Assembly: GCA_951799425.1 (NCBI GenBank)
Contig: OX637402.1
Location: 32,458,492-32,522,491, forward strand
From: Ilex aquifolium
Taxonomy: Eukaryota > Streptophyta > Magnoliopsida > Aquifoliales > Aquifoliaceae
DNA: 64,000 bases
Direction of reading: 5' to 3'
Part shown: in pieces, positions 1 to 64,000 of the stretch
Layout of the letters: every line of letters starts with the position of its first letter
Position numbering within the stretch: the stretch's first letter is position 1
Program-made: the position numbers and the translations under genes
Notes under the pieces: generated by a model
Database searches by the model: none
Told to the model about the DNA's origin: nothing
What the model saw: only the letters and a program-made list of their open reading frames with translations

Positions 1-380
1 TAATAATTATAGAGGGATAAAATTTGTTGAGTCATACAATGAAACTATGGGAAAAGGGACATTGAATGCCGTCTAAGAGTTGAGACTACTGCGTCAAAAA
101 ATTAGTTTGGATTTATGCCTAGTAGATCAGTTATGGTATTAAGGACACTCATAGAAAAACATAAAGAGAAGAAGAAATTTCCATATGGTATTCATAGATC
201 TTGAAAAGACATATGATAAAGTGCCTAAAAATATAATATAGAGAGTGGTTGAGAGAAAGAAGCGACGAATAATTATATTGAGGTGATAAAAGAAATGTAT
301 GACGGGACTATGACTATAATTAGATCTTCTTTGGAAGAAAGTAAAAAAATTTCAATCACGGTGGGATTTCAACACGTGTG
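1..380 (+). pseudogene. LINE (non-LTR) reverse transcriptase relic
   Basis: Conceptual translation, hopping between frames, recovers landmarks of a plant non-LTR retrotransposon reverse transcriptase. These are a 'MSHTMKLWE'-like stretch near 33-50, a 'MVFIDLEKTYDKVPK' block at about 184-228 (the RT motif A region, usually FIDLEKAYDxVPR), and 'IKEMYDGTMT' followed by 'ISITVGFQ' at about 286-370. Several stops and frame changes separate them, so no protein can be made. The left end lies outside the window and the sequence becomes unrecognisable after about 380. The motif wording fits RTE-like or L1-like plant LINEs; I cannot decide which. Confidence 0.75.
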
Positions 381-1064
381 CTTTATGCTTCGCCAATCCA
401 ACACCAAGTACGCAGATCTGATAAGAAAAACAAATTGCATGAAGAAGGATGTTGCAACCGAGGTAAAGCCAGAAGCAATCAATGCTATCAGTTGAAGTTT
501 TGGTCTTGGGGAGGTTCCATTGCCAATCTGTCTACAATACTGCTTCTTCACTAGTGAAGTTTATATAGTAATGCATACACAAAATATGGCCAGGGGATTT
601 ACTAAGATGAATTAGTTCAACAAAATATCTACGTAATTATAAAGGGGCACGCCTCTCTCTTTCACCTGCACGCTTGCAAGTTTATTTCCTCAAATCTCAA
701 TATAAAGTCTCTAATTCTAAGATGTTTTTGTTATCTTTCTCTTTTATATATTTCTCTTTAATATAATGTGTGCATGCTCGAATATTAAACTCAGGAGTGT
801 CATTTAAAGATTATTAAATGCTGATGCAAAGGGGAGGATTGGGGCGAGTAATGTTATTGAAACTTAAAAATCTGACCTAATGATATGACAATGACATCAT
901 AAATTGTATTGTGCCTACCCTTTTATGTACATATTTTAATTATAATTGTTTGATAAAATAGTTTAAGATAAGTTGATATGCATTTTTAGTCATTTTTATT
1001 ATGTTATATATAATTACCTACGTTCTATGTCTGAGAATTTTAATTAAGAAAAATTAATTATTCT
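381..1064. other. Unassigned intergenic sequence
   Basis: AT-rich DNA with only short chance reading frames. I see no gene, RNA gene or clear repeat boundary here. Confidence 0.5.
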
Positions 1065-1784
1065 TGATAAGGATGGATTTCTAGGCATGGGCCGCCATGA
1101 CAGCCGAGCCCAATACGCCCTGAAAACCCAGAATGTGGATTCGGTAGCCTAAAGGAAATGCCCCCAACCAGCCCACGTCGAGAGCAGAGGGCCTAATGGA
1201 CCAAAGCCCAAAGGGTCCAAAGAGCCAACAGCCTAGCCCTGGTCCGAATCTCAGCCCCTTACCTAAGGTGAGCCCTGTTACGCCACGTGTTGTAGGGACA
1301 GGGGGAACCAACTCTGATTCCTCAGAGTTACACCCTGCAAAAGGCAGAGGGAAGTGGTGTCGAACAAACCAGGGTGGTCGTGGACACCGTACCGCCGGCA
1401 GACAGAGGAGCTTGCAGGGAAAGGACGAAAGGTCCCCAAAAGATCTGGAAAAGGAGGAGGAACAACAAGAAACCCTAGGAAGACGCATCATATAAATAAA
1501 ACAATAGAAGCAGAGAAGGGGGATCGACTCCTGAACCTTCTTCCAAACCTTATCTCTCGTAATTCACTCTTGATCCTGGAATACCCAGATAAGAAAGGCT
1601 TCGTAACGGCTCTGTGCCTGTAACTCTCTTATTATCATTTGAGGTCAATATACTGCATCAAGGAGTAAGAGTCTCCATTACAGTGGATGTAGCCCAAGTC
1701 CATCGGCGAGGGTGAACCACTTACATTCTGTGTTTGTCATTCCATAACGTTAGTTTTCTTAAGCCAACCCTTTAAAATCCAACA
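1065..1784 (+). mobile_element. LTR-like block, probably a solo LTR relic
   Basis: This GC-richer block starts TGATAAGG and ends TCCAACA, so it has TG...CA ends. It contains a TATA-like ATATAAAT near 1491. It finishes with the segment plant LTRs often show after the transcription start: 'gtaagagtctccattacag', then 'gtgaaccac' and a T-rich tail. No second LTR and no matching 5-bp target duplication were found, so the boundaries are approximate. The short frames inside it are LTR sequence rather than genes. It may be a TRIM or a Ty3/gypsy solo LTR. Confidence 0.45.
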
Positions 1785-3019
1785 GAGCCTCATCAAGTTG
1801 GGCTTGAGTGATTAACTTCGAGACATCATCAATTCTCATGGCCTCGTGGTATCTTGTGTGGAGAGCTTTCTACAGTAAAAAAAAAGAGCTCGTAGGCCTT
1901 ATTCTGCAGATCAAAGAGCGATGAAATTCCTTATCCATCCAAAATAGTATTTTAGTATATAATAGAGGCATTCTGGGCCAACCACATGCGCATCTAGTGC
2001 AGTGGCTTGGAAGCAAGCATACAAAATCAATCTATTGGAACTCACAATTTATCCAATATCTGCATTGAATTAAGTCTTATAGGTAAGCTTACAAAATCAA
2101 TCTTTTAGCTTCCCATGCGTGTTCTTGTGTGTGTGTGAGAGAGAGAACCGAGAAATTCACATCACACCAATAACCAAAAGTCTATAGAAATGAAGGATAT
2201 ACAACTTCAAGCAATAAGAAATCGCGTTAGTGATAAATTGTACTCAACCAAATTAAAGAAGAACCAAATTTTTTATAAAATCTCTAAATATTATATTTCA
2301 CTATGTTTTATGTGTCTAATTGTCATATTTCACCTCTTCTATGTGTAATGTTAGTCACTATCTGAATGACTAAATAAATACCTTTATTCCATTTAAACTC
2401 ACTGATAAATTCAAAAAACATGATTATTCTAAAACTCATATCTTTACCCACCAACATCATTTACCAAGGTTACAAGTTTTGGATTTTTCTTTAAATTTTA
2501 CTGATTAAGGATTATGCATTTTTCTTTAACTTTGAAGAAAAAAATATACAAATAATAAGACAAAAATGAATAATATGAGCATATTTATAAAAAAATATTG
2601 GCCGAAATTTAATTTGGATGGAGGAGTTAAAATGTGATGGAAATAAGGAGAAAAAAACATTTGAAAAATGAAAAGAGGTTTGGAGGGGAGAATTAGAGAA
2701 AAGAGGAGAGGAAAAACGGAAAAATAAATTTTTAGGAGAATATGTGAATTTTTCAAAAGATTTGAGTTGAAATTTAATTATCTGTTAAAGTGTTTTTTTA
2801 TCAAATTAAGTTTCCCCCTCAATTATTCAAACCATATACTAGACCACCCACGTCACAAAACCACAAAATAGATATAAAAAAAAAAGGTTCAAGCAACAAA
2901 TCATCAAAATAAATATTTTGTGTAGGTTTATAACAAAATAGATAAAAAAAAATAGAATTTAACATACTCAACGTCTCCCAATCAAGATTTGTCCTTTTCC
3001 TTTTTCGTAAAAAAAAGAA
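1785..3019. other. Unassigned intergenic sequence with a duplicated microsatellite segment
   Basis: No gene is seen. A GT/GA microsatellite at about 2128-2146 is followed by 'cacaccaataacca' and 'agtctata'. The same order (GT, GA, then 'cacaccaataacca' and 'agtctat') recurs at 4641-4740, so the two segments look like diverged copies. The rest is AT-rich. Confidence 0.5.
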
Positions 3020-3992
3020 GGAAAAATTTCAACCACACCCCCTCTAATTTACCATATCTTCAAGGACACCCCATCTAATTTCTAAATCTTCAGTGACACA
3101 TCTTCTAGTTTATATTTAAATATCACTAACACCCCTACCATTAAACTATCATTTCTAACAAAAAAAAAAAATCTAAAATACCAAAAATGCCCCTACATAA
3201 ACCTCAAGTAATTTTTCTACATAAAATTTTATTAAAATTCGAGCCGATTAAAATTTATTTTTCTACATATTAAAATTTGAACCAATTAAAATTCGATTGA
3301 AGTTGAATAAATTTTATTTTTTTTAACTTATTAAAATTCGAGCCTATTAAAATTTATTTTTTACATATTAAAATTTGAGTCAATTTGAACTCTACCCGAG
3401 TTGTTAGCACCGATTAAAATTCGCTTTCGAGTCGATCAAAATTTATATTTTTTTACTTATTAAAATTCGTGTCAATTAAAATTCGATTTATTAAAATTGA
3501 AGTCAATTAAAATTTATATTTTTTATGTATTAAAATTTGGGCTGATTAAAATTCAATACGAGTTGATTAAAATTTGATTTGAGTATAGTAAAAATAATTT
3601 TTAATTGGTTCAAATAGAATTTTAATTAGCCCAAATTTTAATACATAAAAAATATAATTTTTTTTTAGCTCAAATTTTAATATGTAAAAAAATAAATTTT
3701 AATTAGCTTGCATCGAATTTTAATTCACTCGAATTTTAATACGTAAAAAAAATTAGAAAACAAAGGGGGTCTCATTGAAGATATGCTTATCTAGAGGGGG
3801 TCTCATTGAAGATATACTTATCTAGAGGGGGGTGTGAATGAAGTTTGTCCTCAAATATATCATGGACAATTTAGTAAAATTGCATTATAATTAATATTTT
3901 TAATCTGACAAGGGGTGTCACTAAAGATTAGAAACTAGAGGGGGTGTGCTTGAAGATATGATAAACTAGAAGGGGTGTGGTTGAAATTTTCC
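3020..3992. mobile_element. Foldback element with long terminal inverted repeats
   Basis: The left end (from 'ggaaaaatttcaaccacacc') is repeated as its reverse complement at the right end (to 'ggtgtggttgaaattttccc'). Similarity extends at least 80 bases inward on each side through a 'ccatatcttcaa' block. The interior is AT-rich and made of repeats of 'attaaaattcga' and 'attaaaatttat' in the left half and their complements in the right half, so the whole unit is close to one large palindrome. It has no coding capacity. The flanks are A-runs, so the target duplication cannot be read and the class (Mutator-like MITE or other foldback) stays open. Confidence 0.65.
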
Positions 3993-5390
3993 CAAAAAAA
4001 AAATCTCTATTATTCAAACAAGTTTTCGTTTTACGCTCTATTTTTGTTTTTTGGGGGGGAGAGGGAGGGAGAGTGGACTTGAACCCTTAATCTCAAGAAG
4101 ACAAAACTTTCATAAGGTAAAGAGTATCATTGGACCAAAGGTCCAATGGTTATTTTATGCTCTAAAATAACAAGAAGAAGAACATAAGAATTCTCTAAGT
4201 TTTTGGCATGGGAAAAAAGAGATAATTATTGTTTTAAACAGTGATAGATAATGACTAGATAAGTGTCAACATTGCATTTTATTCGTGACAAATTGTACCA
4301 TAAATATCAAGATATTTTTCTCTAAAAAGGAAATCAATAAATGCCAACATAAGAAATTAAGAATCAAGATTCTGATCCCATTGAATTACCATTTAATGTT
4401 ATTTAAATCATACTCCAGAGCTCAATTTGCAAGCATGCAACACATTTAAAATGATTAAAAAAAAAAAGACAGAGAAGGAAATTAAAAATATATAGAAAAC
4501 ATACAGAGAAGACATATACAGCTCAATTTGGTGCTTTATGTTTTTTTTTTCTGTGCTGATGTACTTGATTTTTTGGGCAGTGTACAATTGAGACAGCGAT
4601 TCTCTCTGTTGGCCTCCATGGCCCATGGATGCACTACTCTGTGTGTGTGTGTGTGTGGGGGGGGGGGGGCGGGGGGGGGGTGAGAGAGAGACAGAGAGAG
4701 AGAGTTTCACACCAATAACCAGAGCCCAGAAGTCTATGAAATGACGGATGCATAAGAAGCACAAAAACTAAGCTAGGGTAGAATGATCCAAATAGCTTGA
4801 GCTTGGCTCGGCTCGACTCGATTTCGGCACATTCAAGCATGTTTAAAGTGAACTAAATTTAATTTGTGTGACTTGGATTGATGAGGTTCAACTCAACTTG
4901 AATAGGTACTTGACTGTATATAATTACTACTAATAACCCATACTTAAAGACATTTTGCATCTTGACACAAATCCTTCAACTTGAAATAATTTTTTTCCTT
5001 CATTTGTTTTAATTAAAAAAATTAAAATCAATTTAATTCCTGTAATTTTTTTCAAAAAATTTCGACAAAGTGGAAAAGTGGATTTGGGTGGCAGTAGACA
5101 AGTGTGGGTGGAAAAAGGGTGTGTAACTACACGGTTAATTTCACAAACTAAATATAATTAACATCAATAAAACAAAATATCATTTTTTTTTATAAAAAAG
5201 TGAACAATTAAAATTAACCTACAAATTTTATAAAATTAACACGCAATATGAAGGTATTAAAGCCAACAACCCAATTCATACGATTAACAAAACCCTAAAA
5301 CCCAATTTCATAAAAAAAATGAAATTAAAACCCAATTTTCATTCAAAAGTCATTTTTCTTTTCTCTAATAAGAAGGTAAACTTTATAGCT
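3993..5390. other. Unassigned intergenic sequence
   Basis: No gene is seen. The stretch holds a G-rich compound microsatellite (own entry), a 'gagcttggctcggctcgactcg' type simple segment near 4800 that resembles ends of common hAT MITEs, and AT-rich DNA. Confidence 0.45.
4641..4704. repeat. Compound microsatellite (GT)n-(G)n-(GA)n
   Basis: The order is eight GT units, a 24-base run of G broken once by C at 4670, then GA-type units with one interruption. The G run could form a G-quadruplex on the plus strand. The short serine/proline-rich frame on the other strand is a product of this repeat. Confidence 0.9.
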
Positions 5391-5503
5391 CAAACCTAGT
5401 AAAAGAGCTGTCACCACCGCTTACTAAGTCCTGGTTCTATCCCGGCCAAGTAACCAAAGTTGGGGACCTAAGTGAGAATAGTGAAAGAAAGAGAGGGGGA
5501 AGA

Positions 5504-5577
5504 AGCGGGGTAGAGGAATTGGTGGACTCATCATGCCCATGACCTGAAGACTGCAAGTTTGAATCCTGTCCCCCATC
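5504..5577 (+). pseudogene. Mitochondrial-type tRNA-fMet pseudogene (NUMT)
   Basis: The sequence follows the plant mitochondrial initiator tRNA almost base for base: acceptor start AGCGGGGTAGAGG, D-arm 'aattggt', anticodon CAT inside 'cccatgacctgaagactgc', and T-arm 'gtttgaatcctgtccc'. The T loop has TTTGAAT in place of TTCGAAT. The 3' acceptor strand reads CCCCATC instead of pairing fully with GCGGGGT, so the molecule should not fold properly. The purine-rich 5' flank at 5470-5503 may also be organellar. I infer a nuclear insertion of mitochondrial DNA; its outer limits are not clear. Confidence 0.65.
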
Positions 5578-6039
5578 TAATCACTTGATCTTTGTGATAA
5601 AAATATCTGGCAGAGTTCATTGAACCGGAAGACCCACCCATGCAAAATACAGCTTTGAACTAGTTTGGAATGATCGCCTTTTCTTCTCTGTCAGCTAGCT
5701 TGGAGCGTTTGGAAAACATAAATATTATTTGGACCTAATTTAGTGATTCAATTTACTGACTTAATCATTTATACCTGTGAGATTGATAATGAATTCTAGT
5801 ATTTGTTGAGATCCGTAATCAATTTAATGATTATGATGAATTAGATCAATAAATTACGTCCAAAGAGCATTATTGGTTAAGAAATTATGGAAGAAGTCAT
5901 ATCACACACAACAATGGTATTAAGGAGATTAATGACTGAATTATCCTTCGGCTTTTAATGTTAGTATGAGATTTAGCCACCAACGGTTTTTTGTTTTTTA
6001 ATTTTATTAATTTTTTTTTTAAAAATTCTGATTTTGAAT

Positions 6040-6275
6040 TTTTTTCCTTGTATTATGATTAAGCGTACGGTGTCACTTTTTTTTTAAAAATTATTTTGAA
6101 TTTTTTCCTTATATTATGTTTAAGTGTACGGTGTCACCAGTTTTTTTATTTTTAAATTTGAAAAAAAAAATTATTTTGAATTTTATTTTGTATTATGTTT
6201 AAGCGTATGGTGTTAACGATTTTTTTATATTTTTTTCTTGTATTATGTTTAAGTGTACGGTGTCACCGATTTTTT
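6040..6275 (+). repeat. Irregular short tandem repeats around 'gtacggtgtcac'
   Basis: Four variants of 'ttgtattatgtttaagtgta' followed by 'cggtgtcac' occur at about 6046, 6107, 6187 and 6237, separated by T/A-rich spacers of unequal length. A fifth 'gtgcggtgtcac' lies at about 7154, on the far side of the Helitron. The Helitron therefore seems to have landed inside this repeat. Confidence 0.6.
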
Positions 6276-6320
6276 ATTAATTTTTTTTAACAAATTTTTT
6301 TTGTACATACATCTGGAAAA

Positions 6321-7128
6321 TCTATATAATAAAGTAGCTTACAATTCAAATCTCAAAAGATAAACAAAATGACTTTTGCTATTCACGGTTGAGATCACTT
6401 TAAATTTTACTTTAAAATTAATCTAACGGCTAATATTAACACCCTAAATTTAATAGGAAAAATAGGTCCTTAAGGGTGTGTTTAGAGTGACTTTTTAAAA
6501 ATACTTCTAGAAATTATTTTTCATAAGTATTTAAAAAAAAATAATTAGTGTTTGAAACCGCCCCACCACCGCCGCCGCCACCACCACCACCGCCGCCGCC
6601 GCCGCCGCCGCCACTGCCACCACCACTGCCACCATCACCACCACCACCACCACCACCACCGCCATCGCCATCGCCATCGCCATCGTCGCCACTAACACCA
6701 CCACCACCGCCGCCCCCACTACCACTATCGTCACTGCCACCACCACCACCACTGCCGCCGCCACCACCACCCTCACCGTCGCCATCGCCATCGTCGCCAC
6801 CACCACCACCATCGCCGCCACCACCACCACAGTCGTCGTCATCGTCGCCATCGCCGTCGCCACCACTGCCGCCGCCACCTATGCCATGGCCGTCGCCACC
6901 ACCATCGCTGCCATCGCCGCCACCACCACCACCATCACCATCGCCACCACGGTCATTGCCACCCACCATAACCATCACTGTCTTCTACCACCACCACCTC
7001 TCACCCCCACTACAATCGATACTTAAATTCATTTATCTCTCATCTATGTTTGTGATTTGATTTTGAATATGAATATAAATATGTTTATTTTTTATTACTA
7101 TGTGCCTTCAGGCACAGGCAATAACTAG
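6321..7128 (+). mobile_element. Non-autonomous Helitron, copy 1
   Basis: The element starts with TC (TCTATATAATAAAG) and ends with CTAG. The end is preceded by a 6-bp stem hairpin (TGTGCC, loop TTCA, GGCACA at 7101-7116) about 8 bases from the end. The base before it is A and the base after it is T, as expected for Helitron insertion between A and T. No target duplication and no terminal inverted repeats are present. A second copy at 32230-32816 has the same two ends and the same hairpin, which fixes the boundaries. There is no Rep/helicase coding sequence. The middle is filled by a long GCC/CCA-type trinucleotide repeat. Confidence 0.85.
6559..6976 (+). repeat. Trinucleotide repeat (CCA/CCG) inside the Helitron
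   Basis: About 420 bases of CCA, CCG, TCG and CAT triplets. They read as poly-proline on the plus strand and poly-glycine or valine on the minus strand. These open frames are due to repeat composition and are not genes. The matching region in the other Helitron copy is about half as long, so this block changes length. Confidence 0.9.
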
Positions 7129-7660
7129 TTCATATATATCTCTTAATTTTTTTGTGCGGTGTCACAGATTTATAACATCATATTCTTTATTTTTCATGTG
7201 GATTTTTTACATTATTCAGAATTTTTTGGGTATGAATTGTCATACCATGTATTATACCAAACATTGTGCAAAAACGTTACACAAACAGAGTAATGAAATC
7301 GATGATATTAATGGTAAAATTGTATATTTGTTATATAAGATGTGATAGAATAGATAGTTGTTTGTGAGACCCACCATAATACCTATTAAACTAACAAACA
7401 AGAGAGAAGATTGTATATTTTTTATTACCGGTACTAATTTTCATTGGTATTGGAAATGTAAAGAATACATTTCTCAATACCATGTATAACAATCCTCCAA
7501 ACAAACATGCCCTTAATGTATTGTGACCAATGCATTAATGGTAGATCCTAAATTTAAATGAATTTACTTATTGAAAAAAAAAACTTTGAATGAATTTCGT
7601 TAGAGTAATACTATTGTGATTTAAAAATCTGACCAAATTTACTTACTTAATGATGTGGTT
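7129..7660. other. Unassigned intergenic sequence
   Basis: AT-rich DNA without a supported gene. The segment near 7440-7510 resembles the end of a MITE, but no second end was found. Confidence 0.4.
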
Positions 7661-7667
7661 TCATATT

Positions 7668-7845
7668 TTTTTTTTTTGATCAAGAAAGTTGTATTTTCAT
7701 TGAAGTTACTGTAAAATAGTTCCAGTCATCATCAAGTAATTTCCCTAACTCCAAAGGCGGAGAAGGGACCCAATTCAATGGGAGGTGTTGATCTTAAGTG
7801 GGCTTTAGCTAACCAATGTGCTGACATATTCGGATATCAACACCA
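7668..7845 (-). mobile_element. 5'-truncated LINE, 3' end with poly(A)
   Basis: On the minus strand an open stretch reads 'SAHWLAKAHLRS', then 'PPIELGPFSAF', 'GVREIT' and a stop. This is followed by about 55 bases of untranslated sequence and an A-run (T-run on plus at about 7668-7678). The 'AHWLAK' wording is typical of the end of the RNase H-type domain at the C terminus of plant L1 LINEs. I infer a severely 5'-truncated L1 insertion. No target duplication was recognised, so the right limit is approximate. Confidence 0.55.
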
Positions 7846-8202
7846 AGTTCTAATATTAGATAAAGTCCACATTTAATCTAAAGATCATAATGAATTAGGT
7901 CCAATAGCATTGTTCATTTCTTTATCCTTATCAATCCAATTGGCCTCACTTCAGTAATCTCCAAATCAAAACTTTTAAATTAGGTACAAGTAGAGCATAG
8001 GAGGCTGAGTAAATGTTGATCCAACAGCATAAATACATATGAAGGAAAATCTGGAAGCAATGAACAATTTTGGACCGTTTTCAATTTCCCAACCACCGCC
8101 AATTCCAATCCAACTTTACAAACACCCAATTTACAACTTGTTGAAACGTTTGCAGTTTTTTTCTATGTTAACTTGCTTGTTGTTCTAATGACCAGAAGAC
8201 AT
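7846..8202. other. Intergenic sequence downstream of the F-box gene
   Basis: No gene or repeat is seen. This is the 3' flank, and probably holds the untranslated tail, of the minus-strand F-box gene. Confidence 0.4.
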
Positions 8203-9360
8203 CTATTTCCTGCAAGCAAGCAAATTTACAGATTCGAATAGAAAAGGATAAATGTTAGACATCAAGTAATCTTCCCCTGGCTCACCGTAGAACCACACTT
8301 GTGCCATTTTTTTGGTCTCAAAACTGTAAGAAACAATGGTTCCCGGTGGCAGCTCCAGATACAGTACCTGCAAGTCTTCATTAAACGCGCATGGTCGAAT
8401 TGAAGTCCAAGGCCACCCTGATTTCAATTCCACAACCATCACCACCCGCTCGAATCGCCACCTTAAATCGCAGTCCATGGATTCATGCTCAAAATCATCA
8501 TGATCATCATTGAATGCCCATATATAAAAGCCCTCATCAACTGGATCACAAAGATGTATACAACCTTCTGATTCCCACAAGAGTTGTGACAAGTACACAT
8601 TTGATCTTGTTCTTGTGGACTTGTTTTTGGGTAATCGAATGAGCTTGAAAAACTCTCTCTTGTCGTCATAAACCAACAAGCATAGGCTCCATATCCAGTA
8701 CAATCTTCCCCTGCTAAAAACAACAGACCCAAAACACTGTCCGTGGACAAAACCATCTTCGAGTAGAAGACCCGAGTACAAGATTCTTGCTTGATGTTCT
8801 GTCCATTCCCAGGTTTGCGATGAGAAAATCTGGCAGTTCATTGTACCAGACATAATATTAACTTCTTCCCAGAAGAAACAAATTACCCTAAACCGATCTT
8901 GGTCAATCCCATCAAAAGCAAGACTTGCACAGGCTGGTCTGGAGGTTTTGTGGGCAGGAGGGAGAGAAATATATTGATCAAGAACTGGGCTAGAGACGTG
9001 GTAGGTCCAAAAATCGCCATTTTTTCCGGCATATAGAAGCAAACCATTGCAAGAATCAATTAATTTTGGGAAGCTATGTTTGAAAGATGCATGGAGAGTG
9101 CAATCTTGGCCTTGGCTTTGGTCTTGGACCTTGATGAAGATTGATTCATGGAGAGTGGGGTTGTTGTTAATCTGTCTGAGGAAGATGACTAGGCTGGAGG
9201 TGGTGGTGGGTGGTTTGGAACGGCGAAGATCGGTGATGAAGTTGCACCAGGTCTTTGAGACGATCTTCAACTTTGTGAGAGACTTTATGTTGATGCGAGA
9301 GAAGATGGACTCTATAAGATGAGGATACAAATTCCCTAACTCAATCGTCTCTGCGTCCAT
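8203..9360 (-). CDS. F-box protein, F-box-associated type
   Basis: Single-exon reading frame of 385 residues. An F-box lies at about residues 8-50 ('NLYPHLIESIFSRI' then 'SLTKLKIVSKTWCNFI'), the motif that binds SKP1 in SCF ubiquitin ligases. The rest (about 60-385) has the spaced W, F and G residues of the plant F-box-associated beta-propeller-like region ('GLLLYAG', 'VSPVLDQYISLPP', 'ASLAFDGIDQDRFRVICFF'), which would hold the substrate. By family knowledge it acts as a substrate adaptor; the target cannot be told. The length fits the family (350-420). The start ATG is the first in frame and lies just after a CT microsatellite in the 5' leader. No frame damage is seen. The F-box family is large and fast evolving, so no orthologue is claimed. 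Confidence 0.88.
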   Translation of the reverse strand: MDAETIELGNLYPHLIESIFSRINIKSLTKLKIVSKTWCNFITDLRRSKPPTTTSSLVIFLRQINNNPTLHESIFIKVQDQSQGQDCTLHASFKHSFPKLIDSCNGLLLYAGKNGDFWTYHVSSPVLDQYISLPPAHKTSRPACASLAFDGIDQDRFRVICFFWEEVNIMSGTMNCQIFSSQTWEWTEHQARILYSGLLLEDGFVHGQCFGSVVFSRGRLYWIWSLCLLVYDDKREFFKLIRLPKNKSTRTRSNVYLSQLLWESEGCIHLCDPVDEGFYIWAFNDDHDDFEHESMDCDLRWRFERVVMVVELKSGWPWTSIRPCAFNEDLQVLYLELPPGTIVSYSFETKKMAQVWFYGEPGEDYLMSNIYPFLFESVNLLACRK

Positions 9361-9361
9361 C

Positions 9362-9382
9362 CTCTCTCTCTCTCTCTCTCTC
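9362..9382. repeat. (CT)n microsatellite in the F-box gene leader
   Basis: About ten CT units start one base upstream of the F-box start codon. As read on the gene strand they are GA units directly preceding ATG. GA-rich leaders are common in plant genes and may bind GAGA-type factors; that role is inferred. Confidence 0.85.
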
Positions 9383-9556
9383 GAGTCTTTACTCTTTATC
9401 CTCCTACGGCAGTCGGCTGCGAGAAATATTGAACCGATAAAACTCGAGGTCGGTGCCTTGGACCTTAAGGAACACTAACACAGAGTCTATGGCGGCTAAA
9501 CCAAACCGACATTCTTTCCCTATGCCTACAAAGGAGAGAATAAAGTGAATAAAAGA

Positions 9557-9803
9557 CCATCAAGTAGGATGGTCTAGTGGGGTACCGGCCTTATTCCTCA
9601 CCTTGAGGTTGGGAGTTCGAGTCTTGGAGTCTCCATTGGGGCTTGGTGGTTGGCCGCTATGCTAGCCTAGTTAGGTCTGGTCCCGAGAGGTGTTTCAGGC
9701 GCGGTCAGGGGCCTTATGATCCCACCGGTGAGGGCCTATCGGGGTGGTCGCTGATCGTTCTTTCTTGCCCCCACCCCCTTTTTTCATGAGCAAAAAAAAA
9801 AAA
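9557..9803 (+). mobile_element. tRNA-derived SINE, full length
   Basis: This is a 247-bp element flanked by a perfect 15-bp target duplication AAAGTGAATAAAAGA at 9542-9556 and 9804-9818. It has both internal RNA polymerase III promoter boxes: box A TGGTCTAGTGG at 9570-9580 and box B GTTCGAGTC at 9615-9623. The 3' end is an A-run after 'catgagc'. It has no reading frame and depends on a LINE for movement. The exact duplication suggests a fairly recent insertion, close upstream of the F-box gene. Confidence 0.9.
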
Positions 9804-9818
9804 AAAGTGAATAAAAGA

Positions 9819-10468
9819 TGTTAACGCACAAACAAAAAGAGAATAAAAAATGGAGAAAGATGAAGTTCCTTACTCCTTAGTATTGTTTTTCTATAGGTTT
9901 TTTTTAAAAGAAATGATATTTGAACTTAAAAATTTAATTTAATTTGTTGAATTAATGATCTGACTTTACTGAAATCAGTAAATTAACATCAAGTTCGAAA
10001 ATTTAATGTATTTGAGAACAGATGATACAAAAGTCAAATCCACGTTGAAAACAAGTCTAATGTACGACAAGGATTCTAGCTGACTTGAAGATCAGGCTAT
10101 TGACCTACTGCACAAAGGAACAAGATCAGTCAAGGTGTTCATCAGCTCGGTCATTATCAAACAAGTTCGGCTTATTTGAAACAACTTATCCTACAGTGCA
10201 GGGAAGAACAAAAGAGGAATTGCCTCATTAGATCTTATATAGGGAATGAAGAATCTATTTATACAATGTCACGTCATCAATTTTTAGAATGTCACGGTAC
10301 ACCTTGGATAATATAGTTTTTAATGGCCAAATATTTCCTCATAAATCTTAACAAATTAAAGGATAAACCCATCATTATTTGAGAATCACACTACCATGTA
10401 TAAACAAGCAAACCCTTGTCTTGCACAAGCAGTCATCCAAAGAGCTCTAATCATCTTTTTCTTCAAGA
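9819..10468. other. Older LTR-like sequence, left part
   Basis: No gene is seen. From about 10020 to 10468, and again after the hAT insertion at 11389-11480, the sequence resembles a plant LTR: a 'cttatatagg' box near 10237, a 'tattatagtagattaatc' segment and 'ggtgaaccacttac'. This is the same order as at 1650-1725. I read it as one old LTR split by the hAT element. Its ends and family are unclear. Confidence 0.4.
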
Positions 10469-10476
10469 AATACAAA

Positions 10477-11380
10477 CAGTGCCAGTCCAACTTTTAGGTC
10501 ACTTAGGCCATTGTTTAGGGCCCACAAATTGGAAGAAAAATTTGGGGCCTCAAAATAAAATAAATAATAATTATTTTAGATAATAATTTAAATACTTAAT
10601 ATATTTTAATTATTGAATTAATAGTGAGTGTTAAGTTTAAACAAAATTCATTATTTATCTAATATACTTAATCCTCAAATTAAGTGTAACTAGCATTATT
10701 GTAAAAATTTTAGAATCTCTTTTAAAAAAATTTAGGGCCCTAAAGTTCAGTTTATTTTTTTATCTCACCCGATATTTATATTATATGTATTATCACTTTG
10801 CAGTCTTATTATTAAAATCAATTGTCTATCGTATAATAGGTACGAATAATAATTTTATATTTGTATAACTTAAATTTGAGGTCATTTTTTAATAACTTTG
10901 TTTACGATGCACAAGATGACTATAAAATAGAGTGAGTAGAAGTAATACACTAGCTATCTTAAATTAATTAACCATAGTTATCTTACTAAAATTTTTTATT
11001 TAAAAATTGCTCTTTTTCTCTATGATATCTAACAATATCTTATTTATTTTATGACTACTCAACTTGTATACATTCCTATTTTTATATACATTTATAAAAA
11101 AATTATTTTACTAGTCGACCTAATTTTCAATTATGTTTCTCTTTTATCTTAAACAAATAGTATGTATTATTGTATTTGATCTCCGTGTTTGACTTTGATT
11201 AACACAATTTTTATTTGTAAAATTTGAATTGGTATTTTATATCTCAAAAGATATAACAAATAATTTGTAAATAAACATATTTTAATAAGTATTTAATATT
11301 ACTATTATTATTGAATAAATATTTATAAGGCCTCGTATAACATTTTCGCCTAGGGGCCCAAATTAGATTGGCCGCCCTTG
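10477..11380. mobile_element. Non-autonomous hAT-type element, copy 1
   Basis: The element is bounded by an 8-bp direct repeat AATACAAA (10469-10476 and 11381-11388), the duplication length of hAT transposons. The ends are short and imperfectly inverted: CAGTGCCAGTCCAAC on the left, and CAAGGGCGGCCAAT when the right end is reversed, close to the common hAT start CAGGGGCGG. The interior is AT-rich, has no transposase and includes a 'gggcctcaaaat' motif near 10543. A related copy at 52929-53442 shares both end regions, including 'ccagtccaac' and 'attttcgc'. It interrupts an older LTR-like sequence. Confidence 0.75.
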
Positions 11381-11388
11381 AATACAAA

Positions 11389-11778
11389 TCAAAAGCGCAA
11401 GAGTCTCTATTATAGTAGATTAATCTAACTCTTCAACTTGGTGAACCACTTACACACACAAAACTCACACTTCTCAGTGTGTGAAAATGACCCTCTACTA
11501 AGTTGCAATGCCCTGTTGAATTGCTAGTGGTAACAACTTGAATGTACAAGAACCAAATACCACCATTAACAGATATGGACCTTACTAGCCCGAAAAAGTT
11601 CGTTGGTTTGGCTTATTTTTTGTTTATTGTTGTTTTTTTTTTTTTGTGTTATATCTTTTAAAATAAGTTAAAATTATTAAAAATATCTAACTTTTATTTA
11701 CAGTAACCATCATCTTTGTTTGAATTTTAAATGGATTGCTTATGAATTGCGTGCATTGAAACAATCAAACCCGACCCT
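11389..11778. other. Right part of the old LTR-like sequence and unassigned DNA
   Basis: Bases 11389-11480 continue the LTR-like sequence interrupted by the hAT element. The remainder has no recognisable feature. Confidence 0.35.
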
Positions 11779-11787
11779 ATATGACAC

Positions 11788-11959
11788 GGAAAATACTATG
11801 TATTCCAAATCTCTAACCCAAATTTTCATCCCAAATGAAGGGAGATCATTGGATGAGTGAGTCCCATCAACTTTTATAAATGGGATCCATTGATCCAACG
11901 GTCTCACTTAATTTGGGTTGAAAATTTGGGTTGGAGATTTGGGATACATAGCATTGCTC
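11788..11959. mobile_element. MITE with 9-bp target duplication (Mutator type)
   Basis: A 172-bp element with inverted ends of about 42 bases. The left arm contains 'ctatgtattccaaatctc' then 'aacccaaattttca', and the right arm is its near-perfect reverse complement. The flanks carry the 9-bp direct repeat ATATGACAC (11779-11787 and 11960-11968). Nine-base duplications with long inverted ends are typical of Mutator-like MITEs. It has no coding sequence. Confidence 0.85.
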
Positions 11960-11968
11960 ATATGACAC

Positions 11969-12484
11969 ATTGCACATTGATAATCTTAGGAGTGTTGGTG
12001 ACATAAATTCAGATCCACTTTAATATATTTTTTAATTTATCAATGATATATCATTTAATAAAAATTAATGTGAAATTACTTGTTTCATTTAAGTTATTTC
12101 CATCGTAAGTAATTGATATTCTAATTTTTGGCACTAAGAAGAAATTTATGTTGGAGTTGATCTAAATACTCATGTACATAGGCCCATTATAAGCATGAGG
12201 GCTTGAACACGAATGGACGAAAAAAGAAAAGTAATAATACAAAGAAAACATGCAAAAAAAAAAATAGACCGTAACATTTTCTAGCCGTTGGAACAAAGAG
12301 CGTAGGAAACGAAAGAGAGATCTAATTGTAGTAACTAATTTTGATGCCACGAATTATTAGAAATTCTTCAGTTTGAATTAAACTTTTTGTAGTAATTTTG
12401 TTTTCAATCAATCATTTTCCGAAAAACCAAAATGATTGACCTCAATAGCCTTAGGACAATGAAATTTAAACAGGAGAAAAAATG
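11969..12484. other. Unassigned intergenic sequence
   Basis: AT-rich DNA with no supported gene; the 62-codon minus-strand frame at 12162-12350 has no recognisable family features. Confidence 0.4.
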
Positions 12485-12489
12485 GTAAC

Positions 12490-13275
12490 TGATGGTGCTC
12501 AGAAATGCTTAGTCCAGGTTCAGAATGGTGATTTTATGGTCTAGAAAAATGATATTGAGAATATATGAATTGACAATGGATTAAACTGTGAGGATGAATC
12601 AGAAATAGTAAATAAGTGGTTCACCAGCTGAAAAACTTAGCTAATCCACTATAATTGAGACTTTTGCTCCTTAGGGGTGTATATTTTTTGAAGAAGAAGG
12701 TTACAACGGGTTATTTTTCATACAATGCTTTTAATGATATTAGTGTATCAGCGGGAAAATTGCCAGTCTCTCATGTGTAATGTGGTAGTGTTTTATTTAT
12801 ACATGTGATCCTTCTAGGGCTTCTTACGACTTCCTCTCTCTTTTTCGTTGATTTTGTTGTCTCCTCTTCTTTTGTCCTTTAGTGATCTCTGCCATGCATG
12901 TGACGCCACTGTGCCCATAATTCTTGGGTGGTTACGTGCACAAATATTCCCTTAGCCAGAGGGTACACGATCGTTAGAGGCTTCAGAAGTTGTCCCTTGG
13001 TTCTCTGGACACGTGACGCGAAGCAGGACACTTGGGGCCTCGTGAGTACCGCGCTTCTTTACCCCGCGCTACTTAACGCTGAACTTGCTATGGCCGAACA
13101 TGGTCATTCTGATCTGGACTTTCTGCTAGGCTTCCTCCTTTAGATTATGACCCATTCCTTGTTATGGAGCAAATGGGCTGTTAGGGGATATCTTGGGCCG
13201 TTGTGCACCTTTTTTGGCCCATTAAATGATTTGGGTTTAAGATGGACAGCCCACTCCAAAATCCTACCGTTATCA
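12490..13275 (-). mobile_element. Solo LTR, Tat-type Ty3/gypsy
   Basis: On the plus strand the block starts TGATGGTG and ends CGTTATCA, so on the minus strand it is TGATAACG...CACCATCA. The first eight plus-strand bases equal those of the neighbouring Tat element's LTR. The flanking pentamers are GTAAC (12485-12489) and ATAAC (13276-13280), a target duplication with one mismatch. It includes a 'ttggcccattaaatgatttggg' type segment and a 'gtggttcacc' segment near its plus-strand start. There is no partner LTR and no internal domain. I infer a solo LTR left by recombination between two LTRs, of a family different from the intact element 37 bp away. Confidence 0.65.
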
Positions 13276-13312
13276 ATAACAAAATTAGTACTTCCACAAA
13301 AAAGTTGGGTTT

Positions 13313-14018
13313 TGATGGTGTAAATCTACGCGAATGAGCTATGGAACAGGATTATTTGATATGAACGATATGTGTAGAGCTAAGCACGGTGTCTGAGCTA
13401 TAAGGCTCGTGCTTGATAGAGCAGGTTAATGCTTCGGGGCTTGGGGGAATAGGAGGATAATAAGATTATAGTGGTTCACTGGCCTGAGCTCGGCTAGTCC
13501 ACTCTGCCACGGAGTCTCTGGCTCCTCTCTTTCTTATTTATCAAGTTGAACGTGTTACAGTAGGATATTCAGGGTATTAGAGTTTCTTCCTTTCTTTTGT
13601 GGTTCTCCCTCCCCCTTTATAGCCTCATGCTTACCTCTAATTCAAAATCATCTCCTTTATTGAGGGGATTGTGCCCTATCTTCATCTATAATCACGGAGT
13701 TACCTAAGCTTCCTATGGCTGGCTTGAAACGGCGAAATCTTTGCCTGTTCTCATGGGATCCTCTCCTTGGTTCTAGGAGAGGATCCTGGTTAGTTACGGG
13801 TCTCACGCCTTGGATCGGCTTGATTCCCATTACGACGGTATCTGCTGTTATCTCGCTGCCCTCTTGTCATTTCTCAGTTCGGGTCTTTAGCTGGGAGCCT
13901 TAAAACCCGGCTAGGTGAGCTCAGGCCATGGCTGGGTGAGCTCTGCCTATTATGCCTGAGCTTCTGAGCTGAGCTTACTTTCTAAGCTCGTGACTAAGGT
14001 TTATTTTAGGTATCATCA
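13313..14018 (-). repeat. 3' LTR of the Tat element
   Basis: This 706-bp copy has TGATG...CATCA ends. Relative to the 5' LTR it shows scattered transitions and a small change around 13735-13755. Because the antisense genes start about 660 bp further on the plus strand, this LTR also forms their upstream flank. Confidence 0.95.
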
Positions 14019-14032
14019 GTTGCCCCCTAGCT
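14019..14032 (-). promoter_or_regulatory. Polypurine tract of the Tat element
   Basis: On the minus strand the 14 bases are AGCTAGGGGGCAAC, directly abutting the 3' LTR. A purine run touching the 3' LTR is the expected primer site for plus-strand DNA synthesis in reverse transcription. Confidence 0.75.
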
Positions 14033-14682
14033 CTTGCTCTAAGCGGGCTTAGGTAAGGGCTGAACTGTTTCCCGGTCCGAGCTAGATCTGCACGTGGTCT
14101 CCTTTGGCTTCTCACGTGGCTGAAGGGTTTTGACGGTTTGCAGCAATCATGACTCTCCTCGATTCCCGCGCATGTCTCAGCCCACGTCTTTCAAGCTTTA
14201 AATACCCAAAACGGCTACCTGAACCGTTTCTTTACACTATTCATCTTCTCCTCTGTTTCTCTGAATTCCTTGCCTCTGCGAACTCGAGTCCCAGTCTTGA
14301 AGCTCTCTGTTCCTTGCCCAAAATCGGCCTTTCTGTGTTTGATTCGAAGGCTTCGCAGTGCTTCCCCTCTTGATTCGGTTCCGGATTTGTTGTTCGCTGC
14401 TCTTCCCCCTCTAGGTACGCTTTCCCTACCTTCTTTTAGACTTTTCCAACTCTGGACCCTCTGTGTTCTAGGTGGTTGCTGCGTTTTTGGGCCCATAGGT
14501 TCTTCTATTTCTGGTCTCGTGATTGTTGCCTGTCTCCCCTTCCCCATTTCGTGGACTGGAGTTCCATCGTGCACATACTCGCTGTTGGGAGTTACTGTGC
14601 TGACCCTAGGGTTATTAGAGAAAGTTTGAGTAGTGTTCCTCCTCTATACCGTTCCTTTAATCTTCCCTTTTCTTGCCCAAAT
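14033..14682 (+). promoter_or_regulatory. Likely promoter and leader of antisense gene A
   Basis: No convincing start codon is used here. A TATA-like TTTAAATAC lies at 14197-14205, followed by a CT-rich leader with small upstream ATGs. The leader could contain an additional intron (GT-AG signals exist), but none can be fixed without transcripts. Confidence 0.35.
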
Positions 14683-17350
14683 ATGTCTGTTTCTTCTGGT
14701 GCTACTCGTTCCTCTGTTTCCCTATTAGGGGATCGATCTGAGGACACCGATCTGGGGGATGTTGGCGATGAGATTGATAACTTTCCCGGTGTGGAGGCTG
14801 GAGAGGCCGAGGCTGGCACCGAGGAACCTCCCTCTACCTCTTCTCCCATGCCCCCCAGACCTGATAAATGCAAGGTTAAGGTGAGTGGAGTCGGGGTTGA
14901 AGAAAAGACCTCATATTTGGGGTCTGCCTTCAGGCATGCCGAGTCTGTGGGCTACAGTAGAGAGGCCCCTGGGTTAATGAGAGCTTATAAGGTTCGATAC
15001 AGTTTTCCTCTTGGGGTTGAACCCTGGTGTCCAGATAAATCCATCTACTATGTAGAGCAAGTACGCAATAGGGTTTGCTTCTTTCTTGCCGCCTTTGAGA
15101 ACGGTCTTCGCTTTCCTCTGCATCCCTTTATCAAGGCTGTTCTGCAACATTTCCATGTATGCCCTTCCCAGATTTCTCCCAACTTCTATGGCGTCATGGT
15201 TGGTCTCCTAGTCATCTTTAAGAAGCATAAACTCGGGGTTCCTAGCATTTCTCTGCTTATGGAGCTCTTCAATGTCAAACTGACCTCCGCTGAAGGTTTT
15301 CTGTATATTTCCAAGCGAACTAAAGTTAAGAAAATTATTACTGACCTCCCCTCTTCTCACAAGGCGTGGAAAAAGCATTTCTTTTACATTGGGGGTACCA
15401 ATTGGGAGTACAATCCTGCTGATAAGACAGATACTCTTGGTATCCCTACGGCTTGGACAGAACCAGAAAACTTGGGTGAGTCTTCACTTGAGTCGACTGA
15501 GCTCTGATCTGGAACTTATAGGCCTCTTGCCTTTCTCTTATTTGCACACTTTCTTCTTTTCAGGTGATCGTCCTGAGCTCAGCCGTGAAGATAAGAAGGT
15601 GCTAGTGAAGTTGGGGAAGATTAAGCCAGAGAGGTACGCCGACCTGATTGAGTCTCGAAATTTGGTGGAGCTAGGTCTGAGTCCTCCTGCGGTGACCCTA
15701 GCTATTCCATTATCTGTTTTAGGGGCTGAAGAAGGTAATTTCATTGTCACTTTCTTTCTCTTCCTTTTTCATTATCTTTCCTTCTCTTCCTCTTCTTTTT
15801 ACTACTCCTTGTTCTATTCAGACCTTCCAGGTCCTTCTACCATGAAGTTTACTCCAGATGAGGTTCAGGCTAAGGTTGAGGAACTGTTGAAAGGAGGCAG
15901 ATCTGGTAAGCGCAAGGCCCGGGTCAGCTCTGGGAGTGGTCCAAACACCCGGGCTAAAATCCCCAAATTGGAGGTGCCTTTAGCTCCCTTTGCTACCGAA
16001 GAACTGGTTCCCAATAAGGCACCGCCTTCTTCATCCGGCACCCCTCAAATTGCCGTTCCCCCTTCCCCTCCGGTGGCCTATCCTGGGTTGGTGTCTGCTC
16101 AAGTGGGAGATCAGGCTTCCCCTTCCTCTTCTGAGGTTGAGAAAGCTTTGGGAGTGATCCCTGATCTCCAACCCAGAAAGTTCTCATACACTGCTTCTGG
16201 GAAGATGGTTGAGAAAGAGGGAAAATCTGAGGGAGAAGACGAGGATTCTTTTTTTGACAACATGGATCTTGCTGTAGGAGCTCTTTCTTCTATTTTTTCT
16301 GAGTCTGATGTCCTGAAGGCTGCTTCTATGCCCCTTGAGGAGTCCATCTCTTCAGCTCTTCAGGGAGCAGCTGCTGTAAGTGCTAGCACTTTCCCCCCTT
16401 TACTTGTTTTTATTTCGTGGTCTGGCGCAATTTACTGAACTTTATATTCTCAGGCTGCCCTCCATGCGAAAGGTCTGCTGCACCGGGTTCGGTCTCAAGA
16501 GAGCTCTTTCAAGGTTCTGAAAACGTATAAGGTCAAGGTTTCTGAATTATCCCTTGAGAACGAAGGCCTCAAGGCTCAGAACGAAGACCTCAGGGCTCAG
16601 GTGGAGAGCCTCAAAGAGCAAACGGTGAAGCAAGCCTCCGACCTCAAACACACATTAACCGTCAAGGTCAGAGCTGAGGAAGGGGAAAAGAAAGCTCGAG
16701 ATGAGCTAAGGCTTGTTAAGGAGGACCTGCAGATTAAGGTTGAGGCATGGTCCAAAGCTAGCCAAGAGGTTTTCGATGCCAAGAAAGAGCTCAGCCAGGT
16801 CAATCAAGATTATCTCGCCCTCAACGAGGCTAACGGCAAGCTCTGCGAGGAGCTCGAGGAGCAGAAAGGTTTGGTCCAACAGAGGGACAAAGAGATTGCT
16901 GAGCTAAGAGATGAGGCCACCACATTGTGGGCTGCTGGATGGCTTGCCTTTAGGCGCAAGGCTGTCAAAGCTTTCCCTGACCTTGACTTCAATTTCTCTA
17001 TCCCCACCGAAGAAGAAATGGAAGAGTCTGTCTCTGATGATGAGGAGGATGTCTCGGTTCCCTCAGCTGCAGCCTTGAGTCAAGACATACCTGCCCCTGG
17101 GACCTCTGGAGCTCTTATCGTGCTTCCTAAGCCTCCAACGGTGACTCCTGAGCTCCTTGCTACAGATCCTGTTGTTCCTGTTTCTGCACCATTTTCAGTT
17201 GACTTGGTGACTGAAGCCCTTGCTCAAGATCCGGAATCAACGGAAGCAGGGACCCAAGGCATTTCTGGAAGCTCTTCCCTTGCTTTTGTTGCTGAGGGCT
17301 CATCTACTGAGCTGCGAGATCCTTCAATTACTCCCCCTCCAGAAACTTAG
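14683..17350 (+). CDS. Antisense gene A of the Tat element (PF04195-like, coiled coil)
   Basis: Proposed exons 14683-15475, 15564-15734, 15822-16375 and 16454-17350 give an unbroken 804-residue protein. All introns are GT-AG (donors GTGAGT, GTAATT, GTAAGT) and short (77-88 bp). Residues 1-60 are Ser-rich and acidic. About 110-265 resemble the plant domain Pfam calls 'putative gypsy type transposon' (PF04195): 'CFFLAAFENGLRFPLHPFIK', 'CPSQISPNFYG', 'AWKKHFFYIGG'. A basic patch near 345 ('GKRKARVSSG') could be a nuclear signal. About 520-655 form a long coiled coil, followed by an acidic segment ('MEESVSDDEEDVS'). It runs opposite to gag-pol, between pol and the 3' LTR. The start is the first ATG matching the conserved frame. 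The function of this family is unknown. A homologue follows at 18006. Confidence 0.72.
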
Positions 17351-18005
17351 GACTTTTTAGTTGTAATTTCTTTGTAATCTTCATCTTGTTTTTCTTTTGC
17401 TGGTTTAGCACATATATATCTTCGAATTTCGAACTGCTCACTTACTTGTTTTGCTTTATATGCGTTTTGCTTTGTATACTACTCCCTCTATTTTTCTGAA
17501 CTTTCTTCTGTGTTTTGAGAAGTACTTCAGCCCTTCTTCACGCAAGACTATGGATTTCATGAGTCGTTAAGTTCTTTTGATGAACTGGGGAGCCCATCAG
17601 GAGTTTTATCATTCTGATGTGGGCAAGGCTCTAGGAGCCGCAGGTCTGGGAGATCATTCTGAGGTGCAATGTTGCCAACCGAGCTGAGCTCCAGTATGAG
17701 GAATATTTTGGTGGGGTCAGAACTTTCTTCGGTCGTTTTGAGTGCGATAGGAGGGTTGATCTTGTGCTGATTCATTTTCCCGCCTTTTTCTTTTTAAACC
17801 GTTTTCCATAACCATAACCGCCTTTATTAATTAAGAAACCAAGAAGACAGCCGATTTCCTTTCGCATGTCTCTTGGTTTCCTAAAAACTTACAGCCTTCT
17901 TTTAGTTTCCTCCAACCTACTAAGTTTCTTTCTCCTTTGCCCAAAACACCTCTGAGTTTCTTCTTGGTTTTTCGTGGTTATCCTCCGCTTTTATCGTGCT
18001 TTTTG
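17351..18005. other. Spacer between the two antisense genes
   Basis: No gene is supported; the short minus-strand frame at 17557-17775 has no family resemblance. The left part is T-rich and probably carries the gene A 3' end. The right part has 'tttattaattaag' near 17822 and a CT-rich leader, suggesting a promoter for gene B. Confidence 0.35.
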
Positions 18006-19096
18006 ATGGCTGCCCCTACTTCTTCTCTGTTCCAGGAACGGACTTCCTTCGGGATCGAATGGAAGTGGCATCACCGCTATTTGTCAGCTTCGAACTTAAA
18101 CTCTTATGATCTGGAAATCATCAAGAAACGGTTCTTTCCTTATCTTGACTTGCCTTTGCGGGTTCCTACCGCGGACGAGCCCTGTAACTACCTTCCTCGA
18201 GGGGAAGTCTGCTTTTTCGAAGGTGCCATGGATATGGGACTTCGCCTTCCCATTCACCCTGTCATAGGGCGAGTTCTTGTCTACTATGGCCTATGCCCCT
18301 CTCGCCTTTCCCCACGAGGATGGGCTACTTTGGTGAGCTTCTTCCTGTTCTGGCGCCTACATGGCGTCGGTAGGTTCCCCTATGTCTCCGAGTTTCTGTA
18401 CTTCTTCGAGATAGTGGAAGATGATGCCCCCTGCTTCAGCTTCTTCCGTTGGAGGAATTTTAAATTACGCCCTTTGGTTCTAGGCTTTCCCCCCAATCCT
18501 GAAGGATGGTCTAAACGTTTCTTTTTTGCTTCCGGGGAGTCTTGGCGGTCTCCTGAGGATCGTTGTCGTGAGGCTAGGATTCCTCGGTCCTGGAAGAGCT
18601 TCTCTCGCATTAGTAAGTTTTAGCGAAGCTCTCTTGTGTATGTATTGTTCTTGAAGGTATATTCTTATTGCATTCTTGTTGCTCAGGTCCACCTGATGTG
18701 GATGTGCCAGAGAGGGTGACCATTGACCAGATGCTGCTGGTGGGGTCTAAGTCTTACTCTGAATTGATGACAAGTGCAAACCTCTACTTGCTAGGGGCCG
18801 AGGCTACTGAGTATGAGTTCTCCTTCGTTCCCTACTCTTCCTGGACTTCTTTTTCTGATTCTGACGAGGAAGATGATTCCGACGAGGAAGGGGACACTGG
18901 CGTGAGCTCAAAGAGGCGTATGAGGGATGACTCTTTTTCCCCTGACTCTCTGTCCACTATCTTCCTCTCCCCGGCAGGTCAGAAGCTTCTTGATTCACTT
19001 TATAAAGCTCAGCAAGAAAGAGACGAGTTGAAGGAAGAGAATGCTTGTCTGGAGGAGGAAGTGGCTGAGCTGAAGTCCCAGCTTAAGAAGGACTAG
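18006..19096 (+). CDS. Antisense gene B of the Tat element, shorter paralogue of gene A
   Basis: Exons 18006-18612 and 18687-19096, joined across a GTAAGT...CTCAG intron of 74 bp, encode 338 residues. The first exon holds the same kind of domain as gene A: 'CFFEGAMDMGLRLPIHPVIG', 'CPSRLSPRGWA', 'WSKRFFFASGESW'. These align with the gene A motifs in the same order and spacing. The second exon has an acidic stretch ('DSDEEDDSDEEGD'), a basic 'KRRMR' and a C-terminal heptad region ('ELKEENACLEEEVAELKSQ'), a short coiled coil. The intron interrupts the codon after its first base at the point that corresponds to gene A intron 1. ATG at 18006 is preferred over 17937 because the upstream residues look like leader. 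The role is unknown; possible partner of gene A product through the coiled coils (inference). Confidence 0.72.
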
Positions 19097-19292
19097 GAGC
19101 TCTTCCCCCTTGTACTTTCTTCTTTACTCGAGTGATGCCAAGCTATGACTTTCCTTATATTTTTCTGAACACTTGTACTGTTGGATACTCTGAATACCAG
19201 ATCTTTTATTTTTGAATATGCAATTCTTTATGAGCTGACGGGCTCGTTCCGAACTCTGTAAGGTTATTTTAGCACGCTCTTCGTGTTCAGAA

Positions 19293-19404
19293 CACGAACG
19301 TGGATGGAAAACAGAAGGTCATGTTTGCACTGCCCTTAGTTCCTCACTGATTCCACTGGTCGAACCACGAACATTGATGGAAAACAGAAGATCATGTTTG
19401 CACT
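19293..19404 (+). repeat. Two direct copies of a 39-bp motif, 73 bp apart
   Basis: Copies at 19293-19331 and 19366-19404 share 'gatggaaaacagaag', then 'tcatgtttgcact', differing at a few bases. They sit between the antisense genes and the 55-bp array. Confidence 0.8.
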
Positions 19405-19578
19405 AACCTCAATTCCCAACTTATTTCGTAGCTGATCCCTGCTGTATCAAATATATTGGGGTCTTCGAGTATGTAGGCAGTGCACAAGGACTACTAGTCG
19501 TGGAGGAAAGACTGTTGGTGTCTCCAAGAAGAGACCAGCTTTGAATTCTATGAGCTTAGAGGCTTGTTGCTTGTGTAC

Positions 19579-20073
19579 GGGCTGAAGGGCTCGTCTTGTG
19601 TTTTATAAGCTGAGGAGCTTATCGTTTATTTATGAGCTGAAAAGCTCATCTTGTATTTTATAAGCTTAGAAGTTTATCGTTTATTTATGAGCTGAAGAGC
19701 TCATCTTGTATTTTATAAGCTTAGAAGCTTATATTTTATTTATGAGCTGAAGAGCTCATCTTGTATTTTATAAGCTTAGAAGCTTATCGTTTATTTATGA
19801 GCTGAAGAGCTCATCTTGTATTTTATAAGCTTAGAAGTTTATCTTTTATTTATGAGCTGAAGAGCTCATCTTGTATTTTATAAGCTTAGAAGCTTATCGT
19901 TTATTTATGAGCTGAAGAGCTCATCTTGTATTTTATAAGATTAGAAGCTTATCTTTTATTTATGAGTTGAAGAGCTCATCTTGTATTTTATAAGCTTAGA
20001 AGCTTATCGTTTATTTATGAGCTGAAGAGCTCATCTTGTATTTTATAAGTTTAGAAGCTTATCGTTAGATGTA
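19579..20073. repeat. Nine-copy 55-bp tandem array with paired inverted repeats
   Basis: Units begin at 19579, 19634, 19689, 19744, 19799, 19854, 19909, 19964 and 20019, an exact 55-base period. Each unit contains TGAGCT-GAAG-AGCTCA and, 25 bases on, ATAAGCTT-AG-AAGCTTAT, two short perfect inverted repeats in most copies. The first unit is the most diverged and a single older-looking half motif is at 19231. It lies about 100 bases beyond the pol stop codon. An amplified tandem repeat here matches the description of Retand elements. Confidence 0.95.
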
Positions 20074-20170
20074 GAGCTTACTGCACATTCCTTTACTTTG
20101 GAAACCATATAAGGGTGAATAAGAGACTCGCTTATTCTTATTAAAACAGCTCTGCAACAAGTAACACTTA

Positions 20171-23100
20171 CTAAAAGAACTTCTTAAGGTGTTCGGCATT
20201 CCAAGAGTGTGGTAGGACCTTCCCCTCCTCTGTTTGCAACTCATAGTTCCCTGGTCTGATCACCCTTGATACGATATAGGGTCCTTCCCAGTTGGGTCCC
20301 AATTTCCCATGCGTGGGATCCTTCCTTGCAAGCAGAAGCCTCCTAAGTACCAAGTCTCCAGCCTTGAAACTTCTGTGCCTTACCTTCCTGTCGTAGTATC
20401 TTGCAGTTTTCCTTTGGTAAAGTCGGACACGATGCAGAGCTCTTTCTCTCTTTTCATCCAGGAGATCGAGGTTTAATAAGAGAGACTCATCATTGTGTTC
20501 GGCATCTGCAAATTCCACCCTTGGTGATTGGAGCCCCACCTCAACAGGGGCTACTGCTTCGGTCCCAAAGGCCAAAGCGAAGGGGGTTTCCTGAGTTGCT
20601 GACCTGACGGTGGTCCTGTAGGCCCACAATACCTCAGGGATGTACTCCACCCACTTGCCTTTTAGGTTTTCTAATTTAGTCTTCAGAGCTGTCTTTATGG
20701 TTCTGATTGTGACCTCTGCTTGCCCATTGGATTGAGGATGTGCAGGAGCTGAGAAATAGTTCTTTATCCCAAGCTCAGCACAGAAGCTCTTAAACTTTGA
20801 GTTGTCAAACTGCTTCCCATTGTCAGACACGACTGCTCTGGGAACCCCAAATCTGCAAACTATCGACTTCCAAACGAAGTTTTGGACTTTTTGTTCAGTG
20901 ATTGTTGCCAAAGGTTCGACCTCTGCCCATTTGGTGAAGTAATCCACCCCTATGATAGCAAACTTGCATTGCCCCACACCGGTGGGAAGGGGTCCAAGAA
21001 TATCCAAACCCCACTGCTGAAAGGGCCATGGGCTTACCACCGAGGTTAGTAGCTCGGGGGGACAATGGGAAACATTGGCATGTTCCTGGCAAGTCTTGCA
21101 TCTTTTTACTAAATCGGTGGCGTCTTTGAGCATGGTTGGCCAATAATATCCTTGTCTCAGTACTTTTCCTGCCAAGGCCCGAGCTCCTATGTGATTGCCA
21201 CATATCCCTTCATGTACTTCTCTGAGTATATAGTTGGCATCTTCATCCCCCACGCACTTAAGGAGAGGCGTTGAGAACCCCTGTTTGTACAGATTTCCTT
21301 GCAACAAGGAAAATCTGGCTGACATGGTCCTCAGCTTAGAAGCCTCATTGGCATCGCTTGGCAGAGTCCCACTCTGCAGGTACCCAATGACGGGGTCCAT
21401 CCAAATTGGCTGAGCTCCGATTGATAGTATGTCTTCTTCTTCGATACTTACTGAAGGCTCTGGAAGGTGCTCCACTGGTATTAGCCTATCCAAATCTTCT
21501 TGTGAGGCCGTTGCTAACCTCGCCAGTGCATCTGCTCGTGCATTCTCTGCTCTAGGCACGTGTCTGACCTTAACCTGCACAAATTTCTTTATTAATTCTC
21601 GTACCTTTCTGAGGTATAGAACCATCTTTTCGCCTCTCACTTCGTAGGAGTCCTCTATCTGCTTTACCATCAGTTGAGAGTCACTGCAGATCTCCAGCTG
21701 CTCTGCTTCCATAAAATACGCAAGATTGAGCCCAGCGATGACAGCTTCATATTCTACTTTGTTATTTGAAGCCTCGAACCCAAATCTAAGGGCATACTCG
21801 ACATCGATTCCTTCTGGGGAGGTCAAGATCATTCCTGCACCGCTTCCCTGAGCATTGGCAGCTCCATCTACTGAAAGTTTCCATATGGGGAGGTCTGGTA
21901 TTAAATCTGTGGTCTCCATAGGCGCCGCTGCTGTGAACTCTGCAATGAAATCCGCCAAAATTTGCCCTTTGATGGCAATTCTTTGCTTGTATCTGATGTC
22001 AAATTCACTGAGCTCTATGGCCCATTTAACCAACCTCCTCGAGGACTCTGGCTTATGTAGCACTTGCTTCATCGGCTGGTCTGTTGGAACCTCGATAGTA
22101 TGAGTCTGAAAATAGGGCCTGAGTCTTCTGGCTGTTGTCACCAGCGCTAAGACGAGCTTTTCCATCTTTGGATATCTCTCCTCTGCCCCCCTCAGAGCTC
22201 TGCTACAGTAGTAGACTGGTTGCTGAGCTCTGTCTCGCTCCCTAACCAGCGCTGCGCTTGTCGAAAAATCTGAAACCGCCAGGTAGAGAGTAAGGACCTC
22301 CCTTTCTAAAGGGCTCACCAGAACAGGAGGAGAGCTCATATAATATTTCAAGGCTTTAAATGCTTCTTCACACTTGGCATCCCACTGGAACACCTTTTTT
22401 AATATCTGAAAGAATGGCTGGCATTTATCACTTGATCTAGACACGAAACGGCTCAAGGCAGCAATCCTGCCTGTCAAGCGTTGTACCTCCCTTGTGTTGG
22501 ATGGTGATTGCATCTCCACCATTGCCCTAACCTTCTCCGGGTTGGCTTCAATTCCTCGGCTGCTAACTATAAAACCCAGAAATTTCCCTGCCGAGACCCC
22601 AAATGCGCATTTTGCAGGGTTGAGCTTCATTTTGTACTCCTTCAGGATCTGGAATGACTCGGCTAGGTGCGCGATGTGGAGCTCTGCCTTTAGTGACTTT
22701 ACCAACATGTCATCGATGTAGACCTCCATGGATGCTCCTATTTGTTTTTGGAACATCCTATTCACTAATCGCTGGTAAGTGGCTCCAGCATTCTTTAATC
22801 CAAAAGGCATGACCTGATAGCAATATGTTCCTTGTTCAGTTACAAAAGAGGTCTTCTCTTGGTCATTGGGATCCATCCTAATCTGGTTGTAGCCTGAGAA
22901 GGCGTCCATGAAGCTAAGCAGCTCGTGTCCGGCAGTGGCATCTACTATTAGGTCGATCCGAGGTAGGGGAAAACTATCTTTGGGGCATGCTCGGTTGAGA
23001 TCAGTGAAGTCGATGCACAGTCGCCATTTGCCATTGGTTTTCTTGACGAGAACCACATTCGCCAACCAGGAAGGGTAGTCAACTTCCCTGATGGCCCTAG

Positions 23101-25282
23101 CATGGAGGAGTTTGATGACCTCCTCATTAATTGCCCTTTGCCTTTCGGAGGCAAAGCTCCTCCTCTTCTGTTTGACGGGCTTGCAAGTTGGGTTCACGCT
23201 TAGCTTATGGGTAATAACCGAAGGGTCAATTCCTTCCATGTCTTCTTGCTTCCAAGCAAACACTCCTATATTCTCCTTTAGGAACCGGATGAGGAGACTT
23301 TTGAGCTCAGCGTTCAGTCTGGAACCCACATAAACGAGGTGTTCCGGCTTCCCATCAAGCTGAATTGGTTCCAGCTCTTCTGAGGGCATTGGTCTTGTCT
23401 CCATTTCATCTCTCATGTCGAGTTCATCCAATTGGATGTTCTCGACCTCCTTCCTTTTTACAGAAGTCATGTAGCATTCTCTTGCTATGCGCTGGTCTCC
23501 TCTGACTACCCCAATTCCATTTTCTGTCGGGAATTTGACGACCAAGTGATAGGCAGATGAGATTGCCTTCATAGAATTAAGGGATGGCCTTCCAAGCAAG
23601 ATGTTATATGCAGAGGGCGCATCGACCACTAGGAATTTCACGGTTGTGGTGGCTTGGCAAGGTGGGTCCCCTAGGGTGAGCACGAGTTGGATTGAGCCCA
23701 GGGGGAGCACCCTTTCTCCGGAGAATCCCAGCAAGTGAGTGTTTACAGGTTCAAGTCTCTCCCTTCCTATGTCCATCTTGTCAAATGCAGGTGCGAAAAT
23801 GATATCTGTCGAGCTCCCGTTATCGATTAGAACCCGATGAACGGTTCTATTAGCTACCACAGCTCGCACCACCAATGGATCATCATGAGGGTACTGGCAT
23901 CCCTCCAAGTCAGCATCTGAAAAAGTGATAGTTGTATCTAAGTGTGGTGCTTTGGATACAGCGTGCACTTCGAGAGCTTCTTCGGCTCTAATCCGGCGGA
24001 GGTGTGCTTTCCTGGCTGAGCTAGATTCTCCACCTCCCGCGAACCCTCCAGATATCACTCTGATCTCACCTAGAGGTTGCTGATGTGGTGCAGGTGCCTG
24101 CTGTTGTGGTGGTGGAGGTGGAAGAGCTCGGTTCTGGTTGTCATGGGCTACGAAACGACGCAACTGACCTCGCTGGATTAAGAACTCGATTTCCTTTTTC
24201 AGTTGAATGCAGTCATCAGTGTGGTGACCATGATCTCTGTGGTAATCGCAGTACTTTGTGGGGTCTCTCTTGGCTGGATCTGCCTTCATTCGAGGTGGCC
24301 ATCTCAAGAACTTCTCGTTTTGGACCTCATACAGAACTTGTGACACAGCGGCAGTGAGTGGGGTGAATCGTTGAGGTCCGTATCTGGGCTGTAGGTCAGG
24401 CTGCATGGGACCCAGGCGATCTCTGACATTTCCTCTTCTCTTTGGTGAGCGGTCCCTATCCCTTCTTGGAGACCTCTCTCGCCCTTTCTCCTTCCTGGGA
24501 CTCCTGTCCCTTCTCTTTTCTTCTTTTTCCTTCTCCTTTCGTGAGGATGTACCCCCTACTTTGGAAAGGAGTGCCTCTTCACCATTTATATACTTCTCTG
24601 CCTTGGCTAACACCTCAGCCATGCTTGCCTGAGGGTTCTTCGATATGGAGAACATTAGATCCTTTGATTGCACTCCCAACCCTGCAATAAAGGCAGTTAT
24701 GGCGAATTTTTCGTCTGGAACGTCTACTTTTAGTGTCTCCGAGTTGAACCTTTGGACATAAGATCTCAGGTTTTCTTGGGGCCCCTGTTTCACGTTCAGT
24801 AGGTGGTAGCTCGGCTTTCTGTATATTCGGGCTCCTATAAAGTGAGATACGAAAGCTATGGAGAGCTCTTTAAAGGATGAGATCGAGGCTGGTGGGAGCC
24901 TGTGAAACCAAGCTAGGGCGGAGCCTTTCAGTGTGATGGCAAAAGCTCTGCAACGTACAGGATCCTGGTATCCATGCAGCTCCATCTGGTTCTTGTAAGT
25001 GTTGAGATAATCTACGGGATCTTTTGGTCCGTCAAAGACCTCTATTTGTGGCATCCTGAACTTTGGTGGGAGAGGAAAGTGCAACACTCCAGTGGTGAAT
25101 GGGGACTCGGTTTGTTGCACCAAGACGTCCATTGTAACCGGAGCCTTGCTCTTTACAGCCTCCTTCATGTGGCTGAGCTCTTGCTGGATATCTTTGAAGC
25201 GTTGCTCCCAGTGTTGATCCCTCCTGTCTTGCGGGTAAGGGAGAAAATCGTCCCTCTCACCCTCATGGTTCTGACTTTGCAC
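20171..25282 (-). CDS. Tat Ty3/gypsy gag-pol polyprotein (intact main frame)
   Basis: An uninterrupted frame of 1,703 codons. Domains in order: retrotransposon Gag capsid (about 75-240, 'GSALAWFHRLPP'), zinc-knuckle-like region (about 343-362), aspartic protease with catalytic D487 in DNGSS, reverse transcriptase with YIDD at about 855-858, first RNase H (about 990-1110), second archaeal-type RNase H with its first catalytic Asp in 'LSVDGAAN' at about 1139, integrase with HHCC zinc domain (about 1355-1410) and the DDE core (Asp near 1432, 'SDNGKQF', Glu in 'SNGQAE'). The protein ends right after the usual 'HSWNAEHLKKFF', without a chromodomain. The reported frame begins at a GTG, not an ATG, because the true N terminus lies upstream and is damaged (next entry). 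Products would act in the cytoplasmic particle and in chromosomal integration. Confidence 0.93.
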   Translation of the reverse strand: MQSQNHEGERDDFLPYPQDRRDQHWEQRFKDIQQELSHMKEAVKSKAPVTMDVLVQQTESPFTTGVLHFPLPPKFRMPQIEVFDGPKDPVDYLNTYKNQMELHGYQDPVRCRAFAITLKGSALAWFHRLPPASISSFKELSIAFVSHFIGARIYRKPSYHLLNVKQGPQENLRSYVQRFNSETLKVDVPDEKFAITAFIAGLGVQSKDLMFSISKNPQASMAEVLAKAEKYINGEEALLSKVGGTSSRKEKEKEEKRRDRSPRKEKGRERSPRRDRDRSPKRRGNVRDRLGPMQPDLQPRYGPQRFTPLTAAVSQVLYEVQNEKFLRWPPRMKADPAKRDPTKYCDYHRDHGHHTDDCIQLKKEIEFLIQRGQLRRFVAHDNQNRALPPPPPQQQAPAPHQQPLGEIRVISGGFAGGGESSSARKAHLRRIRAEEALEVHAVSKAPHLDTTITFSDADLEGCQYPHDDPLVVRAVVANRTVHRVLIDNGSSTDIIFAPAFDKMDIGRERLEPVNTHLLGFSGERVLPLGSIQLVLTLGDPPCQATTTVKFLVVDAPSAYNILLGRPSLNSMKAISSAYHLVVKFPTENGIGVVRGDQRIARECYMTSVKRKEVENIQLDELDMRDEMETRPMPSEELEPIQLDGKPEHLVYVGSRLNAELKSLLIRFLKENIGVFAWKQEDMEGIDPSVITHKLSVNPTCKPVKQKRRSFASERQRAINEEVIKLLHARAIREVDYPSWLANVVLVKKTNGKWRLCIDFTDLNRACPKDSFPLPRIDLIVDATAGHELLSFMDAFSGYNQIRMDPNDQEKTSFVTEQGTYCYQVMPFGLKNAGATYQRLVNRMFQKQIGASMEVYIDDMLVKSLKAELHIAHLAESFQILKEYKMKLNPAKCAFGVSAGKFLGFIVSSRGIEANPEKVRAMVEMQSPSNTREVQRLTGRIAALSRFVSRSSDKCQPFFQILKKVFQWDAKCEEAFKALKYYMSSPPVLVSPLEREVLTLYLAVSDFSTSAALVRERDRAQQPVYYCSRALRGAEERYPKMEKLVLALVTTARRLRPYFQTHTIEVPTDQPMKQVLHKPESSRRLVKWAIELSEFDIRYKQRIAIKGQILADFIAEFTAAAPMETTDLIPDLPIWKLSVDGAANAQGSGAGMILTSPEGIDVEYALRFGFEASNNKVEYEAVIAGLNLAYFMEAEQLEICSDSQLMVKQIEDSYEVRGEKMVLYLRKVRELIKKFVQVKVRHVPRAENARADALARLATASQEDLDRLIPVEHLPEPSVSIEEEDILSIGAQPIWMDPVIGYLQSGTLPSDANEASKLRTMSARFSLLQGNLYKQGFSTPLLKCVGDEDANYILREVHEGICGNHIGARALAGKVLRQGYYWPTMLKDATDLVKRCKTCQEHANVSHCPPELLTSVVSPWPFQQWGLDILGPLPTGVGQCKFAIIGVDYFTKWAEVEPLATITEQKVQNFVWKSIVCRFGVPRAVVSDNGKQFDNSKFKSFCAELGIKNYFSAPAHPQSNGQAEVTIRTIKTALKTKLENLKGKWVEYIPEVLWAYRTTVRSATQETPFALAFGTEAVAPVEVGLQSPRVEFADAEHNDESLLLNLDLLDEKRERALHRVRLYQRKTARYYDRKVRHRSFKAGDLVLRRLLLARKDPTHGKLGPNWEGPYIVSRVIRPGNYELQTEEGKVLPHSWNAEHLKKFF

Positions 25283-25620
25283 TTCTTCGTTGTGGCCATT
25301 CCTAGGGGGTAGGTAATGAGCATGCCCCCTGGTCTGGCTGCTTTCTCCTCCTTCGTTGACCTCTCTAAAGGGTCCCAGTGTCGTTGTTTCCTATGGGGGG
25401 GATTATTCTGGCCTTCTTGGGTCGGTCGTGCCTCCTGTGGGCGTTGTATGAGCTTTGATAGCTCTGCATTTTCCCTTAACAAGCGTTGGTTGACTAGGCG
25501 AAGGGCCTCCATCTCGTTATTAATGGGGGAATTTGCCTATTGTATGTTCCCGGGTTGTCTGCCGTTGGTAGCTTCCTGCTGATCTTGCATTTGTGGTAAG
25601 TTCGTTTGACTTCTGCTCAT
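25283..25620 (-). pseudogene. Damaged N terminus of gag
   Basis: The likely original start is the ATG at 25620 ('MSRSQTNLPQMQDQQEA'). In that frame a TAG stop occurs at 25537-25539. Downstream, the frame holding 'MEALRLVNQRLLRENAELSK' stays open to 25165 but is one frame away from gag-pol, which itself meets a TAG near 25395 when followed upstream. So at least one nonsense change and one single-base frame change lie between 25290 and 25540. The copy therefore cannot make full-length Gag without suppression or re-initiation. Confidence 0.75.
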
Positions 25621-25680
25621 ATTTCGAGTTGTTACCATCAGTCACTGAGAAATCAGCTTATTTGTAAATAGGAACAGTCG

Positions 25681-25701
25681 TTCCCACAGACGACACCAAA
25701 C
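25681..25701 (-). promoter_or_regulatory. Primer binding site region of the Tat element
   Basis: Directly inside the 5' LTR the minus strand reads GTTTGGTGTCGTCTGTGGGA. Its TTGGTG(T)CGTCTGTGGGA core is the form seen in many plant Ty3/gypsy elements. I could not match it with confidence to one tRNA 3' end. Confidence 0.55.
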
Positions 25702-26406
25702 TGATGGTGTAAATCTACGCGAATGAGCTATGGAACAGGATTATTTGATATGAACGATCTGTGTAGAGCTAAGAACGGTGTCTGAGCTACAAGGCTCGTG
25801 CTTGATAGAGCAGGTTAATGCTTCGGGGCCTGGGGGAATAGGAGGATAACAAGATTATAGTGGTTCACCGGCCTGAGCTCGGCTAGTCCACTCTGCCACA
25901 GAGTCTCTGGCTCCTCTCTTTCTTATTTATCAAGTTGAACATGTTACAGTAGGATATTCAGGGTATTAGAGTTTCTTCCTTTCTTTTGTGGTTCTCCCTC
26001 CCCCTTTATAGCCTCATGCTTACCTCTAATTCAAAATCATCTCCTTTATTGAGGGGATTGTGCCCTATCTTCATCTATAATCTCGGAGTTACCTAAGCTT
26101 CCTATGACTGGCTTCAAACGGCGAGATCTTTGTCGTTATCATGGGATCCTCTCCTTGGTTCTAGGAGAGGATCCTGGTTAGTTACGGGTTTCACGGCTTG
26201 GATCGGTTTGATTCCCATTACGACGGTATCTGCTGTTATCTCGCTGCCCTCTTGTCATTTCTCAGTTCGGGTCTTTAGTTGGGAGCCTTAATACCCGGCT
26301 AGGTGAGCTCAGGCCATGGCTGGGTGAGCTCTGCCTATTATGCCTGAGCTCCTGAGCTGAGCTTACTTTCTAAGCTCGTGACTAAGGTTTATTTTAGGTA
26401 TCATCA
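25702..26406 (-). repeat. 5' LTR of the Tat element
   Basis: This 705-bp copy has TGATG...CATCA ends and is the promoter copy for the element. On the minus strand it contains CTATAAAG at 26004-26011 in a 'gaggctataaagggggagg' context, a good TATA box. Genomic RNA would start roughly 25-30 bases further, near 25975. Confidence 0.93.
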
Positions 26407-26411
26407 GGTTT

Positions 26412-26622
26412 AAAAAAAAACTACTCAATTATCCTCATAAAAATTTGAAAGGATATATTGGTAATTTTGAAATTTCTGCTTTCTATAGGTAGGATCACGA
26501 TGAGTAATTAAATTGATCAAAATTAAGTTGACTTGACCTATCAAGATTTTGGTCAGCCAAAGTACGAGTCAGTTCAACAACTATCAAAAATAATTCGACA
26601 ACTATTGAAGCATCTGAGCTTA
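26412..26622. other. Unassigned intergenic sequence
   Basis: Short AT-rich stretch between the Tat element and a Copia-like LTR relic; nothing recognisable. Confidence 0.4.
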
Positions 26623-27229
26623 TGTTGGAAATAGGACAGAAGGGGAGTTAATTACCAAATGCTACATTGGCAAAAAAAGTCACAATTTTCTAAAATGTCA
26701 TATCATATCTAGAGAAAAGAGTTTCTAACAACCAAATATTCTTTCCAATATCCTTTCTAATAAACTAGGAGACTACACCATTAATCACTAGAGGACCCAT
26801 GCTTTGCTAATATATGTGCAATTGTATTCCCAAGAGTGTAATCGTCGTTTTATCCAAGTGTGAGAATTTGACTCAAACTCTCTAATTATAATAAAATGAG
26901 TTTGCTGGTAAATTAATGTAAGAATACTGAATGAAATAGCAAATGTATTAAAATAGTCTTAATAAACCATAAATAAATTTATTAGTGATTTGATAGGAAA
27001 CATAAAAATTTAATAATATCCAAATTGTATTGGATTACAATATTTTATCTCTATAAATAGAGTTGAGTTCTATGTAATTAGTTCTTCAATGAATAATACA
27101 TCGATATAGATTTTTTATCCGTGGATATATATAGTTACGGTATAACAAGGTAGATACGTTGTATTGAATCACGTTATATCTTTATGTTTTGTTTTATTAT
27201 TTTTCTTATTTTTAAATTCCTATTTTGCA
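26623..27229 (+). mobile_element. Copia-like solo LTR relic
   Basis: The block starts TGTTGGAAATAGG, has a TATA-type 'ctctataaatagagttg' at about 27050, then 'gttcttcaatgaataatac' and 'ttatccgtggatatat', and ends in a T-rich tail with TTGCA. This order is characteristic of plant Copia LTRs (U3-R-U5). No partner LTR and no matching target duplication were found, so the ends are estimates. The 69-codon frame at 27164 is part of the tail, not a gene. Confidence 0.55.
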
Positions 27230-28628
27230 ATAAATATTACTTGTATTAATTTTCTAATAAACTATTTTGGTAAACCACACATATCTTCTAGTATTCTCGT
27301 TTACTGTTGCTCTATTCACACACACAGCTCATTAACCAAATTACAGAGCTTACTCAGTTCTCATAGTTCATAATTCTTGACTTTATAAACCATCAGTATT
27401 AATTTTATTGATCTAATTCATCCGTAATCTTAATTATTACCCTTTTTGTCAGAAGCAGAACAGCAATCCATTGCAGTTGAATAAGCTAGTACAGTAGCCC
27501 AGACCCCAGAGGGGTGTGTCATGTGTGTGTGAGAGAGAGAGAAAGAGAAAGAGAGAGAACTGCATCACAGAAAGGTAAAGACATTGCTTATGAAAGCATG
27601 GAGTTGGCAGAGGGTGCAGAAGCGTTGAGAAAGAGAGAAAGCGCGCAACAAGACAAGTGCACCTATTGCACTGCAGTGGACCAACCCATTCGTTTTCACC
27701 TTCCCACTCTCTCTCTCTCTTGTTTTCTGGAGTTTATACGCTATGTACATATTAAGCTTCCATTGTGACCTCTAATGGAGTCTTTATCTGATATTTACCT
27801 TGGTATTAAGATTAGGTTGGAGTATTACTTCAGGGTGACAAAATATGGGCCACGTCAAATCTCTCACAAAATCACTGTTCTTGCGTCAGTTTGGTGTGAG
27901 AACTGGCAAGAAATAAAAATAAATAGAAATAGAAATAGAAAGGAGCAATAATGAAGGTGATGGGACCGAGTGGCAGGGCGTGGGAGAGGAAGAACATGAC
28001 ATTGTCGGTTGTTTTTTATGCTCAGTTGTTAATCTCATCAGTTGTTTCCCACTTATATCTCATCTTATAGCTTAGCCTCATCACAAGCAACCAAGCTGTC
28101 TCTTGTTGGATACATAGTTGGCCTGTTGCAACCACTGAAACATATCTTTTCTTTTTCTCTGTCTCTCTCTCTAACATTACAAAGGCCATTAGAGAGGTTA
28201 TGAATCGGCGATATGCTCAAGGAGGTGCTGCTGCGTCTAAGGCAGAGTTAGGGCCCCATTCATTCTCCCTTCTACCGTTCAAGGTTTGAGGATTGTGCTT
28301 CCCTCTCTCTCTCTCTCTCTCTCTCCCCTATTTTTCCCAATTACACGGTTTGGTTGGTTTCTTGATTCGTAGTTAGGTAATTGTTGAAATTAGGGAAATG
28401 GGTTGGTGGGTTTAGTACCCAAAAGCTGAATATTAAGAAGAAGAGAGGCAAAGACAAGTACGAGATTTAGTTTAGCTACTGTGGTCATTCGTTTGAATAA
28501 AAATTTCACTCATCCATGGTTTACGATATATGATCTAGGAGAACCTTTCTTTTGATGGTTGTCTCATAAAAAATTAGATTGGGCAAGAAACAGCTTCAAA
28601 ATCTAAGCGTTGTTGCGCATATAGATAG
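27230..28628. other. Upstream region of the ZF-HD gene
   Basis: No gene is supported. It contains GT/GA microsatellites at 27515-27558, a CT repeat at 28302-28324, and a T/C-rich leader-like region. The last kilobase probably includes the promoter and 5' untranslated exon(s) of the ZF-HD gene; a leader intron is possible but not provable. Confidence 0.45.
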
Positions 28629-29501
28629 ATGGCAATGACTGGTGAAAACGAGGACATCAAAATTCCAGGCTCTTTGGGTTATCACTCTCTTGAAACCCTA
28701 GATCGTGGTTGTCATCTTCCACAGCAAGACCAGCTGATTCAACAACAGTCACCGCGAAGTTCAAACCCAGAAAGGTTCTCAGGCGCTGGAGTCATCAGTA
28801 CCGGTGCAACAAGTGCACCAATTTCCGGCCGATCTGAATCAAAAACACCATCCAGAGCGCCATCGAAGTATCGAGAATGCCTCAAGAACCACGCGGCAAG
28901 CACAGGTGGGAAAGTCACCGACGGCTGTGGAGAGTTCATGCCGGGCGGCGTGGAAGGAACGCTAGAAGCTTTGAAGTGCGACGCTTGTAACTGCCACCGC
29001 AACTTCCACCGTAAAGTAATCAACAACGACGCCGTTTTGGTGCATCCACTTCAGCTGACTCCACCATTGCCACCTCCATCAGTTAACCACCATAGGACAA
29101 TATCAATGTGTACGCAAAGTAACCACTGGACTTCCATTGTTCAACCTGTGAAAATGGCGTTTGGGTTTGGTGCTGGAAGTGTAGCTACAGACTCATCAAG
29201 TGAACAAGAGTTCAATTTCAACCCGTTTCAGCCCAATTCAGTGGCGCCGCCGCCACCACCACCGTCTGTTACGGCGAAGAAGCGGGTTCGGACAAAGTTT
29301 ACTAGGGAGCAAAAAGATAAGATGTTGGAGTTTGCAGAGAAGGTGGGGTGGAGGATTCCCAAGGAAGATGATCCTGCAGTCCAGAGGTTTTGTGCTGAAT
29401 TTGGGTTGAAGAGACAGGTTCTCAAGGTTTGGATGCACAACAACAAGAATTCCGTAAAGAAACAGCCGCAAGAACCATTGGAGTCAAATGCAGCTGAATG
29501 A
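28629..29501 (+). CDS. ZF-HD homeodomain transcription factor
   Basis: Intronless 290-residue protein. The ZF-HD dimerisation zinc finger is at about residues 80-130 ('YRECLKNHAA' ... 'DGCGEFMPGG' ... 'LKCDACNCHRNFHRK') with the expected Cys and His residues. A Pro-rich linker follows, then an atypical plant homeodomain at about 216-278 ('KKRVRTKFTREQKDKMLEFA' ... 'GLKRQVLKVWMHNNKNS'), whose helix 3 has the family's VWMHNNK in place of WFQN. Members form homo- and heterodimers and bind ATTA-core sites; many act in floral and leaf development. Lack of introns and the length fit the ZHD family. The ATG at 28629 is the first in frame after a purine-rich leader. No damage is seen. The exact ZHD subgroup cannot be assigned without a tree. 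Confidence 0.93.
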   Translation: MAMTGENEDIKIPGSLGYHSLETLDRGCHLPQQDQLIQQQSPRSSNPERFSGAGVISTGATSAPISGRSESKTPSRAPSKYRECLKNHAASTGGKVTDGCGEFMPGGVEGTLEALKCDACNCHRNFHRKVINNDAVLVHPLQLTPPLPPPSVNHHRTISMCTQSNHWTSIVQPVKMAFGFGAGSVATDSSSEQEFNFNPFQPNSVAPPPPPPSVTAKKRVRTKFTREQKDKMLEFAEKVGWRIPKEDDPAVQRFCAEFGLKRQVLKVWMHNNKNSVKKQPQEPLESNAAE

Positions 29502-32229
29502 GTAGTTTAGTAGATTGGTGAATTTATATATAGAGTTGAGATGGATTGGAGAACATCATCTAAATGAAAATCCTTTAGCTAGATTTGTCTATGTTTTTAT
29601 AGGTTTTTTTACGCTCTTTGCTCAAGAACTTAATGAAGGATTGGCTTTGGTATGTCCATTGGTACTGGAGTGTCGCGAATGTACGAGATGTTTCTTTAAG
29701 TGACTTCTTTTCTCCATCAATCTATGAGAAAGAATGGAGGATCAGACGCCAATCGAGTGAACACATTCGCTTTGGTCTTCTCTAAAAGATCTATGATTTA
29801 ATAGTAGAGAAGAGTGTAAACTTGAAACCCACCATATCTTCAAGAATGCCTCTCTAGATTTCGGGAATGGTTACTAGGAATATGCTATGTATCGTTCTTA
29901 TTTATAGTTCTTGTTAGCATTGTTGAAAGAGCAAAGTTATCAAGGCCTAATCTAAGTACATGATAGATTATATCCATCGGATTAGCTGTAGTATCAAATC
30001 ATTAGGTTCCCAAGTTACACTACAAGTAATGCTCAAATTCTTTGGAATTGGTCTCAGAAAACTTGGAAGATATTCTTGAGAAACTTGTAGTTGATTTTGC
30101 CATTGAATTTCATTAAGATTTGGGATTTTTTTTTTCTTTGCTTCAACTAGTATCTAGATTCCTGGGCTTCCACAGAGCGCAGGGATAACTGAAAGACTTT
30201 CACTTCTTGTGCAGGTTTTAGCTTTGTTGGTGTTACTGTTAGGACACTTTTATCCTCTTGTTGGTATGGATAGTAATCCCATAGCTGCAATATGGCCCTG
30301 GCTGACGGGCTGAGTTATGTGTTACATACAGCCCAAAAACTGGAGAAATTTGTGTATGTGTTTAACATACCACTTAAAGAGCGTTAGGTGGTGTAGATAG
30401 TCAATCAATAGCTGTACATTCTTCTGGTGTATATAGTCAATTAGAAGTTATACATATTCTAGAAAAAGTTAAGATTCAGCATTTTTTTTGAAAAAAACTA
30501 ACTTTTATGTTTAACATGATAATTTTTTATTGGATTTGCACACTACAACACACTATCATGATGCATTAAACCCACCCTAATAGCCTAACTTCTTGTAAGA
30601 CCGGCGCAGATTGGATGCAAAATCATACACTAATATGTGGAGAACACTTTAGGATGATTTTGGGAAGCTTTTAGTAACATTATTCCCTCACATTAATAAC
30701 TATGGGCTTTCTTTTAGTTAAAACTGATCTAGTTTGTGTATTGTTAGACAGTTATTTTACTACACTTTTTTTTATCCTCATACTCTTGGGAAGGCTTGGC
30801 TTAAGCAGATCTTGGTAATTGTATATATAGTTTGAGTTGGTGAAGAATAGAGAGAGAGTTTTTGGTTAGCCTATGGAAAGCCCCTGGAGTTATTGGTCGT
30901 AGTGGTAATTGTTGGCCTAAAACAGTTTTTTAAATGTAAAAATTAAATTTTTGGTCGATTTTGAGCCTAAATTAAATAGAACCCATTTGTTGTTTCGAGT
31001 AAACTGTTGTGGGTTCGTATTCTGTTCCATAAGGAGAATAACGCAGTATAAGAAAATAGGTTCAAAAGTGACCCTCTTGAAATGTGAAAATATAGGTTGT
31101 ACAATGTAAGGATTTTACACCAATCCCATATTAGTTGAGAAATAAATTCTACATGGGCATAAATATGTCAAGTTTGATATATAAGATTGGGTCTTAAGGG
31201 GTACCACAATTTTATAAGTGGAGTGAGTGCCTACATGTCTTTGGTTCAACTACACACACGCCTGCTTGCCTCAACCACGACCCGACTCGACTAGGCCGGG
31301 CTCAGGCACGGGGTGTAAGTTAGACCAAACTCGATCTTTTTGAAAAAAAATTGTTTCACGAATTGGGCGTGAATTTCTAAAAATTTCGGTACCCGTTGGA
31401 TTTGAATTCGCACTGGTTCAAATTTTGCCTTTCCTCCGGTCCGAATTTCAAATAGTGTTTGTTCATAGATAAACAGTTAATCTATGGTGTCTGTTGGGTT
31501 ACATTCGTTCGCATGGTGACTGTCCGGATCAATCATCATTCTCTCTACTAAATAACCCAGTCACACATTATTTTGCATCAACTGAATTTTGGCATTTAAG
31601 ATAGTCTCGTATAGTTATAATTTTGGCATTAAGACAGTTTGTATTTGGAGAATACACAACACAGTTCTGGTTCGCTGGACGAGTAGGTTGGAGTGTTACT
31701 TCTATTCGCATAAAGATCATTGTATCTTGAAAGACAGACGCTTTGATTTTCCATAAGCACTGTGTGTGGGCGAAATCTATTTTAAGGATATAGTGTCAAA
31801 CACTAGCCTTGATCTACTTAAAGTTTAATAACAGTTCATGTTTTGCAAGATGGTCAGTTTATCCATTGTTTAAATTACAAATTTATTGTGTAACTGTTTT
31901 GTTCATATCTGTAACTGTTTCGTACATACTAGAATAACTATTTCGTTTTTTATTGTTACTGTTTTGTTTAAATTACATATTTCAAATCAAAAATTTTAAT
32001 ATGTAATTTTACTATATTTGAAATACCACACAATATTATTTGAAGTGCTCGAATCAAACTTTTTAGTACCCACTTCATTTGATGGGTTTGTCTGAACCTA
32101 TCAGCTTCATGAACTTCAAATCTAGTTTTGGATCAACACACCGGCTTTGGGTGGGTATCTATTGAAAGACATAGTAAAAGTGTTCTGGCCTCAATGCCAA
32201 AACAATTCCTCTGTTGCTATATTTATATA
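29502..32229. other. Long intergenic region downstream of ZF-HD gene
   Basis: No gene is supported over 2.7 kb. It starts with the likely 3' untranslated region. Around 31100-31250 the sequence resembles part of an old LTR ('ccaatcccatattagttgag', 'gtgagtgcctacatg'), but no ends were found. The rest is AT-rich and unassigned. Confidence 0.45.
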
Positions 32230-32816
32230 CTAGTTATTGTCTGTGCCTGAAGGCACAATGTAATAAAAAATGGTAAATAATAAATATATTTGTATTCATA
32301 TCCAATATTAAATCACAAACATAGAGAAGATATAAAGAAATTTAAGCATCGATTTATAGTGGGGGTGAGAGGTGGTGGGCGGCAATGGTGGTGGTAGGAG
32401 ACGGTGATGGTTGTGGTGGGTGGTAATGACCGTGGCGGCGGCGATGGTGGTGGTGGTGGTAGAGGTAGTGGTGGTGGTAGTGGTGGTGGTGGTAGAGGTA
32501 GTGGTGGCTGCAATGGTGGCGGTGGGGGTGGTAGAGGTAGTGGTGGTGGGGGTGGGGGTGGTAGAGGTAGTGGTAGAGCGGTTTCAAACACTATTATTTT
32601 TTTAAACTACTTATGAGAAATAATTTCTAGAAATAATTTTAAAAAATCACTCCAAACACACCCTTATGGGCCAATTTTTCTTATTAAATTTAGGGTGTTA
32701 ATATTAGCCGTTAAATTAACTTTAAAGTAAAATTTAAAGCGATCTGAACCGCAAATAACAAAATCCATTTTATTTATCTTTTGAGATTTAAATTGTAAAC
32801 TACTTTATTATATAGA
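32230..32816 (-). mobile_element. Non-autonomous Helitron, copy 2 (inverted)
   Basis: Read on the minus strand it starts TCTATATAATAAAG, preceded by A, and ends CTAG, followed by T, with the same GTGCC-TTCA-GGCAC hairpin as copy 1. The outer 240 bases align closely with copy 1 over the whole left arm, and the right arms also match. The interior trinucleotide repeat (about 32365-32580) is roughly half as long as in copy 1. There is no coding sequence for a transposase. Confidence 0.85.
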
Positions 32817-33004
32817 TATATCTTGAATTGATAAGATTACATGAGTTTTGAAATACAAAAAATACAAGACTTGCCGAAGGAAGAAACAGAATAAACATAA
32901 TACAATGGATAAGATCAAGTGCCAGCTGAGATGATTGTTGCTGAATTTGAATTTGGTGATAAAAAATCTGTTTCAGAGATCTTTACCGAAGTGGACTTAA
33001 TCTT

Positions 33005-35357
33005 CTAGTTAACATCTATACTGACTGAGCTCGAGTTCATGTCTGTAGTCCCAGCTTCATTCTGCTTCAAGCTCAATTCATTATCCTTCTTCGTGTTCTT
33101 GTACATGAGGTACAATGTCATTTGAGCAATTCCGCATAAAAATCCCAAGGCGTTTCGTAGCTGGTCGTTGAGTGACATAAGCCAACCAAAAAAGAAGAAA
33201 GATCAGCAAATATATAGACCACTGGAGAAAAAATACGGTACAGAATGGTCATATTTTGGTACTATATATACAAAATTATAATTATAGTCGGATAAATTTA
33301 AAACTCAGTCGGATGAAGTTACACTAAAAAAATATCGCTTTTTTGAATTGTCGCTTGACCCCGATAGAGTAGGTTTTTGAACTTAATCGAGTTATAACTA
33401 TATCCTATTAAGTCATAATTTTTAGTACATTACCCACATTTGGTACTGTGAGAGTGTGATGAGCTAAGGATATATGATTGAACGAATGCCATTATTTACT
33501 TACTTCAATGAAGAAATCCTTCATGAAAAATCCATAGAAGAACCACACGATGCCCATTAAAGTGATGGATAGTGAAAGAGTGAATGGCATGTACTCTACA
33601 CTTTTTGTTCTTATCACTTGTCTCTGCAGAAAAATAAAGAGCAAATGCTAAGAAAATTTATCCTTCATAATTATTAGTTCAACAATTAATTAATAAGCAA
33701 TTACTAACGAGATTAATTAATCGTGTATGTTTAAGAATTACCGCGATGCCAAGTGGGGCGGCAAATGCTAAAACGTTGATGACAGTAGTTATCCATCCTA
33801 CAACTATTACTCTCTTGTGGCCTTTTACGAGTAAGAGAGAGAACAGTACGATCACCCCAAAGCTTCCTACATTCAATAGGAGTATCAAACTCACTGTGGA
33901 AATCTGCAAAAACACCACTTGTTTAAGCCCTAGCATGAGAAAAAAGAAAAGAAATGAAATGAGAGAGAGAGAGAGAGAGAGAGAGAATTTTACCTTAGTT
34001 TTCTTAGGTGCATATATCACGTACATTAGAAGGTAAATTGCCTCTACAACAGATCCAATACCATTTAGGCTGACGATCATATACTCATTTTTCCTCAGAA
34101 AAGCATAAAGCAACATTAATTCTGCACTAAAGAGCGTTACTGAATAAGGTATTGATTGATACCCTTCTGATGATTTCCTCTTGTAAATCTTGCAAAAGGT
34201 CGGCCTGAGAGAGGGAGAGAAAGAGAGGAGCAATCATTTTAGTGTGAGAAAAATACTATTATTGTGGTTGTGGGTAGCCTTGTCAAAATCCGACACGATA
34301 CGATTAATTGACACAAATCGACATGAATTAAACGGGTTTAGGTAAGACTTTAACGGGTTCGGATGGTAAACGGGTTGTGTTCAGGTGAGTCATGCCAATC
34401 CATTTATCACTCGTTTACCCGTTTAAATAAAATTAATATAATAATAAAATTAATAATTATTTTAAAAAATTAGGCAGATTTTTTTTAGTGACAGTCACAT
34501 AAAAATATATATATTATTTTTAATGATAGCCACATAATTTTTTTTTTTAATTTAGTGACAACCACAAAAATATAATAATAAATTAAAACCACACGTGTTA
34601 AACGAGTCGTGTCGTGTTACCTGTTTATTAAACGGGTCGTGTATGAGTTTACATGTTTTTCACCCATCACCCGTTTAACTCGACACATAACCGTTTAACC
34701 CGACACGTTTAACACCCCTAATTGTGGGTCATGAAAATACTCCTGAGCAAAAATATATATAAAGCTTTTTGAAGTAAATGGGGCTTACAATGGCGCCAAG
34801 AGCACTGTGAATGCCACAACATTGCCTACGAACAAGTGGGAATCAAAGAAGATTCAGTTAGATATAGAAAAATATAAATCCTGTGGTTATAAAAATACAA
34901 TTTTACATAGCGTATGTAAAAACTTAAAGAGAGAGGCCATCATGACAATTCTTGGTAGAAAATCTAACACAATATTTCGCGGTACGAAACCTAAAAAACT
35001 TTTCAATGTCGTGTCAATTTTTTCAACCTTTTGCCCCATTCAAGATGAGGTCTTGGTCACAACATGATATACATCGAAGATAAAACACTTCATTACACAC
35101 ATGAATCTCTATTTCTACATGAAAATATTTTACAAGAGATTTAGATTTTTTCCATACAATTTCACCTATATATTAAAAAAAAATAACTTATATATAGCAA
35201 GTCTTATTTGAATCAATGACGAATAATCTATCATTTGAAGAAAAATGAAATAAAGAGGAGTAGAAGGGATCTAAATATATATTTAAGGACCAAAGTAATG
35301 GTTATTACCTAAGAGGCCGAAAATGGAAGCCAAGTTTTCATCGGTAAAGAGTGTCAT
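33005..35357 (-). CDS. SWEET sugar transporter (MtN3/saliva family)
   Basis: Six exons join in frame: 35309-35357, 34789-34825, 33994-34204, 33742-33903, 33504-33623, 33005-33160, giving 244 residues. All introns are GT-AG. The 37-base second exon is a hallmark of plant SWEET genes. Two MtN3 repeats of three membrane helices, joined by a linker helix, are visible: '[16 protein letters not shown]', '[20 protein letters not shown]', '[20 protein letters not shown]', then '[19 protein letters not shown]' and '[16 protein letters not shown]'. The PYS/MPF positions match the conserved proline tetrad. SWEETs carry sucrose or hexoses down the gradient across plasma or vacuole membranes. The wording 'APKKTK' suggests clade III (sucrose type), by inference. 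A hAT MITE lies in intron 2 and a GA repeat in intron 3. The C-terminal tail is short (about 30 residues). Confidence 0.92.
33961..33984. repeat. (GA)n microsatellite in SWEET intron 3
   Basis: About twelve GA units, ten bases inside the donor side of the intron between exons 3 and 4 (CT units as transcribed). Confidence 0.9.
34275..34720. mobile_element. hAT-type MITE in SWEET intron 2
   Basis: The ends are TAGCCTTGTC on the left and TAGGGGTGTT when the right end is reversed, flanked by GTTGTGGG (34267-34274) and ATTGTGGG (34721-34728), an 8-bp target duplication with one mismatch. Internal arms carry many inverted copies of 'taaacgggt' and 'cgacacg' motifs. The element accounts for three quarters of the intron. 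Splice sites of the gene are not affected. Confidence 0.7.
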
Positions 35358-35695
35358 CTATTTAGTGAAGCTCTTCGTAGGGGAAAATGCTCTTTTACCC
35401 AACAAAGTGACTTAGAATAACTCTCTAAACTTCCTTCGTTTTTATAATCAGCGTAAGAAGAGTTGGGCGGAGAAGGTATTGCGGCGAATGTTTGGCTGAA
35501 GAACAAATCCCACTAACTTTTGGTTTGAACCAAATGTGACCATTGTCTCTATGCCACAAACTGCAAAACCAACCCCTTCACGTCTCACTTGCTGGCCCCG
35601 AAATGTCCGTCAGAAAACACAAAAAAAAAAATGCTATTGTGATCTAATTCACTTTAGTACAATAGACCAATTTTCCTGCCTTTGATATTAACAAT

Positions 35696-35827
35696 TAGGA
35701 CTGTTAAACAAGTCAAGCTTGAACATTTTTTTAGGCTCGTTTATATGTAAATAGTTAAACGAGCCAGCTCGTTTATGTGTAAATTAGGCTTGAATCAAGC
35801 TCGAATTCAGCTCGATTATCACCCCTA
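35696..35827. mobile_element. Short hAT-type MITE
   Basis: A 132-bp element with ends TAGGACTGTTAAAC and, reversed, TAGGGGTGATAATC, flanked by a perfect 8-bp duplication TTAACAAT (35688-35695 and 35828-35835). The interior contains inverted 'gctcgttta' motifs. It lies about 340 bp upstream of the SWEET start codon. The ends resemble those of the MITE in SWEET intron 2. Confidence 0.8.
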
Positions 35828-35835
35828 TTAACAAT

Positions 35836-37313
35836 GTCATTCCAGTTGAACAGACACGAGGATTTGATTTCTTTCGTATTTTCTTTCAATTTGGGTTACA
35901 TTTAGAGAAAAAAAAATGACGTGTTCACCGAAACTTTTGTCAAATTTTTAATCCCATAAAATTCGACACATTAATAGTCATTAAATAATTAATGAAAGTT
36001 TATGAAATTCACTAATCCTATTATTCAAAGTGATTTGGGATGCAAAATTGAGTAAAAATTTTGATTGCAATTCTATAAAATCCAAATGAAACATAAAAAA
36101 TTGTAATTCAAATGCATATCACCCCTTTTATGAGTGAGTTCTATCAATTTTTTTTGTGAGACTCACTCATCCAACACTCATAAAAAAAATAATATATATT
36201 TGAGTTTTAATTTTTCGATTCTATTTATATTATGTAATATTTTTCAAATTTTGGTAGACCATTGTCTATCTAATTTGATGTTTTTGGAAACAACAGCCCT
36301 CGAAATGTACACCCATTTCCGTAGTGTAAGTTGTCAAAGAAAGGAAGTTCTGGTTATGTAAGGCCCAGACCAAGAATGTACAGGCAAGGGAATACCTTCC
36401 TAAATAGTTTGTGGTGGCAACTCTAAACACTATTTTAAAAGGAACAAAAGCCTTATCCACCAGCTCCATACAATATCTTAGTCATTTAGCATGGTCCCCA
36501 TTAATCAAGATTTTATGGGAATAAATCACATAGACACCTAATTTGGATGTTCTTTATACAAAATGATTGTGATCAAATCTAAACCACAATGGAGCTTTGG
36601 GTCCATCCGAGTGGTGAACCACTCTATGAAAGCTAGATCCACATAAGACGTGTAATGCATAGTTAAAAAAACGACAATCACTATTTGAATAACTAATCAA
36701 ATACCAGCTAACAGACCGAACCCCCATCAATAACTAATATTGTTCGGGGTTGGATAATCTATGGAATGTTGATTAAGTGTGGAGGATATATGTTGTTTTA
36801 AGGAGAGAGAATTGTTGATTCTTTATAGTCATTTATTTTTATTTTCTATCTTGACAACTCTTATTCCCCCACCTTTTAGCGTTCTGGGGCCCTATTATAT
36901 ATAATTATAGTGTCATTTCTTCCTCCTTAAGTTGTAGGGTTCAATCCTTCTCATTTCTCTTATAAATTTGATACTTTTAAATCTGAATCATAATCTCATA
37001 ATTGTTAATTTGGTACTTTTACGACTATGCGAAACAATAAATCTACCATAATTTTGATACCTTCATCAATAATAAAGTTGTAAGTATCACACAAGAGACA
37101 CTAGGGTTTGTATACATATCATTAAACTTTTCATTTTTATTTAAATAAGGATAGATAAGTTTTTTGAAATGAGTCGATCCTTTTAAGATTCAAAAAGAAG
37201 TACTTGGACCTCATGGCTCAAAAGTAATAGCCACCAAAAAAAATCTTCATTGTCATCCTATGAAATTAGAGTTATTATATCAATAAATATTGATTTATTT
37301 TTCATCACAATCA
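35836..37313. other. Unassigned intergenic sequence
   Basis: AT-rich DNA with no supported gene between the SWEET gene and tRNA-Ala. Short frames (36134-36361, 36266-36469) show no family features. Confidence 0.45.
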
Positions 37314-37386
37314 GGGGATGTAGCTCAGATGGTAGAGCGCTCGCTTAGCATGCGAGAGGCACGGGGATCGATACCCCGCATCTCCA
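37314..37386 (+). tRNA. tRNA-Ala (anticodon AGC)
   Basis: A full 73-nt cloverleaf: acceptor strands GGGGATG and CATCTCC pair with one G-T, discriminator A, D-arm GCTCAGATGGTAGAGC, anticodon loop CTTAGCATG with AGC, and T-arm GGGGATCGATACCCC. Box A and box B of the internal polymerase III promoter are intact (GATCGATAC at the T loop). A TTTT terminator follows at once at 37387. No intron. It reads alanine GCU codons (and GCC by wobble after inosine formation). Confidence 0.97.
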
Positions 37387-38115
37387 TTTTTTGTCTACTC
37401 GTTTCTAATTCCCGCCCTTTGTCTGACTGAAAATTGAAAAATTCAGATTCGAATTCATTCAATTCAAATCATCCATTTCTCTTCGTCTTGCAATTCTTGC
37501 TCTCCGAGCTTCTATGTTGTATGAATCCTCTCAATTTGCCGAATTTAGGTTACTTTTCAACCGGCTTTTCGCTTGATTTTGATTTTTTTTTCTTCGCTTT
37601 TCTCTTTCGTGATTTTCTGAATATATTTATAGGATTTTCTGTCAGGTTGATTGTCTTGCTCCACTGAATTCGTTATCACATACGGTAAGATCAGTCACAG
37701 ATTCACACACTACTTCCTTATAATCATTTTTTTCATGAGTTTTAGATCAGTTACTGATTATTTTTTTCATTCCATGTGATTATGAATTCTTGAATCACGT
37801 TTTTAGGAGAATAATGAGAATTTTCATTCGTTTGCAAGAATCGAATCCAAGGTAATTGTTCTTTTATGTTCGCTTTTGTTTACTTTACTTAATTAGCTGT
37901 TCTGTTTTAGAAAATGAGTGTAAAATACAGGATTTCATAAGGGAAGCATAATATATACATATTTATACATCTTCAAACTAGAAAAATACATCACAATAGG
38001 AATTACATGGGGAAACAAGCACATTGTTATTGGTAAATCGTTCCCACATTTGTTAGGGTACTGATTCAACTGCGCGAGGATAGTATTCATGCATGATGTA
38101 GCTACACCTTTTGCT
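37387..38115. other. Intergenic sequence between tRNA-Ala and the RADIALIS-like gene
   Basis: T-rich DNA. The 77-codon frame at 37434-37667 has no recognisable features and begins right at the tRNA terminator; I do not support it as a gene. Confidence 0.4.
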
Positions 38116-38360
38116 TCACTGTAGCTTTAGGTTCTTCAGAAGCCTGCAGACATGGAAAAAAAATATAATGAATTTTAAGCGGTGCTAGTTCTATCAGAGG
38201 CCTGCTTATTTAATTGAATATATTCCCTGATATCTTCCAATTTGCATAAGCTTCGTTGGTACAGAGATTAGAGGTTTGTGTTATCTTCCTCCAACTGACC
38301 AATAGATTCCAGAGACAACGCATATTCACAAATAAATTTTTCCCAAAAATCGGATGATAT

Positions 38361-38416
<56 letters not shown>

Positions 38417-39515
38417 CATTAGATTTTTTAATGGAATTTCTAATGCTGCTAGAAGTTTCAGCTAGATCTAGTAAGTGTTGTCAACTTGACATGAGTACAG
38501 GATTGGGATTAGTGAAGAGTCATGTGATGATCATTGTCCAGACAAGACGCAATCTTGAACAAAGCACTAATTATTTTATTGCAACAAATATTAATGATAT
38601 TGTCTGAGCTTTAATCCATTGCCCCATGTGAAATGTTATCTAAAGCAAGTAGGATTAGATTTCATGTGGTCTCGTTTGGAAACCTGATTAAAGTGAAAAA
38701 AAAATCACAAAAGTACAGAATACATAACTGTTATGCTTTTGTACATTCACTTGGGGAGGAAGACCCATACTGGTTTTGACTTTACTACCAGAAATGGAAG
38801 TCATAGCCAAAAACTAATGTAAATGGAAAATGAAGAATTACAATGCAGAAATTTTTAAATAGGGATTGGATTATATTTTGATGTTTTTCACATTTGTGTC
38901 ATAGATGGTTTAAGTAGTCTTTTTCCAGTTGATGGTCAATTTGTTTTGGACACATTAAGATGTTTCCTAAATTTAGTTTGCATACACTCTCCATGTCTCT
39001 CGGATAAAAACTGGGGGAAATGCTACATTGAGGGAATGACCTAGGTTGTTTTCCCAATGTGATTAAGGAACCATAAGCTTAGTATTACAGGAAGATGATA
39101 GCTTATATAGAGCTGTTGGATTTAGTTCAGACAGAAGCAATTGCAAGGATCACAACAGTTATAATTTTTCAGTTGCAATGCATCACACTATTAGTTTGGT
39201 TATGAGTCATGGTTGTAAGTTACACTACCTCTGTTCATTAGCAAATGCTCTACCATTGCTTCCGGTGGCCCTGTAGTTGGGTAAAGGGACTTGGTCGGAT
39301 TCTATTTGCATGATATCCTTTACAAGGATCTCGTAGTGCCTCTTCACTTCCTCCACTGATTTCCCACCTACAGCCCTGGCTATGTTTTGCCAGCGGTCAG
39401 GGGTGTCCCTGTCATACAGAGCCAAAGCATCTTCGAATTGCTTGTTCTGCTTTGGTGTCCAGGAGTGGCTACTACTACGAGAAGCTGAAATTGAGCTTGA
39501 TGCCATATCTGTCAA
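38116..39515 (-). CDS. RADIALIS-like SANT/MYB protein
   Basis: Exon 1 (39229-39515) and a 28-base exon 2 (38116-38143) join across a 1,085-bp GT-AG intron to give 104 residues. The single SANT/MYB domain is at about residues 15-67: '[20 protein letters not shown]', '[11 protein letters not shown]', '[16 protein letters not shown]'. Exon 2 encodes 'LLKNLKLQ' and the stop, matching the conserved C-terminal tail of the RAD-like family. Without that exon the frame stops three codons into the intron at 39225. Small RAD-like proteins lack an activation domain and act by competing with other MYB proteins (for example DRIF-type partners) in floral asymmetry and other growth programs. An in-frame ATG at 39506 is an alternative start. 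A TATA-like box lies near 39745 on this strand (inference). Confidence 0.93.
38365..38414. repeat. (GA)25 microsatellite in RADIALIS-like intron
   Basis: Fifty bases of uninterrupted GA units, about 220 bases upstream of exon 2 in the plus-strand numbering; CT units in the transcript. Likely to be polymorphic in length. Confidence 0.95.
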
Positions 39516-41164
39516 GTGAGTGAATTTTTAGAATTCAGGAGCTTGGTTTATATGAAAAGTTTTAAGTGAATGATGACAGGCGAAAAGAATGTATTTGGAG
39601 TTGGGAAATGATTTGAAAACTAAGAGGCAAAAGAGAACTGAAAAGTGAAAGAGAACTTAGAAAGAAAGAGAGAAGAGCTGCCTCAGTCAAGGGAGAAGAC
39701 TGAAGTCAAGTGGATGGTATGAACCATAGAGAACTAAGCCATCTCCTTATAAGCAGGTGGACAGAGTGGTGGGGCAGAGCTAGTTGGCGAATATTTTTAG
39801 ATCTTTAGAAGTGAGGTACAATGCAATGTGATTAGTTTTCATAGGAGCCACAATATGAAGCAAGGGAAGAAGGACAAGAGCTGGATGGGAATCAGGTAGG
39901 AGTGTCGAAGGATAAGCTCTTTATGAATTCTTGAAAAGTCCTTTTCTTGTCTTTTATAATATCATCAGCAAGTGGATTTCCCAGAGAGTTCCCCCAGCTG
40001 GTGGGATTAGATCCCCCAATTCCAACCCTACCCATCAAGATATATGCGCCGACTTATCAGTTCCTACGCCACAGAAAAATAAACCATCAAGATATTCTGC
40101 AATCTTGTAGTGGGACATTGTTGTTCTCATTACAACTCGTCATAACCGTTAAATTTACTTTGTCTAAAGTGTAAGATGATGATTCTTCTGAAAGCAAAAA
40201 TTTCAGATAATTGCAATGGGGTTTGTTTGATTTGAATTGTTACCAGAATTGACCAAACTTTTGACCCATGATTTGGATACATCGATTCCAAATGGGATGG
40301 GTTTGTGATCCAAATCACTAAAATATATGACCCCAAATTATAATATTACCTTTAAATGGATTCGTTTTGAAACATGTAGCATAAATATAAAAAACATATT
40401 AATTGACTACGTGTATGTAGACGTATAATTATATATTATTTTAGATAATAAAAAATTAAGTGCAAATATAAGATAAATGGTAACTGAATTGTGCTTATAC
40501 CTTTATGGATGTTTTATGATATATAATGTTGTATAGTCGTGAAAACGATTTAGATGAGAGTTCCAAAACAAATTACGACCCAAAATAGCATACTAGTTAA
40601 GTCCACCCCAATCGTACCACATACCTAACAAAATATTGTATCACATACTCGTACCACGTACCAAAGCGACCCACAATCTAGGTAAGATTTCAATGTTAGC
40701 TTCTGTATCTTCAGCCTGTCAACTAAAATGTTAGCCCCTCCTAAAGTTTAGAAATCCAGTGGCTGCACCGGTGGTGCTGTATCTTTGTGTAGTTTCCATC
40801 AAAACAAAAAAAGCCAATGCCCACAAAAAGGAGAATGCAAAAGAAATCAGCCCATCACTTCCTTTTATTATGCTTTATTTCCTTGAAGTTTATCCTCAGT
40901 TTGCATGCCATTAATAATTGGGAGTTGGAAATTGTGGTTTATTTTTGTTTTTGAGCACCAGTCTATAGGACTCTTTCCATATGGTTTGCTTAGACCCTGA
41001 GCTATGGTATTTCTTCTTGTTTTTGAATCAACAGCACACCAACAGTTGCTCTTTTAGGAGATCCTGTGTGTCCGGGATGGGTAAGCAAATGGTTGATGCC
41101 CGTGCCAGTTAATGTCATTTGCCAACCACATCAGCATCATATTTGATTAATCATTTTTACACCA
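39516..41164. other. Promoter of the RADIALIS-like gene and unassigned DNA
   Basis: No gene is supported. The first 300 bases are purine-rich leader and promoter of the minus-strand RADIALIS-like gene. The rest is AT-rich with only short frames. Confidence 0.45.
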
Positions 41165-41179
41165 TCCTCTTTATTGTTT

Positions 41180-41381
41180 AACTCTTTGGGATGGTCCTGT
41201 GGTCAAGTTTGTCTTCTTGCAAGCAAGAGGTCTCATGTTCAATACTTCCCAAACCTTCTAAGGGCCAGTCACCCTTGTTCCTCAAAGGACATGTTCTTAA
41301 ACTAGTTTAAGCTACGGTTGCCGACTCAGAACTCAAGGAATAGTCAGCACAAGCCTGGACACCTTGCAACAAAAAAAAAAT
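41180..41381 (+). mobile_element. tRNA-derived SINE, second family member or family
   Basis: A 202-bp insertion flanked by a perfect 15-bp duplication TCCTCTTTATTGTTT (41165-41179 and 41382-41396). Box A is TGGTCCTGTGG (41192-41202, one base from consensus) and box B GTTCAATAC (41237-41245). The 3' end is 'ttgcaac' with ten A residues. The body after box B differs from the SINE at 9557, so it is probably another SINE family. Confidence 0.88.
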
Positions 41382-41396
41382 TCCTCTTTATTGTTT

Positions 41397-43490
41397 TTAA
41401 CAAGCTTTAGGCCATAGTTTAGTAGAGACAGCAAAAACTTGCAGTTCTGGCTACCGTCGAAGTTGTCTTATGACCTGTCCTGGTGTTATGGTCATTAGTT
41501 TACAGTTGGATTCTACTCCCCAAAACTAACAAGGTTCTGCATGAATATTTGAGCAAATACAAAAGATTTCAAGGAAATTTGACTGGCCATCTTATTTTAG
41601 TGGTTTAGAATCAGTCTTCTTACTGTAGTTTGTTTGAATCAGTTACATAGATCTTTTCTCACAAAGGACTTTATGCTTTGACTATATTTTCCTCCAAGTA
41701 GAATATGATTCCTCCATTATGCCAATTTTTTAGCTCATTAGGAGCATAATAGGGATAATTTATGATGTAATCAAATTGACACACTACCTGAGCAAATTGA
41801 TTCCACTCCATAAATTGGAAAGCTGACCATGTAAACTCTTCTTGGAGTAACATGTTTAGTAGAAGTAGAAGCTGGTGCCTTAGCTGTTGCCTATTGGCGG
41901 TGTCAGTGGTTTGGTGGGACCTGGATTTCAAGCACTAGAATTTGGATGATTGCACAGTGATACTTGGGAGTAAGCAAGCTTGCAGCAGAGGTGCTCTTAA
42001 AGCTTTCTGTCTTAGGATGAGTTCAGACCGCGCAGTTAACCTTGATGCAGTGGCATAAAACATGCCTACGTAAGAAAAAATAAAAGATTAGGAAAACATG
42101 CCCACTGGGATGATTATATTCTTTAATGTTCATTTTTATTTACTTTCCTACTTTAGTTAGTATTAATAGACAGCTAGTAGTCTTGTAGAACATTCTGGGG
42201 TTCAAAATTCTTATCAGCAGTACTAATCTTATAGTTCTTGTTAGACCAGAGCTAGTGTTAGTAGGATTCTATTGAGGGGTGTAATGGGCTTTTCAAATAC
42301 ATCTTCTACTTGTTATTTATTATCAATGGATATTGCTCTTGATATCTTCTCTTTCTCTATTTCTCAGGATGAGCTGTTTCAATACTAAAATTAATTGGTT
42401 TAGTCTAGCTTGTAATTAAATTAAGGACTGCTATGATGATTGCCACTTTACGATTATGGTTTATTCAAAGCGCGTGATATAGGTTTTGAATGAAACAACT
42501 GAATTTCCAAGGGTCTTGGCTCTTTGGATCCCAGTCAACCGCTATTCGTGTTTCAGGGAGGGCACTGGCTCCTTCTTAAGATGTGATGTGCAAGGATGAA
42601 CTTCTACCTTTTCCTACAGGCCAAGATCCAGTTTGACTGGCAATCAAAAATGAAAGGTGGAATTATTCTGCCATTGTATCAGCTTATCATTAACTTTTTT
42701 ATCAGGATTGTGTAAATTCTCCCAACAAGTGAGTGGTCCCATAACTCAACTTGCTTTGGTCCTTGGCTTTGAGATACTGCCCACATGCAGGTGGAGGGCC
42801 CTGCTCATTGGTGATATTCAGGTAAATATGCTAGGGATAGGTAAGATGTTACTCTATTCATTTGTTATTAGAATCCTTATCATCTCATGTCCATTTCAAG
42901 GAAAGTCATGTCTATTGGTTCCTCTCTTTCTAACACTATGAACCATGCTTTTGTGTTCAGTGGTCCTCCCATATCATCAGAACCTTTCATCTACCTGATT
43001 TTTCATATGGTGGATGTTCCCATATACCCTTTGACCATAGACTGGAAAATATACTTTCAGATTTGCCAAAAATCATCCAACTATGCATGTTGGTTGTTGG
43101 TTTAAGTTATTTGTAGTCACCAACGTGGAACAATAAAATAAGGTAACACAATAAAATAAAGAAATTGTGTCGTGCTTTTATTGAACAAAAAAGAAGTATG
43201 ACGGAAAGAAGCTTTTCACTATTGAAGTGCTGCCCATGCATTTCAAGGTTCAAAATATCGGTTGATACTGAGATAAGTCGATCGAGTTTTATCCTGTTCA
43301 ACACCTTTTGAGTCGATATTGTTACATGGTACAAATAAACTTTGAGTCTTGCACAACTCGAGTGGGTAGTCCGAGTCATTTTAAAGTCAATCTCAAATCA
43401 CCAAGTTATCGTTATCGTTATTGTTATCAAATCGACCCATATAGTTCTGCAACATTGTGTTGAATCTCTTGTCATGTTCAATTTTTTCTT
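41397..43490. other. Unassigned intergenic sequence
   Basis: Two kilobases with no supported gene. Short frames on both strands (41671-41931 minus, 42657-42941 plus, 43107-43379 minus) lack domain features and may be chance or remnants of old elements. Confidence 0.4.
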
Positions 43491-44552
43491 GGTACAATTA
43501 CACTCAGACCCCTAAGGTTTGTCACTTAATCATCTATACTCCTGACATTTAAAATATTACATACAAACATTTTGAGGTTTGTACGTGTGTAACACTTAGA
43601 CTCTTATCGTCAATGTCTGTTAGTATATCTATTAGTAAATTATACCTATACTCTTAAAAATTTGTAAGCGTGTAATACTTAGACATTTCAAGTTTGAAAT
43701 ATTACCCTTAGACACCTTACTAATTATAAAACTAACGAAATCTAATAAATGACTAAATTATATTAATTAAAGATAGAAGATATTGTGTCTATTATAGTTT
43801 GACCTATTGTTTGCTTTTTTAAATTTATTCCAATAGATAATATAATTGTATAAAATGATGTTGAATTGAGTTCTTTGATATATTTATACTAATTACTATT
43901 TTTTTTTTCAAAAAATTGGAATTTTGTTTAGGTTTTATGTCAGTGGATGATATAATGGAACATGCAAATGTGTTTATTAGACTTATTTCATATGTTTGCA
44001 TTTAATGATGGAAAAATAAATCCAAGGTGAAAAGTTCATTTAGTCCAAGATGTTTTAGGTATGTCACTCTTAACTTCTAAATGCAGATCATATATTTGAG
44101 TCACTTACTAACTTAGGCATTGGAAGGTCGACTCCCGGAGCTCCCCAGACCTGACTTCTTTTTTAGGTAATCAAAGTTCAACAAACTGATGTGGAGGTCA
44201 TCTAAATTTCAACATCAACAGTACTAATTATGATTTTTTAAGAAAAAATAGATTTTAATTTTTAATTTTATTTTAATAAATGACATGATATAACATGAAT
44301 TTTGGTTGTAAAAATATTTGATATCTATCTTTAATTGAAGTATTTTTGGTCTAAGTATAATATTTTAAACTTAAAGGATCTAAGTATTACACGCTTCAAT
44401 TTTAGGAGTTTGAAAGTAATTTATTAATGGACTTTAATGATAGAGGTTTATGTGTTACTCGTGTATAAACATCAGAGAGTTTATGAGTAATATTTCAAAT
44501 ATAAAATTTTGATGACCAAGTGACAAACTTAGGAGTTTGGGTGTAAGTGTCC
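43491..44552. mobile_element. Element with about 190-bp terminal inverted repeats
   Basis: The left arm (starting GGTACAATTACAC, then 'cctaaggtttgtcactt') is matched by the reverse complement of the right arm (GGACACTTACACCC, then 'cctaagtttgtcactt'). Similarity with small gaps continues about 190 bases inward to 'gcgtgtaatacttaga'. The interior is AT-rich and non-coding. The flanks are T/C-rich and no certain target duplication can be read. It may be a Mutator-type MITE or another foldback element. Confidence 0.65.
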
Positions 44553-46979
44553 CTTTCTTCTTTTATGTTGTATGGTCCGATACAATGATGTGATGCTATG
44601 AACGATATGTTTTACAGCTCTCTAAGTTGATGGTTGCATACTGAGACCTTGAGCCATAATGCATTTACATGTTGGACGGTGATTGATAATACATTTTCCC
44701 CACACGTGAAAGTTTGTTGCCGACATATTACTCATAAGTCTAAGTTGGCTTTGTTTTTGTGTCAAATTTTCAAATGGTAGGTTGCCATCCTATCATATTA
44801 GCCAACCACTTCATAATATTTGCATTTAAGGCTTTCATTTGTAACTTTTGAATATTTTTGTAGTGTCTGATCTAGATTTGTACCTATATATATATGTTAT
44901 TGCTCTGTTATGTATTTTAATTCAAAGCCTAGAGTCAATGATAAAAAGATAGTTTTTTCTTTCTCTTTATATTTGAGTATTCGAATTCTACGGTAATAAT
45001 TTAATTCTACCAAATTTAGTGTTTTGTTTGTCCTTGGACAAAATACCCAACATTATAAACCTTTAGCTGGATTAAGTGCTCCTGTTTGTAGGATTTGCAA
45101 ATTTGAATGCAGTTACTTCTTAGGAGGTGACCCCTTTCACATGGTCCACCAGTCTGCTAACAAAAGCATGAAACTTGTGAACCAAATCAGGGGAATCTTT
45201 GAATAAAGGGTAAAAAATATTTGGAGAGAGAGGATCTCTATTAGTTGAATCCTCGTGCAAGGGGAGTAGAAAGGATCTTTTGGCTTGGGAATGCTCCTAA
45301 AGATAAGGAGATAAAGTGTATGTTCCAACCAATGCTCAGTCAAAGCAAATAAAAGTGATCTGACAACCAATGAAAATTGCACAAATTCTTGTGATTAGGT
45401 TGGAACATATGCTCTTCAGCAGATAGGATATATATTTTTTAGTCTCAATAGTACTGTGCTCTTCTGTTAATGACGAATTTGTGGTCATATTCCAAAGATT
45501 AGATATGTATCATTTTTATGGAGCCAAATGTAGGATCGAATCTAGGCTTTTTGTGAACAAGTGAAAACAGTCTTATTTATCTTTTCAGGGGTCAATTCTT
45601 GTTACTTTATATGGTTCTGTTTCTAGATCTCATTTCGCTACACCCAATTTACTGTAACTTACTATTGTTTTGTTTGGTTTGAAGAATCATAATTAGATTA
45701 GCATATACAATTAGAAGGTACTTAGCTATGTCATGTTGACCAAACTGGACATATTGCTATCAAATTTAAACAGTTAGTTCTTTTTGATACACACACAGAG
45801 AGTTGGTTTTGCTTAGCTTTCTGTATAATTATCAACAGATAAACCCTAGTCTCTCTTGTGCCTGATGTGCAACAGCCACTTAGATTTTTCAAGGATTGTC
45901 GTTACATCATCTTAGCTTATAATCCTGAACCTTTGGTACGCCTAACAATTCAAGATGCCCTCTTGTTTCAAACCCAATCTTCTATGGTTGTTATGCATAA
46001 AATGGGTCGAGTGATTTGGGCCGAGGGTTGGGCTGGATTCAGATCCTGCCATAATTGCAATTCAGAAATTACCACTCTTAAAAAGCAAAACAATAACCAT
46101 TCAAATGACAATAGTGCATGATGGTTGTCACATACTTTTTAACCGGCATTAGTAGTTCAGTTGTTAAGGTTAGTTCGGAACAAATTATAAATTCGGACAT
46201 TGGATCATTCTTGACTTTAATTGGTACTTATGTTTAGGAGTTGATTGAGGTATTTTGAACTTATTCTGCAACAATAGTTCTAATAAAAAAAAATTGATGT
46301 TTATAGTGTTTGATCAAGAAATGGGTCAAAAAAATGGAAAGATCGGAATATGGGAATAGATCTGCTACCAATTCAACACTTAACATTGAATGGATTCTAA
46401 ACTACTTTTGAATAAGTGGGTTTTGATAAAATAATATTTGATATCACTTAATTTATTAAGCATTACTTAAAAGGAGATGAAATACTTAAAAGCATATTTT
46501 AGCCAGCTTGAAGCCAAGAGAGGGACACAAGCATTTAATTTTTTATCCTCAACTTACATAAGTAAATTGCAATGCAATTAAAAATTTTGGCTTTGTATTC
46601 TAATTGTAATTTTTTTTTATAATTATGATGATATTTCTTGTGATCAATATAACTTAAATTAAATTTATTATTATGTTGTTAAATTTAGATATAATGTGAT
46701 ATGTCATAGTATTTTTTTAGATAATTGTATATTTGATAAATAATTTTAAAGTAAATATTAGATGAATAGAATTAGGAAATTATTTATTTTCAGATTGTAA
46801 CTCTTTATACTTATCAAAAAATTTGATTTAATTTAGTACTTAAATTTCAGTGTATAACAAATAATTAAAATTAAGCATTTAATTTTCAGTTTTATTAAAA
46901 ATAGAGATAATGGGATGTGAGTACTTTTTTCAAAACTTATTTGGCTTTAAGTACCACCTCCAAACTTATCTTCCTTTAA
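44553..46979. other. Unassigned intergenic sequence
   Basis: No supported gene. The frame at 45858-46121 (87 codons) has two CxxC-like cysteines but no known family pattern, and codon use does not stand out. Confidence 0.4.
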
Positions 46980-47471
46980 GTCCTATTTTTCATTAAATAG
47001 TTGTCAATAAGTACACATTTTAAAACATTTTCAAATTCTTTCTAAATTGTATTCCATAATTACCCCTATCATTAATAGTGCATACTTAATTGAATGTGAG
47101 ACTTTCAAGATTAGAATGTGAGACTTTCAAAATTCCTTTTGAAAAAGAGAGACACGATATAAATCGTCATGCAAACAGTGTCACCAAAGAGAGACACGAT
47201 ATAAATTGTCATGCAAACAGTGTTACCCAAGAAAGACACGATATAATGACAATGGGGGTCCAATCAGTGGCATCATGGAATGCCCCTTCATAGTGCTCAA
47301 ACAGTGTCAGTAAAGAGTGACAACAGTAGATTGTACCTAAATGATGACAATCTATATTTTGCCCACTCAAAGAGTTGCACCTAAAGAGGGAATCGAAAAA
47401 ATGCCACTGATTGAACCCCCATTGTCATTATATCGTGTTTCTCTTTGGTGACACTGTTTGCATGACGATAA

Positions 47472-47502
<31 letters not shown>

Positions 47503-47700
47503 TTCAAAATTCAAATGATACACAAATATCAAAAAGAATCTTGAAAGTCTCACATTTTAATCTTGAAAGTCTTACATTCAATTAGGTATGCACTATTTAT
47601 GGTAGGGGTAAAAGGGTTTTTATGACTTTTTTTTAGCACATGTACTTCTATCCCAATTATTTTAAAAAGTGTACTTTTATCCTATTAAGTTTTTTGGGAG
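46980..47700. mobile_element. Foldback element with internal repeats and (TA)n
   Basis: Inverted arms pair 47061-47127 with about 47545-47610 ('tacccctatcattaatag', 'gcatacttaattgaatgt'), and weaker pairing extends outward (47011 with 47675). Inside the left half are three partial copies of a 44-base motif with 'agacacgatataaat', 'tcatgcaaacagtgt', and the right half carries its inverse. A (TA)14 run sits at about 47471-47498. No coding sequence. Outer limits are approximate. Confidence 0.6.
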
Positions 47701-48382
47701 GTACCGGCCTCCCAATGACCCTTAAAAATATTACCAAACTAAAAGCAGAACAGGCCCTCAGCTCGGCCCATCATTTCAGAATGGAGTGGGGAAGTCTGGC
47801 AGAAAAGGCCAAGTCTGGGCTCAGTTTAGGTTAGCTTTTATGGGCTTGTTGTGGGCTCCATAGACCGTATTGTTGTTAAACGTGGTAGCTCCGTCCTTGT
47901 AAATGGAAGCCCTAGCTAATTGTCCTCTCCCGCTCTGTAATGTTTGGTTCTCTGCAACGTCAAAACTCCGTTATATACTCGCCTGTGTTCAGGTGAATTA
48001 AGCTTTCTATGTATATATTGTAGTACTTCATGTAAATTTTACGAATCCTTTCAGCTTATGCTTCCTTTTGATGTACCCATCAAAATTTACTCGTAATGAA
48101 ATGCATTTGAATGTGCTCCTACATGTTTCATTCTCTTTCATAATTACCTGTAATTTATTTGCTTTTTTTGCAATACATGATTTTTTTGTCCCATTATTGT
48201 GTCCCAGGTTTTTCAGATTTCCTTGTCCTGAAATGCATACAATCAGATGCGTGTCAATGATTCAATTCGGCTACAGTGGGACTTTGTGGTAGGGTTTTAA
48301 CGTTATAAACCCTAATTCTGCTTTGCTTCTTGGCTTGTTATCCCTCTCCCTTTCTCTCTGCCTCACACCTATACAACCAGAA
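47701..48382. other. Upstream region of the NFD5-type gene
   Basis: No gene is supported. The short frames at 47640 and 48068 have no family features. The final 200 bases are pyrimidine-rich and are the probable leader and promoter of the PPR gene. Confidence 0.45.
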
Positions 48383-51300
48383 ATGAATCTAAAACACTTC
48401 TTTTCCAGACAAACAATCAACCATATTTCAAAACTTGAAAGTAGGATTTTATCCCCATACACAAAGTGTCACCGGAATGCCTCCACTATCACCTCCCAAA
48501 TTTCCGCATCCATTCATTCACCAAACAGTCGATCCTCTCTTCCAATCCTAAATTCTATATACCCAAAACCCATTTTGCATTTCAACAGATACATTCATTC
48601 TAGTCAAGAAGCTAAATTGGATGACTCGGAGTACGATACAGAGGAGGATGGAACCATGAATGAGTTCTTATCCCGATTTGTCTGGATAATGCGTGGGAAG
48701 CTCAGTGAAGCCTACCCTGACTTTGACAAGAAGACAATTGACAGCATGCTTCTGATCATTGTTGGGAAGGTTGTATTGGAAATGGAGAAAGGTGGCCTTG
48801 AGCAGATGCTCAGTGCAGCTGCAGCCACTCCGTCACAAGACTTCAGTGAAGATTTGTGGAAAACAGTGTGGGAGGTTAGCAATGTGGTCTTGGAAGACAT
48901 GGAGAAAGCAAGGAAGAAGGAAAAAATGAAGGGTTTTCTTCAATCTGAAGAAGTTAAGGAGATGTATAGATTTGCTAGTGAAGTGGGTATTCGTGGGGAT
49001 ATGCTAAGAGAGCTTAGGTTTAAATGGGCTCGTGAGAAAATGGAAGAGAGTGAGTTTTATCAGAGTTTGGAGAGTCTCCAGAAAGAGGAAGGCCAGGCTC
49101 GGCAAGAAGGTAATGAAACAGTCGGCAAGGAATATGGAACCATGGGTGAAGAGGCTGTTGGAGATGATATGGGTGTTGCCGAAGAGAAATCTAAGGTTGT
49201 TACTCTCCCTAAGAGACGAGGGAAAATTAAATACAAGATTTATGGTCTTGATCTCTCCGACCCAAAGTGGGCTGAAGTGGCTGATAAGATTCATGAGACT
49301 GGAGAAGTCATTTGGCCTCAGGAACCAAAGCCAATATCTGGGAAATGCAAACTTGTTACTGAGAGTATCTTTTCATTGCAAGAGGAGGATGACCCTTCTC
49401 CACTGTTAGCTGAATGGGTAGAGCTTCTCCAGCCTAGCAGGATTGACTGGATAACTTTGCTTGATAGATTGAAAGAACAAAATACTTCTTTATACTATAA
49501 GGTACAACATTCCTGATTTGTCTTTTTCTTCGATTAGAGGTTCATGATTTGTGCTTTAGCAAGGTAACTTGTTGACTTGTATTTAGGCATTTTCTTACCC
49601 AATCAATGTTGGAAGTTTATGGAATCCTATCATAGGAATTATAATGCTAGTTTTGGTCATTATATAGCCCAAGATTCCAATGTGAGGATGTGAAATGGCC
49701 TTCTTATGAGGTAGAAGGTTACATTTAGTGTTGAATTTAACACTTGATTCAGTTTAGATAAAGAGGTCAAGAGTATTTGCCTTCAACCCATCTATCTGAT
49801 ATATGATGAAACTTTTATTGATCAGAAAACCTGACATACATGCATCCATGTGTAACGTTTTGTAGATTTATATTGAGGCCTATGAATCATGATTCAAGAG
49901 AATCTCAAACTGTATGTCAGGATGGTTTATATATTCTGTTGGGCGCCATTCAAATTTTTAACTAGGTTTGAAGATGTCAGGCAATGAATCAGTCAGAGAA
50001 TCATGATCTATTTATGCTGTACAGATAGTTTGATGATTGGAAAGATTGGTGTTGCTTGTTTTGGTGGAATTAATTGTCGCATTAAACCCCCAAATTCATT
50101 TTCTTCTACCTCATGCTTGCACACAGGTCTGAGCTTGCATGTTAGTTTCCCTTTTCTTTTTCTTTCTATGGCCATTCTCCAATTGTTCTTCTTAGAGCTT
50201 GTCCCACATCAGTATATTTCTGTCCTCGAATCTATAGTATAAGCCTTGTGAGCATTGTCACTCAATGTGAACTTATTTTGACTTGGATGCTTTATAGGGT
50301 ATCAGAGTTGGGTTCTGGAAAATCCATCAGTCAAATGTCAGTAGTTTGTTTTCCGGTTCTTGTTATTCAGCTGAACACGTTGGGCTTGTATTCGGTACAG
50401 TGGATTGGTCTCTCCATGTAGGAGTCAGTATTTTGTGTTCATATTTCAGTCATGCATGTTGGTATCGAAACAGTCAACATGCAAGTAGGAATTGCACGTG
50501 ACATGGGGTCTTAGTGCTTGTCCCACAAGGATAATTTATAGCAACCAAGCCTAGTATATGAGGTCCATAGGTATGTCCAGTCATTTCCATTTAGTTTAAG
50601 TTGAACATTTTGACATGATATCTAAGCTAGGCATTGCAAGATTTTGCATGCCTCTCCAAATGCAAGTGATCGCACATGAAGGGGACTGTTAGAGTTTGTC
50701 CCTAATAACTCATCCCAAATTGGTATACGAGCGTTGTGTCCTAGCTAACCACTCTGCTACTTCAACATTAAGTTGTCACGAAGTTTCGATGTTTTCTTGC
50801 ATGCATGTTAATGTAGCAAAGCGAATGTAGGCATAATACACATTCTTTCAATCACGCTAGTTGCAATTTCTATTTAGTGTTGGCAACTAACATTTGGTTT
50901 TGAGCTAATGCCATGATCCTACGTGATTTATTGTAGATTGCAGAACTTGTACTTGGCGAGGAGTCCTTCCAAACTAACATACGTGACTATTCAAAGCTCA
51001 TTGATGCCCATGCTAAAGAGAACCGCCTAAAAGATGCTGAGAGGATTCTTAAAAAGATGAATGAAAATGGCATCTTGCCCGATATATTAACATCCACCAT
51101 TATGGTTCACATGTACAGCAAGGCAAGCAACATTGATCGTGCAAAGGTAGCATTTGAAAGCTTGCGGAGCCAAGGCTTCCAGCCTGACATGAGGGTCTAC
51201 AACTCTATGATTATGGCCTATGTAAATGCTGGCCAACCAAAGCAGGGTGAGTCATTGATGAGAGAAATGGAGACAAGGGATATTAAACCCACAAAGGAGA

Positions 51301-51989
51301 TCTATATGGCCTTGCTTCGGTCATTTGCCCAACGTGGTGATGTTAATGGAGCGCAAAGAATTGCTACCACTATGCAGTTTGCAGGGTTCCAGCCAAGTTT
51401 AGAATCATGTACATTGCTTGTCGAGGCATTTGGGCAAGCTGGTGACCCAGATCAGGCAAGGCACAATTTTGACTACATGATTAAAATAGGACACAAGCCT
51501 GACGATAGGTGCACTGGTAGCATGATTGCAGCTTATGAGAAGAAGAATTTACTGGATAAGGCCTTGAATCTACTACTGCAGCTTGAGAAGGATGGATTTG
51601 AGCCTGGGGTTGCTACTTACACTGTTCTGGTAGACTGGTTGGGTAAGTTACAGCTTATTGATGAAGCCGAGCAGGTATTGGACAAGATTTCTGTGGAGGG
51701 TGAGGCTCCTCCTTTTAAGGTTCACATAAGCCTTTGTGATATGTACTTGAAGGCTGGGGTTGAGAAGAAAGCTCTTCAAGCACTTGGGGTCGTGGAGGCC
51801 AAGAAAGAGCTACTCAGACCAGAGGAATTTGAGAGGATTATAAATGCGCTGTTAGCTGGTGGTTTTGTACAGGATGCCCGAAGGATGCATGGGTTGATGG
51901 AAGCCCAGGGATTTCCAGCATCAGAGCCGCTTAAAGTGGCCTTGATGGCCGCTCAAGCTTTAGGCCGCAAGAGACCAACAATGAGATAA
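48383..51989 (+). CDS. NFD5: Pentatricopeptide repeat protein, NFD5-type
   Basis: Exon 1 (48383-49501) and exon 2 (50937-51989) join in frame to 723 residues; the intron is 1,435 bp, GTACAA...TTGTAG. The N terminus is Arg/Ser/His-rich with few acids up to about residue 75, a likely mitochondrial presequence. A plant-specific region follows (about 85-370: 'LPKRRGKIKYKIYGLDLSDP', 'LAEWVELLQPSRIDWI'). Exon 2 holds about eight P-class PPR motifs ('YSKLIDAHAKENRLKDAERI', 'TYTVLVDWLGKLQLIDEAEQ'), which bind RNA. From memory the architecture and wording fit Arabidopsis NUCLEAR FUSION DEFECTIVE 5 (At1g19520), a mitochondrial PPR protein needed for fusion of polar nuclei; the symbol rests on that recall. 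The ATG used is the first in frame; the frame upstream opens only through TTG codons. Confidence 0.9.
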
Positions 51990-52686
51990 TTCTATATTGA
52001 CTTTGGAGAACGTCACATGTTGCATGGTCAGCCGGAGTAAATTGAGCTCTTTAGCACATTATAACGTGAACTTATCCATGTCGGTGCATTTGCCATGGCT
52101 TTGTGCCCCTAAAAACGAAAATCATTTCTATCCCCTCGGACTGATTCTCCATGTGAGCTACTGGGGCAACCATCCTGTGTTTTACGGCATAAATGTTGAA
52201 TTATTTCTTGATTGATCCTGCGTAGTAAGACGGTCATCATGAAAATTCCAATGTTGTTCCTGTTTAGCATCTTAAATACATGATCTTTGTGATTAATGAG
52301 AATAATTAGGTGATTCAGGCACAAATCTTTATTTTTTTTTTCTTTTCTTTTTGACATTGGGGCATTTTCTTCCAATGGTCTTAATCTAGTGCTTCCCAGG
52401 TTACTATTCTCCAAGATACCAACAGCCAAGAGTCATTAATTGTTCGATTTGGATTTACATTTTTTCTTTGATTCAAGAGAATGTGCAAAATTTGTTAATA
52501 CTGCAGTTTCTGAGTTTTTGTGCTATTTATTTTATAGGACACTCTTTGTAAACGTCAAATGCCGATGTAGATGTTCTGTATGATCGACATTGAGATGCTG
52601 TAGTTGGCATCTTGTTTTCCTATTTTTTGCCATCTTGTTTTATACGATAGTTAAGCCTTCATTGCTCCCTTTTAGCGCCTTCGTGC
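51990..52686. other. 3' flank of the PPR gene
   Basis: No gene is supported. It should contain the 3' untranslated region and poly(A) site of the PPR gene; a T-run is at 52330-52350. Confidence 0.45.
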
Positions 52687-52702
52687 TTTTGTGAATAAAC
52701 AT

Positions 52703-52819
52703 TTTTTTTTGGGCAGACCATCCGATATCCGAAAGTCACATTGAACTCCGACTAATCCGGATTCAAGCTGGATGGGACTACAAGGGCGGCAAAGCTCTCC
52801 CTACCGAACGCAACTGCGT
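52703..52819 (-). mobile_element. 5'-truncated SINE fragment
   Basis: A 117-bp insertion flanked by a perfect 16-bp duplication TTTTGTGAATAAACAT (52687-52702 and 52820-52835). The plus strand opens with a T-run, so the poly(A) tail is on the minus strand. The minus-strand body contains 'cttgaatccggattagtcgg' and 'cggatatcggatgg', the sort of 3' body seen in several plant SINEs. No box A or box B is present, so the copy is 5' truncated. Confidence 0.75.
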
Positions 52820-52928
52820 TTTTGTGAATAAACATGGAATGATCCTTTTTTCACTTGCAAACTTTCCCTTCCTCTCATCCATCCCTCTCTCACGAGTGCC
52901 TCCACTATAAGCACACCCCCCCGACCAC

Positions 52929-53442
52929 CGGGGCCAGTCCAACAGTATGGAAAAAAAAGTATGTGCTTTAGGCCCTAACTTTTTAGAAGACCCTATAATT
53001 TTAGGTATATTACTAACTCATGAAAAAAATTAAGTCTATTAAATTTTAAGCCCTACAAAAAAGTCCCAAAAAATTAAAATTTTATCGTAATAATTTAGGC
53101 CTATAATCCAATCCATAATATTAAAAACTTAGAAATTAAAAAAAATTAAAAAAATACTCAAAAGTCAACTCATATTTACTCTCACTCACTTTCTCTCTCT
53201 CTCTCTCCGGTAAAAAAAAAAAAACAAAAGTTAAAATTAAACACTCTCTCTCTCTGTGGTAAAAAACAAAAATAAAAATTGAAATATTTTTCTCGACAAT
53301 ATTAACACATCATCTTTTTGTCTCCCTCTCATATAGAAAATTAAAAATAAATTATTTTTTTTAAAAAAATAATACTAAAAAAAAAAAAAAATCTTCATTT
53401 AATATTTTCGCTTTAGGCCTCAAATTGGCTTGAGCCCCCCTG
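52929..53442. mobile_element. Non-autonomous hAT-type element, copy 2
   Basis: A 514-bp element between 8-bp repeats CCGACCAC (52921-52928 and 53443-53450). Ends are CGGGGCCAGTCCAAC and, reversed, CAGGGGGGCTCAAG. It shares the 'ccagtccaac' start, 'aggccctaa' body motif and the 'attttcgctttaggcctcaa' right end with the element at 10477-11380. The interior is A/T-rich with CT microsatellites and has no transposase. Confidence 0.75.
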
Positions 53443-53450
53443 CCGACCAC

Positions 53451-53968
53451 CTCCCCCTTCCTCCTCTCTATCTGCCAATCCACCACGACCACTGCCACCA
53501 CCACCCACCCACCATAGAAGTAATGTATGGGCACCCTGCATACATGCATGCTTTGATTATGGGACAACACATTCATCAGGCAGGTTGCAGCTTCATTGTA
53601 TATCTCCTAATCTAAACTTACCACGCGTATGTCTGGGACGCCTTCAGGAGAAAAGTAAAGGTGTCCTGGAAAACATACAACACAGAAAGGCAATTGTAAT
53701 GAGATGCCTTACTTGCCACCCAAGGAAATTTGTTTAGAGAATCCAACGTATCTCACAAAGAAGGTATTTGTCCCCAACGAGGCAAAGAAGAGAGCAGTGA
53801 AAGTAAAATGCAAGCAATACAAAAGTCGCAAGTCACTTCCACAAAGTTTCCAAGGTATCAAACACTAAACTATTTATACTGGCCCCTAGCCATGTTTAAA
53901 ATGGCCGAACTGGGAACACAACTAACCATCGCCCATTTCTATCACCAAATTGTGCTTCTTAATCAGCC
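53451..53968. other. Upstream region of the Ser/Thr/Pro-rich gene
   Basis: No gene is supported; likely promoter and leader of the gene starting at 53969. A 102-codon frame at 53730-54038 overlaps the gene start in another frame and shows no features. Confidence 0.4.
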
Positions 53969-55981
53969 ATGGAAAGAAGGGAGATATCTCGCCTTCACTT
54001 CCTTGGGTCAGCTCCACCAGCTGCTGATTCATCCCTGACCCCTCTTCAATCCACTACACCAACTCCCAGTCAGAGCAGACCCACTGCATCCCAAACCCCT
54101 GCTCGGTCCACTGCCACAACTCCCATTCGGAGCCAACCCAAAGTCACCCAACCTACCACCACAAATCCAACTCGGAGCAAACCCACTACCACTCGTACTC
54201 CAACCCAACCTACTACCACAAGGTCCACAACTCCCAGTCGCAGACGACCCACTGCCACCAGTCGAAGCCAACCCAATGCCACCCGAATCCCTACCCAGCC
54301 CACCATTGCAACTCCCACTCGGCGCCAACCCACTGCCAACCGAACACGTACTCAACCCACTACAACTGCCACTCGGAGCCAACCCGCTGCCACCCGAACA
54401 CGTACCCAACCTGCTGCCACCCGAACACGTACCCTACCCATCGCCACCCGAACCCCTGCTCAACCCACCAAACCAACTCCCACTGAGGTGCCAGAATTCA
54501 GGCCTATGGGGACACCCCCAACAAAGGCAGCTCAAGCACCAAGAATGGAATCTCAGCCATCTTCACCATCGCATACATCCACTCAATCTCAGGCAGCTTC
54601 TCAACTAGCATCAACATCTCGCACAGCAACACAAACCCAAGCTGCTACTCCGCCCCCATCACCATCTCAAGCATCCCCTCCACTGCAAGCTACCTCTCAG
54701 ACCTCATCCCCATCTCATTCAACATCCCAGCCCCAAAGTACAGCTCAAACAGCACCTCAGCCTCGATCCCCATCTCGTTTGACCCCTGATCCTGCAGGCA
54801 AAACATCTTCAGTCCCTTCTTCCCCGGCTATAGAAGCCACTCAAGTGCAAGCAACAGCAGGAGCATTTACTCGGACTCATTCTCCATCTAAAACAACACA
54901 ACCCACGACTCAAGAGAGCTTTCAGCCTCAGCCTCCTCCAAGTTCCACTGAGGCCCTACCACCTGTCTCTGAAAAAGGGGAACAAAAACCAGCTGTGTCT
55001 CAACCACAACCAGTAGAGCAAACAGAAATAGCATCTAATACTGCCACCAACTTCCAAAGCCAAGTCTTAGATACAACCATTCAACCCATTGGGATGGCAA
55101 CGCTTCCAAATGTATATGTCTCTGTAGCAGCCACCGCTCCAACTCCTACGGTAGCTCCAGACACACTGAAGTCATCCCAAAAATTAGATTCTCCTTCAAT
55201 TAGGGTAAATTTGAATCCCCTCTCAGTATCAGATTTCAAGAGTGAGGAAACTAAACAAGGGAATGCAGTAGTGAAAAAGGAAAATGGCGTAGCAAATGAG
55301 GAATCAAAGCAGAGGAGCATCACAGAGCTTCACAAAATGTTGTCAGGCTCAAAAGCACAAATCAAAGAACAGCCATGTTTTGCATTTGAAACAGAACAAA
55401 ACCAGCAAAAGAAGCAAGAGGTTCTTGGCACAAAGAAGATGTTAACTACCTCTGTATCTAATGGAAACCAAACCGAAGCCATGCTATCACCTCCGCAAGA
55501 CAAAAACACAGTAAGTGAATCTCATCAAGAGCCTGCTATATTCAATCGAGAGCAAACTCCCCTGCACAGAGAGATCAGGGATAACATTTCCAAGTTTGTT
55601 CTCAAGATGGCTGTTGGGCATCAAAAGTATACCATGGAAAAGAAACTCACGAGTGTTATAACCCTTTCTGGCAAAAATAGAGGAGCATCCATGCACCAAG
55701 GTTCTGAATCAGCAGTGAGAGAAAGAAAATTCCAAATTTACAGAGGTTATAATATCAATCCTGATGAAAGCGACAAAGCCACCACTGATAGGGAGGGAAA
55801 CTCCAAAAGAACAAAGTCTGAAGATGCAAACACCAAACAAGATCAGGCAACAAAGGCATATACAAACAGCAACATACAGGGTGTCAATAACTCAATTATG
55901 TTCAATAGTTCCATTACCGAAAGAAATCCTGGTGTCCAGCTAGTTTTCTGTCATAATCCAACAGAACCAATCAAGTCATAA
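53969..55981 (+). CDS. Disordered Ser/Thr/Pro/Gln-rich protein with conserved-looking C terminus
   Basis: Open frame of 670 residues, no recognised enzyme domain. Residues about 20-175 are degenerate 7-12-residue repeats rich in T, R, Q and P ('TRTRTQPAA', 'PTRRQPTANRTRTQP'). About 175-330 is S/P/Q-rich. The C-terminal 200 residues have normal composition: 'RSITELHKMLSGSKAQI', 'EIRDNISKFVLKMAVG' and 'SVITLSGKNRGASMHQG' then 'KFQIYRGYN', ending in 'NPGVQLVFCHNP'. The lack of stops and the change to ordinary composition argue for a real gene. No signal peptide or membrane segment is visible, so a cell-wall extensin role is unlikely despite the proline content. Annotated relatives, as I recall, are called proline-rich or uncharacterised. 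Function unknown; an upstream exon cannot be excluded. It converges with the Tubby pseudogene at 56427. Confidence 0.75.
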   Translation: MERREISRLHFLGSAPPAADSSLTPLQSTTPTPSQSRPTASQTPARSTATTPIRSQPKVTQPTTTNPTRSKPTTTRTPTQPTTTRSTTPSRRRPTATSRSQPNATRIPTQPTIATPTRRQPTANRTRTQPTTTATRSQPAATRTRTQPAATRTRTLPIATRTPAQPTKPTPTEVPEFRPMGTPPTKAAQAPRMESQPSSPSHTSTQSQAASQLASTSRTATQTQAATPPPSPSQASPPLQATSQTSSPSHSTSQPQSTAQTAPQPRSPSRLTPDPAGKTSSVPSSPAIEATQVQATAGAFTRTHSPSKTTQPTTQESFQPQPPPSSTEALPPVSEKGEQKPAVSQPQPVEQTEIASNTATNFQSQVLDTTIQPIGMATLPNVYVSVAATAPTPTVAPDTLKSSQKLDSPSIRVNLNPLSVSDFKSEETKQGNAVVKKENGVANEESKQRSITELHKMLSGSKAQIKEQPCFAFETEQNQQKKQEVLGTKKMLTTSVSNGNQTEAMLSPPQDKNTVSESHQEPAIFNREQTPLHREIRDNISKFVLKMAVGHQKYTMEKKLTSVITLSGKNRGASMHQGSESAVRERKFQIYRGYNINPDESDKATTDREGNSKRTKSEDANTKQDQATKAYTNSNIQGVNNSIMFNSSITERNPGVQLVFCHNPTEPIKS

Positions 55982-56426
55982 AGTAAACCAGAATCCTTCG
56001 AAACACACGAGTAAATTACAAAATATTTACAACGCCACATGCTGGCAGGTACCAAACAAATCTGTGCATGATAAGTGATGCTATATCACCGATTTTAAGT
56101 ACTGCAAACCATTGTCTGTGTGCTGTGTAATATTTTCTGTATTCAATTACACAAGGATTCCAATAAACAATTGACATGAAATCCTCTTGCGACTAAGAAG
56201 ACTGTTTGACTTCTGGCCAAAGCTGACGGAAAAATTATTATGTGATTACAGAACTGCTATACTGCAGGTTTCTGCCATCACATATTCTAATCCTGCATCT
56301 CAAAGGCACCACTAACGACAAAAAGTTAAAGCCTAAGGACCTTCATTTACAAAAAATATGAACAAACACCTTTTAGGCAACCAAGCATTATAAGGACACT
56401 CGATAGTCGATACGAATAGAAGATAG
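55982..56426. other. Intergenic sequence between convergent genes
   Basis: Likely 3' untranslated regions of the Ser/Thr/Pro-rich gene and of the former Tubby-like gene. No other feature. Confidence 0.4.
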
Positions 56427-58262
56427 TTACTTGCATGCTGGTTTAGTGTCAAAGCTGCTTAAATAGATTGAAAAGGCTTGAAAGGTGGAGAGGGGGTAGC
56501 AATAGTCCATCTTAAAAATGTCTTTTCCAATCTTTCCAAATTGCAGTATCACTTTCTCCTGCTCTGCTGCTGGAACATTTTGGGATGAATCAACAGCTGC
56601 CACAAGCTGAAAGTTCTTAACAGATGCCACTGTGACGCGTCCTTTGAAATTTAGGCACCAGAATTGCAATTGTTCATGCCATCTAGGAGCTTTATTCTTC
56701 AAAATCAGTGGATCTCCTGTGTTGCCAAATGTTTCCAATGGTTCAGATAGAAAAGTTGAGCTAGATTCGTGGTCTTTGCCATTCAAATCCGACAAGGGAG
56801 AGAATTTCTCATCAAGACCATTCCCAAATGTTGCTGGAGCCTGGAGTTGGGGCAGTTCCACCTTTCTGAATTGCAGAGACGGGAATCAAGAGCATTGTGC
56901 ACTTCGTCCTCCTTCGTCCTCTAGTACGTAGGACATTGAGCTTGTAAGATATGGTAGCCACTTTGTAATTACCAACTGGTACCCTTGAAGACACCTCCTT
57001 TGAATAGATTTTTTGATGCATTGGTAGAGTCACATGGAGGCTGACTATCATAAACAACAAACTTTGTGCCAAGGAAATTGGACCTGTTCATTGCTTAAAA
57101 AATTAATCATGAGGAAAAAGAAACATAATAACACAAAAAATTGGGAGAACAGGCTTATAAACCTGACCTCGATTTGCCAACATACACATTACTAGCTTGA
57201 GAAAAATCATCTGCAACCAAGGATATGAGAAAATCTGTACTTTTTTGCCCTTCTAATCTTTTTTGCTGCCAGTAATAATTTACTAACATCACCTGACAAT
57301 GCTGTGATTGGGTCAATATCGTCAGTGTAATGTAATTAGCAACTGGAATCATTATGTAGACTTTTTATTGATCAACTGGTTTAAAAGAAAGAATTAGGCA
57401 TAAGAAACAACTACGATCTGAAAACTAGGTTGCCCTACAAATTCATATTTCACTAGTATGCTTGAACTTTGAGCACAACTTCAGAAACTGCCATGATCAA
57501 CTTATAGAACATAAAACAAAAGGCTCCGCTATCAACGATAAGAAAGAACTGAAATTAAATGAACAGGTTAGAGAACCGAAAAAAAAAAAAAAATTATCTA
57601 TATTCCTCCACAATATAACTTCTAACAAAATAGTAAAGATTTAAAAGGATGAGAGTTGTAACTGAACAAGAAAAACTTTTGTTCAAAGGGCATATTATCC
57701 ACCCCAAAGTCTCTTTAAGAATATCGCAATCACTGACAATCAAAAGCATAGTATCATTTACCAGGGCTCAGGCCAAGATACAACCAGTTTTTAGAAGTTG
57801 CTCTTTCCCTTTTTATGAAGCACTGAATGAGAGAATCTCTTGGTCCTGGCTAATGTGAATTATACAAAAACAAAATAACAAACTCAGAGATATGGAGTGG
57901 ACCACAAGAACAAAGGCGAGGAGCGAAGAGGGGGAGTTAACCTGCTTCAATGAAATGGGGAAAGTGAGTAAACCGCATTGCTCAGGAGTCTTCACAACCT
58001 CTTTTGTTGTTTCCCTCATGGCCTATGGGCAGGCCATGAGGTCTTGCTCACTTCTATCCGCCGAATTATGTCAAGAAGTAACACGGGGTAAATTTGCCCA
58101 CCGGCTCTGTTGAAACAATGCCCGTGGAGATGGTGACCTTTCAGGTGCAATATGTGACCTTCCACGACCAAGCACACACCTCGTCTCAGCTAGCCTTCTA
58201 GATTTGTCCTCAATATTCTCTCGGATCCCCCTAACCTCGTCTATTGTACGTTTAAATGGCAT
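56427..58262 (-). pseudogene. TUBBY-like F-box protein pseudogene
   Basis: Pieces of a plant Tubby-like F-box protein appear in the right order on the minus strand. The N terminus starts at 58262 ('MPFKRTIDEVRG', 'SRWANLP'). The F-box end is at 57955-58010 ('EVVKTPEQCGLLTFPISLKQ'). One further exon lies near 57770-57850 and two Tubby-domain exons follow, with 'STDFLISLVADDF', 'SNFLGTKFVVYDSQPP', 'RVPVGNYKVATISY' and '[20 protein letters not shown]', ending 'SFDTKPACK'. Breaks: a frame change after 'SRWANLP' (about 58080), loss of roughly a dozen F-box residues with a stop near 58020, a frame change in an A-run near 57243, an extra G near 56993, and a frame change near 56850. Intact relatives bind SKP1 through the F-box and membrane phosphoinositides through the Tubby domain. 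With five disruptions this copy is dead. Confidence 0.85.
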
Positions 58263-60241
58263 TGCTATGCAATAAATCCTTGTCTACTCAACCTTATCCA
58301 CCTGAAGAATCTAAAAAAATTTAGGTTGAGATGAATCCATATACTTGGCTAATTTAATTATAAAGTTCCAAGCTCCCAATCCATCCAATATGGCAGAAAA
58401 TGAAAACGAATTGAGCTTTTTTCGCTATATTATCTGAAGATCAGCCAGTTGTTTGAGATTTTGGTCAACAAAATCAGGCTGAGTAGGTTTTTGAAATGCC
58501 CGAAACGTAAAAGAAACGCTTGATTTACAGTACTTTGTGTTCCCTAACCCACAAAAAGAAGAAATAAAAACATTTTGTCAATTAGCAAATTAAAACTTGT
58601 TGAATGCAAACAATAGAACGTGTCCATGATTCTACGCTTTTAGCGCAAAAATAAATCACCAGCTCACGGCATAATGTATACCACTCTTCTATCAGTTCTC
58701 CTTCAAGCAAAAGATTCAAAAGTTCAGTTCCTTCTTATTCCGAAGTGCAAACCCGCCTAACTGCAGCCAATAAATCAAAAAATAAATTTCAGAAACTTCT
58801 TTGGTTGCTGAGAAAATGCTAAAAAACAAAAGGAACTAGATACTCTGAAACTGGTTTAATACAAGAGTTTCCATATTTGGAAACCAAATGGAATGTAACA
58901 AAAGATTCAAATTCCTCTCCTTAATTTTTTTTGTAACATTCTCCGATTTTTTTTGTAACAAAAGATTCAAATCGCTGAGAATGCTTAAACTGCAGAAAAA
59001 TTCACGTACCAGTCGTTCGAAACTTTGATGAATCAGCCGAAACCCTCAAAAGATTTCAGAACTTAAGCGCTCTGTAAAACCAAAACCGTTCACGTTTCGG
59101 TGTCTCCCAGACACAAAACAAATATAATATGAGATCAACAAAGGCGAAGTCGCCGAAGAATAAGAATATATAAGAATGTTATCAACTGATTCCAATGTCT
59201 CGGAGTAAATGAAAGAGGCTTTTAAAGATCAGAACGAAACAGAGAGGCCGACAAGAATTAGAATATTAAATGCTGACGATGTTCTCTATCTACCGCTTCG
59301 ATTTTGTAGCCGAGCACCAACCACCACCAGCGCCACCGTGCACCGCCACTGCCACCGCCTCTCCTCGTCCACCACGACCACAAGCCTTTAACGGATCCTG
59401 AACTGAACTTTCCTGTTGGAAGTGATGCTTTTGATTTCGTCCGTTAAATTAACGGTAGGGGGTTCACTTAAGTGTGAGTACTCAGATTTTGGCGCTGATC
59501 ACTGGACGAGTGATGAAGCGGTTGGTTTATAGCCCATTCTACCATCCTCTTTCCGCTTTTCCATTTTTCATGCAAACTTAGAATTATGCAATTACAAGAT
59601 TCTAAATTAATTATTAATATTTACTAATTAAAAAATATTATTTAAACTTAATTTATTAATTTAAAAACTTATTATTATTAGAATGACAATAAATCTCAAT
59701 ATTAATTAAAATTTGCTATTAATTTAATAATTATGATATATTAAGTCAATAAAAAATTAATAAATTATATCTAAATAATTTACTAATATTATTTATAATT
59801 GTTTAAGCTTTGTGATCCATATCGGGACTAAAATATTCATAATAGATATATAAATCTCTCGTAGGGATACCCTAAGAAGTTGTTAAAATTAAAATTCAAA
59901 ATGTTTGAATTTACGGTTTATTCAACTTTACTCGTGTGCTCAAAGGACAATTTCTGAAATTAAATTCCACGTGGCACGATACCTTTTAGACACATATCGG
60001 ATATGTATGCATCATATTTAGCTCTTTAACCCTCCTTGACTTTGTCACCTTGCATGAAAACCTATGGGCTGCCAGAATATTCAGGCAGAGTAGTTAATGG
60101 AACTTAGCTGTGACCATGGACCCATACAAAACCAGCAGCACTATCAATAGTCCATTGTTATCCCTATCATCTACAAATATATAATTAATTGGAGATAAGA
60201 TCAAGATCGCTGAGGACCCCACCACCACCATTACCTTCAAC
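58263..60241. other. Unassigned intergenic sequence
   Basis: About 2 kb with no supported gene. The right third is very AT-rich (59580-59800). A 'aaccgttcacg' to 'tcagaacttaagcgctc' segment near 59050 and a CCA/CCG-rich patch at 59320-59385 were examined and not assigned. Confidence 0.4.
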
Positions 60242-60250
60242 TTTATAAAA
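60242..60250 (+). promoter_or_regulatory. TATA box of the 148-residue gene
   Basis: TTTATAAAA about 90 bases before the start codon at 60341, the right distance for a plant TATA box with a 60-base leader. Assignment is by position and sequence only. Confidence 0.55.
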
Positions 60251-60340
60251 AAGATCAGTGATAGCTTAATAGTTACAGGTTTCATAGACACAGTTCTGTG
60301 TGTTTTTGGTTGAATCATTTGAAAGTGTTCTAGCTACCAA

Positions 60341-62293
60341 ATGGGTTCTCTAATGGCAGGTTGGGACTCACATGTCCATGATCCTAAAGCTGGTAATCTT
60401 ACTAACTCTTGCAGTTCTTTTTACTATCATAGGATCTCCATATATTTGTGTGTGTGTGTGTGTTCGCGTGTATTTGTATAAGTAGTTTCTGAAATCTAAG
60501 TAGACATCTTTTCCAAATCTCTGATTTTAGTGAAACTCAAGAGGAATCAGTCCTTGACTAAAGAGGGGATTGAAACTTACTGGAGAAAGAAGAAGCAAAC
60601 AGAGGAGGAGCATCTCAAAGCTATTTCTGATCTGTCACCGACAACTCAGGTCAAGCCTAGCTTACGTTTTACGCCAATCTATTACCTTTTTCTTCTCATG
60701 ATGGGTGTGTTTTTTTTTTTTAAACTACTAAGAACCGTTCCAATCACGTATCATTTTTGCACTTGTAAGTCATAACTTTGTTGTAGATTTGAAAAATACA
60801 TAATTATCTACATCATGGGACCATGGCTTGAGGGATTCATGTTTATCTTTCTGGTTAGAACTATATGAGTTCGTTTGATTATTGTAAATGAATGAATTGT
60901 ATTAAGTAATATAGACTAATTTAGTATAAGTGGATAAAATAAATACTACCCATTGTAATCCAGGTAAGAGACTGGATTAAAAGTAGGAGAATAGAGTATT
61001 AATTACATATTTATCAAAAAATCGTCAATCTTGTCTAATTATTAATATTTTTTTGTTTATTTAGTGGGTAAAATAATAAATTTATAATTTAATAGCTTAA
61101 ACTGAACTATAATACCACCTCCCCAAGTGGTATTATAATCGACTCAATAGTACGGATAAAGTGTATTATTTGAATAAGCATTTAAAATAAGACTATATAT
61201 AATATGAAGTATTTTTTGCAACTAAATGTAATATAAAGTTGGATTAGAGAATTTTAATTTGTTATGACTCTATAATTGGTGAAGAAGTGGCCTACCATTA
61301 GTAGAAAGACACAACTGGTGATAGATGGTGTCATGGCATCAATTGAGAAGGGTTTTGAGCCAGTTGAAGTGGTGCCTTGAATCATATGTGTCTAATGCTT
61401 GGCATCTTTGTTTGAATTGTAATGGTGTTTATTACAATGTTTGCCTTAGTAGCACTTTACGTTGTCGCCATTTATTATTAGAATTTTACTTTGTTAATCA
61501 TTTATGTAAAATGCGGATGTATTAAAGGATGTATTTTAGACTTTCAATTTAGTGCCGGTCCAAGTTTAATACTTGATTATTTCGTGTTCACGATTAATAT
61601 TTAGTGTTTGTTTATTTCTAGCATGTCTATGTTAAGTGTTTGTTTATTTTGTTTTCAAGAACAATGTAAGTTTTTTTTTTTTTTTTGAATTGCACAATTT
61701 CAGGCACGGATTATGGGGACAGTTTAGGCTTTCAGCTTAGTACACGTCCGAGTTCAGTGTTTGATTATTTCATGCCTAAATTTAGTGCTCGATGTTTTTT
61801 GAATTGTAAGGCACAGGTTATCCGTAGTGACTCTATAATCCATTATTTAATACTACAACCAAATGACTCTGTTTACTCAAGAAGGAAAAATAAAACTAGG
61901 AATTTGCTTGATTATGACAGGTAAGTGCATTGAAGGAGGCTGAAAAAAGACTCCAGAGATCAAGTTCTCTGCCTGAGGCCAATACAAAAATTTTGTACAC
62001 AGAAAGTGAATCAAGTCTGGAGAAACTAATATTGAAAAATGGCTGGTAATTAAGCTTGGACTTGATGAAGTCACTCTTTTAATCTCATAGGGTTTAGGAT
62101 TCTAGATTTTAGTATAATCAAGATCCATTTGTTGATTTGCAGGTGGATTAGCAGCAACTCGGCATTTTTAAATGAACCTCCCGTGATTGAATCAGAGGGC
62201 CCTACCTACAAGTATGCAGCGCAGTTCCATGTAGCTAGCATGGCTGCTTCGAAGCCACATGCCGAAACTGGAATTAGTGGCATGATGATCTGA
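60341..62293 (+). CDS. Small plant-specific protein of unknown function
   Basis: Four exons (60341-60392, 60531-60649, 61921-62045, 62143-62293) join in frame to 148 residues; introns are GT-AG with lengths 138, 1,271 and 97. The protein starts 'MGSLMAGWDSHVHDPKA', continues 'KRNQSLTKEGIETYWRKKKQ' (basic, helical), then 'SLEKLILKNGWWISSNSAFL' across the last junction, and 'NEPPVIESEGPTYKYAAQFH', ending 'GISGMMI'. As I recall, plant genomes encode a conserved family with this wording (MGSLMAGW start, W-W...FLNEPPV) with no assigned role. No signal peptide, membrane segment or catalytic motif is visible. All three exon junctions restore the frame, which strongly supports the model. The second intron is long and holds an 11-bp-stem hairpin at 61108-61137. 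Confidence 0.87.
61108..61137. repeat. Perfect 11-bp inverted repeat in an intron
   Basis: Arms TATAATACCAC (61108-61118) and GTGGTATTATA (61127-61137) with an 8-base loop. It may be the core of an old MITE; no outer ends were found. Confidence 0.85.
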
Positions 62294-63033
62294 GAGCTCT
62301 TACACTCTGTTTATGTTTCATGACTTTTGTTATACGCTAGGGGACTAGTAGTACTAGAGTTTGTCCGTGTATAGTTGTGTATAGTCGGATTCCTATTATG
62401 TCAGTTTTGTGTCATGTTTTGCGCGATGTATTTATTCACATCTTGGGTTTGGCGGATCTACTCGTCTATTACTCGAGTCAACTAAAATTGAACTCGAACT
62501 CACTAATTATGTATCGATTCTATTAGTGCAAGGACCAACCTAGCACTGAAAGACAAGTCATGAACTTTCAATGTATGTAAGTAGTGTGCTTTTTTGGTAT
62601 GTTGCCTGTATAATCTTCCTAGAGAGTAATGTAAAAATTTGATGCTAAACTGGCTGAGTTGGATTCTGAGTTGGTGAATTTACCATTTAGCTGATGGGAA
62701 CTGGTGATATGATATTGTTTCTGAAAGAGAACTAATTGAAGCTTTGAACTCTGTTGGCCAAATTGGTTAATCCATTGAGAAACAGGGTAAATATGCAGTG
62801 TGGAAATGAACATAAAAACTTTGCTACTTCTGATAGTTGTTTCAGGAACAACCCAATCCCTTGTGTACTTTATCGGCGTGGCGTGTTGCACTGTCAATTA
62901 TATTCTTTATCTGATCAATCGTAAGACAAATCGCAAATTGATCTGGCAGGAAGATTGCCTGTTTTGTTTGGCTTGATATACAGTTTGTATCTTCTAACTA
63001 CTACTTATCCACGGTATTATGTTGAGAACAGCA
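62294..63033. other. 3' flank of the 148-residue gene
   Basis: Probable 3' untranslated region followed by unassigned sequence; the 92-codon minus-strand frame at 62619-62897 shows no family features. Confidence 0.4.
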
Positions 63034-63121
63034 GAGAAATTGGAATGGTTCGTGAATGATTAGCATGGCCCTTGGACAAGAATTACTGTACCGGGCAAAA
63101 TGTTAAAATGTCCTGGTTTTT
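63034..63121 (+). pseudogene. U6 snRNA-like pseudogene
   Basis: The core 'gattagcatggccc' then 'tggacaagaatta' matches the invariant U6 stretch GATTAGCATGGCCCCTGCGC with several changes. It is preceded by 'agaaattggaa' and followed by 'aatgtcctggttttt', which follow the U6 order. The ACAGAG box is degraded (the bases before GATTAGC read 'cgtgaat'). No upstream sequence element (TCCCACATCG type) or correctly spaced TATA box is visible, so it is unlikely to be transcribed. Confidence 0.6.
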
Positions 63122-64000
63122 GTCTCACAGAGAAACTGCCATCGCCAAGCACATGGCATGAATCTAACTCCTATCAGTTTGGAACAGAAAATGGTCATTG
63201 GGTAAGATTTTGATCCTTCCTGGAACATGGAGAGAGATAGAGGCCTTTGAGGACGTCAAGACGAACAAATTAACCGTGATCCTTCACAGTTGGGGCCAAA
63301 GAAATCTGCATGGGAGATATACAAAGGAAGAACAAAACAAATTGAAGGACATGATGTACTATCCATTCAATAACAGTGTGAATTCTCTTGCAGGTCTAAA
63401 TATCAGAAGACATGAAGTATCCAAGATTCCAAGCACCCTTGAACATCAGAATTCACATACATTTACGACAGCAAAAGTTCCTTATAATTGACTCTTTGCG
63501 CCTCCTTCACCTCAGTTGTTACTCTTTCCTTAACAGTTATTGCAACATAAAAAAGAGACCCTTCGGCTCCTCTCACAAATAATGCATTCCTTTTTATTTC
63601 TCCTAGTGGCATATTTACAATCACGGCTGAGCACATCAGATGAGGGAGAGGAAATCCAATGAGCTTGATCACACATCTTGAGCAAAATGCACTCTTGGAG
63701 TCTTGTTGCAGTCTCGTGCACTCATGACAAGCTAGCTTGCACGCAACTTGATCCACACAGTTTCACAATTGCAGAAGCTTTTTAATCCCTGAATCTGGTT
63801 CTAGTGCCGGGGCTGGTGCTGGTGGCAGAGTCCGTGCCTTTCTCTGTTTTGTAGCTACCAGTGCTCTTTTGGGAACCAACTTCATTACTCTCCTAACCTT
63901 CATTTCTTCTTTTCTATCACCTGCAGAAGCTAAAGTTCAAATATCCTTAGATTAGAATGAATTGTGAAAGGACTTAGTATAAGAATACTATATGGCAAAA
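63122..64000. other. Window end, possible coding remnants
   Basis: Overlapping short frames on both strands are seen: 63198-63491 plus, 63463-63756 minus, and a 46-codon minus frame at 63763-63903 behind a 'ttctgcag' splice-acceptor-like site. The minus pieces read 'CHECTRLQQDSKSAFCSRC' and 'MKVRRVMKLVPKRALVATK'. I recognise no family. They could be a gene continuing beyond 64000, a pseudogene, or chance. Confidence 0.25.

Follow-up and report, generated by a model that had tools for sequence, protein, structure and literature searches.

Antisense open reading frames (ORFs) with the TRP28 domain have been described as a characteristic of Retand retrotransposons, in which they were found in 97% of the surveyed clusters (Vicient, 2025, PMC11963269), and they represent a characteristic feature without a known function. 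That survey comprised 63 clusters and 104 antisense ORFs, 57 of which had TRP28; the ORFs were predicted without splicing and mostly with a 600-bp cut-off, and DNA binding was predicted for TRP28 (PMC11963269). An antisense PF04195 ORF was reported in 23% of Retand elements (PMC6317226), and weak expression has been described for Retand (PMC7264820). Regarding the retrotransposon Grande in maize, a nuclear location, its own promoter, and antisense transcription have been described for gene23 (PMC7264820).

The element in the present study, which lies in a 64,000-nucleotide stretch of the Ilex aquifolium genome (the window), resembles these systems in several respects. Similar to Retand, it carries an antisense PF04195 ORF and tandem repeats next to pol, and its gag-pol is in a single frame, as in most of the eudicot clusters surveyed (PMC11963269). 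As far as may be judged from descriptions (PMC7264820), it also resembles Grande, with an antisense gene between pol and the 3' LTR, a putative internal promoter of its own, and a predicted nuclear product, and Silene Retand ORF4, an antisense ORF with PF04195. HBZ and APH-2 of HTLV-1 and HTLV-2, antisense nuclear regulatory proteins of a retroelement, serve as a working analogy, with no sequence homology being claimed to this unrelated lineage (PMC11963269). In contrast to Grande, for which one gene is described (PMC7264820), the window element has two, and it differs from the surveyed Retand elements in its conserved introns and its two TRP28 paralogues. The word "intron" is absent from the main text of PMC11963269, and the text of that paper, as far as it was available, makes no mention of a TRP28 pair or introns in Retand. 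Elements with one such antisense gene are already known; the pair with a shared intron looks like a less described variant.

Structure and lineage of the element

A Ty3/gypsy element of the Retand type (Tat), complete and with its gag-pol on the minus strand, is present in the window. Its 5' LTR (25702..26406, 705 nt, minus strand) and its 3' LTR (13313..14018, 706 nt, minus strand) were identical at 685 of 705 aligned positions (K80 0.029), and the 5-bp target duplication GGTTT flanked the element on either side. A purine-rich minus-strand run adjoining the 3' LTR (14019..14034) is a candidate polypurine tract. The gag-pol frame (20171..25390, minus strand) was uninterrupted over 1739 codons from stop to stop and covered gag, RT, RNase H, a second RNase H, and integrase, with profile matches to RT_RNaseH at residues 1034-1130, RVT_3 at residues 1174-1292, and Integrase_H2C2 at residues 1386-1437. 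A tandem array of 55-bp repeats (19431..20121) separated gene 2 from the pol end of this frame.

An additional RNase H before the integrase is a criterion given for both Ogre and Retand (PMC6317226), and the RVT_3 domain in the window was located between RNase H and integrase, which bore out the original prediction of a Tat-type element; the coordinates also agreed with its placement of gag-pol on the minus strand and of the genes between pol and the 3' LTR. Based on the element coordinates, the internal region was 11683 nt and the pol-3' LTR region 6152 nt, the latter against 2933-6556 bp in the table of PMC11963269, and these lengths as well as those of the LTRs and the 5-bp duplication were within the published Retand range. 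Both genes provided the antisense PF04195 ORF between pol and the 3' LTR that is expected of Retand. Judged by domain order, this ORF, the lengths, and the target duplication, the element is a Retand-type member of the Tat clade. The prediction that such elements may carry an antisense ORF held insofar as the ORF is present, whereas "may" understated a feature that PMC11963269 regards as characteristic of Retand. The Ogre lineage was also considered, 57% of the elements of which are reported to have the plant mobile domain (PF10536; PMC6317226). Profile searches showed no match to this domain in gag-pol or the products of genes 1 and 2 (P1 and P2) at E values up to 1, or in 13 TRP28 exons at E values up to 10, a search in which HMMER filters drop most weak matches.

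Two antisense genes, predicted to be spliced, under purifying selection

Both genes lie on the plus strand, and the multi-exon frames of 804 and 338 residues that had been predicted there translated across in-frame junctions without an internal stop. Gene 1 consists of four exons (804 aa). Exon 1 (14683..15475, median dN/dS 0.133) contains the PF04195/TRP28 domain at residues 131-198 and is followed by phase-1 intron 1 (15476..15563), the position of which is homologous to that of the gene 2 intron. Exon 2 (15564..15734, median dN/dS 0.220) and the 87-nt intron 2 (15735..15821) precede exon 3 (15822..16375, median dN/dS 0.266), which encodes a linker with a basic KRKAR segment; after intron 3 (16376..16453), exon 4 (16454..17350, median dN/dS 0.237) encodes a coiled coil with a heptad run at residues 591-660, an acidic stretch, and the stop. 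Gene 2 consists of two exons (338 aa), of which exon 1 (18006..18612, median dN/dS 0.137) starts with the ATG at 18006 and contains the PF04195/TRP28 domain at residues 68-136. Its phase-1 intron (18613..18686) is followed by exon 2 (18687..19096, median dN/dS 0.157), which encodes an acidic stretch, a basic KRR segment, a C-terminal coiled coil, and the stop. Coiled coils and charged segments were thus present in both proteins as predicted, and the profile search that had been proposed placed PF04195 (Transposase_28) in P1 and P2 with E values of 7.6e-8 and 1.1e-8 and scores of 32.9 and 35.6 bits against a curated cut-off of 26.2. DNA binding by TRP28 is without structural support in the present analysis because two predicted structures of TRP28 exons, made from two-row alignments, had pLDDT values of 40 and 44 and the best match in a search of solved structures had an E value of 0.28, which is not meaningful.

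The comparison of dN/dS, also proposed originally, drew on nine divergent copies of gene 1 and seven of gene 2, all from this genome, and revealed purifying selection, with medians per exon of 0.13-0.27 across all six exons. This constraint was frame-specific: in four copies and five exons, dN/dS was 0.09-0.43 in the true frame vs 0.71-2.88 in the other forward frames, which rules out chance open frames, and changes in the antisense genes were in excess at third codon positions. The comparison of copies supports both being real coding genes under purifying selection, and selection on two paralogues within one element was demonstrated in this manner, together with gene structure, paralogy, and the shared intron, all at the level of sequence. 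Constraint was weaker among close copies (mean dN over mean dS 0.30-0.76), as expected from decaying copies and equally from relaxed function. Stops were present in some copies (L071, L072, and L074), and gene 1 exon 2 was not found in L075.

Splice sites were compared at 44 gene-1 and 36 gene-2 loci other than that of the window, with no usable gap in 1, 2, 2, and 1 loci for the four introns. The phase of the four introns was conserved, and GT-AG was retained in 151 of 162 copy-intron comparisons, namely, 40/43, 41/42, and 37/42 for gene 1 introns 1 to 3 and 33/35 for the gene 2 intron, and all three gene-1 introns were also found in eight loci with an exon 1 that was approximately 62-65% identical (L001-L008). 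The claim that introns persist on the antisense strand was therefore substantiated by their retention in divergent copies. Some of the donor and acceptor exceptions may be alignment offsets (L010 and L011). In the window copy, an ORF (15284-16438) reads straight through gene 1 intron 2, and, therefore, the removal of this intron there rests on other copies, in 16 of 42 of which the gap was not a multiple of 3. Treatment as spliced genes corrects the models of TRP28 proteins, which would be fragmented or cut short in a survey that simply looks for ORFs.

A TATA-like box (14197..14203, plus strand), within the element and outside the LTR, is a candidate antisense promoter of gene 1; a TATA-like motif was located 482-492 nt 5' of the gene 1 ATG in 36 of 37 other copies, many of which are near-copies of each other. 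No such box was evident in two stretches examined upstream of gene 2. Transcription and splicing of both genes are inferred.

Paralogy and pairing of the two genes

The duplicated antisense module that had been proposed was supported by the 29% identity between the two proteins and by the phase-1 intron at a homologous residue. The same intron was detected in a family with apparently one TRP28 gene (L076 and L078), and a tree placed the two genes and this third type on three separate branches (support 100/99 for gene 1, 98/99 for gene 2, and 100/99 for the third type). These sequence comparisons indicate that genes 1 and 2 are old paralogues. As a marker of how old a retroelement gene is and how it has evolved, such a common intron is unusual.

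Of the 145 gene-1 matches that were scored, at least 63 showed same-strand pairing, against 0.05 expected, and none was paired upstream or on the opposite strand in the same distance range. Gene 2 was also downstream of gene 1 in all five copies chosen by gene-1 coordinates alone (L069-L072 and L077). Since the layout recurs in many copies, the nested insertion of an unrelated gene was ruled out. A search for relatives in viral contigs gave 181 pattern matches, none of which was confirmed.

Possible functions and alternative explanations

We consider it probable that the window harbors a Retand-type element with a two-gene antisense accessory cassette, the products of which would be nuclear coiled-coil proteins regulating the element. 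Both genes probably derive from a single TRP28 gene with an intron, the duplication of which preceded the split of the two-gene families compared. Transcription of each gene most likely starts within the element and runs in the direction of pol, with gene 1 using a putative TATA-type promoter approximately 180 bp inward of the 3' LTR. Splicing by the host would yield proteins with TRP28 in the N-terminal part, a coiled coil in the C-terminal part, and a charged linker in between. These proteins probably form dimers via the coil and act in the nucleus as regulators of the element; they may, for instance, bind the LTR or the repeat array and thereby tune sense transcription or a nuclear replication step. 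The introns would survive because the RNA being reverse-transcribed is the other strand, from which they would not be spliced. The best reading is one of putative accessory proteins with a nuclear, regulatory role in the life of the element; this role and location, transcription, and splicing in vivo are inferred, and the original interpretation is partly supported overall.

The proteins may instead be structural or replication helpers, such as particle components or import or integration cofactors, rather than transcription regulators. The long coiled coil and the charged tails would suit a scaffold protein, any replication role is compatible with conservation at the level of the element, and a role in the pre-integration complex has been raised (PMC7264820); however, antisense coding that is independent of gag-pol appears to fit a separate regulatory program better than a particle component, and we regard helpers as rather unlikely. 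An antisense transcript acting as RNA, through dsRNA with the genomic RNA or small-RNA control, with incidental frames, is suggested by a layout that predicts overlapping transcription of both strands, and antisense RNA control of LTR elements has been discussed (PMC7264820; PMC12786077). This mechanism could coexist with functional proteins, but an RNA-only role would leave the reading frame unprotected, whereas the low frame-specific dN/dS, third-position excess, and retained splice sites indicate protection, which makes it improbable as the explanation.

The genes may also represent a captured host gene kept for host benefit, or neutral cargo, given that introns are usual in host genes and would be retained upon the antisense insertion of genomic DNA. 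Host capture may be their ultimate origin; however, constraint between divergent repeated copies and the 5837 PF04195 candidates in the initial genome search, 150 of which were scored and all exceeded the cut-off, point to the element as the unit, and PMC11963269 reports no similarity to TRP28 outside transposable elements, making this the least credible account. A needed gene accompanied by a leftover duplicate, which is compatible with the other readings, would be in line with the family with an apparently single TRP28 gene, whereas the strong constraint on both genes in the copies compared and the order of the two genes in the five copies selected by gene 1 render it doubtful at best. The conserved domains, paralogues, and candidate sites supplied here make the long-standing question of what antisense TRP28 ORFs do a testable one.

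A more specific and distinctly speculative form of this reading is a two-protein regulatory circuit on the antisense strand, in which two TRP28 factors, duplicated long ago and diverging in different ways, would act as coiled-coil dimers that recognize clusters of a GAGCT-type motif in the tandem array and the LTR. The intron-bearing genes could serve only as mRNA and not as genome, and template switching would allow families to exchange gene 1 while keeping gene 2. In L075, gene 1 was of a very divergent type and gene 2 was still close to that of the window, which is mild evidence against the two proteins being tightly co-adapted.

Architecture and Pairing of the Antisense Genes

The element occupies positions 13313-26406 on the minus strand, is flanked on both sides by the 5-bp target duplication GGTTT, and carries a single 1739-codon frame, measured from stop to stop, for gag, reverse transcriptase, RNase H, a second RNase H, and integrase. 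Its LTRs, of 706 and 705 nt, differ by 13 transitions and 7 transversions, which leaves 685 of 705 aligned positions identical (K80 distance of 0.029), and the substitution rates used for LTR dating, 1.3e-8 and 6.5e-9, would place the insertion about 1.1-2.2 million years ago. The 6152 bp that separate the end of the gag-pol frame (20171) from the LTR (14018) contain a 55-bp tandem array (19431-20121) and, on the strand opposite gag-pol, gene 1 (14683-17350) and gene 2 (18006-19096), the predicted products of which, P1 and P2, both matched PF04195, the TRP28 domain, above the cut-off in a profile search.

The two genes also occur as a pair elsewhere in the genome. At least 63 of the 145 scored gene 1 matches were followed on the same strand, 2.5-6.5 kb away (median 3508), by a scored gene 2 match, with 0.05 pairs expected by chance, and none of the 145 had a scored gene 2 match within that distance upstream or on the opposite strand. 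Scoring covered only the best 145 of 8174 and the best 150 of 7070 candidates, so 63 is a minimum. Gene 2 was present in all five copies fetched by gene 1 coordinates alone (loci L069-L072 and L077, an extension of L004); L073-L075, which had been selected for matches in both lists, were left out of this count.

Coding Constraint and Introns

Searches with exon queries recovered the same exons, in unchanged order, from divergent copies elsewhere in this genome, the exception being gene 1 exon 2, which was not found in L075. Codons were compared between the window and nine other copies (L069-L075, L001, and L002), seven of which (L069-L075) covered gene 2. Median dN/dS values over all pairs, which include the window and are not independent, were 0.133 for gene 1 exon 1, 0.266 for exon 3, and 0.237 for exon 4 (10 sequences, 45 pairs each), 0.220 for exon 2 (9 sequences, 36 pairs), and 0.137 and 0.157 for gene 2 exons 1 and 2 (8 sequences, 28 pairs each). 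These medians exclude three saturated pairs and all pairs with dS <=0.02; stop-containing codons were skipped, and the selection of copies by protein or domain score will have biased dN downwards somewhat. The highest single-pair values were 1.45 in the short gene 1 exon 2 and 0.89 in gene 2 exon 1, and third codon positions were the most variable in all six exons.

A frame control on L069, L071, L073, and L075, four of the nine compared copies, and on five of the six exons (without gene 1 exon 2) gave dN/dS of 0.09-0.43 in the true frame versus 0.71-2.88 in the two other forward frames. The reverse frame with common third positions also gave low values (0.10-0.44), as expected of a mirror image of the true frame; however, it held 5-12 stop-containing codon positions, whereas the true frame held none except for one in exon 4 of L071. 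In four exons compared among close copies (29-30 for each exon), mean dN divided by mean dS was 0.30-0.76; this would be expected where most insertions decay once they have landed and selection works on the transposing lineage.

The introns were examined in copies other than the window's own locus and L076-L078, after dropping those with no usable gap (L075 for gene 1 intron 1; L037 and L075 for intron 2; L025 and L037 for intron 3; L058 for gene 2). GT and AG were both present in 40/43, 41/42, and 37/42 copies for gene 1 introns 1-3 and in 33/35 for the gene 2 intron. Gap lengths varied across copies in all four introns and were not multiples of three in 39/43, 16/42, 18/42, and 32/35 copies, respectively, while reading through the gap would meet an in-frame stop in 41/43, 7/42, 34/42, and 32/35. 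Gene 1 intron 2, which is open in frame in the window's copy, is the weakest case among the four predicted introns because its gaps are often multiples of three and few contain stops. All three gene 1 introns were kept in eight loci (L001-L008), mostly near-copies of one another, that are 62-65% identical to the window in exon 1. In L069, a 705-aa open frame surrounds exon 1 in the gene 1 region from base 201, and inter-exon gaps of 90, 72, and 82 nt persist despite this frame; retained introns might be partly readable in this copy.

Origin of the Gene Pair

The first exons of genes 1 and 2 are 29% identical and end at residues 264 and 202, which are aligned with each other, and both introns are in phase 1. 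A third type (L076 and L078), which apparently carries a single TRP28 gene, shows intron sequence with GT-AG ends at the equivalent position; only 5001 and 3501 bases of these loci were covered, and a second gene may lie further out. In L076, the TRP28 gene lies beside the end of the pol frame, with pol on the other strand. A coiled-coil-like frame was also seen downstream of the antisense TRP28 gene in this type. In an unrooted tree of 13 exons, gene 1 (6 rows; support 100/99), gene 2 (5; 98/99), and the single-gene type (2; 100/99) formed separate branches. Together with the homologous phase-1 intron in both genes and the third type, this suggests, most simply, that the intron is older than the duplication of genes 1 and 2. 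The duplication would, again most simply, predate the divergence of the compared two-gene families.

L075 (5101 bases) combines a gene 1 of divergent type with a spacer and gene 2 like those of the window, the change lying near the gene 1 stop. Its identity to the window is 67% in gene 1 exon 1 and 50-55% in the gene 1 introns, versus 84, 87, and 80% in three parts of the spacer past the gene 1 stop and 88% in gene 2 exon 1; in five other copies, gene 1 exon 1 is 84-88% and gene 2 exon 1 81-88% identical to the window. Likewise, dS from the window was 2.86, near saturation, in gene 1 exon 1 versus 0.37 in gene 2 exon 1. The simplest reading is that L075 arose by template switching near the gene 1 stop, possibly long ago. 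This mosaic speaks mildly against tight co-adaptation of P1 and P2.

Possible Role and Genomic Surroundings

In 36 of 37 copies, a TATA-like motif within the element and outside the LTR lies 482-492 nt 5' of the gene 1 start (at 486 nt in the window); no such motif was evident upstream of gene 2 in the two stretches inspected. P1 and P2 share a plan of TRP28 domain, charged linker, and coiled coil. Considering this plan, the nuclear location reported for gene23, the antisense accessory gene of maize Grande (PMC7264820), and the DNA binding predicted for TRP28 (PMC11963269), our best guess is that both proteins may have a nuclear, regulatory role.

GAGCT/AGCTC is only a candidate binding site. 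It occurs 13 and 14 times in the two window LTRs versus 2.8 and 2.6 in dinucleotide shuffles (about five times), 6-9 times versus 1.0-1.7 in the LTR parts of L001-L004, and 25 times versus 4.9 in the 55-bp array (again about five times), where repetition inflates the count. This lead is weakened because the motif was chosen after looking at the sequence, the LTRs are related, and enrichment extends to gag-pol (43 versus 15.5, about 2.8-fold) and gene 1 (30 versus 5.0, simple shuffles).

An antisense PF04195 ORF is reported for 23% of Retand elements (PMC6317226). Among the literature matches listed, titles and abstract openings mention neither introns in antisense TRP28 genes nor two TRP28 paralogues per element; any priority of the observation is tentative.

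Frames of F-box (8203-9474, minus), ZF-HD (28629-29501, plus), SWEET (MtN3; 33679-34233, minus), PPR (50937-51989, plus), and Tubby-type (56427-56885, minus) host genes surround the element, which indicates insertion in gene-containing DNA. A plus-strand frame of 672 codons (53963-55981), for which there was no Pfam match, is rich in Thr, Pro, and Ser over its first 250 residues, and the frame sits in strongly GC-skewed DNA. Another plus-strand frame (6545-7060) is of low complexity, proline-rich, and composed of short codon repeats.
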